Shown here: piece by piece, positions 1 to 64,000 of the stretch
Numbering within the stretch: the first letter of the stretch is position 1
How the letters are laid out: each line of letters begins with the position of its first letter
Assembly: GCA_963402885.1 (NCBI GenBank)
Contig: OY727093.1
Coordinates: 27,403,409 to 27,467,408 of the forward strand
Source: Antedon bifida
Taxonomy: Eukaryota > Echinodermata > Crinoidea > Comatulida > Antedonidae
DNA: 64,000 bases
Direction of reading: 5' to 3'
Program-made: the position numbers and the translations under genes
The notes under the pieces: model-generated
The model's database searches: none
Told to the model about the DNA's origin: nothing
Seen by the model: the letters and a program-made list of their open reading frames with translations, nothing else

Positions 1-67
1 AGTTATGTACAGTTTTTTTATATATTTTTAACTTTAGGCAATTGTATTAGGTGCAATTAAACGTTTA

Positions 68-173
68 AACATTGCAATATTTTAACTAAATTTTAAATAT
101 GTAAAATCACATTTTATCAAAACATTGCAATATTTTAACTAAATTTTAAATATGTGAAATCACATTTTATCAA
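68..173 (+). repeat. Two tandem copies of a 53-bp AT-rich unit
   Basis: aacattgcaatattttaact... repeats at 68 and 121 with one difference. Confidence 0.9.
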
Positions 174-177
174 AATA

Positions 178-410
178 CCTGTGTAATCCTTCATATTATG
201 TTTACTGTACAATTTGTTAACCTTTTAGTAGTCATTGGGCGCTTTAAGTGCAATTATCAGTGTTATTTTTATGTCTGAGGACCCCAATGGAAATAAGTTT
301 ACTTTTAAACTTTCTTGGGTTATTCCTCGGTTCGTTCTATTAATATTGTTATCTTTTCTTATGTTGTCTTTGTATTTTTGAGTGAACAGAATAAAACTGA
401 ACTGAACTGA
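178..410 (+). mobile_element. LINE-like 3' tail
   Basis: Contains tctgaggaccccaatgg, ttgggttattcctcgg and an ending of gaacagaataaaactgaactgaactga, a short tandem tail as in L2/CR1-type non-LTR elements. The same sequence occurs at about 55490-55730 and inverted at 14935-15090. The family assignment is tentative. Confidence 0.5.
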
Positions 411-1522
411 TATATATTATTATTGTCAAGACAAAGCAAAACCAAATAAAAATTGCATTTAAACACCTCAAGAATGTTTGTATTGAAATTCATTAATAAT
501 TCAAATCTCTCAAATAATTATGATCATTTTAAAATACATTCATAGATTGTTATTATTTAAACAAAAAATATTTACAAAAGAAATTATTGTACAGCATTTT
601 ACTGTGTTACGATATTTTAAACAATGGTTTAAATTACAAAAAAAGTTAATATATCATGTCCATAAGGAATTACGAATTTGTAAGTTACATCCTCCGAAAA
701 TTAAATATGCTCGCCGCGCCATGTTATGTCTGTTGGTTACACTTCAATGCACATCATTGTTTGTCATCGATCGATGAATGTATTCCTCGCCATATCGTTA
801 AGAAGAAAACTGCGTGAAATTTTATGTACTGTATTAATTTGAATCATTGTATTAATATTAATAATAAATACATAAATTATCATTTATACAAAAAATATGT
901 GCAAAAAAATTATACTATAACTGTGTTAATTTGGTTATAATTGTAGGCCTATAAATTAAAACAATAAGTTAATATAATAGATTTTTGTCCAAACATTTTT
1001 TTAAAGATTGATACTATAAGTTTTTAAATCATAATAAAATCAAGAGCGTTCAGCATAAATAACTCACTATTGCCAACATAACAAGAACAAATATTAAACG
1101 TTAATAATATAATAATGTTTCCTTTAGACACTTTCTACATCTGTGAATTTTATTACAACAAACTATTATAATGAAATATAAATTAAATGGACTTGCATAT
1201 TATAATCAACACAAAGCATAACAGAATCAAAATTGCATTTCCTACTCCTCAGGAATTGTGTAATGAATTTCATGGACTGTAATAATTTGAATATTTCAAA
1301 TAATTGTAAAATAAATTTATAAGTTATTATTTAAACAAAAATATTTATTTACCCCAAAAAATGATAAAACTTTTTACTCTATTTATTTGGTTATTTTAAA
1401 TTACAAAATAAAGTTAATATAATAGATCATTTTTATATTTTTTGTTATTATTATTACTATATAACTGTTGAAATCAAGAGATTTTAGCCTAAATGACTCA
1501 CTATTGCAAAAATAATAACAAA

Positions 1523-2097
1523 CTAGAGGGTACTCCGAGAGTACAAACCTCCGCCTACTGTAAAATTCCCCTACATAAAATGCCCCCTAAATATTTTTTT
1601 TTACATTTTTTTTTATTAGTTCTAAGTGTAAATATGTTAACTGCTCACTACAAAGTTGTGGATGACAGTGTGGTGTAATGGTTATGTATCCTGCCTCTCA
1701 CAGTTGAGATCGCTGGTTCAAGTCCCACTGAGGTTTTTTTTTTTTATTTTTTTTTATTTATTTTTTTTTTTTTTTGTGGACCTTGATCTTTAACCCTGAC
1801 CCTTCAACATTTAACCACAATTATATGATGTGTCATTGATCATTGTGGCTAAGTTTGGTGAGAATCGGATAAAAACTGTGGTCTCTAGGCAGTAAAATAG
1901 TTTTTTGTTAGTTGTGACCTTGACCTATGACCTTTTCCCCTCAAATTCGAACTCGTCCGAGCTTTTGGGGCATAGATCATTGTTGCCAAATTTAGTGAGA
2001 ATCGGATAAAAACTGTGGCCTCCAGGCTGTTCACAGACACACAAACACACACACAAACATACAGGGGTGAAAACATAACCTCCTTGGCGGAGGTAAT
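1523..2097 (+). mobile_element. tRNA-derived SINE composite insertion
   Basis: The matching site at about 56865 in gene C lacks it, which defines the insertion. It includes a tRNA-like head (1664-1733), a T-rich stretch, two copies of gtgagaatcggataaaaactgtgg, a (CA)-rich stretch and an end at aacctccttggcggaggtaa. The first bases (aaacctccgcc) are complementary to the end (ggcggaggt). Confidence 0.7.
1664..1733 (+). repeat. tRNA-Glu-like SINE head with A and B boxes
   Basis: TGGTGTAATGGTTA (A box, 1671-1684) and GGTTCAAGTCC (B box, 1715-1725) form a pol III promoter. CTGCCTCTCAC resembles a Glu anticodon arm, but the stems pair poorly, so it is not a working tRNA gene. Confidence 0.65.
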
Positions 2098-2593
2098 AAA
2101 AGATTAAACTTACTATTGTGAGTGAAAAAAGTAACAATAAATAACATTCTGGTCGTCAATAAATAGAGAAGATAAGTTTAACAATGCAGAACTATTAGTC
2201 AGACATCATTTATGTAAATATACTATTTTAGCAAACAATATTTGAAAAATGATACTATAACTGTGTGCTGATTTGGTTATTTGAAATAATTGTATAAATT
2301 TCAAAAATATAATAGATTATTGTCCAAACATATTTTTTTTAGATTGTTACTATAAGTGTTTAAATCATATCATATAATGTAATGTGCATAATGAATGTGC
2401 AAATTAAAACATTTAAGACCAACCCATAACATAAACTAAACAATTTTGTTAAAAATACGCATTAAGAACAATATTTATATTTTAAATATAGTATAAAATA
2501 ATTTAAAACTGAAAGCAATAGTATTTTTGATATTGTTTTTAGTTGAAAATAAAATTGAATATTTACACATTACCTTATCTCTTTTATGAGCAG

Positions 2594-3117
2594 TGCTAAG
2601 TTTTTCCAAGTGATAGATGAACTTTCAAGTGGAATTGAAGTGAATGATGTACAGATGCTGAAGGTTGCCCTCTATGACATAATCAGCAATAAACAGGCAT
2701 TAGAAGCAGCATCAGCTAATAGTTTGTTTAGACTATTATATTCAGAGGGTCACATTGACATGTATAATGTTTTTAATGCTAATTGTGATCTGTTATTTGA
2801 AGTATTTGAGTTAACAGGACTTCAAAGACTATCTCAAATATTATCTAAAAAATATCGTAGATGGCGTCAGCTAAACAAAATCACAGGTTACAGACGGATG
2901 CTAGTTAAACTTGGCAAATCATTAAATACTCAACAAGTTGAAATCCTTGCGAAGCTTTGTAATATTGAAAAGAGTGATTCTGAAAATGTGTGGAATTTGA
3001 TTAGCAGATTGACTCAAGGCAAAATTGAAGACACTATAGAATCGTTGACGGCATTTGAAGCGCTTCTGAAGGACAAAAAAGATTTTAATCATGTACTTAC
3101 TATTGTAAGATCATTTG
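2594..3117 (+). CDS. Gene A exon: tandem death-effector-like domains
   Basis: Encodes about 174 residues. The first half (FFQVIDELSSGIEVNDVQML...) has the spacing of a DED: FxxVIxEL, LKVALYD, LFRLLYSEGH, LFEVFELTGLQRLSQIL. The second half, from YRRMLVKLGKSLNTQQVEIL through IEDTIESLTAFEALL, looks like a second six-helix death fold. Tandem DEDs are known from initiator caspases and c-FLIP; the assignment here is by pattern, so DD or CARD variants are not excluded. The acceptor is ambiguous (NAGNAG: after 2590 or after 2593) and the donor is gtaagt at 3118. Exit phase is 1. Confidence 0.75.
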
Positions 3118-6100
3118 GTAAGTACCGGTGTCATTTGTAACATCATTATATTTTAGCCAGAAATTTTGTGACCGGTTTCAGTCACAAATATTATCTTTAT
3201 TTTTTTTATCTAGTATTTAACAAATATAAACAAGTTGTAATTACCATGAACCATGAGAGTATACATAATGTAGACAATTGCATGTAGCTAATTGGCTCTA
3301 CACTACAATTTCAATGGTGGTGATATTTAATTGTTATAGTAGACCATCAAATATAATATTTACTTTTTTTTTATTTTGTCAGTGCAACAGAAGAAACAAA
3401 CAGAAAAACTGAATGATGGTGAGTGAACAATTGGTTATGAAATAGTAGTAAATGTTTATATTGAATAAGAAATGGAAAGAAATAGGTCGTAAGTGGGGTT
3501 TAATGTGTATAATTGTTTTAATAATTATGGTGATCGATTTGATTGCTATAATAATATTTTTGTTTGTCCAATAATATTACTAAGCGAAACACGTTCTCTT
3601 TCTCTCAAAATAGCCAGGTAAGATATCTTTTTTTTTTGTTATGAACAATAAGTGATTTATCATCACGGATAGATAATACAATTTAAATAAACTATATTTG
3701 TGTATTCTGACTGTATTTTATATTCTGCTTTACTAACAGTATCGCTTTACAGCAAACTCTCTGCCTTAGACTTTTATCTCTCAAAATTCAAAACCAAAAA
3801 TATCATACCTATAATCCGGTACTACATGTGTGTTTTCATTATTTTTGTATTTAAAGTTCCTCTTGAGGTGTTGGCAAGAGGTCAGGAAGCGAAGGATGCA
3901 TTTCTTGATGCCATACAAGAAGGCAGCAAACCTATATACCAAACACGTCTAATGCTTGTAGGACAAGAACGTGTTGGGAAAACCAGTCTAACTAAAGCAT
4001 TCACTGGTCAACCGTAAGTAGGCCTAATCATTTTTTTTTTTACTTTTATGGGTTCGAGGGAATTAAACATTGATTTTATTGAATTCAATACAAATTTGGC
4101 ACATTAAAATTTCAAATAACAGCATTCAATTACCGTACACTGTGTACTGCATTAATTATGTACAATCAGAATAATACTTTATAATCAGAATAATACTTTA
4201 TATTATTATACAAGTATTAATAAATAAAATTATTCTTTGTGTAGTTTAATCATTCATGTTTAGGCGTTATTCTATTCAAAGCCATTAATAATGTTCTATT
4301 ATAGGAAATTGCTTAAAGAAACAAAATATGATGGATATTGTAATACTGTACAATACTTTTAATAAATACAATTTAAGTAAAACATTGTACATATTGTTAT
4401 TTTTATTGTGATTTGCTGAATAAATTTATTTGTATTTTATTTCTTCATTTTAAACCTGCCAACTCGGCTGCCCCATGCCTGCCCATTGAAATTTAAATTT
4501 GATTGCTTTGTTCCTTATCTGTATTAATTCATAACATTTGTCATTAGCAAACAGGTGTAGGGACTAATTTAAAACCTGAAAAAAATCAGCTTACGAAAAA
4601 TGTCTGTGAAATGTGATAAATTCAGCTATATTTCCCAACCAACAGTATATGTACAGTATAATAATAGGACTACTGTTAGTTATAGTTAAACAATGTGTTA
4701 ACAGCATCTTGTGTTCTTACACTATACTGTTAAAAGCTTTAAAAAAAATTATTTTATATTGCATGAACCTATAAGTTAGATATAAGGTTCTGGCATAAAT
4801 GTATTTAAAGTGTGGTGCCTCAAACATTTATTTAGATTCAATGCTACTGAGGAAGTGACTGATGGAATTGAAGCATCATTGTCATGTACAATTGATGTAA
4901 AGCATGTTACTAACTGGAAACCAAGTCAAAATAAAGGTATATTACAGTATAGTACTGGAAATTTGTATTATGAATAATTTTAGTTTGTAAATTGTAAGGG
5001 TAAAATAAACCTTAAAATAAAACTTAATATTGACGTAAGTAACCAATAGCAATTGCCAATTACCGTAATTTTTCATCAAGGGTGGATCCAAAGACGGGGT
5101 CCACAGAGTCCGGAAACCAATTAGACTATTAGTCTAATTGAGACAATCTCTTATTACTTTAATTGTGTTGTTTTATGGATATAGGCTGGGGGTGCAGGGC
5201 TTGCGTACGCAACATTCAAAAAGTCAAAAAGCTCCACTTTTTTAGTCCTCAGGGCCTGACATTTTCAAAATATAAGCAATTTATGAAGACCTGCAGAACT
5301 CACTCAGCACCAACCATAGAGCTGATCTTATACTTATCAATTTCGTTTCATATTTTGAAGTATAATAAGTCCAATTTCCTGGAACCTAAAAACTCTATTT
5401 TTCAAATTTGTCTTAGTTTCATCCCAACCATGGTGTGCTGGTTCTGTAAACTTATAATTTTGTTAGTGCAATTTCCGGGGACCTAGCGGCTCAGCTATTT
5501 TTCAAAATTTTGTTTAACTCAGCCCCAACCATGGTAGAGCTAGTTCTGGAGACTTTTTTCATGTACAAGTGCAATTTCCAAGGACCTATTTTTCAAAAGA
5601 TTTTAAAATAGCGAAATATACTCAGTCCCGGAAGTGCCTTTTTCTTGTGGGACATCGAAAATAATTAGATCCGCCCAATTCATTAACATTTCATCACTTG
5701 TTTACTATTTATAGAAGGAAGTAAAGCAAGGAAAGAAATAGTAAGAACTGTCGCAGACAAAATTGTAAAAGATATTTTGCAGAATAAAAGAGAGAAACAA
5801 CATGAGGTTAGAGAAATATTCACATATTTAATTTAAATAATACTTGAATAATTATTTTTTTCTTTTTTTTTCTTTTATTACTAAAATATATTTCATAACA
5901 CGTTCATTTTATACACATTCATTTCTTAACACATTCATTTCTTAGCATATTCATTTCTTTAACACATTTATTTCCTAGCATATTCATTTCTTAACATATT
6001 CAATTCTTAGCATATTTATTTCTTAGCATATTCATTACTTAGCATATTTATTTCTTAGCATATTAATGTATTAGCATATTCATTTCTTAGTGTATTCATT

Positions 6101-9100
6101 TCTTAGCATATTCATTACTTAGCATATTTATTTCTTAGCATAATTTCTTAACATATTATTCATTTCTTAGTGTATTCATTTCTTAGCATATTCATTACTT
6201 AGCATATTCATTACTTAGCATATTCATTTCTTAGCATATTCATTTCTTAGCATATTCATTACTTAGCTTATAAATTTCTTAAAATATTCATTTTTTAGTG
6301 TATTCATTTCTTAGTGTATTCATTTCTTAACATATCCATTTCTTAATGTATGCATTTTTAGAACATTCATTTCATAACCAATTAATTTCATTTCATCACA
6401 TATTCATTACACAACACAAGTTTTAAATTAGAATAACTCCCATATATAAATTTGCTGCTGATACATAATTTTGCTTTTGTAATGAAATGACTGTATTCTT
6501 AATTACTTTGTTATTTTTTTCTAAGCCAAACAATGCTGCTGTTTCACTCTTAATATTAATTTTAATGGAAAGTAATTTAAAGCAAAAATTTCAACTATTT
6601 TTCATAGAATATTAATTGTTATGTCTTTATGCTAAATATTTTAATGTCGATGTTTGCAATATACAGAGGTTAAGAGAAGATGAAAAGAAAAAACAAGAAT
6701 ATGACGAAGTTGGTAGTGTTGCTAAGCCAGAGGAAGCAAATCCAACTTCCCTACATAAAGGCAAGACCTTTTTTGCACCACTATCAATTAAATATCATTA
6801 CTCAATCATGTTCCATGTTAGTATCTGCTGTTCCTGTAGGTACATACTATCAATACTATCTTATGTTACTTACATCTTATTATATATTGAAATATTTCCT
6901 ATGTTTAAAAATTAATAATTTACTATGACTCCACCATGTTAACGTGTATTGTTTTTTTTTTTTAATCACAGTTAAATGGTTTCTGACGTAATAATGACAA
7001 GATTTTACATAATGTCTTTACCTTTTTTCTTGATAGGGAATAAAGCGGAAAATGTTGAAGTAGAGGAAAAGAAAAAAGAAAAACCTCAGGTTTGAGAATA
7101 ATTATCAATTCTCTATTTAGTTAACAAAGCTGTATACCAGATGTTTAAACAATTGCTTTTTTTAATACCGCAATTTGGAATCACAAATGTATTATTCAGA
7201 TTTGTTTTTAGTTTACTGTCAACCATTCCTTTGTAACAGCAAAAAAAGGAAAAAAGTTATGTGAAATGTTTAAAACTGTTTAGGCCTACATCATTCTACG
7301 TGGCAACAATTTTGTAATTATGTCATTATAAAGTATGTAGAATGCACTTTTCAGTTTGCTTAAAATTATTCATTTTGAACAAAATAAAAAGTGGGATTAT
7401 AAGTACAGGAAAGATATGCTCAGTAAAAGGTTGAAAAAATTGCAACAGAATTTTTTTCACCACAATGCATTTCTATAAGGTCCCTATATGAACATACTAA
7501 AAGTCTAGAAAAATCCAGGTAGGGGAAATAGGTTTTTTTAAACAAAATGGCCGCCAATGGTGAAAAATGTCTAAAAATGAACAAAAAACATATATTGTAT
7601 ATCTAATTACCATTTGATAGCAGTTTTTATAATGCTTTTTATATTTGTTTAGTGTCAAACATTTAAACTGCAATATACATATTAATTTAAGTGCTATTTA
7701 GCAGCAAAAACACACATTTAAGTATCAAGATATCACCAAGGTTATAATAATAGACAACGTAGTCCTATGCATTATAATGCAGGACTACGGTGTCTAATAA
7801 AACAGTTCATTTACAATAGAATTATACAATCTTACAATCTATTAATCCATTCATTTTCATTGTCCAGTTATCATCCTCTGTCTATAGGTAGGAATTAAGC
7901 ATGTGCTGATGCCGTGGTATTCGTCACAAACAGTGGTAACTGATGGTAAATTTGTCATCAATGGACACATCACGCCATTTGTAACTTTCCCCCAGTCTGT
8001 GGGTTGAAGAGTATTTTCTATCCACTGCTGTACCATGGTAATATACACGCAGGGAATGACATTTTGCAGCATTTGTTGTTGAGGGGAATAGACTTTATTT
8101 CTTGTGCTGTTTTGCTTTTTGCTACTTTCTCCCAGAACATATTCCTCCATAGCGCTACAATGCCAATTCCTCTGATGCGATGGTTTCTTTTTTTTGGAGA
8201 CGTTTGGTTTTACAGAGTTTGTAAGCATACTACTGCCCAGGTGTTATGACTTTTTAAGACACCTTTTTTTTACCCAAATAGATGGGATGTAGCATCACAT
8301 CCCTGGATTCCATGTATAAAAAGCAAATTAATTTTTACAGGGCTTCACACCAAGGAAAGACTTTACATGCTCCCCCATCGAGAACATACGGTATTAAATC
8401 AATGAATGAAGCAACCGTGACAGAATATTAATTTAAGAGGAAAGAACATATTATTACACATGGGTAAAAATCAGCCATATTCATCAATAGAGAAGCAGTG
8501 CACATTCCCTCACATATACTATTTCATCATTGATGGCTTTGTGAGACAGTCATACACAATGCATCATTTGTTGAAAAAGAACCTTGTACTTTTCATGCAG
8601 CCCTCTTTTACTCCATTGACTCCATACACACTGCTAGACTACTCAGAAACCTTCATCTCACTGCCCACTGTATGTTATCAATGGGGGAGCACTGCTACAT
8701 CAAACCTCTTGGCCCGAAACAGCAACATTTCAAGACATTTATTATGTACCATGTATGTTTGTTACGTTATGTGAAGGCAAAGTAAACTCTTGTGTTTAAT
8801 GGCTAAAATTATGGGCCGTAAGTAAATTTGGTTTAGGAAAAGTTGTTGGTCTTAAAAATCATCACATCACAGTTGGAGTTGTATGTCAAATTCTGTAAAC
8901 CAAACAGTTTCCAAAAAAAAAGAAAACATTGCATCAGGAATTTGGCATTGGTAGCTATATATGGAGGGAAGTCAATGGAGATTTTAGACAGCCTACTTTT
9001 CTTTGAGAAAGTTGCAAAAAGCAAATCTATTCCCTTGCTGCAAAATTTCATTTCGTGAGTCTTTATTGCCAGGTATAGCAGTGGATAGGAAATACTCTTC

Positions 9101-12100
9101 AACCCACAGACTAGGGATGGAAAGTATTGATGACAAATTTACTACCAGCACCAGAGAAACTATTAAAGTTGATTAGTAAAATGAATTGCAGTTGCAGAAA
9201 ATATGGTTTGCACTGCTGCTCCACTATTTTTTAAGAATGCCACGGCATCAGCACATGCTCAATTCCCCACCAATAGATGGAGGATGAGATACTGACAAGA
9301 TGAAAGTGAAATTACCGCATTTATTTGAATAAATGCCCTTGGTGGTTGATTTTTAAAGAGGGTAGTGGGGGCGTGTAATCGTCGTGAGGAGTTTACTCGG
9401 AGAGGCGTTTATTTTTGTGGGTGTAATGTGGTAACATGTATAATCAAATAAATACACCCTTTAGATATGAACAAATACAACACCATCATGTCATTCAGTG
9501 AATTCTATTACAAATAGAGATGTGTTAAAACACAATATTATGTATAATATGCATGTGGCGGGGCGTACATTCGACGAAATAAATTCAAAATGATGTCCGA
9601 TGGGGGCAGGGGAGGGGGTGCGGTGGTGTAGGTTATTCAAAATGATGTCTTATGGGTAGCGTTTATCCGAATAAATACGGTAATAGATTGTAGTCCAGTG
9701 ATGGCGCAAGGATTTTCCCGATAAGGGGACTGGGGGGAGGGGGGAGCACAGCTAGCATCAATGGGAGCGCACCCAGAAGTTCCGACAATATTATACCAGT
9801 AAAGTGTAGTTTTAGTCACTTTTAAAACTGAAAATCCTTGAAACAGCACTCAATGGGGTATTGTTTTATATTAGGAAATATCATCATATTGTCTACATAT
9901 ACTCCCGAAAATAGCCAATTGGGGAGAGGGGAGGTGGGGGGGCGGACAGACTCCCTCACCCTTCCCATATGATCTCCCATCCCTATACCCCTCCCCACTG
10001 GCACCACCAATGTTGTAATACATTGTTATAACAGTACAAATGTAAATGAACTGATTTATTATTAGACACCGTATATAATCCTATGCATTAAGCATAGGAA
10101 GGACTGCGTTTTATATATTATAACAATAGGGATATATCTAGATACTTAAACATTTGGTTTGCGGCCATTTTCTAATTAACAACACTTAAAATAATGTGTA
10201 TATTGTAGTTCAGATCATCGAAACTGTAAAGAAATATAAAAATCATTGTAAAAACCGCTATAAAGTGGTAATTAGATCTACTATTTATGTTTTTTTGTCC
10301 TTTTTTAGGCATTTTCGACATTGGCGGCCATTTTGTTTAAAAAAACCTATTTCCCCTACCTGTATTTTTCTATACTTTTAATATGTTCATATAGGGACCT
10401 TATAGAAATGCATTGTGGTGAAATAAATTCTGTTGCAATTTTTTCAACCATATTTCATAGTTTTCCTGTACTTATTATACACATCCTTTAATTATCGATC
10501 CCACATTACGAAATCATTATAAAGTCATTATGTAGCAGTTTATTGCATTTGTAAATTTACAATATTTGTTTGTGTTCTGTTTTCTTTGCCTTCTTACATG
10601 TATTGTGATTTTAAATTTTATTACTTAGGATTTAAGAAAAATTGGAATACTGAAGGAGGAATATGGAAAGTTTGGTAAGCTTTTATGGAAATTCCATATC
10701 AATTGGCAGAAAAAACCCTTATATATTAATTATTTCTTAACAATAAATGTATGTAAAAACATTATAAATAGATGTATCTATAAGAAAATTTGTTACCTCT
10801 CATATTTAAAACCTTTTGTAAGTGGACACAGACACTTGTTAAATGTATACTTTATATTTTTTTTTTCGGTAATTAATTCGCTCAAAACAATTTTTTAATG
10901 TGAATCAAATTTCTGTAATGGTTCACCAGGTACTAGAAAATATTTTATTAAAATTGAAAAATTGAAAGACCCTGCTGTAAGCAAACGCTTGTTATTATGT
11001 TATAAATGTTGTATTATTTGAAATAGGCCTATCAACAAATATTCAAGAAGAGGTATTTAAACGTGTTGAAAACATCCTTAAAAGGAAGAAACGTTACGGA
11101 CAGAATCAATTGTTAGAGAGTAAAGAGTTACAAGAGACAATTGATGATTTGACTCTCAGCATCTGGGATTTTGCAGGACAAGATCTTTATTACATTACTC
11201 ATCAGGTAGCCACACATTGACTATTTTGCTTCAAAATAATTGCCCTTATGTGTAACTTGTAACTATTGCTTAGTATATAAATTGACAAGCACAGAAAAAG
11301 TTCTAAACATACTGAAAATGAATGAATTAATTTAGAAACGGTAAAGAATCTCTAACCAAGATTCGACCTCGGAACATTCTTCTTAAAAATGCAGATACCC
11401 TACCTCATGGTATTGTTAAAATTTGATTGGATATCGACTCTTCAACACCCTCAACGTGGTACAGCAAGTATTTATTTACCACATTTTGTTTTATTTGATT
11501 CATTTCTTTTCAATAGATGTTTCTGGTATCTCGTGCTATTTACATCATCTGTTTTAATCTCTGTCATGACCTCAATGCACCATCTAGAGTACAAGTATTT
11601 CATAGAGATGATGGAAAAACACAGGTACATACATATTTATGGGTAATCTAGAATATTAACTAATCAATAAGTTATAATATTTGTCCGATAACAAATTTAC
11701 TTCCAGTGTTTGAATCTTGAATACATTGTATCATCATAGTATTAATTGTAATTTTTAGATTTCAGATGCTGACCACTACATGACCAACTTAGATCGTTTA
11801 CTTTTCTGGTCGCATTCAATCTACTCACATACCATTGAAAATCAAGTGTCAAACCAGCAACAGTGTTCACCACCTATATTTATTGTTGGCACTCACAGAG
11901 AAAGTCTTCCAGGCAATGATGAACAGAGGCAAGCTACTGTGAGTATATTATATATATTTTAATGATATTTTTATAAATATTATTACAGATTATATACAAG
12001 TGTTTTTTTCATATTAATATTATTTTTTTGTAGACTGAAGAAAGATTTGGATTAATAAGGAAAGAATTTAGGGGAAAACCTTACGAAGGTCACGTTGTGT

Positions 12101-15100
12101 TCAAGTACTATGCCATTGATAATAGTATCAGATCACCATTGGATAAATCCATTGTTGAGCTTAGAGATCATATCACAGAGGTAGCTAAGAATGAACCATA
12201 TATGGGAAAGAAGATGCCATTGAAGTGGTTGAAATTCTTGCATGAAGTTGAAAAATTACGTGCTAAGCATAAACACTCAATTACCTTTAAGCAGGTAAGT
12301 ATACTAGCTGTGTGTATAGGAAATCCACTAGCGATCAAAGGAAAATAATGTATTTGGCAATTTGTATTAAGCACTTTTGTAATAAAAAGAAGAAAAACTA
12401 GATAAAACAAACTAATCTAGTTCCTTCCCAAACTTATGCATTTCATGTTATAAATGTCTATTCAGTTGTTTTGTTTATTAACATTTTAGGTAACCAAACT
12501 AGCTTCCAAGTGTCATATCACTAAACAGGATCAATTGTTTGCTATGTTGCATTTTCATCACGACGTCGGAAACATCGTTTATTACGGAGAACGAAACACG
12601 CCAAATAGCGACCTCAATGACATCATCATTCTTATACCGCAATGGTTGATTGACATTTTCAAGCTAGTCATCACGGTTAAAGATCCTTCAAAACAAGTAT
12701 GAAGTTTAGTTCAATTTTTCAATTTCAATTTTTTTTCAATAATTTTGTTTTATTTTCTGTGTTTCAAGTACTGATATTGGTGTGTTGTTTCAGTGCAACA
12801 TGCATTTGATCATATGTTTTTAGCATAGTAGTATTTCATTAAATATATACTTACAGATCATGCCTGGTAAAAAAAATATGTATTTATTTTGTGACATTAC
12901 GCGAATGCTTATCAATATCTTGTTATCTTTATACAACAAGTATGAAGTTTAGTTCAATTTTTCAATTTCAATTTTTTTCCATAATTTTTTTTTATTTTCT
13001 GTGTTTCAAGTACTGATATTGGTGTGTTGTTTCAGTGCAACATGCATTTGATCATATGTTTTTAGCATTGTAGTATTTCATTAGATATATACTTACAGAT
13101 CATGCCTGGTAAAATAAAATGTATTTATTTTGTGACATTACGTGAATGCTTATCAATATCTTGTTATCTTTATTTTCAATATGGGTCAAAATATTAAATA
13201 TGATGACCTCTGTTGCTCTTTTATTTTGCCAAGTATATCCCTCAGAAACTGAGCAGTTAGTTTATTTTTTTTAGTATGCAGAGTTTAGAAGCTCTTGGAG
13301 AAAACTTGACGAAGAGGGTCTCCTGGAAGAGAGACTACTTAGACGTATGTGGCAAGACTTTCTTGAGATATTTGAAGCACTGTTACAACTAATGCAGAAA
13401 TTTGACTTATTATGTGTCAAGACTCCATCTACTCAGGTAAAGACAGGTTGATAGCAGTAGTTCAATTATTATTGTTTTGTTAGTATCAACTTGATTTTTC
13501 TAGTTGTTCCTGTATCAATTTACAGAATTGTTTTGAAAAAGCCCAACCAGTATCTGAGCAATATTGGAAACCTTTCTTTAGTCTCATCACAGTTAATTTT
13601 AACAAAAATTAATTTCATTATTTGACATTTTTGCAAAAGGTAACAGGTGTTGAAGGCGATCGGCTCTTTTATGTGCCATCACTGCTGAAGAAGAATGAAG
13701 GTGACGAAATGGTGTCACTTGATAGACTGACCAAGTCAACGAATACTGCAGTATTCTACGTTGACTTTGATGGTTTCCTACCTGAAGGATTGTACTATCG
13801 ACTCATAGTTAGAATCGTGCATTGGTCACAACAGAGGTCACGTGATAAAGGATATGATCCTAGACTCTTTTACCAGCAGGTGAAAGTATACATTGATCAG
13901 AATCATGATGCAATCATCAGAATCTTGCCTGAAAGAAGATCTTGTATCCAGGTAGGCTAGGAGTGTAGATGAATGTTTTTAAATCCGATGTTGTTTTTAG
14001 GACTGAACATCCAAAATTATTTCTTTGGATTCGAAAATCCAATTCAAACATTGCTAATATAGCCTACATGAATATTAGTAGTATGATTAAGAAGCTTCTG
14101 CAAATGGAAAAAAATAAACTCTACTTTAGAATGTCACAATAATTAAGTAACTGGCTTCAATATTCAATCCATTCTCTGTGTCATATATTTTGTTTCTATA
14201 TATTTTTTTGTCTGTATAGGTGGTTATTTACCGACTTAAAGTTGGTGATGAACAGCTTGAACCATCCCCACGTGTCTGCAAAGAGGTGTGTATTGGGTTA
14301 AAGCTTCTGTTATATAAATGTTCGGGAGTATAAATTGAAAATGAAAAGTATTTAACAATAAAAAATGTAGACTGCATGTAAAGGCATTTTGTGTGTATGT
14401 TAGCTTAAACCAAACAGTAATATATCAATTCATTATCTTGTATTTCTGATTTACAGGTACATAAACTCATTGAAACAAACCTACAGGACATTGGCCACAA
14501 ATGGATGAAACGTGTTGTTTTTACATTCTGTGTTTTGTGCAACGTTTGTCCAATTGAAAAAATCCACTTGCACAAACTTGAAGAATGCCTAGAGTCAACG
14601 CCTCGCTGTGGACCAGATGGTGGAATGGATACTAGCAGAATCAGATGTTTGTTTGGAAAGGAGGAAGAAAATCCAGGTACAAAAAAAAGAAATAATTACC
14701 TAGTATCAAAGGAGAAAGTAGCTGGAAAATATAATTTATTGCAACACTTATTCCTTTCCCTTTTTGGATATAAGTCAAAATGTATATATCCAAAATAATA
14801 ATTAAAAAACAAAACTATAGTTATGTTGTATGATTCCGTTAATAAAAAGAAATGAGAATCTGAGAAAGACTATTCTATACTGTATTTAAATGATATGATA
14901 CAGTGTCTCATACGTCTTTCAAATTTGAAATCTACAAATCCTTGGTTTAGTTTAGTTTATTCGGTTCACTCAAAACATAACTTTGAAAAAGCACAAGACA
15001 ACAATATTAATAGAATGAACCGAGGAATAACCCAAGAAAGTTTAAAAGAAAACTTATTTCCATTGGGGTCCTCTATCTTTCCATGATAGAGGCAACACGT

Positions 15101-15583
15101 GTGACACTGAACTAAATTTATTTATAATACTAGACACATAATGCTATTTATGTGCAGATACAGTACTGATAAGTCAAAAACTACTTCATGAATAAAACAA
15201 AAAGTATTTGTATTATTTCAGCATGCGAAGACACGGCACAAGTAAACTCAAATGTTCCACCATTTCTGCGATTTCTTATTGGAGCGTACAAAGACATCAC
15301 TTCACCTATCCTATCATTTGATATCATGATGCAGATTTGTGTTCGCCTGGACCCTCTACGCTCAGATGAATTTAACGATTGGCGTGGTGTAGCCTGTAAG
15401 GTTGGCTATGATTGTTATATCGACTACATGAAGGATATGATGAAAAGTCCTACTATGTGTGTAATGCAAGGATGGTCTGAGCAAGGTTTGTCATTAGATG
15501 ATTTTAAGAAATGTATGATTGAGATGAATCGTCATGATGTTGTACGTTTAATTGAGGAACATCTTTCAGGTAAAGAAGAATGA
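2594..15583 (+). CDS. Gene A: DED-DED-Roc-COR-Death domain protein (5' exons outside window)
   Basis: Eighteen exons: 2594-3117, 3383-3418, 3857-4013, 4836-4936, 5715-5806, 6667-6760, 7037-7089, 10629-10674, 11027-11205, 11517-11624, 11759-11938, 12034-12294, 12490-12696, 13275-13436, 13640-13951, 14220-14285, 14457-14676, 15222-15583 (TGA stop). Their sum, 3160 nt plus two nucleotides of a split first codon, gives about 1053 residues with no frame break. Domain order: two DED-like death folds, Roc GTPase, COR, Death domain. The family's role is inferred as a GTP-dependent scaffold for caspase or immune signalling. The first exon enters in phase 2, as in genes B and C, where it follows a microexon array; gene A's array must lie left of the window. 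An in-frame ATG at 2586 overlaps the acceptor and could be an alternative start, giving 1055 residues. The intron after 6760 has a GC donor. This copy looks functional. Confidence 0.88.
3857..4013 (+). CDS. Gene A exon: Roc domain G1 (P-loop)
   Basis: Begins VPLEVLARGQ and ends with GQERVGKTSLTKAFTGQP. GxxxxGKT is the Walker A/G1 motif that holds the nucleotide phosphates. The preceding 36-nt exon (3383-3418) is a short linker, 12 nt longer than in genes B and C. Phase 1 in, phase 2 out, identical in all three paralogues. Confidence 0.9.
4836..4936 (+). CDS. Gene A exon: Roc switch I (G2)
   Basis: Encodes FNATEEVTDGIEASLSCTI followed by a stretch ending NWKPSQNK. TDGIE matches the T-x-G-I switch I signature of Roc domains, with the Thr expected to coordinate Mg2+. 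The usual DxxG does not follow within the next 30 residues; five further exons intervene. Confidence 0.8.
5080..5676 (+). mobile_element. Non-autonomous DNA transposon, hAT-like ends
   Basis: Ends GGGTGGATCCA and AGATCCGCCC are inverted relatives, as in many hAT elements. Inside, a unit with caaccatgg(t) and aatttcc(g/a)(g/a)ggacct recurs. It is absent from the matching introns of B and C. No clean target duplication was found. Confidence 0.5.
5715..11100 (+). CDS. Gene A exons: charged insertion inside the Roc domain
   Basis: Exons 5715-5806, 6667-6760, 7037-7089, 10629-10674 and the start of 11027-11205 encode a Lys/Glu-rich stretch placed between switch I and DFAGQ. Units such as EIVRTVADKIVKDILQNKRE and EEVFKRVENILKRKKR repeat a V...V..IL.xK+ pattern, suggesting duplicated amphipathic helices. 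Exon 7037-7089 is about half the length of its equivalents in B and C (101 and 98 nt). Exon 6667-6760 ends at a GC donor (AAAG|gcaaga), where B and C have gt. Confidence 0.75.
5885..6390 (+). repeat. Minisatellite in gene A intron
   Basis: About 30 variants of ttcatttcttagcata, about 15-16 bp each, lie between exons 5715-5806 and 6667-6760. Not present in B or C. Confidence 0.9.
7429..10449. mobile_element. 3-kb foldback element with long inverted arms
   Basis: The outer about 430 bases (from ggttgaaaaaattgcaacag) recur as the reverse complement ending at 10449, at roughly 85% identity. Further pairing continues inside (7857-8240 with about 8880-9300). The right arm is interrupted by later insertions (9313-9682 and about 9690-10020). 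Small open frames in the arms mirror each other, so they reflect the palindrome rather than two genes. Lies in gene A's intron between 7089 and 10629. Confidence 0.75.
9313..9682 (+). mobile_element. MITE nested in the foldback element
   Basis: Ends taccgcatttatttgaataaa and its inverted match tttatccgaataaatacggta. An inverted relative lies at 54104-54420. Confidence 0.7.
11027..11938 (+). CDS. Gene A exons: Roc G3 to G4
   Basis: Exon 11027-11205 ends IWDFAGQDLYYITHQ, the DxxG switch II in the WDFAGQ form typical of ROCO GTPases. Exon 11517-11624 continues with MFLVSRAIYIICFNLCHDLN. Exon 11759-11938 contains IFIVGTHRESLPGN, in the position of the base-binding NKxD/THxD motif, with Glu replacing the last Asp. 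Exon 11517-11624 runs two codons further than in B and C because the gtaagt donor has become acacag and gtacat is used instead. Confidence 0.85.
12034..14676 (+). CDS. Gene A exons: COR domain
   Basis: Exons 12034-12294, 12490-12696, 13275-13436, 13640-13951, 14220-14285 and 14457-14676. Recognisable COR features are LKWLKFLHEVEKL, then LASKCHITKQDQLFAMLHFH, then IPQWLIDIFKLVITV, and later the second half with FYVPSLL, VDFDGFLPEGLYYRLIVRIV and IRILPERRSCIQV. COR normally mediates dimerisation and couples to Roc in ROCO proteins. A Cys-rich stretch (CVLCNVCP ... ECLESTPRCG) closes the block. Confidence 0.85.
12693..13170 (+). repeat. Tandem duplication of intron sequence (period about 243)
   Basis: The segment from aacaagtatgaagtttag at 12693 is repeated from 12936, including the end of the upstream exon and its donor. 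The second donor copy is a decoy without an exon. Confidence 0.85.
14935..15090 (-). mobile_element. LINE-like 3' tail, inverted, in gene A last intron
   Basis: Reverse complement of the 178-410 family: tttagtttagtttattcggttc ... gaggaataacccaagaaa ... attggggtcctc. Confidence 0.5.
15222..15583 (+). CDS. Gene A terminal exon: Death domain and stop
   Basis: About 120 residues. ICVRLDPLRSDEFNDWRGVA, then a Gly-Tyr turn, SPTMCVMQGW, LSLDDFKKCM and RHDVVRLIEEHL follow the helix pattern of Death domains (the L-D-WR-LA and R-x-DVV signatures). TGA at 15581-15583. It would be the homotypic interaction module for a downstream adaptor, by family analogy. Confidence 0.85.
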
Positions 15584-16744
15584 GCAAAGTAGAATCAAGG
15601 ACAAACAATAACACAGTTATGTAGAATCAACTTGAACTTAAATCAAAGACACAGTTTTTCGAAAATTACTTAGATCTTGTTTAAAATAGATGCTTGAATC
15701 GAGATACATATTTTTAAAGAATCTTGATATTGAATGATACATATTATATACACAGCTTTAATATTTAAATGTATTGTTCAATGAATTTTATCATACTGAA
15801 ATAAAACATGAAACTAAGCAACTACTGTACAAATTATAATTTTAATGATAATAATAAAACAAGGTACTGTAAGACAATATACTGAACAATTCAACAAAAG
15901 TCATTTTTGTAGACGAAATCAATGAGAGTAACGGCCCTGATTAAGTGAACTTACTTGATCAGACCTTGTAATACCGACACTCATTTACATAACAAACTTT
16001 GATTATGATAACTATTAAGTGAAGTGAACTTACTTCTTCAGACCTTAAGATAACGACACTCATTTGCATGAAAAAAATTGATTATGATAACTATTATTTC
16101 TTACCCAACATCATGTATATTATCTAAAATGTATAACTTGTCTCAATCAACAATTGTATGCATTATATTTCTATATCAGTTTAAATACGCAAATAGTAAA
16201 AATTGTATTTTTTTCTCAAGGATATTATCACCCATTACTATACAGTATTGGTAAGTAATTTAACCAGTTTTTTGTATCTGTAATCTTTCATAACCATTTT
16301 CATGTTCTATATGTTTTAATGTGTTCATTCCATTACTTAATTACTGTTCTAATAACTTGACTAAACTGTAAGGTCAGTTGCACTTTCCTCTTTTGTTTCA
16401 CGAGTAGTTTTTGTACGTCAAAAACTTGTTTTTGTATTTGTTAAATTAAGCAATAGAGTACTCATAACATTTAATCATATTGCTATTACTAAGTACAAGT
16501 TCAGTAACCAATATCTTTATAATCAATAGCTTTAGGAAATTCTGAAACTTGTTGCAAAATGTTTAATGTAATATTTACCTTTGAACAATACACATTTTCT
16601 TAATCTGCACTTTTTACAGATTTTGTCATTTTTTGTAAATATTTTGCGTGAATGTTTGTAGTTAGGTTGCACCAACGATTTGTCTTTCATTTTACATACC
16701 ATACGTGTATAATAACCATGCAATTTTCAAATCAATGTTAAAGA

Positions 16745-17068
16745 TGTATTGTCCCCCTGAAAAATAATTGTTAACAAAATTTTTTTTGAATATGCCATAT
16801 TAATGTAACATAATAGTTATTGGATCGAAAAAAAAATGTATTTACCTGAAAAAAATGTAATTTAAAGCAAAAAATGGCCAAATTGTCTGCCAGACAGTGG
16901 GTTTTTGGTTGAATTTAACCATTTATTTAGTCAATTTATAGGTGAAAACATTATTTTTTTAAATTTTTTTTTCTATGGAAGTGATTAACTTTATTAAAAC
17001 TACAAAATAACATATTCAAAGTCTGATTTAATTAATCTTCATTTTTCATGTTTTTGGGGGACAATACA
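16745..17068 (+). mobile_element. MITE with TGTATTGTCCCCC inverted ends
   Basis: TGTATTGTCCCCC at the left and GGGGGACAATACA at the right are a perfect 13-bp inverted repeat. A TA just inside each end is compatible with a Tc1/mariner-type target. Missing from the gene B flank. Confidence 0.7.
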
Positions 17069-17205
17069 GTGTTATTGTGTATGAATGAAGGTTAAAAGTA
17101 AATACTCAGTTGGCAGCTGAGTTAGTTTTGCTATTTTTTTTTATTAATAATTAGTTAGTATCTAACAATAATTAATTATTTTTTAAGATATTTATCTACT
17201 AATCC

Positions 17206-17211
17206 AATAAA
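17206..17211 (+). promoter_or_regulatory. Candidate polyadenylation signal, gene A
   Basis: AATAAA in a context (caataaagatt) kept after gene B as cagtaaagatt at 36891. A nearer AATAAA at 15800 is the alternative. Confidence 0.4.
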
Positions 17212-17725
17212 GATTAATTACTTGTGATTTGTTACATTGTTTGTATTATTATGTGTTTTTTTACATGGTTATTTTGCCCCGATCCTATGCCTGAAGTACA
17301 TATTCTAAGGGCGTAGACTGGATAAGTATGTGAACTAATATAAAGATTAGATTAAATTATTCTTTTCACCTTATACCCCCCGATGTGAACTGAGTGAACG
17401 TTCACGTCCTCTCTCTCTTTATTTAAAAGGCTTCCAATCAGCCTCTGAATTTAAAAGGCTTCCAATCAGTTGGATATAGGTAATACTGAGGCAAGCCTCT
17501 CTTTGCATCAATGTACACAACATTGTTTTGACAATGAAATTAATCTATATTTGTTTAAATGAGCGGGGAGGCGAGGATTATTAATGAACAATCGTGATTT
17601 TGTTGTCACCAAACGTTAGAGGGATACACTTACTCAACCGAGGAATGTTTGTTATGGCGTAAAGGTTTGTTCATTTGCATGTAAACAATACGTAGTCAGA
17701 TTCATGATACTTTCAACAAGGCGAG

Positions 17726-17733
17726 TATAAATA
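17726..17733 (+). promoter_or_regulatory. Candidate TATA box of gene B
   Basis: TATAAATA stands about 580 bases before the leader donor at 18310, within the segment 17700-18310 that replaces the downstream flank of gene A. Only the match and position support it; no transcription start is visible. Confidence 0.35.
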
Positions 17734-17959
17734 AGTCTTTTCTATATGGTTACAATCGGAAATTAGTGAAAACACGAAAATAAACAAAGTCAAGGTACGA
17801 AAAAGTTTGTGAAATAAGTCGTATTTAAGTTGTATTCGACATAAGCTTTCATTTCATAATATTTTCTCCCTACACTCACTAAGAAACAATCGGCCATTAC
17901 TGTGGGTAAACATCACAGAATCGACTCGAATAAAGTATATACTGTAATCGACAACTGTG

Positions 17960-18309
17960 TGGACGAATTGAACCAAAACGGTTGTTATAACTTGTATTTT
18001 GTCAATGCTTGATCAACCGATACTACAAGATAACTCCAATAAAGAATTTATTGGTTTTGTCTGCCTTGTTTATTTCTCGAATGCACTCTCTATATGATAC
18101 TGCATCCCTCTACTCATTGGTTTGAGTTCGTTTGATTTAGTGACTTAATCTTGGTTTTATTCATGTTTGTTATATCTTTCTGTCAGTCAATTGTCTTGTT
18201 AGACTGATCACACAAGGATTAACGTGTCTTATACATAGGCCTAGGTTTTCTGTCTTCTTGCGTGATCAACAAATATATACAGTTTTTTTCTTGGAAAATA
18301 AGATTCCAG
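17960..18309 (+). other. Probable 5' UTR first exon of gene B (left limit unknown)
   Basis: Ends at a strong donor (attccag|gtaagtatt). The same ...accag|gtaagta context occurs before gene C (38856). It would splice to the acceptor ctgtag at 19170, giving a leader 19171-19191 ahead of the ATG. Only the donor end is supported. Confidence 0.5.
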
Positions 18310-19170
18310 GTAAGTATTTTATTATCCTCATACCAAAGTGTATTCAATGATCTTGTTACTTTGCCATTTAATTTTCAAAATTATGCAAGTATATTTAAAT
18401 GTTGTTATTATGAGCATGCTTATTGCTAAAAACAAAAAATGACAGTTGATACTATCCACACGCATTGAGAGAAAAATAGCAAAAGTCAGCCATTACGATT
18501 GGTAAAACGTGACAGTTTCTCTGACTCAAAAGACGATTGAAACGACCATATGTGTAGTATGCAAAAAAAAAACCCCACACCAGTTGTTGTACAGTAACTT
18601 TATCAATGCTAAATCAACCATGCAATATCAATAGGCAATTGCAAAACGCAACTAGTATTTGAATAAGTTAGGCAAATTGTCATAGAGTTGCATTCATTGT
18701 ATCTGCCTTCTTGTTCATTTCCAGTGAAATATATACACGCATATTCGTGTATTTGTTTAATAGGTTCATTGTATAAGATTGTTACTGGATTTCTCATGAT
18801 ATTTTTGAAGTGATTTTTCTATAATTATCTGTTTGCGCGTAGTATTCCTGTACGAGACGTATGTTGTCTTCCTGTTCAATCCTCTCCATACGGTTTGACT
18901 TTTTGGATTGATAAAGTTTGTAATGGGCAAGTGACCTTTACAGTTACTTTTTCTGGCTGGTCATTATGCCATCGTTCCTACTGTTATTTGGATATGCTCT
19001 TTATAAATAATAGGACAAGTATGCTAATAATTATTATGAAAAGGTATTTGGTGTGCAATGTTAACACAGGGTTTCGTGTGAGCCAGATACAGCCTAGCGT
19101 CATTAGTGCCGTCAAATGGGCCTGCGTTTATGTACAATAACCGTTTTTTCTGTATTTTTTAAAGCTGTAG

Positions 19171-19229
19171 CTCAATCGTGGGCCGTAATTCATGGCATCA
19201 AATGTTTACACTGAAAAGAAAAAAGGAAG
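19171..19229 (+). CDS. Gene B start exon
   Basis: Acceptor ctgtag|CTC, then 21 leader bases, then ATG at 19192 and 12 full codons (MASNVYTEKKKG) plus two bases. Gene C has the same acceptor and the same ATGGCATC(A/T)AAT start at 40022, which fixes the start in both. Donor gtaata at 19230. Exit phase 2. Confidence 0.75.
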
Positions 19230-22200
19230 GTAATAATATTGTGATCAATAATATATCTATTATCTTGATCATGTTATATTATCTAATAATATATATCTAA
19301 GGTCTATTATCCTTTATAATTTAAAAATAATTAATTGATATTCAGAAATTGAATTTATTTGGAAATTGTATTATCAGTAATTATAGTTACTAGAGGGTGA
19401 GTGTACGTTTTCTGTCGAAAATTATTGTTATTGAAATTGCTTGACATTCGTACAACTAAACCTACTCAGTTTCACAGTGTCTTAGATGATTAATATCATT
19501 TTAAAGTATAGTATTATTATTCAAAGTGATTTTTTATTGGGGACGTTTTGGGCGTTTATTCAATAAATACTATCCTAATAATTAATACATTATTTAATTT
19601 AAACATCTTTTGAAACTAACTTCCGCGACAGAGTGGGCCGTTTCGAGAAGGAAGACGTTTTAGACGGCTTGCAACATGGGCAGACGTATCCCGGTCCTAA
19701 CAGGACACAGATAGCCCACAGTTATTCCTGCCAGCTTACTCAATAAAACTCGGCTATCGGAATTTCACTCGATTTTAAACAAAAGGTCTTATCATCAGAT
19801 CTTGCTATGTAATTTTATAATACTATTCCCCACAATATACTCCGATGCTTTACGGCGTATATTTAACTGGATCTTTATTAATTTGCAGTATAATTTTTAT
19901 TTTTTAACTACTGTACCTTCACACGCGCGGTCCGATCCAAAAGTAAACAAAAAACTAAAATGGATATAGCTACTAACGGCCAACTTAGTTGAAACCAGGA
20001 AGTTGCAAGGTGAACACCCGTGAACGGTGAACTCATCGTGAACCCGGAAATTACTTGAACCGCGCACAATTGAAGTTGAATTGAAAATCTACCTATGAAA
20101 TCAGAAATGTGGTGTTAAAGCTCAGGTACAGGCATGAATTTTAAATATAATATTTGGTTAATTGTACATAAATCAAATATTTGTAACAGAAATCAAGACA
20201 AAAAAACATGAATTTCTCTTAATATGGCCAAATACAAAATTTGGCAAAATTCTTCCATAAAAACCAGGAAGACTTTTTTTCAGTTAGGTAGTTAACCTAA
20301 TGTAATAACATGTCTGGTGACTCCCTATAAGGTGAAAAAAGATGGTGGATATGCGGTGGATAATTTTTGCTATAGCATGAAAATAAAAAGCTGAAGTTGA
20401 ATAAAAATACCAGAAATGTAATATTCAAGTTATATTACCTATGTTTAGTTATCTGATAACATTTTTTACCACACTGTTTATTTTTCATAGCTTTTTAAAA
20501 TGCCTCTCTATTTACAAAATTTGTGTACAAAAGAATAGAGATTTTACTGTGTAATTTGAACTATCCCCCCACTGATAAGAAAGTGCTTATTTTCAACAAG
20601 CTCGTGTAACACAAATAAAATCCCAAAAATTATGAAACATAGGGGAAACTATAGATCGATAATTATTGGAATGTATGAGCAATAGAAATTTTTTTCCCGC
20701 ACCTGGCCTTTAAAACCCTTTATAATATCTTGCTAAGAAATATGGAACAATATTTTAATAGTGGAAACTAATGTTATCAAATCTACGTTTCGCGGTACAT
20801 CTGAGATAGATAAGGTAGGTAACCAAGGCGGAGATTTGTCCCGAAGTTTTTCCATTGTGCTCGCCTATGTCAGAATTAACCATAATTTATATATAGATGA
20901 CGTATTGTAATACATCCAAACAATGTAAACAAATGTGTTGCTACCATTTACACATCGTCAAAATGTTAATTATAAATATAGAATAAGACAAAGAAAAATG
21001 ATTAATTTGATGAATAAAAGAAAAATGATGGTTATTCAGACTTATGTAAACATGTTAATTAAACTTAATACTTTTTTTACAGTGAAATCTTGACAGACGA
21101 GACTGAGTTAGAGTAAGTATAAACTTAAACTAAGTTTTCAATTTAATAATTAAAATCATGAATTTAAACAATGCATAACTATTCTGGCATTATTGATGTC
21201 AACATGTTTAATTAGCCTTAATACTCTTTTTAAAGAACTGACGGATATAAACATAAACTTATTATCTAAGCACATGGAATTTAATTTTAACACTTCGTAG
21301 AACATTTTTAATAGTACACATGAATGGACTTATCAAATAAAAATTGCAGTATAGAAAACTACTTGTGCTATTTTGATTTACATTTCGGTCTTTCAAATAA
21401 ATGTAATAATTTAAAAAAAGTTAATATATTATTACTTTTTAAAAACACAACACGTATCGAAGGAGTTAGCTTTAAAAGACAACTTGACCGAGGACCATAT
21501 TTTTACAACGTATTAGGGATGTACATATGATTTCAGAACAATCGCGAGATTAAGGATATCGTCGCACGCGCTCGCCGTACAGCCGTTTTCACTGTTGTTA
21601 ACATACAAGATAGATTGGTACCGTCACTTCAATTGCTAATTTGACCTGTATTAGGCTTAAATATTCCAAAATGTTTAGTCTGGTGTTTTGAAGAAACACT
21701 TCAATATCCAGATAGGCAAAAGAAACAAGAAAAAAATTCAACATTTATATTTTTTACGATTTATTTAAAAAGTGTGTTTACTAGAAATGTTCGCGCTTTG
21801 TGAGACTTAAAATATGGTCCTCGGTCAAGTTGTCCTTTAATGCCTCGCTATTGGAAACATAGTAAGTTAATCAAGATAAAATATTCTGTAAAATATGAGG
21901 GAAAGAAAAGAAACCCCGGATAATAGGATAAACAAGTACTAAGAAGAATTTACATTACTTATGTAAGCTTACTAATAAAACCTTAATAATTTGTTACAGT
22001 AAATGGAGTAGACAGCGAGAGTAAGTATAAACATAATTATCTGTATATTAATGCTATGCTAAAATGTGAAATGTATTACGCAACAGTAACAATTCAATTA
22101 TTTCACGAGCACAAAGAATAATACATGTTTTACAAAACAATTGAAAAACAATGAAGTATAATGAAATTTAAATTTAATGGATTTTTATAATATAATTATG

Positions 22201-25200
22201 GTCAAGACAAAGCATAACAAAATCAAAATTGCATTTCTACACATCAGAAATTGGGTAGTGAATTCCTTATATTTTTAGAAAACATGACTACATATAGAAT
22301 GATCAGGTTTTTAATAATAATAGAGCAGTATATTGCAGAATTATTAAGACATTAATATTATGTAAGCTTACTATTAAATCTTAATTATTTTACAGAGAAC
22401 AGAGAAGAAAGAGAGAGTAAGTATAAACATACTCTTTCTAATGGTCTGCCATGCTAAAACGTGATATTGATTACGTAATACTTTAAAGTACACTGTATAA
22501 TGAAATATAATTTATGAATGGGCTTGTATTAGGACCAAGACAAAGTATAACAAAATAAAGATTTCATTTCTTACACCTCCAGGAATTGTGTATAAGCCAA
22601 CTGTATAAACTAACTTAATATCTATTTACAAAAACAATATAGTTACCTACTACTTCTAAAATAATAATAAATCAAATGTTTTCAGCCTAAATGCCTCACT
22701 TTCAATCAATCAATAATCAACATTTTTATTCCATATTTAAAAAAAACATATACAAATACAATAAAAATGATAATGGAATGGGATACGAAATAAGCACAAG
22801 TGTTTTTCAAACATGTAACCCTAGCAAACACTAGTACCAAAAAAGCTTAACTTAAATATTTTTATTGATATAATGTTGCTTCAATCTCTGCTTAAACAAA
22901 CTTAATGTGGGGGATTGTTTCATATAATAATGTTACATTATTCCAAATATGTGTTCTTGATAAGATATACATTGTTTTAGTTGTGGACAATAGTTTGACC
23001 TGTTTCTATAATTATGGAACGCCGGGCCAAATCAGTGATTAAATGATGCTGTTAATAGATTATTTTTATATCTGTGCATCAATATAGCAGCATGGTTGCT
23101 AATAAATATTAGAGCAGCTAATTAACTATTCATACATTGTTTATGTCTACATACTATTGATTTTTTTATTTATTTTTTTACAGAGAAGTGAGACAGGAAA
23201 AGTAAGTAGAATATTGCTTTTACTATCCAATAACATGACCATATAGAATAATCAGGTTTTTAGTCGCGTGGACGCGACTCTATAGTTCACTATGTCGGCC
23301 TGTCTGTCTGTCTGTCTGTCTGTCGGTCTGTCGGTCTGTCTGTGTGTCGGTCTGTCTGTGTGTCGGTCTGCCTGTCGGTCCGGTATCACTATGCATTGTA
23401 GCACGCGACTTAATGGCTGTTGGCCTTGTTAATAATAATAGAGCAGGACATTTTGTGGAGAATTATTAAGACATTAATATTTATGTAAGCTTACTATTAA
23501 ATCTTAATTATTTTACAGAGAACAGAGAAGAAAGAAAGAGTAAGAATAAACATACTATTGCTAATGGTTTGCCATGCTAATATGTAAAATGTGTTATGCA
23601 ACATTTTAAATTACAAGTAGTATAATGAAATATAATTGTCATTTACTGTAGTAAATTGTACCTTTAAAATAATTTTAAATTTATTTTTGTTCTAAGTTCA
23701 TGACATATTTTTAAATCATAATAAAGTCAAGGTTTAGTTTAAATGCACCATTATTGAAAAAATATAAGAAAAACTTATAATAACGGGTAAAGTTAAAAAA
23801 AATTAAGACAATTTATAATTATGTATGTTTAATATAACGTAATGAATATGAATACTTGTTTATTTTATAGAAAATGGGAAAGACTACGAGAGTAAGTATA
23901 TTTACACGATATAGTAATTTACCATGTGAAATGTGAAATTTGTTACGAAACACGAATGAAATTAAAAGTATGTATGTTTTACTATTAAGACATAAGGTTT
24001 AAATAAATCACTAACAAAACTTAATATTTTTTGACAGAGAAACAAGTAGACTGTTAGAGTAAGTATATATATATATATATTATTTAATCTTTTGTCTTTA
24101 GACTTTGTGGCCAAGGATTGCCAATAGTAAATTAATCACTGTCCTATCAGATAGGTGGTAATCCCCTTGATACAGGGCTATTTTGTGAACCAGTTCACCG
24201 AGGTAACCCCCTACTCTTCTCGAAAAATGAAGTGGGTTCTAATTGGTAAAAATAATAGGTAAGACATCATTTTTAAAATGCAAAAGTCATATAATACGTA
24301 TAGTAAAATGAATACAATGTAAATTTTATAATTTAGTGACACCAGGTGAAAATGCATACGTACACTTAATGGAGAAAGAGTAATTAATGGGAGACACCAA
24401 CTAAAGAGGAAACAATCGTAGTAGTAGTAGTTCAAAATAAAAGAGACACACTTTTTTCACTTTATAGGGTGAAGTTTTGGTCAGTGACTGATGAACTTTC
24501 AAGTGAAATTAAAGTGAATGATTTGCAGATGCTGAAGGTCGCCCTATATGACATAATCAACAACAAAAAGGAATTAAAAGCAGCTTCAGCTAATAGTTTG
24601 TTCAGACTATTACATTCAGAGGGTTACGTTGAAATTAGTTGGTTTGTGGAAGTTGATTGTGATCTGCTATTTGAATTATTTGAGTTAACAGAACTTCAAA
24701 GACTATCGCAAATATTATCCAAGAACTATCGTAAGCAGAAGCAGACAAATAAAATCACAGGTTACAGACGAATGCTAGTTAAACTTGGCAAATCATTAAA
24801 TACTCAACAAGTTGAAATCCTTGCGAAGCTCTACAATATTAGAAAAGGTGATTCAAAAAGTGCGTGGAATTTAATTAGCAGATTGACTCAAGGCAAAATT
24901 GAAGACACTATAGAATCGTTGACGGCATTTGAAGCACTTCTGAAAGACAAACAAGATTTGAATCATCTTACTATTGTAAAATCATTTGGTAAGTATATTT
25001 TTTTTAGCTGCATCGTTCTATTTCAATCAGAATATCTTACCCTGGGCCAACTTTTATTGCTCTGTTTTTTTTTGGTTTATGAATTTTTTTAATAAAAAAA
25101 ATGAAACAGTCATGATATCATATATGGAAATGTACACAATTCATTTCTAGCGTGGCTCTAGTCTTACAATACAATTACAATTGTAATATTTGATTTTAGA

Positions 25201-28200
25201 CAAATAATATAATAATATATAATAATATTTGTTTTGTTTCAGTGCAACAGAAAAAACTGAATGATGGTAAGAATAGTAGCTAAGCAGTAAATGTTTACAT
25301 TCAATAATTATCTAATGAAAATAGTGCCTGATAACATTTGGATGTATATATTTTTATACTTTCATTTATTTTTTGCTACGCTTTTTATATTTTTTATAAA
25401 AAGGAGTTAAGTTATGTTTCTTATATTTTTCTAGAAACTCTCTGTCTAAGTTCATACATGTACTGCATATCTAAAAAATCTGAAACCACACAAATGTAAT
25501 TCTTAACCAAGTAGTGCATGTGTATTTACATAATGTATGTCTTTTAAACATAATAATAGTTCCTCTTGAGGTGTTGGCAAGAGGGCAGGAGGCTAATGAT
25601 GCATTCCTTGATGCCATACAAGAAGGCAGCAAACCTATGTACCAAACACGTCTAATGCTTGTAGGACAAGAGCGTGTTGGTAAAACCAGTCTAACCAAAG
25701 CACTCATTGGTCAACCGTAAGGACTGTATTTAGGTCTACATTTTTATTTGCATTATATGTGCCTTAAAGTTCCTATTGAGGTGTTGGCAAGAGGGCAGGA
25801 GGCTAATGATGCATTTCTTGATGCCATACAAGAATGCAGCAAACCTATATACCAAACACGTCTAATGCTTGTAGGACAAGAGCGTGTTGGACACCTACGA
25901 AATTGGGCGAAGATCCTTAACGTCTGAGGCATGACCAACCTTCGGGACTAGTACAATGGTAGAAATCTTCCATGTTTTGGCAAATATTCAAATATTTATA
26001 ATATATACAAATTTAAGTAACAGTGCATCTGATTAAACAAAATAAAAGCTTGTATAATAGGTCACGGACCTAATAAACCAAATATGTTAACAGCGTGTTC
26101 TTTTCCTACACTGTATTGTTAAAATCTGTTGAATGACTTTTGTATTGCTTGAAATAACATGTTGAAGGTTTGTGTCATAAATGTGTTTAAGTTGTAATAT
26201 GTAGTAGAATGTGTTTCAGATATAATAGTACTTGTAACATTTATTTAGATTTGATGCTACTGAGGACGTGACTGATGGAATTAAAGCATCATTGTCATGC
26301 ACAATTAGTGTTAAGCATACTACTAACTGGAAACCAAATCAAATTAAAGGTATAGTACATTCATATTCAGAAACAAATATCTTAAATTAAAAATTGAAAT
26401 TTCAAACAAGTACGGATATGTAAGTAAGTCTAGTGGATTAAGGAAGTTTCAAAGGGTAATCATTACTGTAGGTAAACAATATTTGTATTCATTTTTTATT
26501 TAAAAACATATTTATACAGGATAACATACTAATGTAAATGTAATGTTTAACTTAATAAAGTAATGAGGTTCGGTTTGCTTTGAAATATGGTCCTGTTCGT
26601 ATAAAGTGAGACGCTAAACTACAGTACAGGTATAATGAAAATAAAATAGAAAATGAAAATTATAAAAATGAATCTTCTATTCAACTATACTGTAAAACTA
26701 TAATAAAAAGTTGTATTGTGTTTCAAACCATTCCACCTGAAACAATTAGTGAACTATTCATGAGCATTCATTTAGTTGTTAAGGAGGATTAATGTTGAGA
26801 TTTTCCTAAAAGATCCATGTCAAAAACCATTTCAATTTTATTACTTACATGTATATATTTTGTCCATTTTAACACGTTATAGCATAACCTCTGAGTTTTT
26901 TTTAATAATTTGTTTAAACATTTAATAAGATTCTTGCAGCTTCTGTAACCTCAGTAGTTTCTCAAAACAGAATGCAGAATTCGGTTGTACGTTTATAGAG
27001 TAAATTTAAGAACGTTTTACTGAGTGTCTCCGCTAATTTTGTATTTAATTGGCGTATAATAAGGAGCATTCTAGTTTCACGGATTTGAATTCCTGGGTAA
27101 CTTAACTACTTGATTCATGTCACTTGGGTATTCAGAGATACAGAAGAGCGTAAAGTAACTAGCTAACCATTCATAGTGACAATGTATGCAAAGATTTAAC
27201 ATTACATTACTTATATTCGCAGCAAAGAATGAAGTACGACAAGAATATATAAGAGCTCTTGCAGAAAAAATCGTAACAGACATTTTGAAGGATAAACGAG
27301 AGAATCAACATGAGGTTAGAACAATGTGATTACGATTATTAAATGTAAACAATGCTTGTATCATTATGTTATCTGTTGTATTTATGCTAATTATTTTTAT
27401 GCCATTGTTTGCAATATTATACAGAAGTTAATGCACCATGGAAATGCAAAACAAGAAAATAAAGAAGTTGGCAGTGTTGCTGAGCCAGAGGAAGATAATC
27501 CAATAACGTATTTAACTTCCTCACATGAAGGTATGAAAACTCGATTAATACAATACCATGTTTTAAAGTCCATCTCGTTACATTACATATTGAAGAACAA
27601 AGAAATAACAACATTTACGATGGTTGGGAGGGGGGGGAGGGTGGGTGGGTTCAATGGCATCAACACACGGAACTGTTGGTAGGTAGAATTGCAATACGGA
27701 TTTTGAATTTTTTTTCCTTACTGGGAGTCCTTATTATTAGTACTCTGTCTTGTAGTACTTGATTTTATTCTGGTAGGATTGTATTTAAATTATTATTGCA
27801 TGTTGTTGCTGCTGTTGTTTTTTTTGTTGTTGTTGTTGCTGTTTTTTGTTATTGTTTTCTTCGGCGTTGTCACTAACCAATTGTAAAGAGTTATAACTAT
27901 TTTTCCAAATATTATTTCTCATTTCTCATACGATATTTATTAAATATTAATTTACAAATAAATTGTTTTAAATAGTTAATAATTTGTGCAGACATTAAAC
28001 ACATCCATACATAACATTTAAATTTCTATTAGAGAGCACAAGTGAAACATTGAAAGAAAGAGTGGTAAGAGCAGTTAGAGAAACATTCAGAAGGATTTTG
28101 ACAATGAAGAGAAAGAAGGGAGAACAACATCAGGTCTGTATGCCTTCATTTTTAGTCGCGTGCAACGCGACTCTACAGCTCACTATGTCGGTCGGTTAGT

Positions 28201-31200
28201 CGGTCGGTCGGTCGGTCGGTTGGTCGGTCGACACTAACTTGTATATGGCCTTGTCTTGATATCAGTTTCATCTAGCTAAGTCAATTTTTCAGAGTATATT
28301 CCTTATGGCCAGGACTCGATGTGGTTATGTTTTTCACGATGCTCAATCAAAAATGACGCGGTCTACGCACGATTTAACGAAATCACGTTTGTAATCATAT
28401 CTTCACAAACATGAATCACAATTAAATAAAATTTGGTACTCATAAATTTCAGATCATATTTCATTATCATCATATGACAATACAATTACGTGCGTAGCGC
28501 ATATAACGCATGCGTACGCTTAACATTTTCAAAATTGTCAAATTTATTTTCGATAAAATTAGAGTACGTTTCAGGCAATTTTAAGCGTTTAAAACATTGC
28601 AATGAGTGCGCAGATTTTAGCACTCGTACTGCACGTAAAACGTTAATACGCACTCTTTTTTCCAGATTTGATTCACTTTCCAACTCGAAATTACGTTAAA
28701 CGAGCACGTCAAAAGTGACAGGCTACGCACGTGTACATTAAAAAAATATAAATGTTTTTAAACATTTTCCACATTTTTAAACATGTTTAGCAATTTCGGT
28801 CGGTCGGTCGATTGGTTGGTTGGTCGGTCGGTAAACACTAACTTAAGCACGCGACTACAGCCATGTATATGGCCTTGTTTATTAACAGTTTCAGTTTATT
28901 TAAACATTGTATAAAAAAGTTGAACTTTCGATTAACCATTTGAGTACTTGATAATTGGTTTATCGAAAGTTAAAATTGATTATACAGTATTATTTTAAAA
29001 CCAGATGAAATTTTTCGAGAATTTAAAATTTTTTTAGATTAAGGGTTTAGACAGAACAAATACTTTAAAAAATGTAATAAAAATTAAATTTTTTTGTATC
29101 AGTTTTAGTCTAAAAACATTGCTTTAAACAACTTAATGCCCTCAAAATCCACATCATGTCAATGCAACACTATATTATTATATACTGTTTTATTAATCAG
29201 GGTATATACTAATGCATAATTTAAACATTTTTATTTCATTTTGTAACAGGTTATTTTGCTTATTTTGTCATCTTTGCCTTTTTTAATTGTACTGTATATT
29301 ACTGTATATTGATTTTTGTTATACAGAAATCAAGAGAAATTGTAAGAAAGAAACAGGAAGATGATAAATTTGGTAAGGTTTAATGGAATTTGCAATGTTA
29401 TATGGCTTCATTAAGTTGTTGCTTTTTGTATTTTCTATATCTTGATTTTGGTTACAAAAAAAAGGAGTAGTAAAAAATAGGTATGATTTATTGGAATTAT
29501 ACATTACTAGATGGTACACGAGAGAAGCGAGCGTACCCACAGATGGTTCTAGAATACACAGTAATTTCAGCGTAAAAAAACTGGCGTTTTCAAATGTACG
29601 TACCGCAGAAACGAATAAATAGACAAGATGATTTATGTAGTCAACTATTAGCACCCTGTGAATTACTTTCGAAAGAGAAACTTGTGACAAAATGAGTCAA
29701 TTTTTTTTTATTGAAACTCCTTTAAACAAACCCAATTTGTGTTTTGTAAGTAACATTAGGGTTGAGGGATGAGGAAGAGGATGTTTACAAAGAAGAAAAA
29801 TGTTTAAATATATTCTTTAACCACTCAGTAACGAAATATTTTTTCATGTTTTATAGGCCAATAAGTAATATACCACTAAATACAGTAAAACATTTGCGAT
29901 TTAATACTTTGTTAAAACTGTCACTATCATAGTCGATTGAAAAGTACATGCAACGATGCACCACTTCGACGTTTATATTTTTTGTAATAATTAATACAAA
30001 CGTTCAGAAGCAACTGTAAGTAATACAGTTTATTTGTATATCATGCGTCTATAATCTAACAGTGTATACCATGATCGGAAAACATCCCTATTTGGGGCAA
30101 ATCGTTGAACCTAAATTCGTTTTAATTGTCAATAACTAATTATCTAACTCATTTTAATTAGTAAACAGGGTTACATCAGGTGGTTAAAATCAGTACCGAA
30201 AGTATGAACCAACTTTATATACCATCGAGTAAACATTCTAGAAGTTAGGCGCGATTTACCGAATTTTTCCCTTACGTAAATTTAACTCGTTGAATATAAT
30301 ATTATATCAAGTATATACATATCAGTAAAACGTTCATGTCGGCAAGTTATAGGTAAAATAATATGGGCGTATAGTTTATACAATAGTAAAAGACATTCCG
30401 TTTCGAAAATGCTGTATTTATTTATTCTTTACTTTAAACAGCACTTGGTGCATCTTCACAAATGACACATGATACTCAAGAAGATGTTACTGAACTGGTT
30501 GTAGACATGCTTGAAGAAAAGAGAAGATCTGCAGAAAAAAACGTGTTGAAAGAGTGTAAAGATTTACAGGAGACAATTGATGATCTGACTCTGAGCATTT
30601 GGGATTTTGCTGGACAAGATCTTTATTACATTACTCATCAGGTACTATAGTAATAGACACTTTTAATATTTGTTCTTCGCATTATAAGACATAATTTTAG
30701 ATCTAGGTGACAAGAAATAACTTTTCTTATATTATACAGAACTAAAAAACAAACAATACAAATGTAAAGGTTGATATCTATACTATGCGTGTATATAACT
30801 TATAATATGTAAACAATAATAAGTATTGTCTGGTCTGGCAATTTAAACATAACAGAATATAAAAACTAAAGGTCGTCGTATACTATGACTGATTAGCCTA
30901 GAGTCGATAATTGACTCAAATGATCAAACGTATTCAATTAACTTTTTAGAAAATGACACAAATTTATAAAAAATATATCATCTTATATTTATCGATTTAA
31001 GGATTTATATTCACAGTTAATTACAATTTTGATCGGTCGACAAATTCTACTTTTGTAATCAATATCAAAATAAATTTTGAAATTATATAACTATATTGGC
31101 AGATTAATCAGATATATCAATTAAACAGAAATAAGAGAATTAAATTTAAAATGGTATGGTTTTTTTATGTGATTGTTTATAATAAAAATAATATGATATG

Positions 31201-34200
31201 CCTCAGATTATGTGTAATTAATATGTTTATTCATTTTAATAATGTCTTGGTTTTGATAGATGTTTCTGGTATCTCGTGCTATTTACATCATCTGTTTCAA
31301 CCTCTGTCATGACCTCAATGCACCATCAAGAGTAAATGTATTTCACAGAGATTATGGGAAAGTAAGTAAGATAATCTAAACCATAAATTGAATAATGATT
31401 TGATTTTTATAAATTCATTTTTAGTTGTCTATTTAGTTTTTGGTTGTAATCTACGATTGTAATGTTGAGTTCAACTATGCCTTTCACGACATCTTCAGTA
31501 CACACAACATATTTAAATTAATCTATGCAAACAAAAACTTAACTGAAGTTTACATATTTGACCTAGATTACATTTTCAACAACTTAATTTAATTAAATTA
31601 TTTGTAGTGATATTAATTAGTTTATCGAGTTGTAATTAACATACCGTAAGTACCATACCGTAAGTACCATACCGTAACATATATTTACTGTATCTGAGGA
31701 AGACATGTATTATATTATTTTTATGAATTAGTTTAAACCATAGACAAGTGTGTTATTTGTTATTCTAATATTATTGTGTATTTTTTAAACTTGTTAAGAT
31801 TTCAGATGCCGACCACTACATGACTAACTTGGACCGTGTAGTTTTCTGGTCACATTCAATCTACTCACATACCACTGCCAGTACTACAACAAATGCAGTG
31901 TTAAGCCAGAAACAGTGTTCACCACCTATATTTATTGTGGGCACTCACAGAGAAAGTCTTCCTGGCAACAAGGAAGAGAGACATGCTATAGTGAGTATGA
32001 TTTATCAATTTAGTACCAGTCAAAGAAATATTTTTTAAATATGTATTACTATCAAATTATATATAGTTTTTTTTTTTAAAGTAGACATTCATATTATTTT
32101 TTTGTAGACTGAAGAAAGGTTTTCACTAATAAGGAAAGCATTTAAGGGAAAACCATATGAACGCCACTTTGTGTTCAAGTACTATGCCGTTGATAACAGT
32201 GTCAGGTCACCATTGGATAAGTCTATTGTTGAGCTTAGATATCATATAACAGAGGTAGCTAAGAATGAACCGTATATGGGGGATAAGATTCCATTGAAGT
32301 GGTTAAATTTCTTGCATGAAATTGAAAAATTACGTGCACAGAATGAGCACTCAGTTACCTTCAAACAGGCAAGTATACTACCTCTGTATATCATATCATT
32401 TAAATGAAAGATGCATTAATATGTAGAAGAGAAACAACACATTTAGAAGTTTCGATTATAAATACAAAATGCTTTTTTCATTAAAAAACATTAAATAAAA
32501 GAATGATAAATTCAGCACAAAACATAGATCAATTACAGTATGTGAGTGGTGTACGTTAAAAACAGTTCAATATTACATGTATGCCGCATACATTAATACA
32601 AAATCAAAGTCAGAACAGAGAAAGAAAAGACAACAGTAGGTATACCATTTAGGATTGTTGCCAAAAATAAAACAATTTAGCCTTTTTCAGTTCATATAAT
32701 AACTATTGTAAAGCTTTTTTGTGTCCAGATGTGATGATTTTTGTATTTTTTTCATTTTTCTATTTATTGTTTATATTTATATATTAATTATCAATTTTTT
32801 TTATCTTATACTTTTTTTTCTGTAGGCACCAAGTCTCATAATTTGTTTTATGATTTGTTTGTATTTCATTCTATTGACCTTTTTTTTCAAATTTCAGATA
32901 ACCAAACTAGCTTCCAAGTGCCATATTACTAAACAGGATCAATTGTTTGCTATGTTGCATTTTCATCATGACCTTGGTAACATTGTTTACTACGGAGAAC
33001 GAGACACACCAGATAGCGCCCTCAATGATATCATCATTATAATACCGCAATGGTTGATTTTCATTTTCAAGCTAGTTATCACAGTTAAAGATCCTTCAGA
33101 TCAAGTATGAGGTTTCGTTTCATTAATTTTGTTTTAGCATAGTACTGTACTTTCGAGTGCTGCAACATAAAAGTTAGTTTGTTTCTTTCAGCGCAACATA
33201 CATTATGCGTATGCTTATTTCATAGTTACACCTAATAGGGTAATAGTATTGTATTATTTATTTTTGATTTTTTAGTAATTATCAAAAAATATAGTGGAAA
33301 CTTTATTGTTAAATTGTTTCGATATTAGATGTTTGCTTAAGCTAAAGTAAGTTGGCATATACTATGTATACTTTATTTGTTTTTAATGTTGTTTTTGTAG
33401 TGGGAAGAGTTCAGAAGTTTCTGGAAAAAACTTGATGAAGAGGGACTCCTAGAGGAGAGACTACTTAAACGTACGTGGCAAGGTGTTCTTGAGCAATTTT
33501 AATCACTGTTAGAGCTGATGCAGAAGTTTGACTTACTCTGTATCAAGACTCAAGCAATTAAGGTATAGTTAGGGTAGCAGTGAAGAAAACTTCCTGCTTG
33601 ATTTTGGTTATGTAAATAAATAACACACAATCAAGAAGCAACTAAATAGTATGTTTAAAATAATAATTAATAAAGCATTATAACAACAATATTATTACAT
33701 TAATACAAACCTTTATAGAGTAAATATTAACAGAAAATAATTTGACTTTCAAAAAGGCAACTGAAGGTACTGAAGACGATCGCCTCTTCTATGTGCCATC
33801 ACTACTGAAAAAGAATGAAGGTGATGAAATTGTGTCACTTGATAGACTGACAAAGTCACAGACAGCCGCAGTTCTTTACTTTGACTTTGATGGTTTCTTA
33901 CCTGAAGGACTGTACTATCGACTCGTAGTAAGAATCGTGCATTGGTCACAACAAAGGTCACATGATGAGGGATATAATCCTAGGCTCTTTTACCAGCAGG
34001 TGAAAGTATACGTTGATCAGAATCATGATGCAATCATCAGAATCCTGCCTGAAAGAAGATCTTGTATCCAGGTAGGCAATAGTTGCAACAAGAATATACA
34101 TGTCTTAAATCCTAACAACTAAAGTTGATTGTCTTTTAACTGAAACTCCAAAAAATATTTCTTTTCATCTAATCTATGAATGATGAAAATGATTTAGTTC

Positions 34201-35648
34201 ATTAAAAGGAATTGTGATTTGTTTTTAAAACCAATTAACTTTCTTTTTGACACAAACTATTTGTATTTACAATTAAACTATTGGATGTTTTAATTAAGAG
34301 TAAATTAATTGATACACATGGTTATTTAAATAATAATTATCGTCTCAATCAAGTTACCATCAGAATACATAACGCAAAGTCCAATATTTGTTTATAGGTG
34401 GTTATTTACAGACTTAAAGTTGGCGGTAAACAGCTTGAACCATCTCCAAGTGTCTGCAAAGAGGCAAGTGCTTTTGATTAGAATAACTTTTAATTAGTGA
34501 TGCAGTATAAATTTGAAATTGAAAAGCAATTACAAAAATGTAGACAGCATATAAATGCATTAAACTTGAAACAAATACATTCCAATACCTTAGCTTGTAT
34601 TTCGGATACAGGTACTTGAGCTCATTGAAGCAAATCTACTGGACATTGGTCACAAATGGATGAAACGTGTTGTGTTTAACGTATGTGCTCTGTGCAACGT
34701 CTGTCCTATGGAGAACGTCCACTTGCACAAACTTAAAGATTGCATGCAGTCTACGCCTCGATGTGGGTCGGATGATGGAATGGATACTTCCAAAATCAGA
34801 CGTTTGTTTGCAAAACACAAAACAAATCCAGGTACTGCATGAAACCTTGTTCAGTAATATCTCACAAATACCATGTAACAATTTTTTGAATATAATAAAT
34901 CAATTGACTATGATTAAAATGAGTCCACATATAGTTCGGGCGGATACTAAAATGAGTTCACATATAATTCGGGTACTAAAATGAGTCTCAGTATCTATAA
35001 TTTCCCTGGAATCATAGGGAAATTATGTCCAATATTATCCTACCTTCACATGATATACACACGCTGCTTGTGATACACATGTGACACACGAGAGATGGTG
35101 TATTACAGAGTTTTCCCATAACATTGGACAAACAATGAAATATGGAGAAACAGTAGTGATAATTGGGTTTCTCAGTGGCATATTCTATTGTTATCTATTT
35201 TTCCCCAAAACAATTGTCTTAAATATAACAAAACGTTGAAATTAATTATAAAAATTAATTATTTTGTATTATTTCAGCTTTCCAGGCCACTCCTACTCAA
35301 GGAAATTCAAATGTTCCAGGGTTTCTGCGATTTCTCATTGGCATCTATAAAGACATTCCATCACCAATCTTGCCATTAGAAGTTATGACGCAGATTTGTG
35401 TTCGTCTGGACCCTCTTCGTTCAACAGACTACAATGACTGGCGTGGCGTAGCATGTAAGGTTGGCTATGATTGTTACATAGACTACATCATGAGCATGAG
35501 CTTTCTATCAATGATCAATAGTCCTACTATGTGTGTAATGCATGGATGGTCTGAGAAAGGTTTGTCATTGGACGATTTTAAGGAGTGTATGATTGAGATG
35601 AATCGTCATGATGTTGTACGTATTATTGATGAACATCTTAACCTGTAA
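19192..35648 (+). CDS. Gene B: microexon-stalk DED-DED-Roc-COR-Death gene with an internal stop
   Basis: Twenty-six coding exons: 19192-19229, 21083-21112, 22000-22020, 22396-22416, 23184-23201, 23519-23539, 23871-23891, 24038-24058, 24468-24988, 25243-25266, 25560-25716, 26249-26349, 27223-27314, 27425-27530, 28033-28133, 29327-29372, 30442-30641, 31260-31361, 31799-31990, 32108-32368, 32898-33104, 33401-33562, 33757-34071, 34398-34463, 34612-34831, 35278-35648. They total 3435 nt, exactly 1145 codons, which supports the model. Approximate residues: stalk 1-64, DEDs 64-237, P-loop 281-289, switch I Thr 306, DFAGQ 501-505, THRE 596-599. Codon 801 is TAA (33500-33502), so the predicted product is an 800-residue protein lacking late COR and Death, although all later exons are intact. 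Introns after 32368 and 34463 have GC donors. A young pseudogene, a truncated regulator or a sequence error are all possible. Confidence 0.82.
21083..21112 (+). CDS. Gene B microexon 1 (30 nt)
   Basis: Acceptor ttttttacag, donor gtaagtataaac. Phase 2-2. Adds SEILTDETELD-type acidic residues, reading across the joins. Confidence 0.75.
21476..21836 (+). mobile_element. 361-bp MITE with TTAA target duplication
   Basis: TTAA at 21472-21475 and 21837-21840 flank about 27-bp inverted ends (A(A/G)GACAACTTGACCGAGG...), with one mismatch. TTAA targeting is characteristic of piggyBac-type elements, though the ends do not start with CCC. Confidence 0.8.
22000..22020 (+). CDS. Gene B microexon 2 (21 nt)
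   Basis: Acceptor ttgttacag, donor gtaagtataaac. Phase 2-2. Encodes KWSRQRE with the joining codons. Confidence 0.75.
22396..22416 (+). CDS. Gene B microexon 3 (21 nt)
   Basis: Acceptor attttacag, donor gtaagtataaac. Encodes EEQRRKRE with the joins. It and about 60 bases on its left are nearly identical to microexon 5, so one arose from the other by a local duplication. Confidence 0.78.
22700..23040 (-). mobile_element. Retroelement 3'-end-like sequence, inverted
   Basis: Starts with tcaatcaatcaataatcaac and is followed by ttttattccatatttaaaaaaaa and non-coding sequence with no relation to the array units. A reversed LINE tail is likely; the family is not recognised. Confidence 0.4.
23184..23201 (+). 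CDS. Gene B microexon 4 (18 nt)
   Basis: Acceptor tttttttacag, donor gtaagtaga. Phase 2-2. Encodes EVRQEK. Confidence 0.75.
23261..23430 (+). mobile_element. AGTCGCGT repeat family, short copy with (CTGT)n
   Basis: Starts tagtcgcgtggacgcgactc, contains tctgtctgtctg / tcggtctg repeats, and ends cacgcgact ... ggccttgtt. Confidence 0.65.
23519..23539 (+). CDS. Gene B microexon 5 (21 nt)
   Basis: Acceptor attttacag, donor gtaagaataaac. Encodes EEQRRKKE. Duplicate of microexon 3, differing by one base in the exon. Confidence 0.78.
23871..23891 (+). CDS. Gene B microexon 6 (21 nt)
   Basis: Acceptor tattttatag, donor gtaagtatat. Phase 2-2. Encodes KWERLRE. Confidence 0.75.
24038..24058 (+). CDS. 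Gene B microexon 7 (21 nt)
   Basis: Acceptor ttttgacag, donor gtaagtatat. Phase 2-2. Encodes ETSRLLE, then joins the DED exon at 24468 (acceptor tttatag). Confidence 0.75.
24468..24988 (+). CDS. Gene B exon: tandem DED-like domains
   Basis: Same layout as gene A's exon (VTDELSSEIKVNDLQMLKVA and onward; second fold from YRRMLVKLGK). There is a single acceptor (tttatag|G GTG) with no ATG overlapping it, so this copy has no obvious start independent of the microexons. Exit phase 1 at gtaagt. Confidence 0.75.
25560..26349 (+). CDS. Gene B exons: Roc G1 and switch I
   Basis: Exon 25560-25716 carries GQERVGKTSLTKALIGQP; exon 26249-26349 carries FDATEDVTDGIKAS. A broken second copy of the G1 exon lies between them at 25770. 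Confidence 0.88.
25770..25891 (+). pseudogene. Truncated duplicate of the gene B P-loop exon
   Basis: Repeats the first 122 bases of exon 25560-25716 almost exactly, including its acceptor context (cttaaag). It stops at GQERVG, just before the GK(T/S) lysine, and runs into unrelated sequence with no donor. It therefore cannot substitute for the real exon. An internal change gives ECSK where the parent has EGSK. Confidence 0.85.
27223..30580 (+). CDS. Gene B exons: charged insertion inside the Roc domain
   Basis: Exons 27223-27314, 27425-27530, 28033-28133, 29327-29372 and the first part of 30442-30641. Helical units EYIRALAEKIVTDILKDKRE, ERVVRAVRETFRRILTMKRK and EDVTELVVDMLEEKRR share one pattern. 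This copy has the longest version of the 28033 unit. Confidence 0.78.
27625..27649 (+). other. G-rich tract, possible G-quadruplex
   Basis: GGGAGGGGGGGGAGGGTGGG type run in the intron just after exon 27425-27530, in otherwise AT-rich DNA. Confidence 0.5.
28153..28879 (+). mobile_element. AGTCGCGT repeat family, long copy with (TCGG)n
   Basis: Same start (tagtcgcgtgcaacgcgactc) and end (cacgcgact ... ggccttgtt) as 23261-23430, with gtcggtcggtcgg tracts near both ends and about 500 bp of different interior. Lies in a gene B intron. Confidence 0.65.
29515..29705 (-). repeat. Dispersed repeat, related to 40930-41065 in reverse
   Basis: gaaagagaaacttgtgacaa and the adjoining 150 bases resemble the reverse complement of the sequence in gene C's second intron. 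Confidence 0.5.
30055..30285 (-). repeat. Dispersed repeat shared with gene C intron (inverted)
   Basis: gcaaatcgttgaacctaaattcg and about 200 further bases match the reverse complement of 58945-59185. The two copies sit in different introns of the two genes, so this is an inserted element, not paralogy. Confidence 0.75.
30442..31990 (+). CDS. Gene B exons: Roc G3 to G4
   Basis: Exon 30442-30641 ends in IWDFAGQDLYYITHQ, exon 31260-31361 gives MFLVSRAIYIICFNLCHDLN, and exon 31799-31990 gives IFIVGTHRESLPGN. A Thr/Ala-rich insertion (HTTASTTTNAVLSQ) precedes the G4 strand and varies in length among the paralogues. Confidence 0.87.
32108..34831 (+). CDS. Gene B exons: COR domain, interrupted by TAA
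   Basis: Exons 32108-32368 (GC donor, CAG|gcaagt), 32898-33104, 33401-33562, 33757-34071, 34398-34463 (GC donor, GAG|gcaagt) and 34612-34831. In exon 33401-33562, where gene A reads LEIFEAL, gene B reads LEQF-stop-SL: a G-to-T change of a Glu codon at 33500. The frame stays open on both sides of it. Confidence 0.82.
35278..35648 (+). CDS. Gene B terminal exon: Death domain
   Basis: Encodes ICVRLDPLRSTDYNDWRGVA ... SPTMCVMHGW ... RHDVVRIIDEHLNL and TAA. Closely similar to gene A's exon and undamaged, although it lies downstream of the premature stop. Confidence 0.83.
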
Positions 35649-37600
35649 AGATGAATGAACAATGTGAAATGATGAATAACAGTTTACTGTATTTATTCAG
35701 AGAGTTATGTAGAATCAATATGAATTCTAAAGAATTTTATAAAATCAAAGACACAGCTTTTCAAAAATCACTAAGTTCTTTAAACAGAAGCTTAAATCAC
35801 AGACACATTTCTAAAGAATCCAAATATTGATATTGATTTATACATACACTCCACTTTAATGTTTAAATTTATTGTTCAGCTATTATTGTTTGATTATATT
35901 GAAATAAGACATGAAATTAATATGCAAATATTATTATAGTTTGAATAACAATAACGAAACAAAGTACATAATAGGCACTGCAGCACTAGGTTGTGAAAAT
36001 GCAGTGAAAAAAACATAAGAGAAACTGGTCCTAGTTTAATGAAATGAAATCACTTCTTCGGAGCTTGAGATGCCGGTAAAATCCAGAAACTAATTTGCAT
36101 AACAAACTTTGTTTCACAAAAATGTTTAAGAATATCTTCACTAATAGTTTGTACTTAACCTCGAATAAGGATTTCTTACAAAACATCGTCTATTTTAACT
36201 AAAACTTATAAATTAACTAAATCAATCATTCTGTTTAGTATGTATTATATTTCTATATTTTCAAATAACAAGCTAATAATACAAGAATCACAATTGTATA
36301 TTTCAAGGATATTATCACCCATGATTATATTGGTAAGTAAATTTATAACCAGCTTTTATGTCTGTAACTTTACATAACCAATGTTTGTGTATAAGTTTAT
36401 TATCTTATGTGTTACATTACATTAGTTCTACTGTTAGATTAGTTGCACTTTTATCCTAAATTTGACAACATTTGTTCGTAAACTTTAGCTTTAAAAAATA
36501 TTTCCAAATTGTTTTAATACAGTATTGTATTTATATATGAACAATGCACTTTTTACAGTTTTTGTGATGTTTGTGTTAATATTTTGTGTGAATGTTTATA
36601 AGTTGTAACAATTGTTTGATTTTCATTTTCCATACATTTAATAGCCATTTAGTTTTCAAATTAATGTTAACAAATCACTATATTTACAGTATGATATGAA
36701 ACAAAGATTTCCTTTATAAAAGGAAAACTTAGGTAAACCAGATAACAATTCTAATTATGTTATATATTTCGTTTCTTCGTATTACCTTAACTTTTCTTAA
36801 TATTTCTTACTTAATTATTTAGCACTTAATTAGCATTAATTATTATAACATTTTTTTGTTACTAATCCACTTGTATTATAATTGTAGCCCAGTAAAGATT
36901 CATTCAATTCATTGATAGTTTTAACGTTTTTTACATTTGTTATAATTTCTATAACTTTATATTTTTTAGCATAACATGAATGCTTATTTTATCATTGTCG
37001 TTATATCTACCATAAGTCATTTTACAAAATAAATGTTTACAATAGTTTTGTGGTGGCACTGATTAAACATAAATCAGTATTAAGAAACAAATGTATTACG
37101 AATCACATTTGTTGTAAAAATAAGAAAACAATAATAAAAATAATACAAATACATAAAGGTATGTATTACTATTTGACGTGTTTACAAATGATCGAAATCG
37201 ATTATTAAAGCTTTCAATTATCAATACATTTAACCTATATTTTGTATATAATTCTTTACGTTAAGACATTCATGAATACGTACGTGTATTACCCTATAAT
37301 TGGGTTATCTCACGCTCTCCGATCCTGCTAAATGCCATTTCTTCCGAAATTTTGGGTAAACCGAAGAATTATCCGATATGTATACATTATGATTACTCTA
37401 GATGGTGATAAAATAATAGAAAATATACTAAAATCGACCTTTAATTATTTACTATTATAGATGTATTTTAAACTTTTATAGCGCCCCCATGTATTATACC
37501 TTAATTTATCTCATAAAGACATCAAGTATTAACATTTTCGTTCCCGGTAATTTCAATTACAATTGACCCAACGCATGCAAGTTGAAAATTGATCACAGTT
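35649..37600 (+). other. Gene B 3' flank
   Basis: The first about 1.3 kb aligns in patches with the gene A 3' flank and probably includes the 3' UTR (AGTAAA at 36891-36896). The rest is AT-rich with no gene seen. Confidence 0.5.
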
Positions 37601-38481
37601 CGAATTGTCCGTTGATTGTGATTGGTCAACTCGCTTACGTTTTTCTTACGTCATTGCGTTGCATCTCCTCATAAAAACTTGGAATCGTTGTTCGTGATCA
37701 TTCACATGTTCACCCACAAAAATGTGCCTAATTCTATTAGGTTTGTACGACCATATCAAGTAATACGTCGGTCGGTCTCCCATCAGTTTTTAACCCAAGT
37801 CGGTTTCATGACGAATATTAGTATCACATGACCCAGTTAAAAAAACCAATAAGAACGGAATCCTTCTTAAATGTTATCGTCGTAGGCCTATGCCGTTCTC
37901 TATCTTAACAACAGAATGTAGTCGTATATCTCGTTTTCTATGTTAGAACAAAGGTTTATTTGCATTTTACGAGAATCACTGTCGATATGAAAACTGCGAC
38001 CTCCTGTACTTTCTTTTGTAATTGGCAAACCGTGTTTTGTAGAAGACACTGTGTCTTTATAAACAGACAACCTATAGTTTTTATTTTATTAAAGAACTAT
38101 GGGTTTAAACGAATGAATATTTAAAGTTCATGAATAATATAAATCAAATCTTTGTCATATATGTTGTTTTTATCACTAAGTATCTTATTTGTCAATATTT
38201 GATCTACCAAACCATTAAATGACGCAGTTTCTCCACCGGATAATTTCCAGATTACACAGTACAAACATTTTGTTTCTAGGGAGTCACAGACCATAAAACT
38301 TTCTTTTGTAACCGTGTTTTGTAGAAGACTACTGTGTCTTTATAAACATAGTTTTTATTTTATTAAAAAACTATGGGTTTAAAGGAATGAATATTTAAAG
38401 TTCATGAATAATATAAATAAAATCTTTGTCATATAGGCCTATGTTGTTTTTATCTTATCTGTCAATATTTGATCTCATAGC

Positions 38482-38640
38482 ATTATGTAATTAATTTTTT
38501 TTTTCTTTTACTTTTCTGTTCTTGTTGTTTTTTGTATATTGTATCTGTTCTGAGGGTCCCAAATGATCAGCAAATGCTGGATGGATCACCCTCATTAAAT
38601 ATGGTTTTTAAAAAAATAAATACAAAAAAAAATAAATAAA
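38482..38640 (+). mobile_element. Retroelement 3' tail in the gene C promoter
   Basis: ctgttctgagggtcccaaat ... attaaatatggtttttaaaa ends in an A-rich tail and interrupts the second tandem leader copy, so it inserted after that duplication. Confidence 0.5.
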
Positions 38641-38809
38641 TAAATGACGCAGTTTCCAGATTACACAGTACAAACTTGTGTTTGTATAGTCTAGGGAGTC
38701 ACAGACCATAAAACTAGTCCCTTTATGTTTTCAATACACATATGATTGACATACTTTCATCGAGTTGTGAGGATTAGGCCTAAATACATTTAATTTGTGC
38801 TTGATTTGA

Positions 38810-38856
38810 TCAAAGTGTATATGGTGACATTTTTGCTTTGAGATTAAAGACACCAG
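38810..38856 (+). other. Probable gene C leader exon 1a (donor end)
   Basis: Ends ...gacaccag|gtaagtatattcc. Its last 45 bases resemble those before 39420. The left limit is unknown. Confidence 0.5.
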
Positions 38857-39375
38857 GTAAGTATATTCCAGGATGTTAACTTTTATAATAATGTAATCAT
38901 ACTTCCAGTATCAAACACAATAATAGCGGGAAATAATTTTGTTTTTTTAATGAGGAGGGGGCGACATTGACTTTTGAGCCTTTGTCATCCCTCAACCAAA
39001 TGATTTTGTTGTTGTTTTGTTTGTTTTTTTAATTTTACATGTACTATATTGATGTAGATTTTGGTCGAAATAAATTGAGTCTGCCGAGATTGTTTCAATC
39101 TCTCCTGCTAAAATAAAATTTCTTTTACTTTATTGGCCAACGAAAAATGGGTTTAAAACAATTGACATTGTTCAAATTGTGACTCAGTTTAAACAGTATC
39201 TAAAGCAAACGGACTTTGCCATATAAATTGTTTTTATCTTTTCTTTCAATATTTGATCTACCATAGCAAATAAACGACAAAGTTCCATCACTGATTATTT
39301 CGCGATTATACATAACCTGTGTTTATATTCCAGGGCAGTCTAGGGATACGCCATAAAGAAGTCTCTTCTTGAATT

Positions 39376-39420
39376 CTATTCTATCTATGGCGACATTTTT
39401 GCTTTGAGTATGAAAACCAG
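39376..39420 (+). other. Probable gene C leader exon 1b (donor end)
   Basis: Ends ...gaaaaccag|gtatgtag, a duplicate of the 38856 context. Either leader could splice to the acceptor at 39992. Confidence 0.5.
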
Positions 39421-39992
39421 GTATGTAGTTTTGTTTTTGAGATATTTAGATGGTACATAACATGAAATTCTATCTCTAGTACGAAACACAAGTTTACTAT
39501 GAATAGTACCTGTTCATTATATAATAAGCTTAAATCTAATTACCTTTGATCGCATAATTTCTGCAATGATGCCGCACTTTTAACAGTTTTGTTATTGGTT
39601 ACTATTATGTACAACAGTTTTTTCTTTTTACAGTTGCACAATGTTTTAAACATACTTTGTCGTATGTATAACACATACTATCAACTTTAAACACGAAAAA
39701 GCAGGTTTGTCTTTAAATACCTAAAATGTTTTAAAAGTCTAAATGAAATATTTGCAGCTTAGTAGCATTACGTATGTAAAATAGTAATACCAGATATTAA
39801 TTGGTTGTGCTATAATTATTATAAAAGACATATATGTTGAGTACTATTATATACACAGGGTTTCTAATAAAAAAAAATGTCTAGTGTGTCTGCTTGTAAT
39901 TTAGAAATAAATGCGGGCCAGATAAAAAGCATGTAGCGTCGGAAACTCATGGCTTTTAAGGATATTAACATGTTTTTCCCCTTTATCTGTAG

Positions 39993-40053
39993 CTCTTTCG
40001 CGAGTCGTATGAAGTGCAACCATGGCATCTAATAATAGAAGACCGAGACAACG
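39993..40053 (+). CDS. Gene C start exon
   Basis: Acceptor atctgtag at 39992, a 29-base leader, ATG at 40022, then MASNNRRPRQ plus two bases; donor gtaata. Matches gene B's start exon. Confidence 0.75.
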
Positions 40054-43000
40054 GTAATACTATTTGTATCTTATAATAATAATAAATACCAATTTCACAA
40101 ACAGTAGCTTTTCTGAACATTGTATTAATTCACTTCATTAATGACGTACGTACGGTACGCTACTGTAATACATTTATTTCAATACTATTTTATTAGGATG
40201 GTCCATCCAACCAAAACATTTTAAGCATATATTGCTACACTATTGCACATTTTCAAACGTTCATTATAATAGTAAATGACTAGATTTATCTTGATGACAT
40301 GACTAGTGTTATTATTTATTGCAAGGTATGATATTTTGTTTAACTAACAGAAAATAATTTATATCAAAATAAATAGCATCAAACATTATGATGAATTCTA
40401 CCGACATTTAGAGACAATGAACTGATTTTCAATAAATAATAGAGCAAGAAATGTAAATAATTAATACAGCACTATTCATAAATCATTTATGTAGGCTAAA
40501 CATAATGAAACTTATATATTCTTTTTTTACAGTGACTCAGACGATTCAATGTAAGTATAAACTTAAACCAGTAAAATTAATAATAAAATCATAATGTGTC
40601 AGTCTCATGTACTATTAGTATGGTACTGTAAAGTAGTACAGTACAATGAAATATAAGATGATGAATAAACTTGCATGTTATGACCAAGACAAAGCATCCA
40701 AAATCAAAATGCATATGAACCTTAATCCCTCACTATTGTCACACATTTCTGAACTCATCCCTTGTATATTATATAATATTTCTTTTAAACGATTTAAATT
40801 GTGTTTAAATTAAAATGACTTGACACACACATTTTGTAAACACACTGTTTATAGGTCAGGAATGTCTATTCAATTATATGTACTGCGTTAATTTAGACTG
40901 TGATATTTATATAAAAAAAATATATTTTTAATAATTAGGACTCATTTTGTGACAAGTTTCTCTTTCGTATGTACTTTCCAGGTGCTATTCTATTTGACTA
41001 CATCAATCACCGTGTACGTGTTTGTATTTACTCGTTCCGTGTGAACGACATGTATTAGTCCTACATTGTCCTGTGGTTCATATATCCTTTAAAAATTGTG
41101 AAATTTATCATTTAACAATTGAATAAATACAAGTAGTAAACCTGTAATGAAATAATAAATTCATGAATGGATTTGTATTATTATTATAGTCAGCACGAAG
41201 AAAAACAAAATTCCATGTACTTTCAAATAATTGTAATTGTAAAATAAGTTCATGGATTATTATTTTAACAAACAAAACATACTATTAAATGTTACTGTCT
41301 GTACTATTTTAGAAAATTCTCCAAATTGTGAATTAATTTAATATAATAAGGCTAAATAGAACGAACGATGGAAATTTTGCTTATAAATCGATCGTTAACC
41401 CGTTTCTTGGAATATAGCATCTCCTTCATTTAATGATAACTGTGTGCATAGCATTATTGTTAAACATTCGTAATGTTCAGCTTCCATAATTCCGAATCAA
41501 CTTGAATTATTTTGTTCATGCCATTATTCAACACTCACAAGACAAAAGCCGTTCAAAACAATGTGATTATTGACGATATAGTTTTCACATTTTCAAAATT
41601 AAAAAGGTGTTTAATCAAATCGGTATCTGTCAAAAGACACGTTTAGTGAAGCCCCAGGTAACCCCACCACCTAAATTGTCCTCATCATCAAAAAAAATTT
41701 TAAAAAAGAAACAGACTTTTGTTTTCAAGCATTGCCCGTGATGGTGAATACGAAGAGAGATACAGTACTCTCCTTTATTAAGTGATGGTGAATTTGTATC
41801 GGGCCTAACCTTCTATCTCCCAGGCTTGTGATGAGACGACTATTCAACAGTCTCCCAATTTTCAACAGATTATCGACGTCCCACTTCTAAATAAATCACT
41901 TTTCAGTCTGGAGTACGCCCTCTGGCCTTCGGCTTATACAAACTCGACTCTCTCTGCTTTCATTCGACCAAAGATAGTAGTGGGGAACCTAATGTTCCAA
42001 AAATCAGTTCCGTGAGATTTTAATGCTCAAGTTGAGTTCTTGGCAGTTTTGGAATCCTTAGGACTAGCAGAATTCATTGCAACTGGGGGCCAATTTTTCC
42101 CGACCCTATTTTGGCCGCCATCTTGGATTTCAAAATGGCCCCCATTTTTTACTCAAAACTGATAGTAGCTCCTATTTTAAACCACGTACGAACATAATTT
42201 GTGTGATAAATCTTAAAATATTATTATAAATCAGTCCAATGGTACAATTTATAATAATAGCATATGGCAGCCATATTGAATTTCAAGATGGCCGCCATTA
42301 AAAACGTATATAATGTATGCATTTTATAGTCAGGGTCCTCGTGTATTTCCGTAGGATTTTAATGCTCAAAGTGAGATTTCATTTCTTTAATATGGTGCTA
42401 GGATACCAAAAATGCTAGGCAACAAATGTTCACGATCCCGTAACCATGGTAACAGTCCCAAGAACAAAATGGCGCCCAATTGGCCCTATCTCCATATCCC
42501 TTTGGTCTATCAACAAGATATTGGTATCAAAATACTCGGAGCGTATATATTTATATTCATTGTAATGGAACATTTTGACGAAATGTAATAGGAAATGCTA
42601 TTTTTCTGCACTATTGACCTTTGACCTTGACTTGCATTGTATCTAAAAAACGGCTGCTCATTGAAATTTAAAAATGGTCTCAAATTGCTGAGACCATACA
42701 TATTTATATTTATTGTAATGCAACATTTTGCTAGAAAATGACCGGAAGTAAAGTTATTGACCTTTGACCTAATAAACATGAACTTTGGTGTATACAATAA
42801 GCATTTATCTATTTGAGCATGTATCGGTAATTATTTGTGGTAGGTATTAAACAAAGGGTTTATACATATTATCATTTGAATATCTAATTTCTAAAGGAGT
42901 CCACAACCAGACTTTGCTCACAAACTTCAAAAAGCTTCAACTCTTTTTTATCATCTCTGTTTAAGATCTATTTCTTGACTTCATTTGAAATTATTACTAA

Positions 43001-46000
43001 GACAATGTTAAAAAAAGTGTTGATTTTGTTATGAATGTATTTTGATAAAATCTTGGAAGGATTTGTGTGTTTTGTGTTGAAGAGTGAGTTCGATGGGAAA
43101 TCCAGTTCGATTTCCTCATTTTGAGTAATGCCGCCAACAAGACCACCAACCCATTTTAACTGTGTTCCTTCTGTTCTTCTAGAGCCTGATCCGGGAAAAG
43201 AGCACTATTTAAATACAGATTTTTTTTCTTTACATTCAAATTAATTACTGTACATTCTTTTATTCTTTGTTATTTGATCATCTACATCTAGTGTTCGTAG
43301 TAGTAGTACTACTACACTATTTGATTCGATCATTCGACACATACCCCCTATACTATACTCTCCGTAGGAACCAAATATACTATAGCGCCACGTGGGGCTA
43401 TACCGTACGATCGATCTTTGGTAGGAACGTCTCCCTGCTGGAGGTAGGAGGACCTAGCATTTTTGACCGGTTGGAATTTGATGTTTATTTTAATGTTTTA
43501 ATTACATCTGAGCAATATAAATAATCGCGGATTGTAAATGTTTCAAAGAATACACAATTAAAAGTTTATCGAAACTATTTTATATTCATTTTGTCTATCT
43601 ATAGACTAGCTTATAGATACAGTAGGCCTAATTAGCCTACTACTATAACTAAAGGGCCTCATAGCCTAGCCTGCCCTGGGCCTAGAGGCTAGGTAGGCCT
43701 TCCTTAGGCCCTAGAACTAGCCTAGTCAGTAATAATAGGCCTATAAGCCCTAGTACCTTGATATCTAAAAACTAAGCCTAGACTAGGCCTAGGCATCATC
43801 CCAATTGTAAAATAAATTCATAAATTATTTAATATTATCTTTTTAAATCATAAAAATCAAAGGGTACAACAAGTAGGCCTAGTGTTATAATGAAATATAA
43901 TTACAGTATGTAAAACATACTAAGAGTCTTATAAGAGTGAGTATAAACTTTGTTGCTTACTAAAAATATAATATTTATTTGAAAGAAATTAAAAGTACAA
44001 GTAGTATTATAATAAAATATAAATTCATGAATGGACTTAATGTTATTATTGTCAAAGCATAACCAAATACAAATTTAGACTTCCTACACTTCAAGAATTG
44101 TGTATTGAATTTCATGTACGTTATTAATAATTTAAATCTCTCAAATAATTATGATAATTTTAAAATACATTCACATAGATTGTTATTAATATTATGTAAA
44201 CAAACAATATTTATAAAAGAAATGATTGTACAGCATTTAGTGTAAATAAAGAATGGTTACAACAAAGCATAACAAACATCAACATTGCATTTACACATAC
44301 TTCCTACACATTATTTAAATAGAAAATCAATCTTACAACTTTTGATTGTCTTTTTGAATATTTTAGATAATTGTCAAAATTGTAAAATAAGTTAATACAG
44401 TACTATAGTAGCATGGACCTATAAAATGTATAGGTCCATGATAGTAATACAAAACAGGTACAGGTACTGTAACTTGTTAAAACATAAGATAATCAAAATG
44501 CTTTTGACCTTTAACTTGCTATTGCAAATGTAATAACAAAATCAAGTTTAAACTAACTATAATATAATATGTTAAAACAATGACAGTAAATAGCAATCTG
44601 GTTGTCAATAAATAACAGAGCTGGTAATTTAAACAATGCATTAATATTCAGACATTATTTATGTAAATTTACTAATGAATCTTAATACTTTTTTTTACAG
44701 CAAATTGTATGAGTAAGTATAAACTTTAATTGTCTAATTGTTTACTAAATTAAAAATGCTAAATGTAGTACAAAGAAATTGAAAGTAAAAGTAGTGTAAT
44801 GAAATAATTGAATGAATCGACCTACAAATTATAGTTAAAACAAAGCATAATAAAATAAAATTTCATTTAGACACTTCCTATAACCCAGGAAGTGTGTATT
44901 GAATTGCATGTACTGTATTAATCTTTCAAATAATTATAATTGTAAAAATAAATTCATAATTATTATTTAAAAAAAATATATTTACAAACAAAAATTATAC
45001 TACAACTTTTTACTGTTTTATTTTGGGTATTTGAAATAATGTATACATTACAAAGTGAATTAATATATAGATTTTTGTCCAGATAAAAACATTTTTTTTA
45101 AAAATTGCTAATATACATTTTTAAATTATAAGAGAATCAAACGATTTTAGCATAGTGAAAGAAAAAAAGACAATACATAGCAGTCTAGTTGTCAATAAAT
45201 AATAGGGCAGGTAATTTAAACAATGCATAACTATTCAGACATTATTTATGTACTAATTAATTTTAATACTTTTTTACAGAGAAATGAGAAGACAAAATGA
45301 GTAAGTATAAACTTGAACTATCTATTGTTTAGTGTGTCATTTATTACAAAACAATTGAAAATACAAATAGTATAATGAAATAGAAATTCATAAATGGACT
45401 TGCATATTTTGGTCAAGAAGAAGCATATCAAAATCGAAATTTCATTTAGACACTTCCTACACCTCAAGAATTGTGTATTGAATTGCATGTAACTGTTTTA
45501 TTTCTAATTTTTATAATGAAATGCAATTATGGACTTGCATAATTATTAATGGTCAAGACAAATCATAACAAAATCAAATTGATTTTAGACACTTACTACA
45601 CCACAAGAATTGTGTATTGAATTTCATGTAACTTTATTAATGTTAATCTTTTAAATAAGTGTAATAATTTTAAAATAAATTCATAAATTAATAAGTACGT
45701 ATGATTATCTTTTTAAATCATATTTAATTGTTAAAGTGTCAAATTTATTACCTAACACTTAGAATTGCAAGTAGTAGTATGAATGGCTTTGCAATTATGG
45801 TTACCACAAAGCAATAACAAAATCAAAATTCAATCTTTTTAAATAATTGTAATAATTTTAAAATAAATAATGAATCTTAATACTTTTTTTACAGCGAACA
45901 GCTAGAATAAGTATAAACTTAAATTGTCTAATTGTTTGTTAAATTTAAAGTGCAAAATGTATTACAAAGTAATTGAAAGTAAAAGTAGTATAATGAAATA

Positions 46001-49000
46001 AATGAATGAATAAACTTGCAAATTATAGTAAAAACAAAGCATAAAAACAAAATTTCATTTAGACACTTCCTATAACTCAGGAAGTGTGTATTAAATTGCA
46101 TGTACTGTATTAATCTTTCAAATAATTGTAAAAATAAATTCATAATTATTATTTTAAAAAAATTATGAAAAACTATTCAGACATTATTTATGTAAACAAC
46201 ACAATGAGTATTATTACTTCAGAGTACAGCTACAGTATTACTTTAATATTTAATTGTTAGATAAAATTAGTGTTAAATTTATTACCTAACACTTAAAATT
46301 GCAAGTAGTATAATAATGAATGGCCTTGGTTACCACAAAGCACAACAAAATTAAAATTTAATCGTTTAAATAATTGTAATAATTGTAAAATAAATTCATA
46401 AATTATTATTATATTTTTAAATCATAAAAAAATCAAAGGTTTCAGACTATAGGACTCACTATTGCAAACACATGAAATAAAGAGGTAACTTAAATACTAA
46501 ATACAATAAGTGAAACAAAAAAATTGACAATACATAAGCAGTCTGGTTGTCAATAAATAACAGATCAGGTAGTTTAAACAATGCAGAGCTATTCACAGGC
46601 ATTATTTATTTAAACATACTGTACGAATGAATCTTAAAATACCTTTATTTTACAGTGAACTGTTAGATAAAGTATAAACTTAAAATTTGAAACAAAATAG
46701 AAAATACAACTATTATAATGAATTGTAAATATTATAAAATTGAAATTGTAAAATAAATTTATGGATTGTTATAAAACTAACTCCAAATAACGAGAGACAA
46801 GCCATGATTCATCATTTCAATCTTTATTTGATCAACATCAGATATCATCCTGATTGAATCATGATAATTATTATTTAAACAAAAAAATATTTACAAAGAA
46901 ATGATTTTACACAATTTTACTGTGTTACCATATTTTAATCAATTTTCTAGATTACAAAAAAGTTAATATAGACCTAATAGTTTCAAGAACAAACAAAATA
47001 GTTTATAGATTTATTACTAAAACTTTTTTAAGAGAATATCAAATGTTAGCCTATATGACTCACTATTGAAAAAATAAGAAATCAAGATTAAACTTGCTAT
47101 TACAAAAATTTAGTAAAATAAACCAAATGCAATACATAGCAGTCTGATTGTCAATAGATAATAGAGCAGGTAGTGAAAACAATGCATAACTATTCATACA
47201 TTATTTATGCAAACATACTAATGAATATAAAGAGAAACAGAGTAAGTATAAACTTGAACTATCTATTGTTAACTAAAGTGTGACGTTTATTACAAAACAA
47301 TTGAAAGTACAAGTAGTTTAATGAAATAGAAATGCATAAATGGACTTGCATATTTTGGTCAAGTTGAAGCATATAAAAATTTTATTTAGGCACTTCCTAC
47401 ACCTCAAGAATTGTGCATTGAATTTCATGTAACTGTTTTATTTCTAATTTTATGATGAAATGTAAAATTAATGTATTTGCATAATTATTAATGGTCAAGA
47501 CAAATGAGAACAAAATAAAATTGATTTAAGACATTACACCTCAAGAATTATGTATTGAATTTCATGTAACAAAACAGGTACAGATACAGTAACTTGTTAA
47601 AACATACTGTAGGATAATCAAAATGCTTTTGATCTTTAACTTGCTATTGCAAATGTAATAACAAAATCAAGTTTAAACTAACTATAATATAATATGTTAA
47701 AACAATGACAGTAAATAGCAATCTTGTTGTCAATAAATAACAGAGCTGGTAATTTAAACAATGCATTAATATTTAGACATTATTTATGTAAACTTACTAA
47801 TGAATCTTAATACTTTTTTTACAGAGAACGGTTTAAGTAAGTATAAACTTTAATTGTCTAATTGTTTACTAAATTAAAAATGCAAAATGTATTACAAAGT
47901 AAAAGTAGTATAATGAAATAAATGAATGAATCGACTTGCAAATTATGGTTAAAACAAAGCATTTTATAAAAATAAAATTTCATTTAGACACTTCCTATAA
48001 CTCAGGAAGTGTGTATTGAATAGCATATACTGTATTAATCTTTTAAATAATTATACCGGTAATTATAAAAATAAATTCATAATTATTTTTTTTTTTTAAA
48101 TATATAAAAACAAAAATTATACTACAACTTTTTACTGTTTTATTTTGGTATTTGGAATAATTGACTGTATACATACAAAGTGAATTAATATATAGATTTT
48201 TGTCTAAATAAAAACAATTTTTTTTAAAAATTGCTATTACCGGTATACATTTTTAAATTATAAGAGAATCAAATGATTTTAGCATAGTGAAAGAAAAAAA
48301 GACAATAAATAGCAGTCTAATTTAAACAATGCATTAATATTCAGACATTATTTATGTAAATTTACTAATGAATCTTAATACTTTTTTTTACAGCGAATTG
48401 GTTGAGTAAGTATAAACTTTAATTGTCTAATTGTTTACTAAATTAAAAATACAAAATATATTACAAAGTAAAAGTAGTATAATGAAATAAATGAATGAAT
48501 CGACTTGCAAATTATAGTTAAAACAAATAATAAAAACAAAATTTCATTTAGACACTTCCTATAACTCAGGAAGTGTGTATTGAATTGCATATACTGTATT
48601 AATCTTTTAAATAATTATACCGGTAATTATAAAAATAAATTCATAATTATTATTTTTTTTTAAATATATAAAAACAAAAATTATACTACAACTTTTTACT
48701 GTTTTATTTTGGTATTTGGAATAATTGACTGTATACATTACAAAGTGAATTAATATATAGATTTTTGTCTAAATAAAAACAATTTTTTTTTTAAATTGCT
48801 TTTATACATTTTTAAATTATAAGATAATCAAACGATTTTCGCATAGTGAAAGAAAAAAAGACAATAAATAGCAGTCTAGTTGTCAATAAATAATAGAGCA
48901 GGTAGTTAAACAATGCAGAACTATTCAGACATTATTTATGTAAACATACTAATGAATCTAAAGAGAAAGAAAGTAAGTATAAACTTGAACTATCTATTGT

Positions 49001-52000
49001 TAACTAAAGTCTGAAATTTATTACAAAAATTGAAAGTACAAGTAGTTTAATGAAATAGAAATGCATAAATGGACTTGCATATTTTGGTCAAGTTGAAGCA
49101 TATCAAAATCAAAATTTCATTTAGGCACTTCCTACACCTCAAGAATTGTGCATTGAATTTCATGTAACTGTTTTATTTTTAATTTCATAATGAAATGTAA
49201 AATGATTAAATTGCATAATTATTAATGGTCAAGACAAATTATAATAAAATCAAATTGATTTTAGACATTACACCTCAAGAATTGTGTATTGAATTTCAAG
49301 TAACTTTATTAATGTTAATCTTTTAACTAATTAATTGTAATAATTTTAAAATAAATTCATAAATTAATATGTACGATTATCTTTTTAAATCATAAAAATT
49401 CAAGGGTTTACCTTTCAGCCTATATGACTATTTAATTGTTAAAGTGTGAAATTTATTACCTAACACTTAAAATTGCAATTAGTATAATGAATGGCCTTGC
49501 AATTATGGTTACAACAAAGCATAACAAAATCAAAATTTAAAATTTTAAATAATTGTAATAATTGTAAAATAAATATATTATTATTTATTTATTATATTTT
49601 TAAATCCTAAAAAAATCAAGGTTTCAGCAAGAAAAAAATAAAGATTAAACTTACTAAAATATAATAAGTGAAACAAAAAAATTGACAATACATAAGCAGT
49701 CTGGTTGTCAATAAAAAATCTAGAAAATAAAATCAGGTAGTTTAAACAATGCAAAACTATTCACAGACATTATTTATTTAAACATACTAATGAATCTTAA
49801 AATACTTTTATTTTACAGTGAACTGTTGGATAAAGTATAAACATAAAATGTGAAACAAAATAGAAAATACAACTATTATAATGAATTGTAAATGTTATAA
49901 ACTATTATTATGGTCAGGACAAAGCATACCAAAACCAAGATTGCATTTAGAAACTACTTTACACTACACTAAGGAATTGTGCGTTGAATTAATCTACTGT
50001 ATCAGTTTGAATCTTTCAAATAATAATCAAATAATAATTTTTTTTAAATAAGTTACTTTAATAGATTTATGCTTTAAAAATTATTGTTTGAATGGTACTG
50101 AAACTTATTAAATCATAATTATTGTCAAAATAAATGTTGTATTTAACTTCATGAACTGTATTAATTTGAGTCTTTCAAATGTAATGTAATAATTTAAAAA
50201 TAAAGGCGTCATTATTAAAAAAAAAAAATATTTAAAAAAAAATGATACTACGAATTTTTTCTCTGTATTTGAAATAATTGTAAAAATTAAAAATTGAGTT
50301 AATGAATAGATTTTTTCCAAACAAACAAAATATTTTGTTTAATATTGTTACTATAGAACTTGCTAAATACCCCTTTTTCAGCCTATGACACACTATTGCC
50401 AAAATAATAAAAAGATTGAACTTATTATGATACTTTGTGGTTAAAGATACGGTATCCTAACTTCTGTTTGAATTTGAATTCTAATGAATTTTTAATACTT
50501 TTTTCCCGAAAAATGAAAGTACAGTGCAAGTAGTAATGGATAAATTGATGAATTGAATTGCATATTATGATCAACACAAGCATATCAAAATTGATTTTAG
50601 ACACTTACTATACCTCAAAAATTGTGTATTGAATTTCATGTAACTTTATTTGAATTTTTAAATAATTGTAAAATAAATTCAATAAATTATTATTTAATAT
50701 TTTCTTTTTAAATCATAAAAAATAAAGGGTTTTTGACTAATGACACTATTGCAAAAATAATAAGAACCAATGTTAATATTTATCACAATGTATAATACAT
50801 TTTAGAAATTAACAGAACATAATTCATCTAAGAAAATAATATCAAACATTTAAATAGTAAGATGATAATTTAGAGACAATGCCTAATTGTCAATAAACAA
50901 AATAGCAAGAAATTTAAAAAAAAAAAGACTAATAAAAATATAAACTATTCTGGCAGAAATTATTTGTGTTATACTAATGAAGCTTATATCTTTTTTATAG
51001 AGGCACCTCTGACAATGTCAAAGGTTAATAATTAAAATAATAATATACCATTATCATAGTATTAGATATGGTATGTAGTATAATAAGATGCATATGCATA
51101 CCAGGACAAAGCATTTACAAATCCAAATTCTTGAAAATTATTGTTAAAAGAGTGAAATTAAATTATATTTTCACTGTTCCCTGGTTAAATTAAAAAACAA
51201 AGCATACCAAAATCAAAATTGCATTTAGACATTTCCTACACCTCAGGAATTGTGTATTGAATTTCATGTACTGCATTAATTATTCAAATAATTTTAATAA
51301 TTGTAACACTAAATTCATAATTATTATTTCAACAAAAAAATGTTTACAAATTATAGTACAACTTTTTTACTGTGTTATTTTGGGTATTTAAATTACTGTA
51401 GTTGTGTAAATTACAAAATGAGGCTAGACAAAGCATAACAAAATGAAAAATTTAATATAGACACTTCCTACCTACACATCGGTAAAAAAAATATTGTACA
51501 TCATTTTACTGTATTAATTACAATATTTTAAACAATTGTCTAGATTACAAAAATAGTTAATACAGGCCTATTGTAAAATCAAGATTAAACTTGCTTGGTT
51601 AAAATAATGAGTAAAATTTAAATTGTAAAATAAATTTATAGATTGTTATAAAACTAACTCCAAATAACGAGAGGCAAGCCATGATTCAACATTTCGATCT
51701 TTATTTGATCATCAGATATCATCATGATGATCAAATAAATATCGAAACGTTGAATCATGATAATGATTGTTTAAACAAAAAATATTAACAAAGAAATGAT
51801 TTTACACAATTTTACTGTGTTAACATATTTTAAACAATTTTCTAGATTACAAAAAAGTTAATATAGACCTAATATTTTCAAGAACAAACAAAATAGTTTA
51901 TAGATTTATTACTAAAACTTTTTTAAATCGTAAGAGAATATCAAATGTTAAGCCTATATGACTCACTATTGAAAAAATAAGAAATCAAGATTAAACTTGC

Positions 52001-55000
52001 TATTACAAAAATTTAGTAAAATAAAACAAATGCAATACATAGCAGTCTGATTGTTAATAGATAATAGAGCAGGTAATGAAAACAATGCAAAACTATTCAT
52101 ACATTATTTATGTAAACATACTAATAAATCTAAATACTTCTTTACAGACAGCGAGAGTAGATCACCTTAATATAATTATGATTAGATAAATTTATTATGT
52201 AACACTTAAAATTGCAAGTAATAATTAAAGGCCTTTTATGGTTACCACAAAGCATAACAAAATTAAAATTGCATTTACACATACTTCATGCACCCCAGGA
52301 ATTGTGGGTGAAATTTCATGTTCTGTATTATATCAAATCTTTCAAACAATTATATTAATTGTAAAATAAGTTCATAGATTAATAATTAAACAATAACAAA
52401 ATTATTAAAAATATTTATTTACAAAAAAAATAAATCTTACAACTTTTGACTGTATTTTTGGATCTTAATAGCTAATTGTCCAAATTGTAAAATAAGTTTA
52501 CTATATTATATGTATTATTTAAAAGTTAAATGTAAAGCAGTATGATGAAATATAAATTGAATGATGAATAACTTCAATATTAATGTGAAATTTATTACAA
52601 CAAGATTGAAATCTATTATAATTAAATGTAAATTGAATGGACTTTATCTACTTATTAAAGCAAAACAGAATCAAAATTGCATTTAGACACATTCTACACC
52701 CCAGAAAGTGTGTATTGAATGTCATGTACTGTATTAATTTGAATCTTTCAAATAGTTATTTACCCCAAAAAAGGATACAACTTTTTACTCTATTTATTTT
52801 GTTATTTTAAATTATTGTCTAAATTACAAAATAAGTTAATATAATAGATCTTTGTTTATATATATATTGTTATTATATTCAGAATCAAAATAAATAATAT
52901 TACTGTTAATTATAACTTTTTAAATGCTAAGAATATCAAGAGATTTTAGACTAAATGACCTGCTATTGCAAAATAATAACACAAATAAAGATTAAACTTA
53001 CTATAATTAGCACTATGGTTGTTAATTATATAGAGCAAGTAATTGAAACAATGCATAACTATTCATTCAGACATTATTCATGTAAACATACAAATGAATT
53101 AATACTTTTTGTAAAGAAAAAACATAAACTTTATCTAATTATTTACTAAAATGTGAAATATATTCCAAAGTACAAAAGTAGCATTATGAAATATAAATTC
53201 ATGAATGTACTAGCATATTACTGTATGGTCAAAGTGGCAAATATTTCCTACACCTCAGTGTAGGCCTATTTAATTTCATTTGCAATTTTTTACCGTATTA
53301 ATTTGGATATTTTATTTAGATATTTCTTCAAAATATAAAATAATTTTTATTGTATATTTTAAATTTTTAAAAATTTAAATAAGTTTATACATTATCATTT
53401 AAGCCACAAATAATATGTATACTACAAAAATGGTAGTCCTAGTCTACTACAACTTTTCTAATATTTCAAATACAGTAATTGTCCAAATTGTAAAATCAAT
53501 TAATATTATAGATTTGTCTTTAAACACATTTTCCTAAAACTTGTTTTAAATACAATTTTCAGCCTTAATACCTTAGTTTTTGGAAATAATTACAAAATGT
53601 ATATTGTATGCAGTGTCAGAAAATATTTTATTATATATCACTTCAAAGTACAGTAGTGTAATGTAATGTGCATAATGAATGAACTAATACAAACCAAAGC
53701 ATACATAAAGTAAACAATTATTAAAAATAACCAAGAACAATATTTATATTTTAAATATAATATAAAATAATTAACTGACGGTGGCCATCATAGATTTGTT
53801 TGAAATCAGGTGAACACCGATAGCCGAATGGAGTTTTTGAGTTGCTGGCAGGTTTTAACAGGTTGCACGGTAACCGCAGGTGTGCCGCCGGGACCCGGGA
53901 TGCATTTATCACAAATAGCTTGATTTCGCGAGAAAATTTGCTTCCAAATACTTCCCACGATGCTTCGCGCACACTATTTGAGATAAACCATATTGGCCCA
54001 TGTTGCAAGACGTTAAAATGTCTTGCTAAATGTCATTGTGTGGTGTTTGCTGAATGTTCACAAGATTTGAACTAAATACTGTATTTATTATACCAATTAA
54101 GCCTACCGCATTTATTTGAATAAACATTATTTTAAATCTGCACCTTCTAATACACCCCACCACATATATTTATACACACAATATTGTATAATAACACAAA
54201 CACAATTCTATTTGTATTAGAATTCATTGACTGCTATATCTACAATTTACCAAGCATTTTGATACAATTGTTTACAGTATTTATCACTTGATTATATTAA
54301 TTACAGTGTTGTATTTGTTCATATCTAGGGGAATTTATTTTATTATGAAATCTTACCATATTACAAAACAAACGCCTCCCTCGAATTAACTCCCCACCCT
54401 CTAACATCCCCCTGGTTTTTATCCTAGGTACCAACATCTGACCATGTGAGTGTGTAGGTGGTTACCTGAAGTCAATATAAGTGTGACATTTATTACAAAG
54501 CAATTGAAAGTACAAGTAGTATTAATGAAATAGAAATTCATGAAAATGGACATATTTTGGTCAAGTTGAAGCATATCAAAATCAAAATTTCATTGAATCT
54601 TTTAAATAATTGTAAAATAAATTCATATTATCTTTTTAAATCATAAAAAATCAAGGATTTTTGACTAAAAGATTTACTACTGCAAAAATAATAAGAATCA
54701 ATGCTAATTACAATGTTTAGTACATTTTGTAAATAAACAGAACTTAAATTAATAAAACATATCACATAATTATAATAGTATGATGATAATTCACAGACAA
54801 TGCCTAATTTTCAATAAATAATAGAATAAGAAATTTACGTAAAAAAATCACTAATTTAAACTATTCAGAATCATTTGTGTTAAACATACTAATGAAGCTT
54901 ATATCTTGTTTACAGAGACACCTCAGAAAAGTAAATACAAACAGTTAAAAGGTTAATAATTAAAATTATAATATACCAGTACCATGTACTATATTAGTAA

Positions 55001-58000
55001 ATATGGTATGTAGTATAATAAGATTATGAATAAACTTGCATGTTATGACCAAGACAAAGCATTAACAAAATGCATTTAGACCAATAGTGCCTCACTATTA
55101 TGTCTCTGTCACCATTTGTCACAACTCATCCCTTGCATATGTAGATATTTTTTTTTTATAATTCATGTTTGTTTAAATTAAAATTACTTTAAAGATGCAA
55201 CACATCAACTTTTGTATACAGTAATAATAATGGTATGATGAGTAAGAGAAGAAAAGAACAATACACAAACCGTCTGATTGATAATAAATAATAGAGCAGA
55301 TAATTTAAACAATGCAGAAACTATTCAGACATTATTTATGTAAACATATTAATGAATCTTTAATACTTTTTTTTACAGAAAACAGCTAAAAATGTAATAT
55401 TTATTTCAAAACAATTACCAAGTACAAGTAGTATAATGAAATATAAATTCATGAATGGACTTATTATTATTGTCAAGACAAAGCCAAACCTGTGTAATCC
55501 TTCTTATTATGTTTACTGTACAATTTGTTAACCTTTTAGTAGTCATTGGTCGCTTTAAGTGCAATTATCAGTGTTATTTTTATGTCTGAGGACCCCAATG
55601 GAAATAAGTTTTCTTTTAAACTTTCTTGGGTTATTCCTCGGTTCGTTCTATTAATTGTTATCTTTTCTATGTTATGTTTGTCTTTGTATTTTTGAGTGAA
55701 CAGAATAAAACTGAACTGAACTGATATATATTATTATTGTCAAGACAAAGCAAAACTAAATAAAAATTGCATTTAGACACCTCAAGAATGTTTGTATTGA
55801 AATTCATTAATAATTCAAATCTCTCAAATAATTATGATAATTTTAAAATACATTCATAGATTGTTATTATTTAACCAAAAAATATTTACAAAAGAAATTA
55901 TTGTACAGCATTTTACTGTGTTACGATATTTTAAACAATGGTTTAAATTACAAAAAAAGTTAATACAGTATATCATGTCCATAAGGAATTACGAATTTGT
56001 AAGTTACATCCTCCGAAAATTAAATATGCTCGCCGTGCCATGTTATGTCTGTTGGTTACACTTCAATGCACATCATTGTTTGTCATCGATCGATGAATGT
56101 ATTCCTCGCCATATCGTTAAGAAGAACTAATAATTAAAAACTGCGTGAAATTTTATGTACTGTTTTTAATATTAATAATAAATACATAAATTATCATTTA
56201 TACAAAAAAATTTGCAAAAAAAATTATACTATAACTGTGTTAATTTGGTTATAATTGTAGGCCTATAAATTAAAACAATAAGTTACTATAATAGATTTTT
56301 GTCCAAACACATTTTTTTTTAAAGATTGATACTACCGGTATAAGTTTTTAAATCATAATAAAATCAAGAGCGTTCAGCATAAATAACTCAATATTGCCAA
56401 CATAACAAGAAAATAAAGATGATACTTTAATACTAAATTATAAGAAAAAAGATTAAACGTTATAATATAATTATGTTTCCTTTAGACACTTTCTACATCT
56501 GTGAATTTTATTACAACAAACTATTATAGTGAAATATATATTGAATGGACTTGCATATTATAATCAACACAAAGCATAACAGAATCAAAATTGCATTTCC
56601 TACTCCTCAGGAATTGTGTAATGAATTTCATGGACTGTAATAGTTTGAATATTTCAAATAATTCATAAGTTATTATTTAAACAAAAATATTTATTTACCT
56701 CAAAAAATGATAAAACTTTTTACTCTATTTATTTGGTTATTTTAAATTACAAAATAAAGTAATATAATAGATCTTTTTTTATATATTTTGTTTTTATTAT
56801 TACTATAACTTTTTAAATCAAGAGATTTTAGCCTAAATGACTGACTCACTATTGCAAAAATAATAATTTAAAAAAATAAAGATTAAACTTACTGTAATAT
56901 GAGTGAAAAAAATGACAATAAATAGCATTCTGGTCATCAATAAATAGAGAAGATAAGTTTAACAATGCAGAACTATTCAGACATCATTTATGTAAATATA
57001 CTATTTTAATAAACAATATTTGAAAAATGATACTATAACTGTGTGCTGATTTGGTTATTTGAAAAAATTGTATAAATTTCAAAAATATAATAGATTATTG
57101 TCCAAACACATTTTTTTAGATTGTTACTTTAGTGCTTAAATCATATCATGTAATGTAATGTGCATAATGAATGTGCAAATTAATACATTTAAGACCAAAC
57201 CATAACATAAAGTAAACAATTTTGTTAAAAATACGCATTAAGAACAATATTTATATTTTAAATATAGTATAAAATAATTTAAAACTGAAAGCAATAGTAT
57301 TTTTAATATTGTTTTTAGTTGAAAATAAAATTGAATATTTACACATTACCTTATCTCTTTTATGAGCAGGACTGAGTTTTTCCAAGTGATAGATGAACTT
57401 TCAAGTGGAATTGAAGTGAATGATCTGCAGATGCTGAAGGTCGCCCTCTATGACATAATCAACAATAAACAAGCATTAGAAGCAGCATCAGCTAATAGTT
57501 TGTTTAGACGGAGACCATCCATGTTTAGACTATTACATTCAGAAGGTCACATTGGTATTTTTAATTGTGATCTGTTATTTGAAGTATTTGAGTTAACAGG
57601 ACTTCAAAGACTATCTCAAATATTATCCATGAAATATTCTAGATTGAATAAACTAAACCAAATCACAGGTTATAGACGGATGCTAGTTAAACTTGGCAAA
57701 TCATTAAATACTCAACAAGTTGAAATCCTTGCGAAGCTCTACAATATTGAAAAGAGTGATTCTGAAAATGTGTGGAATTTTATTAGCAGGTTGACTCAAG
57801 GCAAAATTGAAGACACTATAGAATCTTTGACCGAATTTGAAGCGCTTTTAAAGGACCAACAAGATTTGAATCATGTACTTACTATTGTAAGATCATTTGG
57901 TAAGTACCGGTGTCATTTGTAGCATCATTATATTTTAGCCAAAAATAAGTCTTATTTTGTTACTGGTTTTGTCACAATATTATCTTTATTTTTTTTATCG

Positions 58001-61000
58001 AGTATTTAAAAAATATAAGCAAGTTGTAATTACCATGAACCATGAGTATACATAATGTACACAAGTTGCATGTAGCTAATTGGCTCTACACTACAATTTC
58101 AAAGGTGGTGATATTTAATTGTTATAGTAGACAATCAAATATAACATTTAATTTTTTTTTTCAGTGCAACAGAAGAAACTGAATGATGGTGAGTGAACAA
58201 TTGGTTATGAAATAGTAGTAAATGTTTATATTGAATACGAAATAGAAAGAAATAGGTCCTAATAAGGGTTAATGTTTATAATTGGTTTAATAATTATGGT
58301 GCTTTGATTTCTATAATATTTTTTTTTGTTTGGCCAATAATATTACAAAGCAAAACATGTTCTCTTTCTCTCAAAATAGCCAGGTAAGATAATGTTTTTT
58401 TTGCTATGAACAATAAGTAATTTATCATCACGGACAGATAATACAGTACTTAATTAAACTATATTTGTGTATTTTATATTCTGCTTTACTAACAGATATC
58501 GCATTACAGCAAACTCTCTGCCTTAAACTTTTATCTCTCAAAATCTAAAACCAAAAATCTCATACCTATAATCCGGTACTATGTGTGTTTGCATTATTTG
58601 TGTCTTTAAAGTTCCTCTTGAGGTGTTGGCAAGAGGTCAGGAGGCTAATGATGCATTTCTTGATGCCATACAAGAAGGCAGCAAACCTATATACCAAACA
58701 CGTCTAATGCTTGTAGGACAAGAGCGTGTTGGGAAAACCAGTCTAACCAAAGCATTCACTGGTCAACCGTAAGTAGGCTAATCATTCTGTGCTTTTATGA
58801 GTTCGGTGGAATTAAAACGTCAATTTTATTAAATCCAATACAAATACAACTGATACATTATTGCGCAGTATAATTTAAAATAACACTGTATACTTAATAT
58901 TTGTGTACAGACAGAATATTATAAATGTATGTAATCTATTGTACATTTACGTAAGGGCAGAATTTGGTAAATCGTAAATAAATTTTGGTTACTTCTAGAA
59001 TGTTTACTCGATGGTATATACTGTAAAGTTGGTTCGTACTTTCGGTACTGATTTTAACCACCTGATGTAACCCTGTTTCCTAATTAAATTGAGTTAGATA
59101 ATTAGTTATTGACAATTAAAACGAATTTAGGTTCAACGATTTGCCACAAATAGAAGTGTTTTCCGATCGTAGTATACACTGTCTAATGGATGTCCATCTT
59201 GAAAAATACCTGCACACAATAATACTGTAAGAGGATGCTTCGAATTTCCCTATCTACGATAATTGTTTTTAATAGCTGAAAACCGGTTGAACAGCTCAAG
59301 TACACCATCTTAATGTTGAAGACAGGCCCATTTCCTCTTACTCAAAATTTTAGACTTAGATATCTCGGGAAGTAGACATGGTATCAATATATTTTTTTCA
59401 GCATTTTAATTTAACTTATGTCTGCTTTCCCTTGCATGTGCCACATTTACTAAAACCTGTATAATATAAAATATTATTCTTTGAGTGATTTTAATAATCA
59501 TTGTTACAGCTTGTTGTATAACATTTGTTTAAGGTGTGATAACATACAATACTTCCAACATTTATTTAGATTCAATGTTACTGAGGAAGTGACTGATGGA
59601 ATTGAAGCATCATTGTCATGTACAATTAGTGTTAAGCATACTACTAACTGGAAACCAAATCAAAATAAAGGTATATTATGCTGTACTTTTATATTTTTCA
59701 TAAACATTAAATTTCAAATACAATTTGAAGATCCAAATAAGGCTTTAAAATGTACCAGTAATAATTAATAAGTAAAACAATTTTTTATTTTTTAATTATT
59801 TATTTTTAAACATATATTTACAGGATAATAATTAAGGTGCAATACTTGGCCTCTTGTTATAATATAAAATAATTAATCTTAAAGAAAAATCAAAGAGAGA
59901 GACTAAACTACAGCAAAATAAATTTAAATATAAAAATTGAAAGAAAAAAAAGAAAACGCTTCTTTTATAATATATAAAGTTGTTGTTAAATTTGTACAGC
60001 CATTGTATTTCTGAAGTCTATATAATGGAAGAACTAGAATAAATTCAAAATTGTTAATTAAGATTCTTAAAGCAAATGTGGCCAAAGCTTTAACAAAAAT
60101 TTGTTTTTTAACAAATCCAAAACGGATGCTTTGGATGTCAGATCGCCTGGTAGGCCTAAATTTATTATGCAATTTTCCACTCAAAAACCCAAAAAGGAAT
60201 TTTTTAAATACATGCCAGATATGAAAAAATATGCTGTTTTGAATCCCTACATATGTCATAGCAGTTTGATAATTTGTTAATTTATCACATACAGATACCG
60301 TTTTATTGACTACATGACAAATCAGTGTTTTACGACAATTTATGGGTGCCAGATTTAGGGTAAAAGAATGCCAGATATTAGTTAAATTATGCCAAATTTG
60401 TTAGCATCAGATGGCAGGTGACAGAATGGGTCACAGTTATGTGAGAAAACATAATTACGACAGATTTGGTCACATTGCTTGCTGCACACTTTTGTAATCG
60501 ACTTTATAGAACAAATGAACAAATTATCTTTCCAGGTATGGTTATTATCAATTAGGTAACTGATTTTTTTTTTATTTCTAAAGATTCATTTCCCACCTGA
60601 ATATTAGAGATTGGAACGGTGTATATACGTAAATAGCTAAATTCATGGTGAAAAATGTATGCAAAGCAAAACCTTGTATTACTTTGTACTATTTACAGAA
60701 ATGAATAAAGCAAGACAAGAATATATAAATGCTCTTGCAGAAAACATTGTAGCAGATATTTTGCAAGATAAAAATGAGAAGCAAAATGAGGTTAGAACAA
60801 TATTATTAAGATGATCACAACTATACATTTAAACAATACTTTTGAATCAATATGTTATTGTCTTCTAATTATTGTTATGTCATGATTTGCAATATACAGA
60901 GGTTAAGAGAAGATGACAAGAAAAAACAAGAAAATAAAGTGAGTGGCACTATTGCTGAACCAGAAGAAGCAAGTCCAATGAATTCCTCACACAAAGGTAT

Positions 61001-64000
61001 GCAATCTCTTTTATACAAAATGGGCCTTACCATGTTTTAAGGTACATCTCTTATTCAGTAGTCTTTTGTGGGTTGATTGGTATCACCACACATTCACTGT
61101 GGTAGGTAGAATTGCAATACAGATTTTGTCAATTTGTTTTAAATAATTTTGTTTTCATGTTTTTAAAATAAAATACATAATCTTCATATGTCCTATTGTA
61201 TTTAATGTCCTGCAAAATAGGAGTTTGGCTGTTATGTTAAAACATTATTTTCCCTCCGGAAAAAGTGTCCCCTTAATGGGAATATTCACTGATTATAGGT
61301 GTGTCCCAAATGAGTTTTACCTGTAGTCCAAAATAATTAGTGCCCACATTAATCAACTTATACATTCAAATGTCTTCATTTTCTGTTTTTCTATTCAACA
61401 GAGAAAAAAGGTAAAACATTGATGGAAAGAGTCATAAGAGCTGTTCGGAAAAAAATCATGAGGGGTTTGCCGATGGAAAGAAAAAAAGAAAAACATCAGG
61501 TTCAAAATTCTGTATAATATACCATTTTTACAAACCTTTTACAAAAGAAGAAAAAAAAAGGATACCAGGTGGTGGAAATCTAGAATGTACCTAATACAGT
61601 TACAAACATTTGACCATTGCCTCCTCCACCCTTCGTTTTGGTTTATTTAGTGTGTACATAATAAATGACTTCTAATTTCAGTTTAAATCGTTTATGTAGT
61701 GTTTTTAGAGAGAAGAATTAATATTAAATCTGTGGTATCAGTATTACAATTATGTGGCAACTTCTTTAAACAAAAATTGTTTGCAGCAACATGTTAATCA
61801 CCTTAGAACCTACATTATGCTAAATGTACACTTTATATTATACAATGTATTAAATAAATGTATTTTTTTATTCGTTTGTTATTACATATTAAATGAAGAA
61901 CCCTGGTGCTTAACTATCCTTGATCTGTCACTTAATCTAATATTTCAATCAATTTCATTTTGTAATTGGTTATTTTGCTTATTGAATTCCCATTTTCTTT
62001 TTTACTGTATCTTTATTGTATTTTGATTTTGATTATACAGAAATCAAGAGAAATTGGGAGCAATATAGAGGAACATGAAGAATTTGGTAAAGTTGAATGG
62101 AATTATACATCTATTTTAATAGAGTAGTTAAACAATAATTATAGCAAGATTAACTCATTAAATGTATGTAAATACATGTGAATAGGATATGTATCATAAT
62201 GTATATGTATAGTTTAATTTAGCATATTCATGCCATTCATTATCCACAAGTTGAGAAGTTATGAGTAACTTTATGGTGTGTATAAAATATAATTATTAGG
62301 AAAGACATTACATGCTTTAAGCATTCCATTATGAATATTGTTTAATTATAAATTTAGCATCTTCACATGTCGACCATGCTACACCGATGACACAGGATGT
62401 TGAAGACGCGGTTCAAGACGAGGTTATGGCACGGCTTATAAACATCCTTAAAAAGAAGGAAAAGCATGAACAGAATACAATGTTAGAAAAGAGTGAAGAG
62501 TTACAAGAGACAATTGATGATCTGACTCTCAGCATCTGGGATTTTGCTGGACAAGATCTTTATTACATTACTCACCAGGTAGTCACGGCCATATAGGCTG
62601 TATATTTTTTTCTTCAAATTATTAGCCCTCGTTTAGTTATTCATTTTTTAAATTTCAGACAGGAATTCAAAATTAGGACAACTTTATTCATTCATTGTGC
62701 AAAATAAATTTAAAATGCCAGTGTAGGCCTAGTTATTCCTAATGCTGATTTTCTATAGTGCATGTGATATATTGCCATCCATTAAAACTCAGTAGTTCCT
62801 TAAAATTTGAAATATTGAATTGAATATTGAATATTAAAGCAGGCTAAACTCCTATTTATACAAAAATGAAACTTATAAAAACATATATATAAACTGAACA
62901 GGCTCAAATATCATTTCAGAACAAAAATGAATATGTTTGTTATTTTGTTCATGTGATTGTTTACATGTTTGTATTCAAATTAAGATTATATTACCTAATT
63001 AGTATTTATATTCAGTTGATTTATTTTTTTCTTTTGACAGATGTTCTTGGTATCCCGTGCTATTTACATCATCTGTTTCAATCTCTGTCATGACCTCAAT
63101 GCACCATCTAGAGTAGAGGTTTTTCATAGAGATTATGGGAAGGTAGGTACAGATATTTCCAACAATAATTAAATAATAGTCTCTATGCAAACTAAATTTT
63201 ATTGAATTGAACATAAAGTTATTTTACTTTGAGATTATATTTTTAATAAGTGAATTTAATATTCGAGTAAGATTAACTAGTTTTAATAACTTAACTAACA
63301 TGAATTGTAGTGATTATGTGTAATGATAAGATATAAAGTAAAAGTGATACAATTATTTTTTTTGTGAATTTGCTTAAACCATATTTACTGTATCTTGCAT
63401 AATTTTATGGGGAAGTTTAGTATTTGTTATTATAACTTTATACAATTATGTAACTATTGTTTAACATTGCATAGATTTCAGATGCTGACCACTATATGAC
63501 CAACTTGGATCGTGTGCTTTTCTGGTCACATTCAATCTACTCAAATACCAGTACAACAGACAATCCAGTGTCAAACCTGAAACAACTTTCACCACCTATA
63601 TTTATTGTGGGCACGCATAGAGAAAGTCTGCCAGGCAATGATGAAGAGAGACAGGTTCTTGTGAGTATGATATTTAAGCTTCTATCATTAGGAACCAGCA
63701 TGGGCAAACTTTATTTACATTATTTGCATTAAACATAATAATAATAATGTTTACATCCATATTGTTATTTTGTAGACTGATGAAAAGTTTTCAGTATTAA
63801 AGCAAGCATTTAAGGGGAAACCATATGCAGGTCACATTGTGTTCAAGTACTATGCCATTGATAACAGTATCAGGTCACCATTGGATAAGTCCATTGTTGA
63901 GCTTAGAGATCATATCACAGAGGTGGCTAAGAATGAACCATATATGGGGGAGAAGATGCCATTAAAATGGTTGAATTTCTTGCATGAAATTGAACAATTA
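40022..64000 (+). CDS. Gene C: microexon-stalk DED-DED-Roc-COR gene (3' end outside window)
   Basis: Exons: 40022-40053, 40533-40550, 44701-44712, 45280-45300, 47233-47241, 47825-47836, 48394-48405, 48964-48972, 52148-52156, 54916-54930, 57370-57899, 58165-58188, 58612-58768, 59570-59670, 60699-60790, 60900-60996, 61402-61499, 62041-62086, 62358-62578, 63041-63142, 63475-63660 and 63776 onward. The first ten total 149 nt (49 codons plus two bases), matching the phase-2 entry of the DED exon. The domain exons match gene A closely, and the upstream 1.9 kb is a near copy of gene A's. No stop or frame break is visible. COR is cut at the window edge. Which microexons are used together is unknown. 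Confidence 0.82.
40533..40550 (+). CDS. Gene C microexon 1 (18 nt)
   Basis: Acceptor tttttttacag, donor gtaagtataaac, phase 2-2. Encodes RDSDDS across the joins. Confidence 0.75.
40700..44640 (+). repeat. Repeat-rich intron between gene C microexons 1 and 2
   Basis: Holds array-type sequence at both ends. In the middle (about 41640-43140) is a dispersed repeat with gccgccat / atggcc motifs and two copies each of ccgt(g/a)(a/g)gattttaatgctcaa and of a segment ending attgacctttgacct. An unassigned block follows at 43270-43560, then a TAGGCCTA cluster (43600-43800). A donor-like agagtgagtataaac at 43937 has lost its acceptor. Confidence 0.55.
43600..43800. repeat. Cluster of TAGGCCTA-type palindromes
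   Basis: About a dozen variants of taggccta/gcctag within 200 bases; the same octamer is scattered singly through the window. Confidence 0.7.
44701..44712 (+). CDS. Gene C microexon 2 (12 nt)
   Basis: Acceptor ttttttttacag, donor gtaagtataaac. Encodes KLY plus shared codons. It follows a 4.1-kb intron full of dispersed repeats. Confidence 0.72.
   Translation, partial: QIV
45280..45300 (+). CDS. Gene C microexon 3 (21 nt)
   Basis: Acceptor tttttacag, donor gtaagtataaac. Encodes EEMRRQN and a shared codon. Closest in character to gene B's microexons. Confidence 0.77.
   Translation, partial: RNEKTK
45895..45906 (+). pseudogene. Gene C decayed microexon (donor lost)
   Basis: Acceptor ttttttacag is intact and the 12-nt body reads -EQL-, but the donor is ataagtataaac, so the GT is gone. 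Confidence 0.65.
46656..46667 (+). pseudogene. Gene C decayed microexon (donor altered)
   Basis: Acceptor ttattttacag, body 12 nt (-ELL-), followed by taaagtataaac instead of gtaagtataaac. The remaining gt would give a 16-nt exon and shift the frame. Confidence 0.6.
46773..46865. mobile_element. Small foldback, partly deleted copy
   Basis: Shares aactaactccaaataacgag and ccatgattca with 51646-51760 but lacks most of the right arm. Confidence 0.6.
47233..47241 (+). CDS. Gene C microexon 4 (9 nt), weak acceptor
   Basis: Body AGAAACAGA with donor gtaagtataaac. The acceptor is only aatataaag: the pyrimidine tract seen in its relatives is missing, apparently by a small deletion. Use is doubtful. 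Confidence 0.5.
47825..47836 (+). CDS. Gene C microexon 5 (12 nt)
   Basis: Acceptor tttttttacag, donor gtaagtataaac. Encodes -ERF-. Confidence 0.73.
   Translation, partial: RTV
48394..48405 (+). CDS. Gene C microexon 6 (12 nt)
   Basis: Acceptor tttttttacag, donor gtaagtataaac. Encodes -ELV-. The surrounding unit repeats that of 44701 and 47825. Confidence 0.73.
   Translation, partial: RIG
48964..48972 (+). CDS. Gene C microexon 7 (9 nt), weak acceptor
   Basis: Body AGAAAGAAA, donor gtaagtataaac, acceptor aatctaaag without a pyrimidine tract; a duplicate of the 47233 form. Confidence 0.5.
49819..49830 (+). pseudogene. Gene C decayed microexon (donor altered)
   Basis: A duplicate of 46656-46667 with the same damaged donor (taaagtataaac), so the lesion predates the duplication. 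Confidence 0.6.
51001..51015 (+). pseudogene. Gene C decayed microexon (relative of 54916)
   Basis: Follows ttttttatag and aligns with microexon 9 (AGGCACCTCTGACAA against AGACACCTCAGAAAA), but the donor gtaaat is replaced by tgtcaa. Confidence 0.55.
51646..51760. mobile_element. Small foldback (hairpin) element
   Basis: catgattcaac(a)tttcgat...ttatttgatcatc pairs with gatgatcaaataaat...atcgaaacgttgaatcatg, giving about 35-bp arms around a short loop. Confidence 0.7.
52148..52156 (+). CDS. Gene C microexon 8 (9 nt)
   Basis: Acceptor ctttacag, body ACAGCGAGA (-QR-), donor gtagat, weaker than the others. Phase 2-2. Confidence 0.55.
53771..54075. other. GC-richer insert of unknown origin
   Basis: About 300 bases with much higher GC than the array, open on both strands for 77-85 codons. 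No domain is recognised. Absent from the comparable part of the gene A/C duplication. Probably a transposon fragment. Confidence 0.4.
54104..54420 (-). mobile_element. MITE, diverged relative of 9313-9682
   Basis: Starts taccgcatttatttgaataaa; the interior (gttgtatttgttcatatct, aaacgcctccctcgaattaa) matches the reverse complement of the other copy. Lies in a gene C array intron. Confidence 0.6.
54916..54930 (+). CDS. Gene C microexon 9 (15 nt)
   Basis: Acceptor ttgtttacag, donor gtaaatac. Encodes -DTSE-. It is the last apparently usable microexon before the DED exon. Confidence 0.65.
55379..55390 (+). pseudogene. Gene C decayed microexon (no donor)
   Basis: Follows a strong ttttttttacag acceptor; AAAACAGCTAAA aligns with 45895-45906, but aatgtaat replaces the donor. 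Confidence 0.6.
55490..55730 (+). mobile_element. LINE-like 3' tail, second copy
   Basis: Near-identical to 178-410 and part of the segmental duplication. Confidence 0.5.
57370..57899 (+). CDS. Gene C exon: tandem DED-like domains
   Basis: Very close to gene A's exon. It differs by a 21-nt in-frame insertion after LFR (RRPSMFR, flanked by a repeated TTTAGA) and by loss of a few residues in the MYNVFNAN region. The NAGNAG acceptor and overlapping in-frame ATG (57362) are shared with gene A. Donor gtaagtacc. Confidence 0.77.
58612..59670 (+). CDS. Gene C exons: Roc G1 and switch I
   Basis: Exon 58612-58768 ends GQERVGKTSLTKAFTGQP; exon 59570-59670 carries FNVTEEVTDGIEAS. The linker exon 58165-58188 (24 nt) precedes them. 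Confidence 0.88.
58945..59185 (+). repeat. Dispersed repeat shared with gene B intron (inverted)
   Basis: Partner of 30055-30285. It carries tggttcgtactttcggtact and gttgacaattaaaacg-like segments. Confidence 0.75.
60699..62510 (+). CDS. Gene C exons: charged insertion inside the Roc domain
   Basis: Exons 60699-60790, 60900-60996, 61402-61499, 62041-62086 and the start of 62358-62578. Units EYINALAENIVADILQDKNE, ERVIRAVRKKIMRGLPMERK and DEVMARLINILKKKEK repeat the helix pattern seen in A and B. Confidence 0.78.
62358..63660 (+). CDS. Gene C exons: Roc G3 to G4
   Basis: IWDFAGQDLYYITHQ in 62358-62578, MFLVSRAIYIICFNLCHDLN in 63041-63142, and IFIVGTHRESLPGN in 63475-63660. Confidence 0.87.
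63776..64000 (+). CDS. Gene C exon: start of COR domain (cut by window)
   Basis: Begins TDEKFSVLKQAFKGKPYAGH and continues to LKWLNFLHEIEQL at the edge. Equivalent to 12034-12294 and 32108-32368. Confidence 0.85.

Follow-up and report, generated by a model that had tools for sequence, protein, structure and literature searches.

The gene models point to a crinoid gene family, encoding tandem DED, Roc, COR-A, COR-B and Death domains, in which a modular N-terminus is probably built from symmetric microexons that have been multiplied by duplication; we put the probability of this reading at roughly 0.8. The DNA is a 64,000-nt stretch of Antedon bifida (GCA_963402885.1, OY727093.1:27,403,409-27,467,408, forward strand), termed the window, and coordinates given below are window positions. 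The microexons are very likely to be real coding exons, because matches to a strict splice pattern are biased in frame and strand, they lack phase-2 stop codons, and their peptides are present in annotated proteins of Antedon mediterranea.

Gene B has seven microexons between a start exon encoding MASN and the DED exon, all of phase 2-2. The start exon (19192..19229, + strand, as are all the features located here) encodes MASNVYTEKKKG plus 2 nt, ending in phase 2. Microexon 1 (21083..21112; 30 nt) encodes the acidic peptide EILTDETEL. It is followed by microexon 2 (22000..22020; 21 nt, KWSRQR), microexon 3 (22396..22416; 21 nt, EQRRKR), microexon 4 (23184..23201; 18 nt, EVRQE), microexon 5 (23519..23539; 21 nt, EQRRKK), microexon 6 (23871..23891; 21 nt, KWERLR) and microexon 7 (24038..24058; 21 nt, ETSRLL). 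The units containing microexons 3 and 5 share 86% identity. The DED exon (24468..24988) probably encodes a tandem DED and has a phase-2 acceptor; the start exon and DED exon agree in phase 2. The donors are gtaagt in six of the seven and gtaaga in the other. The pyrimidine tract is weakest at microexon 2, which was identified from its donor. The exon coordinates and phases confirm the sequence-only reading, which had described seven exons of 18-30 nt, each a multiple of 3 with a good acceptor and a gtaag donor. It had also proposed that any subset could be used in frame, and all 128 subsets of the seven do remain open through the DED exon.

The other 17 exons of gene B (25243..35648) comprise a 24-nt phase 1-1 exon and then those of the Roc, COR-A, COR-B and Death region. 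The exons total 3435 nt, i.e. 1145 codons including the stop, and the microexons contribute 153 nt of this. This is the sum that had been claimed, but the reading frame is interrupted by an in-frame TAA at codon 801, in the COR exon (33500..33502). GAA stands at this position in all three of the other copies that were aligned from the 224-kb region. Donors earlier in the COR exon were checked by eye as a way round the TAA at 33500; those considered would shift the frame. The region around the arrays is rich in duplicated repeats.

Upstream of the TAA lie Roc (PF08477, E 2e-15) and then COR (PF16095, E 1.2e-10), the order expected of a ROCO protein, while COR-B, downstream of it, scores under its cut-off. 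A DED profile made from 28 copies (A2) matched caspase-8 tandem-DED chains with E 1.1e-7, the match extending over the first DED and into the second. The gene B DED exon alone gave E 6e-4, under the Pfam cut-off, and the DED of the C8 paralogue gave E 4e-13. The Death domain (PF00531) is found in two annotated relatives, P0003 (1.5e-5) and P0004 (1.3e-7). The last part of gene B gave no PF00531 match at E<=0.1; the corresponding stretch of gene Y is 97% identical to that of gene B. The gene model supports the proposal of an E/R/K-rich N-terminus preceding a DED-Roc-COR(-Death) protein.

The strict microexon pattern, TTTTTACAG-N(9-33)-GTAAGTAT, takes no account of frame. In the 315.6-Mb genome it gave at least 54 matches (genome-wide counts are lower bounds), 47 in loci of the family and seven elsewhere. 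All 47 within the family are on the + strand and all are multiples of 3, compared with one of the seven elsewhere. Read in phase 2, the 42 unique strict exons have 209 codons and not one stop; the other two frames have 22/251 and 18/209, and zero phase-2 stops was reached by none of 20,000 shuffles. Nor was there any stop in 2304 pairwise exon junctions. Note that the strict-pattern test, which takes every match, was used in place of a frame test on 28 exons, which is biased because those exons had been chosen by hand as in frame. A simpler pattern (pyrimidine-AG, 9-45 nt, GTAAGT) has 12 occurrences on the + strand of the window, 11 of these being multiples of 3, and two on the - strand. A profile of the acceptor flank found 67 units on the + strand of the 224 kb at E<0.05 and none on the - strand.

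Weaker descriptions of the splice sites were not discriminating. A matrix trained on the domain exons failed to tell the arrays from background, giving 128 pairs on the + strand and 120 on the - strand. A loose pyrimidine-AG/GTAAG scan of the 224 kb gave 76 and 57 respectively, with array A having 13 on + and 26 on -. In comparison with 100 Markov controls the counts in B (6) and Y (5) alone were above every control, with C (7; control maximum 8) and D (13; control maximum 17) within the control range. We have relied instead upon strict sites and homology of the flanks, together with frame and order.

The arrays are a feature of the family and are not peculiar to gene B, similar ones preceding DED exons along the C1 cluster, which has 14 copies, and also at a C16 paralogue. 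Strict microexons lie upstream of 11 of the 14 C1 DED exons; in the other three genes (L035, L036 and L037) the donors of the microexons lie in another sequence context. No strict microexon was found within 13 kb downstream of a DED exon (0/45). The start-exon pattern has eight matches in the genome, seven in the C1 cluster and one at the C16 paralogue, with none in the control. A start exon was not found for three of the 14 C1 genes, i.e. the two of Y type and the gene whose DED lies at C1:27282395; among these three the upstream stretch covered was that of one Y-type gene. The C16 paralogue shows 67% identity in its DED exon, and the gene has a start exon, four 12-nt microexons and one of 21 nt; its DED acceptor, AAAAG, is a weak site. 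At the C8 paralogue no phase 2-2 microexon was found within the 1.5 kb examined. Across the family the exons of the units vary between 12 and 30 nt, with lengths of 12, 15, 18 and 24 nt besides 21 nt.

The array of gene C lies within the window. The start exon (40022..40053) encodes MASNNRRPRQ plus 2 nt, again ending in phase 2, and is followed by an acidic microexon of 18 nt (40533..40550, DSDDS). There are then microexons of 12 nt (44701..44712, KLY), 21 nt (45280..45300, EMRRQN), 12 nt (47825..47836, ERF) and 12 nt (48394..48405, ELV), and two of 15 nt with poorer donors (54916..54930, DTSE, weaker donor gtaaat; 55379..55393, KQLK, weak donor gtaata). An ATG overlaps the phase-2 acceptor of its DED exon (57370..57899). 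The DED exon of gene A is at 2594..3117, and its array extends to the left beyond the window as far as a start exon at coordinate -71101. The profile detected 58 units in the long arrays A, C and D; by our own rule 14 of them are intact and 44 are not. The sequence ATGAGCAG, with its ATG, is present at the DED acceptor in 10 of 16 loci, two of which are of the compact Y type.

Annotated proteins named by NCBI for Antedon mediterranea contain microexon peptides of this type. P0003 is equal at 59 of 60 residues to a splice model predicted from the DNA of L037, with both L037 microexons included. P0001, from Antedon mediterranea, contains the peptides of gene B microexons 6 and 7, the latter joined in frame to the DED, and P0004 has counterparts of two Y-type microexons. 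P0001 starts at an intronic ATG immediately upstream of microexon 6 and P0004 looks similar, so that the 5′ ends of these two proteins may reflect either artefacts of the gene models or different start sites. P0002, the nearest to the A/C/D-type genes, starts at the ATG at the DED acceptor without microexons. One source calls P0003 isoform X2, a name that hints at the existence of variants. Inspection of the Anneissia matches P0005 and P0006 revealed no such stalk.

The stalk of gene B comprises an acidic piece and then charged, E/K/R-rich pieces. It has no heptad hydrophobic stripe, and the coiled coil that had been predicted is not supported. As regards a single alpha helix, the other form suggested, the net i,i+3/i+4 salt-bridge z score against shuffles is 1.6-1.9 for gene B and ranges from -2.1 to 2.7 for three paralogue stalks, and AlphaFold places a helix at residues 4-37 of P0003 with pLDDT about 35-57. 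The mean pLDDT is 57, which is low confidence, and the model was set aside as evidence for the stalk or DED. The idea that each 21-nt exon encodes one coiled-coil heptad was dropped, because the hydrophobic residues shift position and other units are 12, 15, 18 and 24 nt.

In the arrangement that we propose, the N-terminus of the tandem DED, Roc, COR-A/B and Death family would be assembled from phase 2-2 microexons of 12-30 nt. Each intact unit brings its own splice signals, i.e. CAG or UAG together with a U-rich tract, an exon that is short and often purine-rich, and a GTAAG donor, many also having a TACTAAT branch-point-like motif. The number of units would grow as genes are duplicated and as tandem duplications occur within the first intron. 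The joined microexons would lengthen the protein ahead of the DEDs. Varying numbers might be spliced in, and the length and charge of the stalk could tune DED-driven assembly or partner choice, in a role in innate immunity or cell death. A bolder version, which we consider rather unlikely, is that each gene of this immune-type signalling family picks subsets of its microexons to give many stalk lengths and charges (128 possible in gene B) that set the partners of the DED or Death domains. If true, such combinatorial N-termini would constitute a splice-coded repertoire in an invertebrate, one based on microexons and not on long exons that exclude one another.

A more plausible alternative, if still somewhat short of an even chance, is that the microexons are real but constitutive, the intact ones always being included and encoding a linker that is fixed but evolves fast. 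Since the units arose by duplication and resemble one another in their flanks, their equal phase would on this account be inherited, a by-product of duplicating a phase 2-2 unit. Many intact units have strong sites, and both L037 microexons are included in P0003; against this, the isoform X2 label on that same protein hints at variants, although what differs is not visible from the name, and the unit exon lengths range over 12-30 nt. A little less probable is that microexons are used only by the compact genes (B, Y type, L035-L037 and C16), the arrays of A, C and D being relics with translation from the ATG at the DED acceptor. The start of P0002, the 44 of 58 units that are not intact by our rule and the 10 of 16 loci with ATGAGCAG would all fit. 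However, strict matches in the A/C/D genes are all multiples of 3 with no phase-2 stop even though the pattern ignores frame, their start exons are conserved, and two of the ten loci with the acceptor ATG are of compact Y type.

Purine-rich sequence in very short exons acts as a splicing enhancer, and the charge of the stalk could conceivably be a by-product of selection on the RNA, with E, K and R having no role in the protein. The composition of 28 hand-listed microexons (47% A, 24% G) agrees with this, but a number of the first-position microexons are rich in D and S rather than purine-only, and stops are kept out of the frame, so we think it doubtful. That the units are chance or repeat-derived splice-like sites is most improbable. 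The little strand excess in the loose scans and the abundance of duplicated repeats in the region would fit, yet it is already contradicted by the strict-pattern and protein comparisons, i.e. the frame, the position, the 47/47 multiples of 3 and the annotated P0001, P0003 and P0004.

The preferred reading, of a modular microexon-encoded N-terminus, has partial parallels in known systems. Schistosome micro-exon genes (MEGs) are described as duplicated genes with many short exons, mostly symmetric multiples of three, separated by long introns and proposed as a source of splice variants (PMC10526429, PMC5825161); microexons form ~80% of the coding region, and the proteins are mostly secreted, with a signal peptide (PMC5825161). 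The seven phase 2-2 exons of 18-30 nt in gene B fall within the MEG range of 6-36 bp, and the likeness to MEGs that had been remarked upon is apt as architecture, by exon size and symmetry; we do not claim homology. In gene B, by contrast with that proportion of about 80%, the microexons are 153 of 3435 nt and front a large DED-Roc-COR-Death protein, and the start exon MASNVYTEKKKG is polar and charged, with no signal peptide by inspection.

Vertebrate troponin T (TNNT3, TNNT2) is similar in that several exons, mostly belonging to one phase class, encode a charged N-terminal segment, and their inclusion alters its acidity (PMC2447309, PMC8559874). The charged segment of gene B is likewise encoded by several exons of one phase class. 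Troponin T is, however, a muscle protein with known alternative splicing, whereas alternative splicing of gene B is hypothetical, and its segment is acidic and then mixed in charge and is carried by a tandem gene family. The neuronal microexons of the SRRM4 programme, which are at most 27 or 30 nt long and often in frame, are comparable tiny exons. They are mostly single cassette exons spread over many genes, while the crinoid arrays are concentrated in one gene family. The domains (Roc PF08477, COR-A PF16095, COR-B and Death) resemble those of ROCO proteins with a Death domain, to which the crinoid family adds a caspase-8-like DED region and the microexon-encoded N-terminus. Among the matches listed in the open-access literature there was no description of microexon arrays with ROCO or DED proteins, or in crinoids or echinoderms, which does not prove their absence.

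An architecture known from mostly secreted parasite proteins is thus now seen on an echinoderm death-fold signalling family, where a string of tiny exons is an unusual means of making, and perhaps of varying, a protein's N-terminal end. Intact arrays in some paralogues and units that have lost a site or the frame in their neighbours form a natural series on the birth and death of very short exons. This series also bears upon the sequence needs for splicing and the use of phase symmetry for protein diversity. Microexons may also go missing from the gene models of such families.

The window lies at C1:27403409-27467408 of the 315.6-Mb Antedon bifida genome, assembled as 27 contigs, and contains three paralogues (A, B and C), with more in its flanks. 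On the forward strand of the window, seven microexons lie between the start exon of gene B (19192-19229, MASNVYTEKKKG, phase 2) and the DED exon (24468-24988, 521 nt, with a phase-2 acceptor). Their lengths from 5′ to 3′ are 30, 21, 21, 18, 21, 21 and 21 nt. Six have the donor gtaagt and one gtaaga; the weakest acceptor tract is that of microexon 2, which was located via its donor. The N-terminus after predicted splicing is MASNVYTEKKKGSEILTDETELDKWSRQREEQRRKREEVRQEKEQRRKKEKWERLREETSRLLEVKFW. The sequence-only reading had suggested that any subset of the seven could be included in frame, and indeed 128 of 128 subsets are open through the DED exon. Taking all pairs of 48 exons, no junction creates a stop codon (0/2304). 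Charged residues make up 63% of the array part of gene B. The coiled coil or single alpha helix that had been proposed for this stalk is reflected in a weak trend at most.

Searching the genome with the gene B DED exon identified 14 near-full copies between 27.15 and 27.66 Mb of C1, all on the forward strand and with no stops, together with two partial C1 matches of 44 residues each and single copies in contigs C16 (67% identity) and C8 (45%). Within 1.5 kb upstream, seven of the 16 near-full copies have phase 2-2 microexons with good donors (L025, i.e. gene B, and L034, L035, L036, L037, L038 and L039), and L026, L027 and L032 have a single in-frame 15-nt unit with a weak donor. No convincing microexon was found in that stretch for L028, L029, L030, L031, L033 or L040 (the C8 copy). 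In genes of the A/C type the last intron before the DED exon is ~2 kb long, so that a 1.5-kb stretch stops short of the array.

A strict microexon pattern, TTTTTACAG-N(9-33)-GTAAGTAT, which is blind to frame and gives lower bounds, made at least 54 matches genome-wide, with 22 for the backwards-read control pattern. Of the 54 listed, 45 lie in the C1 cluster and two at the C16 locus; without exception these 47 are on the forward strand and have a length that is a multiple of 3. This is true of the length of one of the remaining seven, which lie in C1 (far away), C7, C8, C13, C14 (two) and C16. The 47 matches reduce to 42 unique exons, kin by duplication and hence not 42 independent trials, that in phase 2 contain no stop in 209 codons, compared with 22 (251 codons) and 18 (209 codons) in the other frames; the 20,000 composition shuffles had a mean of 14 stops, and zero did not occur among them. 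Strict microexons lie upstream of 11 of the 14 C1 DED exons, and none of the 45 falls within 13 kb after one. Each of the other three (L035, L036 and L037) has its start exon plus two microexons. The start-exon pattern ATGGCATCWAAT-N(12-30)-AGGTAATA matched eight times in the genome, seven in the C1 cluster and one in C16, and its control not at all; additional start exons outside that pattern are those of gene C (40022) and, of MDATN or MDATT type, of L035-L037. Counting that of gene C, a MASN start exon is present upstream of 8/14 C1 DED exons, and no start exon was found for the two genes of Y type or for the one whose DED lies at C1:27282395. From these comparisons we take microexon arrays to be a feature of the family beyond gene B, and the microexons are shown to be of coding type, symmetric, and conserved in place and frame.

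In the 224 kb of window and flanks, a matrix trained on domain-exon junctions found 128 acceptor-donor pairs on the forward strand and 120 on the reverse, and a pyrimidine-AG/GTAAG scan 76 and 57. By array, the forward and reverse counts were 5 and 1 in Y (mean of 100 Markov controls 0.6, maximum 4), 13 and 26 in A (9.7, 18), 6 and 1 in B (1.2, 5), 7 and 1 in C (2.5, 8), and 13 and 10 in D (7.1, 17), Y and D being flanking paralogues. Splice-like pairs alone are therefore weak proof in the long arrays. An acceptor-flank profile built from 14 seed microexons in genes B and C (threshold E<0.05) detected 67 units on the forward strand of the 224 kb and 0 on the reverse. TACTAAT, a putative branch point, is present inside 38 of the 67. 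If an intact unit is one that has an acceptor and a GTAAG or GTGAG donor, is in frame and contains no stop, then 6/29 units are intact in A, 5/17 in C and 3/12 in D. A further three, two and two respectively keep the frame but have a weaker donor, whereas the others are out of frame or have no site pair; many units of these long arrays are broken. In gene B six of seven profile matches are intact, the seventh (21178-21232) being a broken unit, and microexon 6 was missed by the profile; the two units that it detected in gene Y are one intact and one with a weaker donor. Gene B microexons 3 and 5 are surrounded by units that share 86% identity, and a 12-nt exon occurs four times in the C16 gene, in similar units; tandem duplication is thus the probable way in which the arrays grow.

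Three family proteins of A. mediterranea are named by NCBI (P0001, P0003 and P0004), and P0002 is a further family protein; the comparison covers the annotated names and sequences of these models. P0001, the nearest to gene B and the nearest named match in a protein search (92% identical across 94% of the query), has the microexon 6 and microexon 7 peptides, joined to its DED, and nine of its first ten residues agree with an ATG-started reading of the intron directly upstream of microexon 6. P0003, named isoform X2 by one source, starts with MDATNRFQNQEQERWLEERRRWTDAEFWSV; the start exon, two 21-nt microexons and DED exon of L037 spliced from the DNA reproduce 59 of its first 60 residues. In P0004 the last two Y-type microexon peptides have counterparts, which are not all identical, and the opening residues of the protein resemble intron upstream of a microexon. 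P0002, nearest the A/C/D type, contains no microexon, and its start ATG lies at the DED acceptor. An in-frame ATG overlapping the DED acceptor (ATGAGCAG) occurs at 57362-57369 and at nine other loci (10/16); translation could start there on an unspliced or internally started transcript.

The 26 exons of gene B total 3435 nt, confirming the claimed sum of 1145 codons including the stop, but the frame is not open throughout, having an in-frame TAA at codon 801 in the COR exon (33500-33502). Genes A, C and Y, which are the other three copies in the 224-kb alignment, have GAA at this codon, and P0001 has glutamate there. Gene B as assembled is truncated ahead of COR-B and Death; given the TAA it may have become a pseudogene recently, carry a polymorphic null or reflect an error in the assembly. 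Pfam matched Roc and COR-A ahead of the stop, and past it COR-B below threshold and no Death domain. A Death domain was matched in P0003 and P0004, and the stretch of gene Y corresponding to the last exon of gene B is 97% identical. The gene B DED exon alone falls under the Pfam cut-off. The C8 paralogue passes it (4e-13), and against caspase-8 tandem-DED structures a 28-copy DED profile scored E 1.1e-7 over the first DED and part of the second, so that a caspase-8-like tandem DED is the most likely product of the exon.

We infer that the microexons are included variably in transcripts; a charged, perhaps helical extension would set a distance or an electrostatic contact for DED assembly. Schistosome micro-exon genes also have short symmetric exons, but are mostly microexon and mostly secreted (PMC10526429, PMC5825161). 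In troponin T, according to PMC2447309 and PMC8559874, a charged N-terminal segment comes from same-phase exons whose inclusion changes its charge, and the crinoid arrays likewise build such a segment from same-phase exons. Neither system is claimed as a relative of the crinoid family. Among the open-access literature matches listed, no paper described arrays of this kind for ROCO genes, DED genes or echinoderms.

The DED-exon search made at least 121 genome matches at E<=0.01, family included, among them many distant DED-like ones spread over C7, C8, C10, C12, C15, C16 and other contigs; these suggest a large DED repertoire. Dense clusters of Roc matches at ~13.46-13.55 Mb and 17.17-17.33 Mb of C15, many in open frames of ~950-1030 aa, are another expanded Roc family, apparently with long single exons. 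Within gene B, the P-loop exon (25560-25716) has a 3′-truncated second copy just downstream (25770-25890, 97% identical). Two introns begin with GC (gcaagt), at 32369 and 34464; the former is common to genes Y and C, with GT in gene A, and the latter is GC in gene B only among the four genes aligned. A further symmetric short exon (25243-25266, 24 nt, phase 1-1) is situated between the DED exon and the Roc exons; genes Y and C each have an equally long counterpart, and that of gene A aligns in part. A 16-bp tandem repeat of ~29 copies (5917-6373) lies in a gene A intron.
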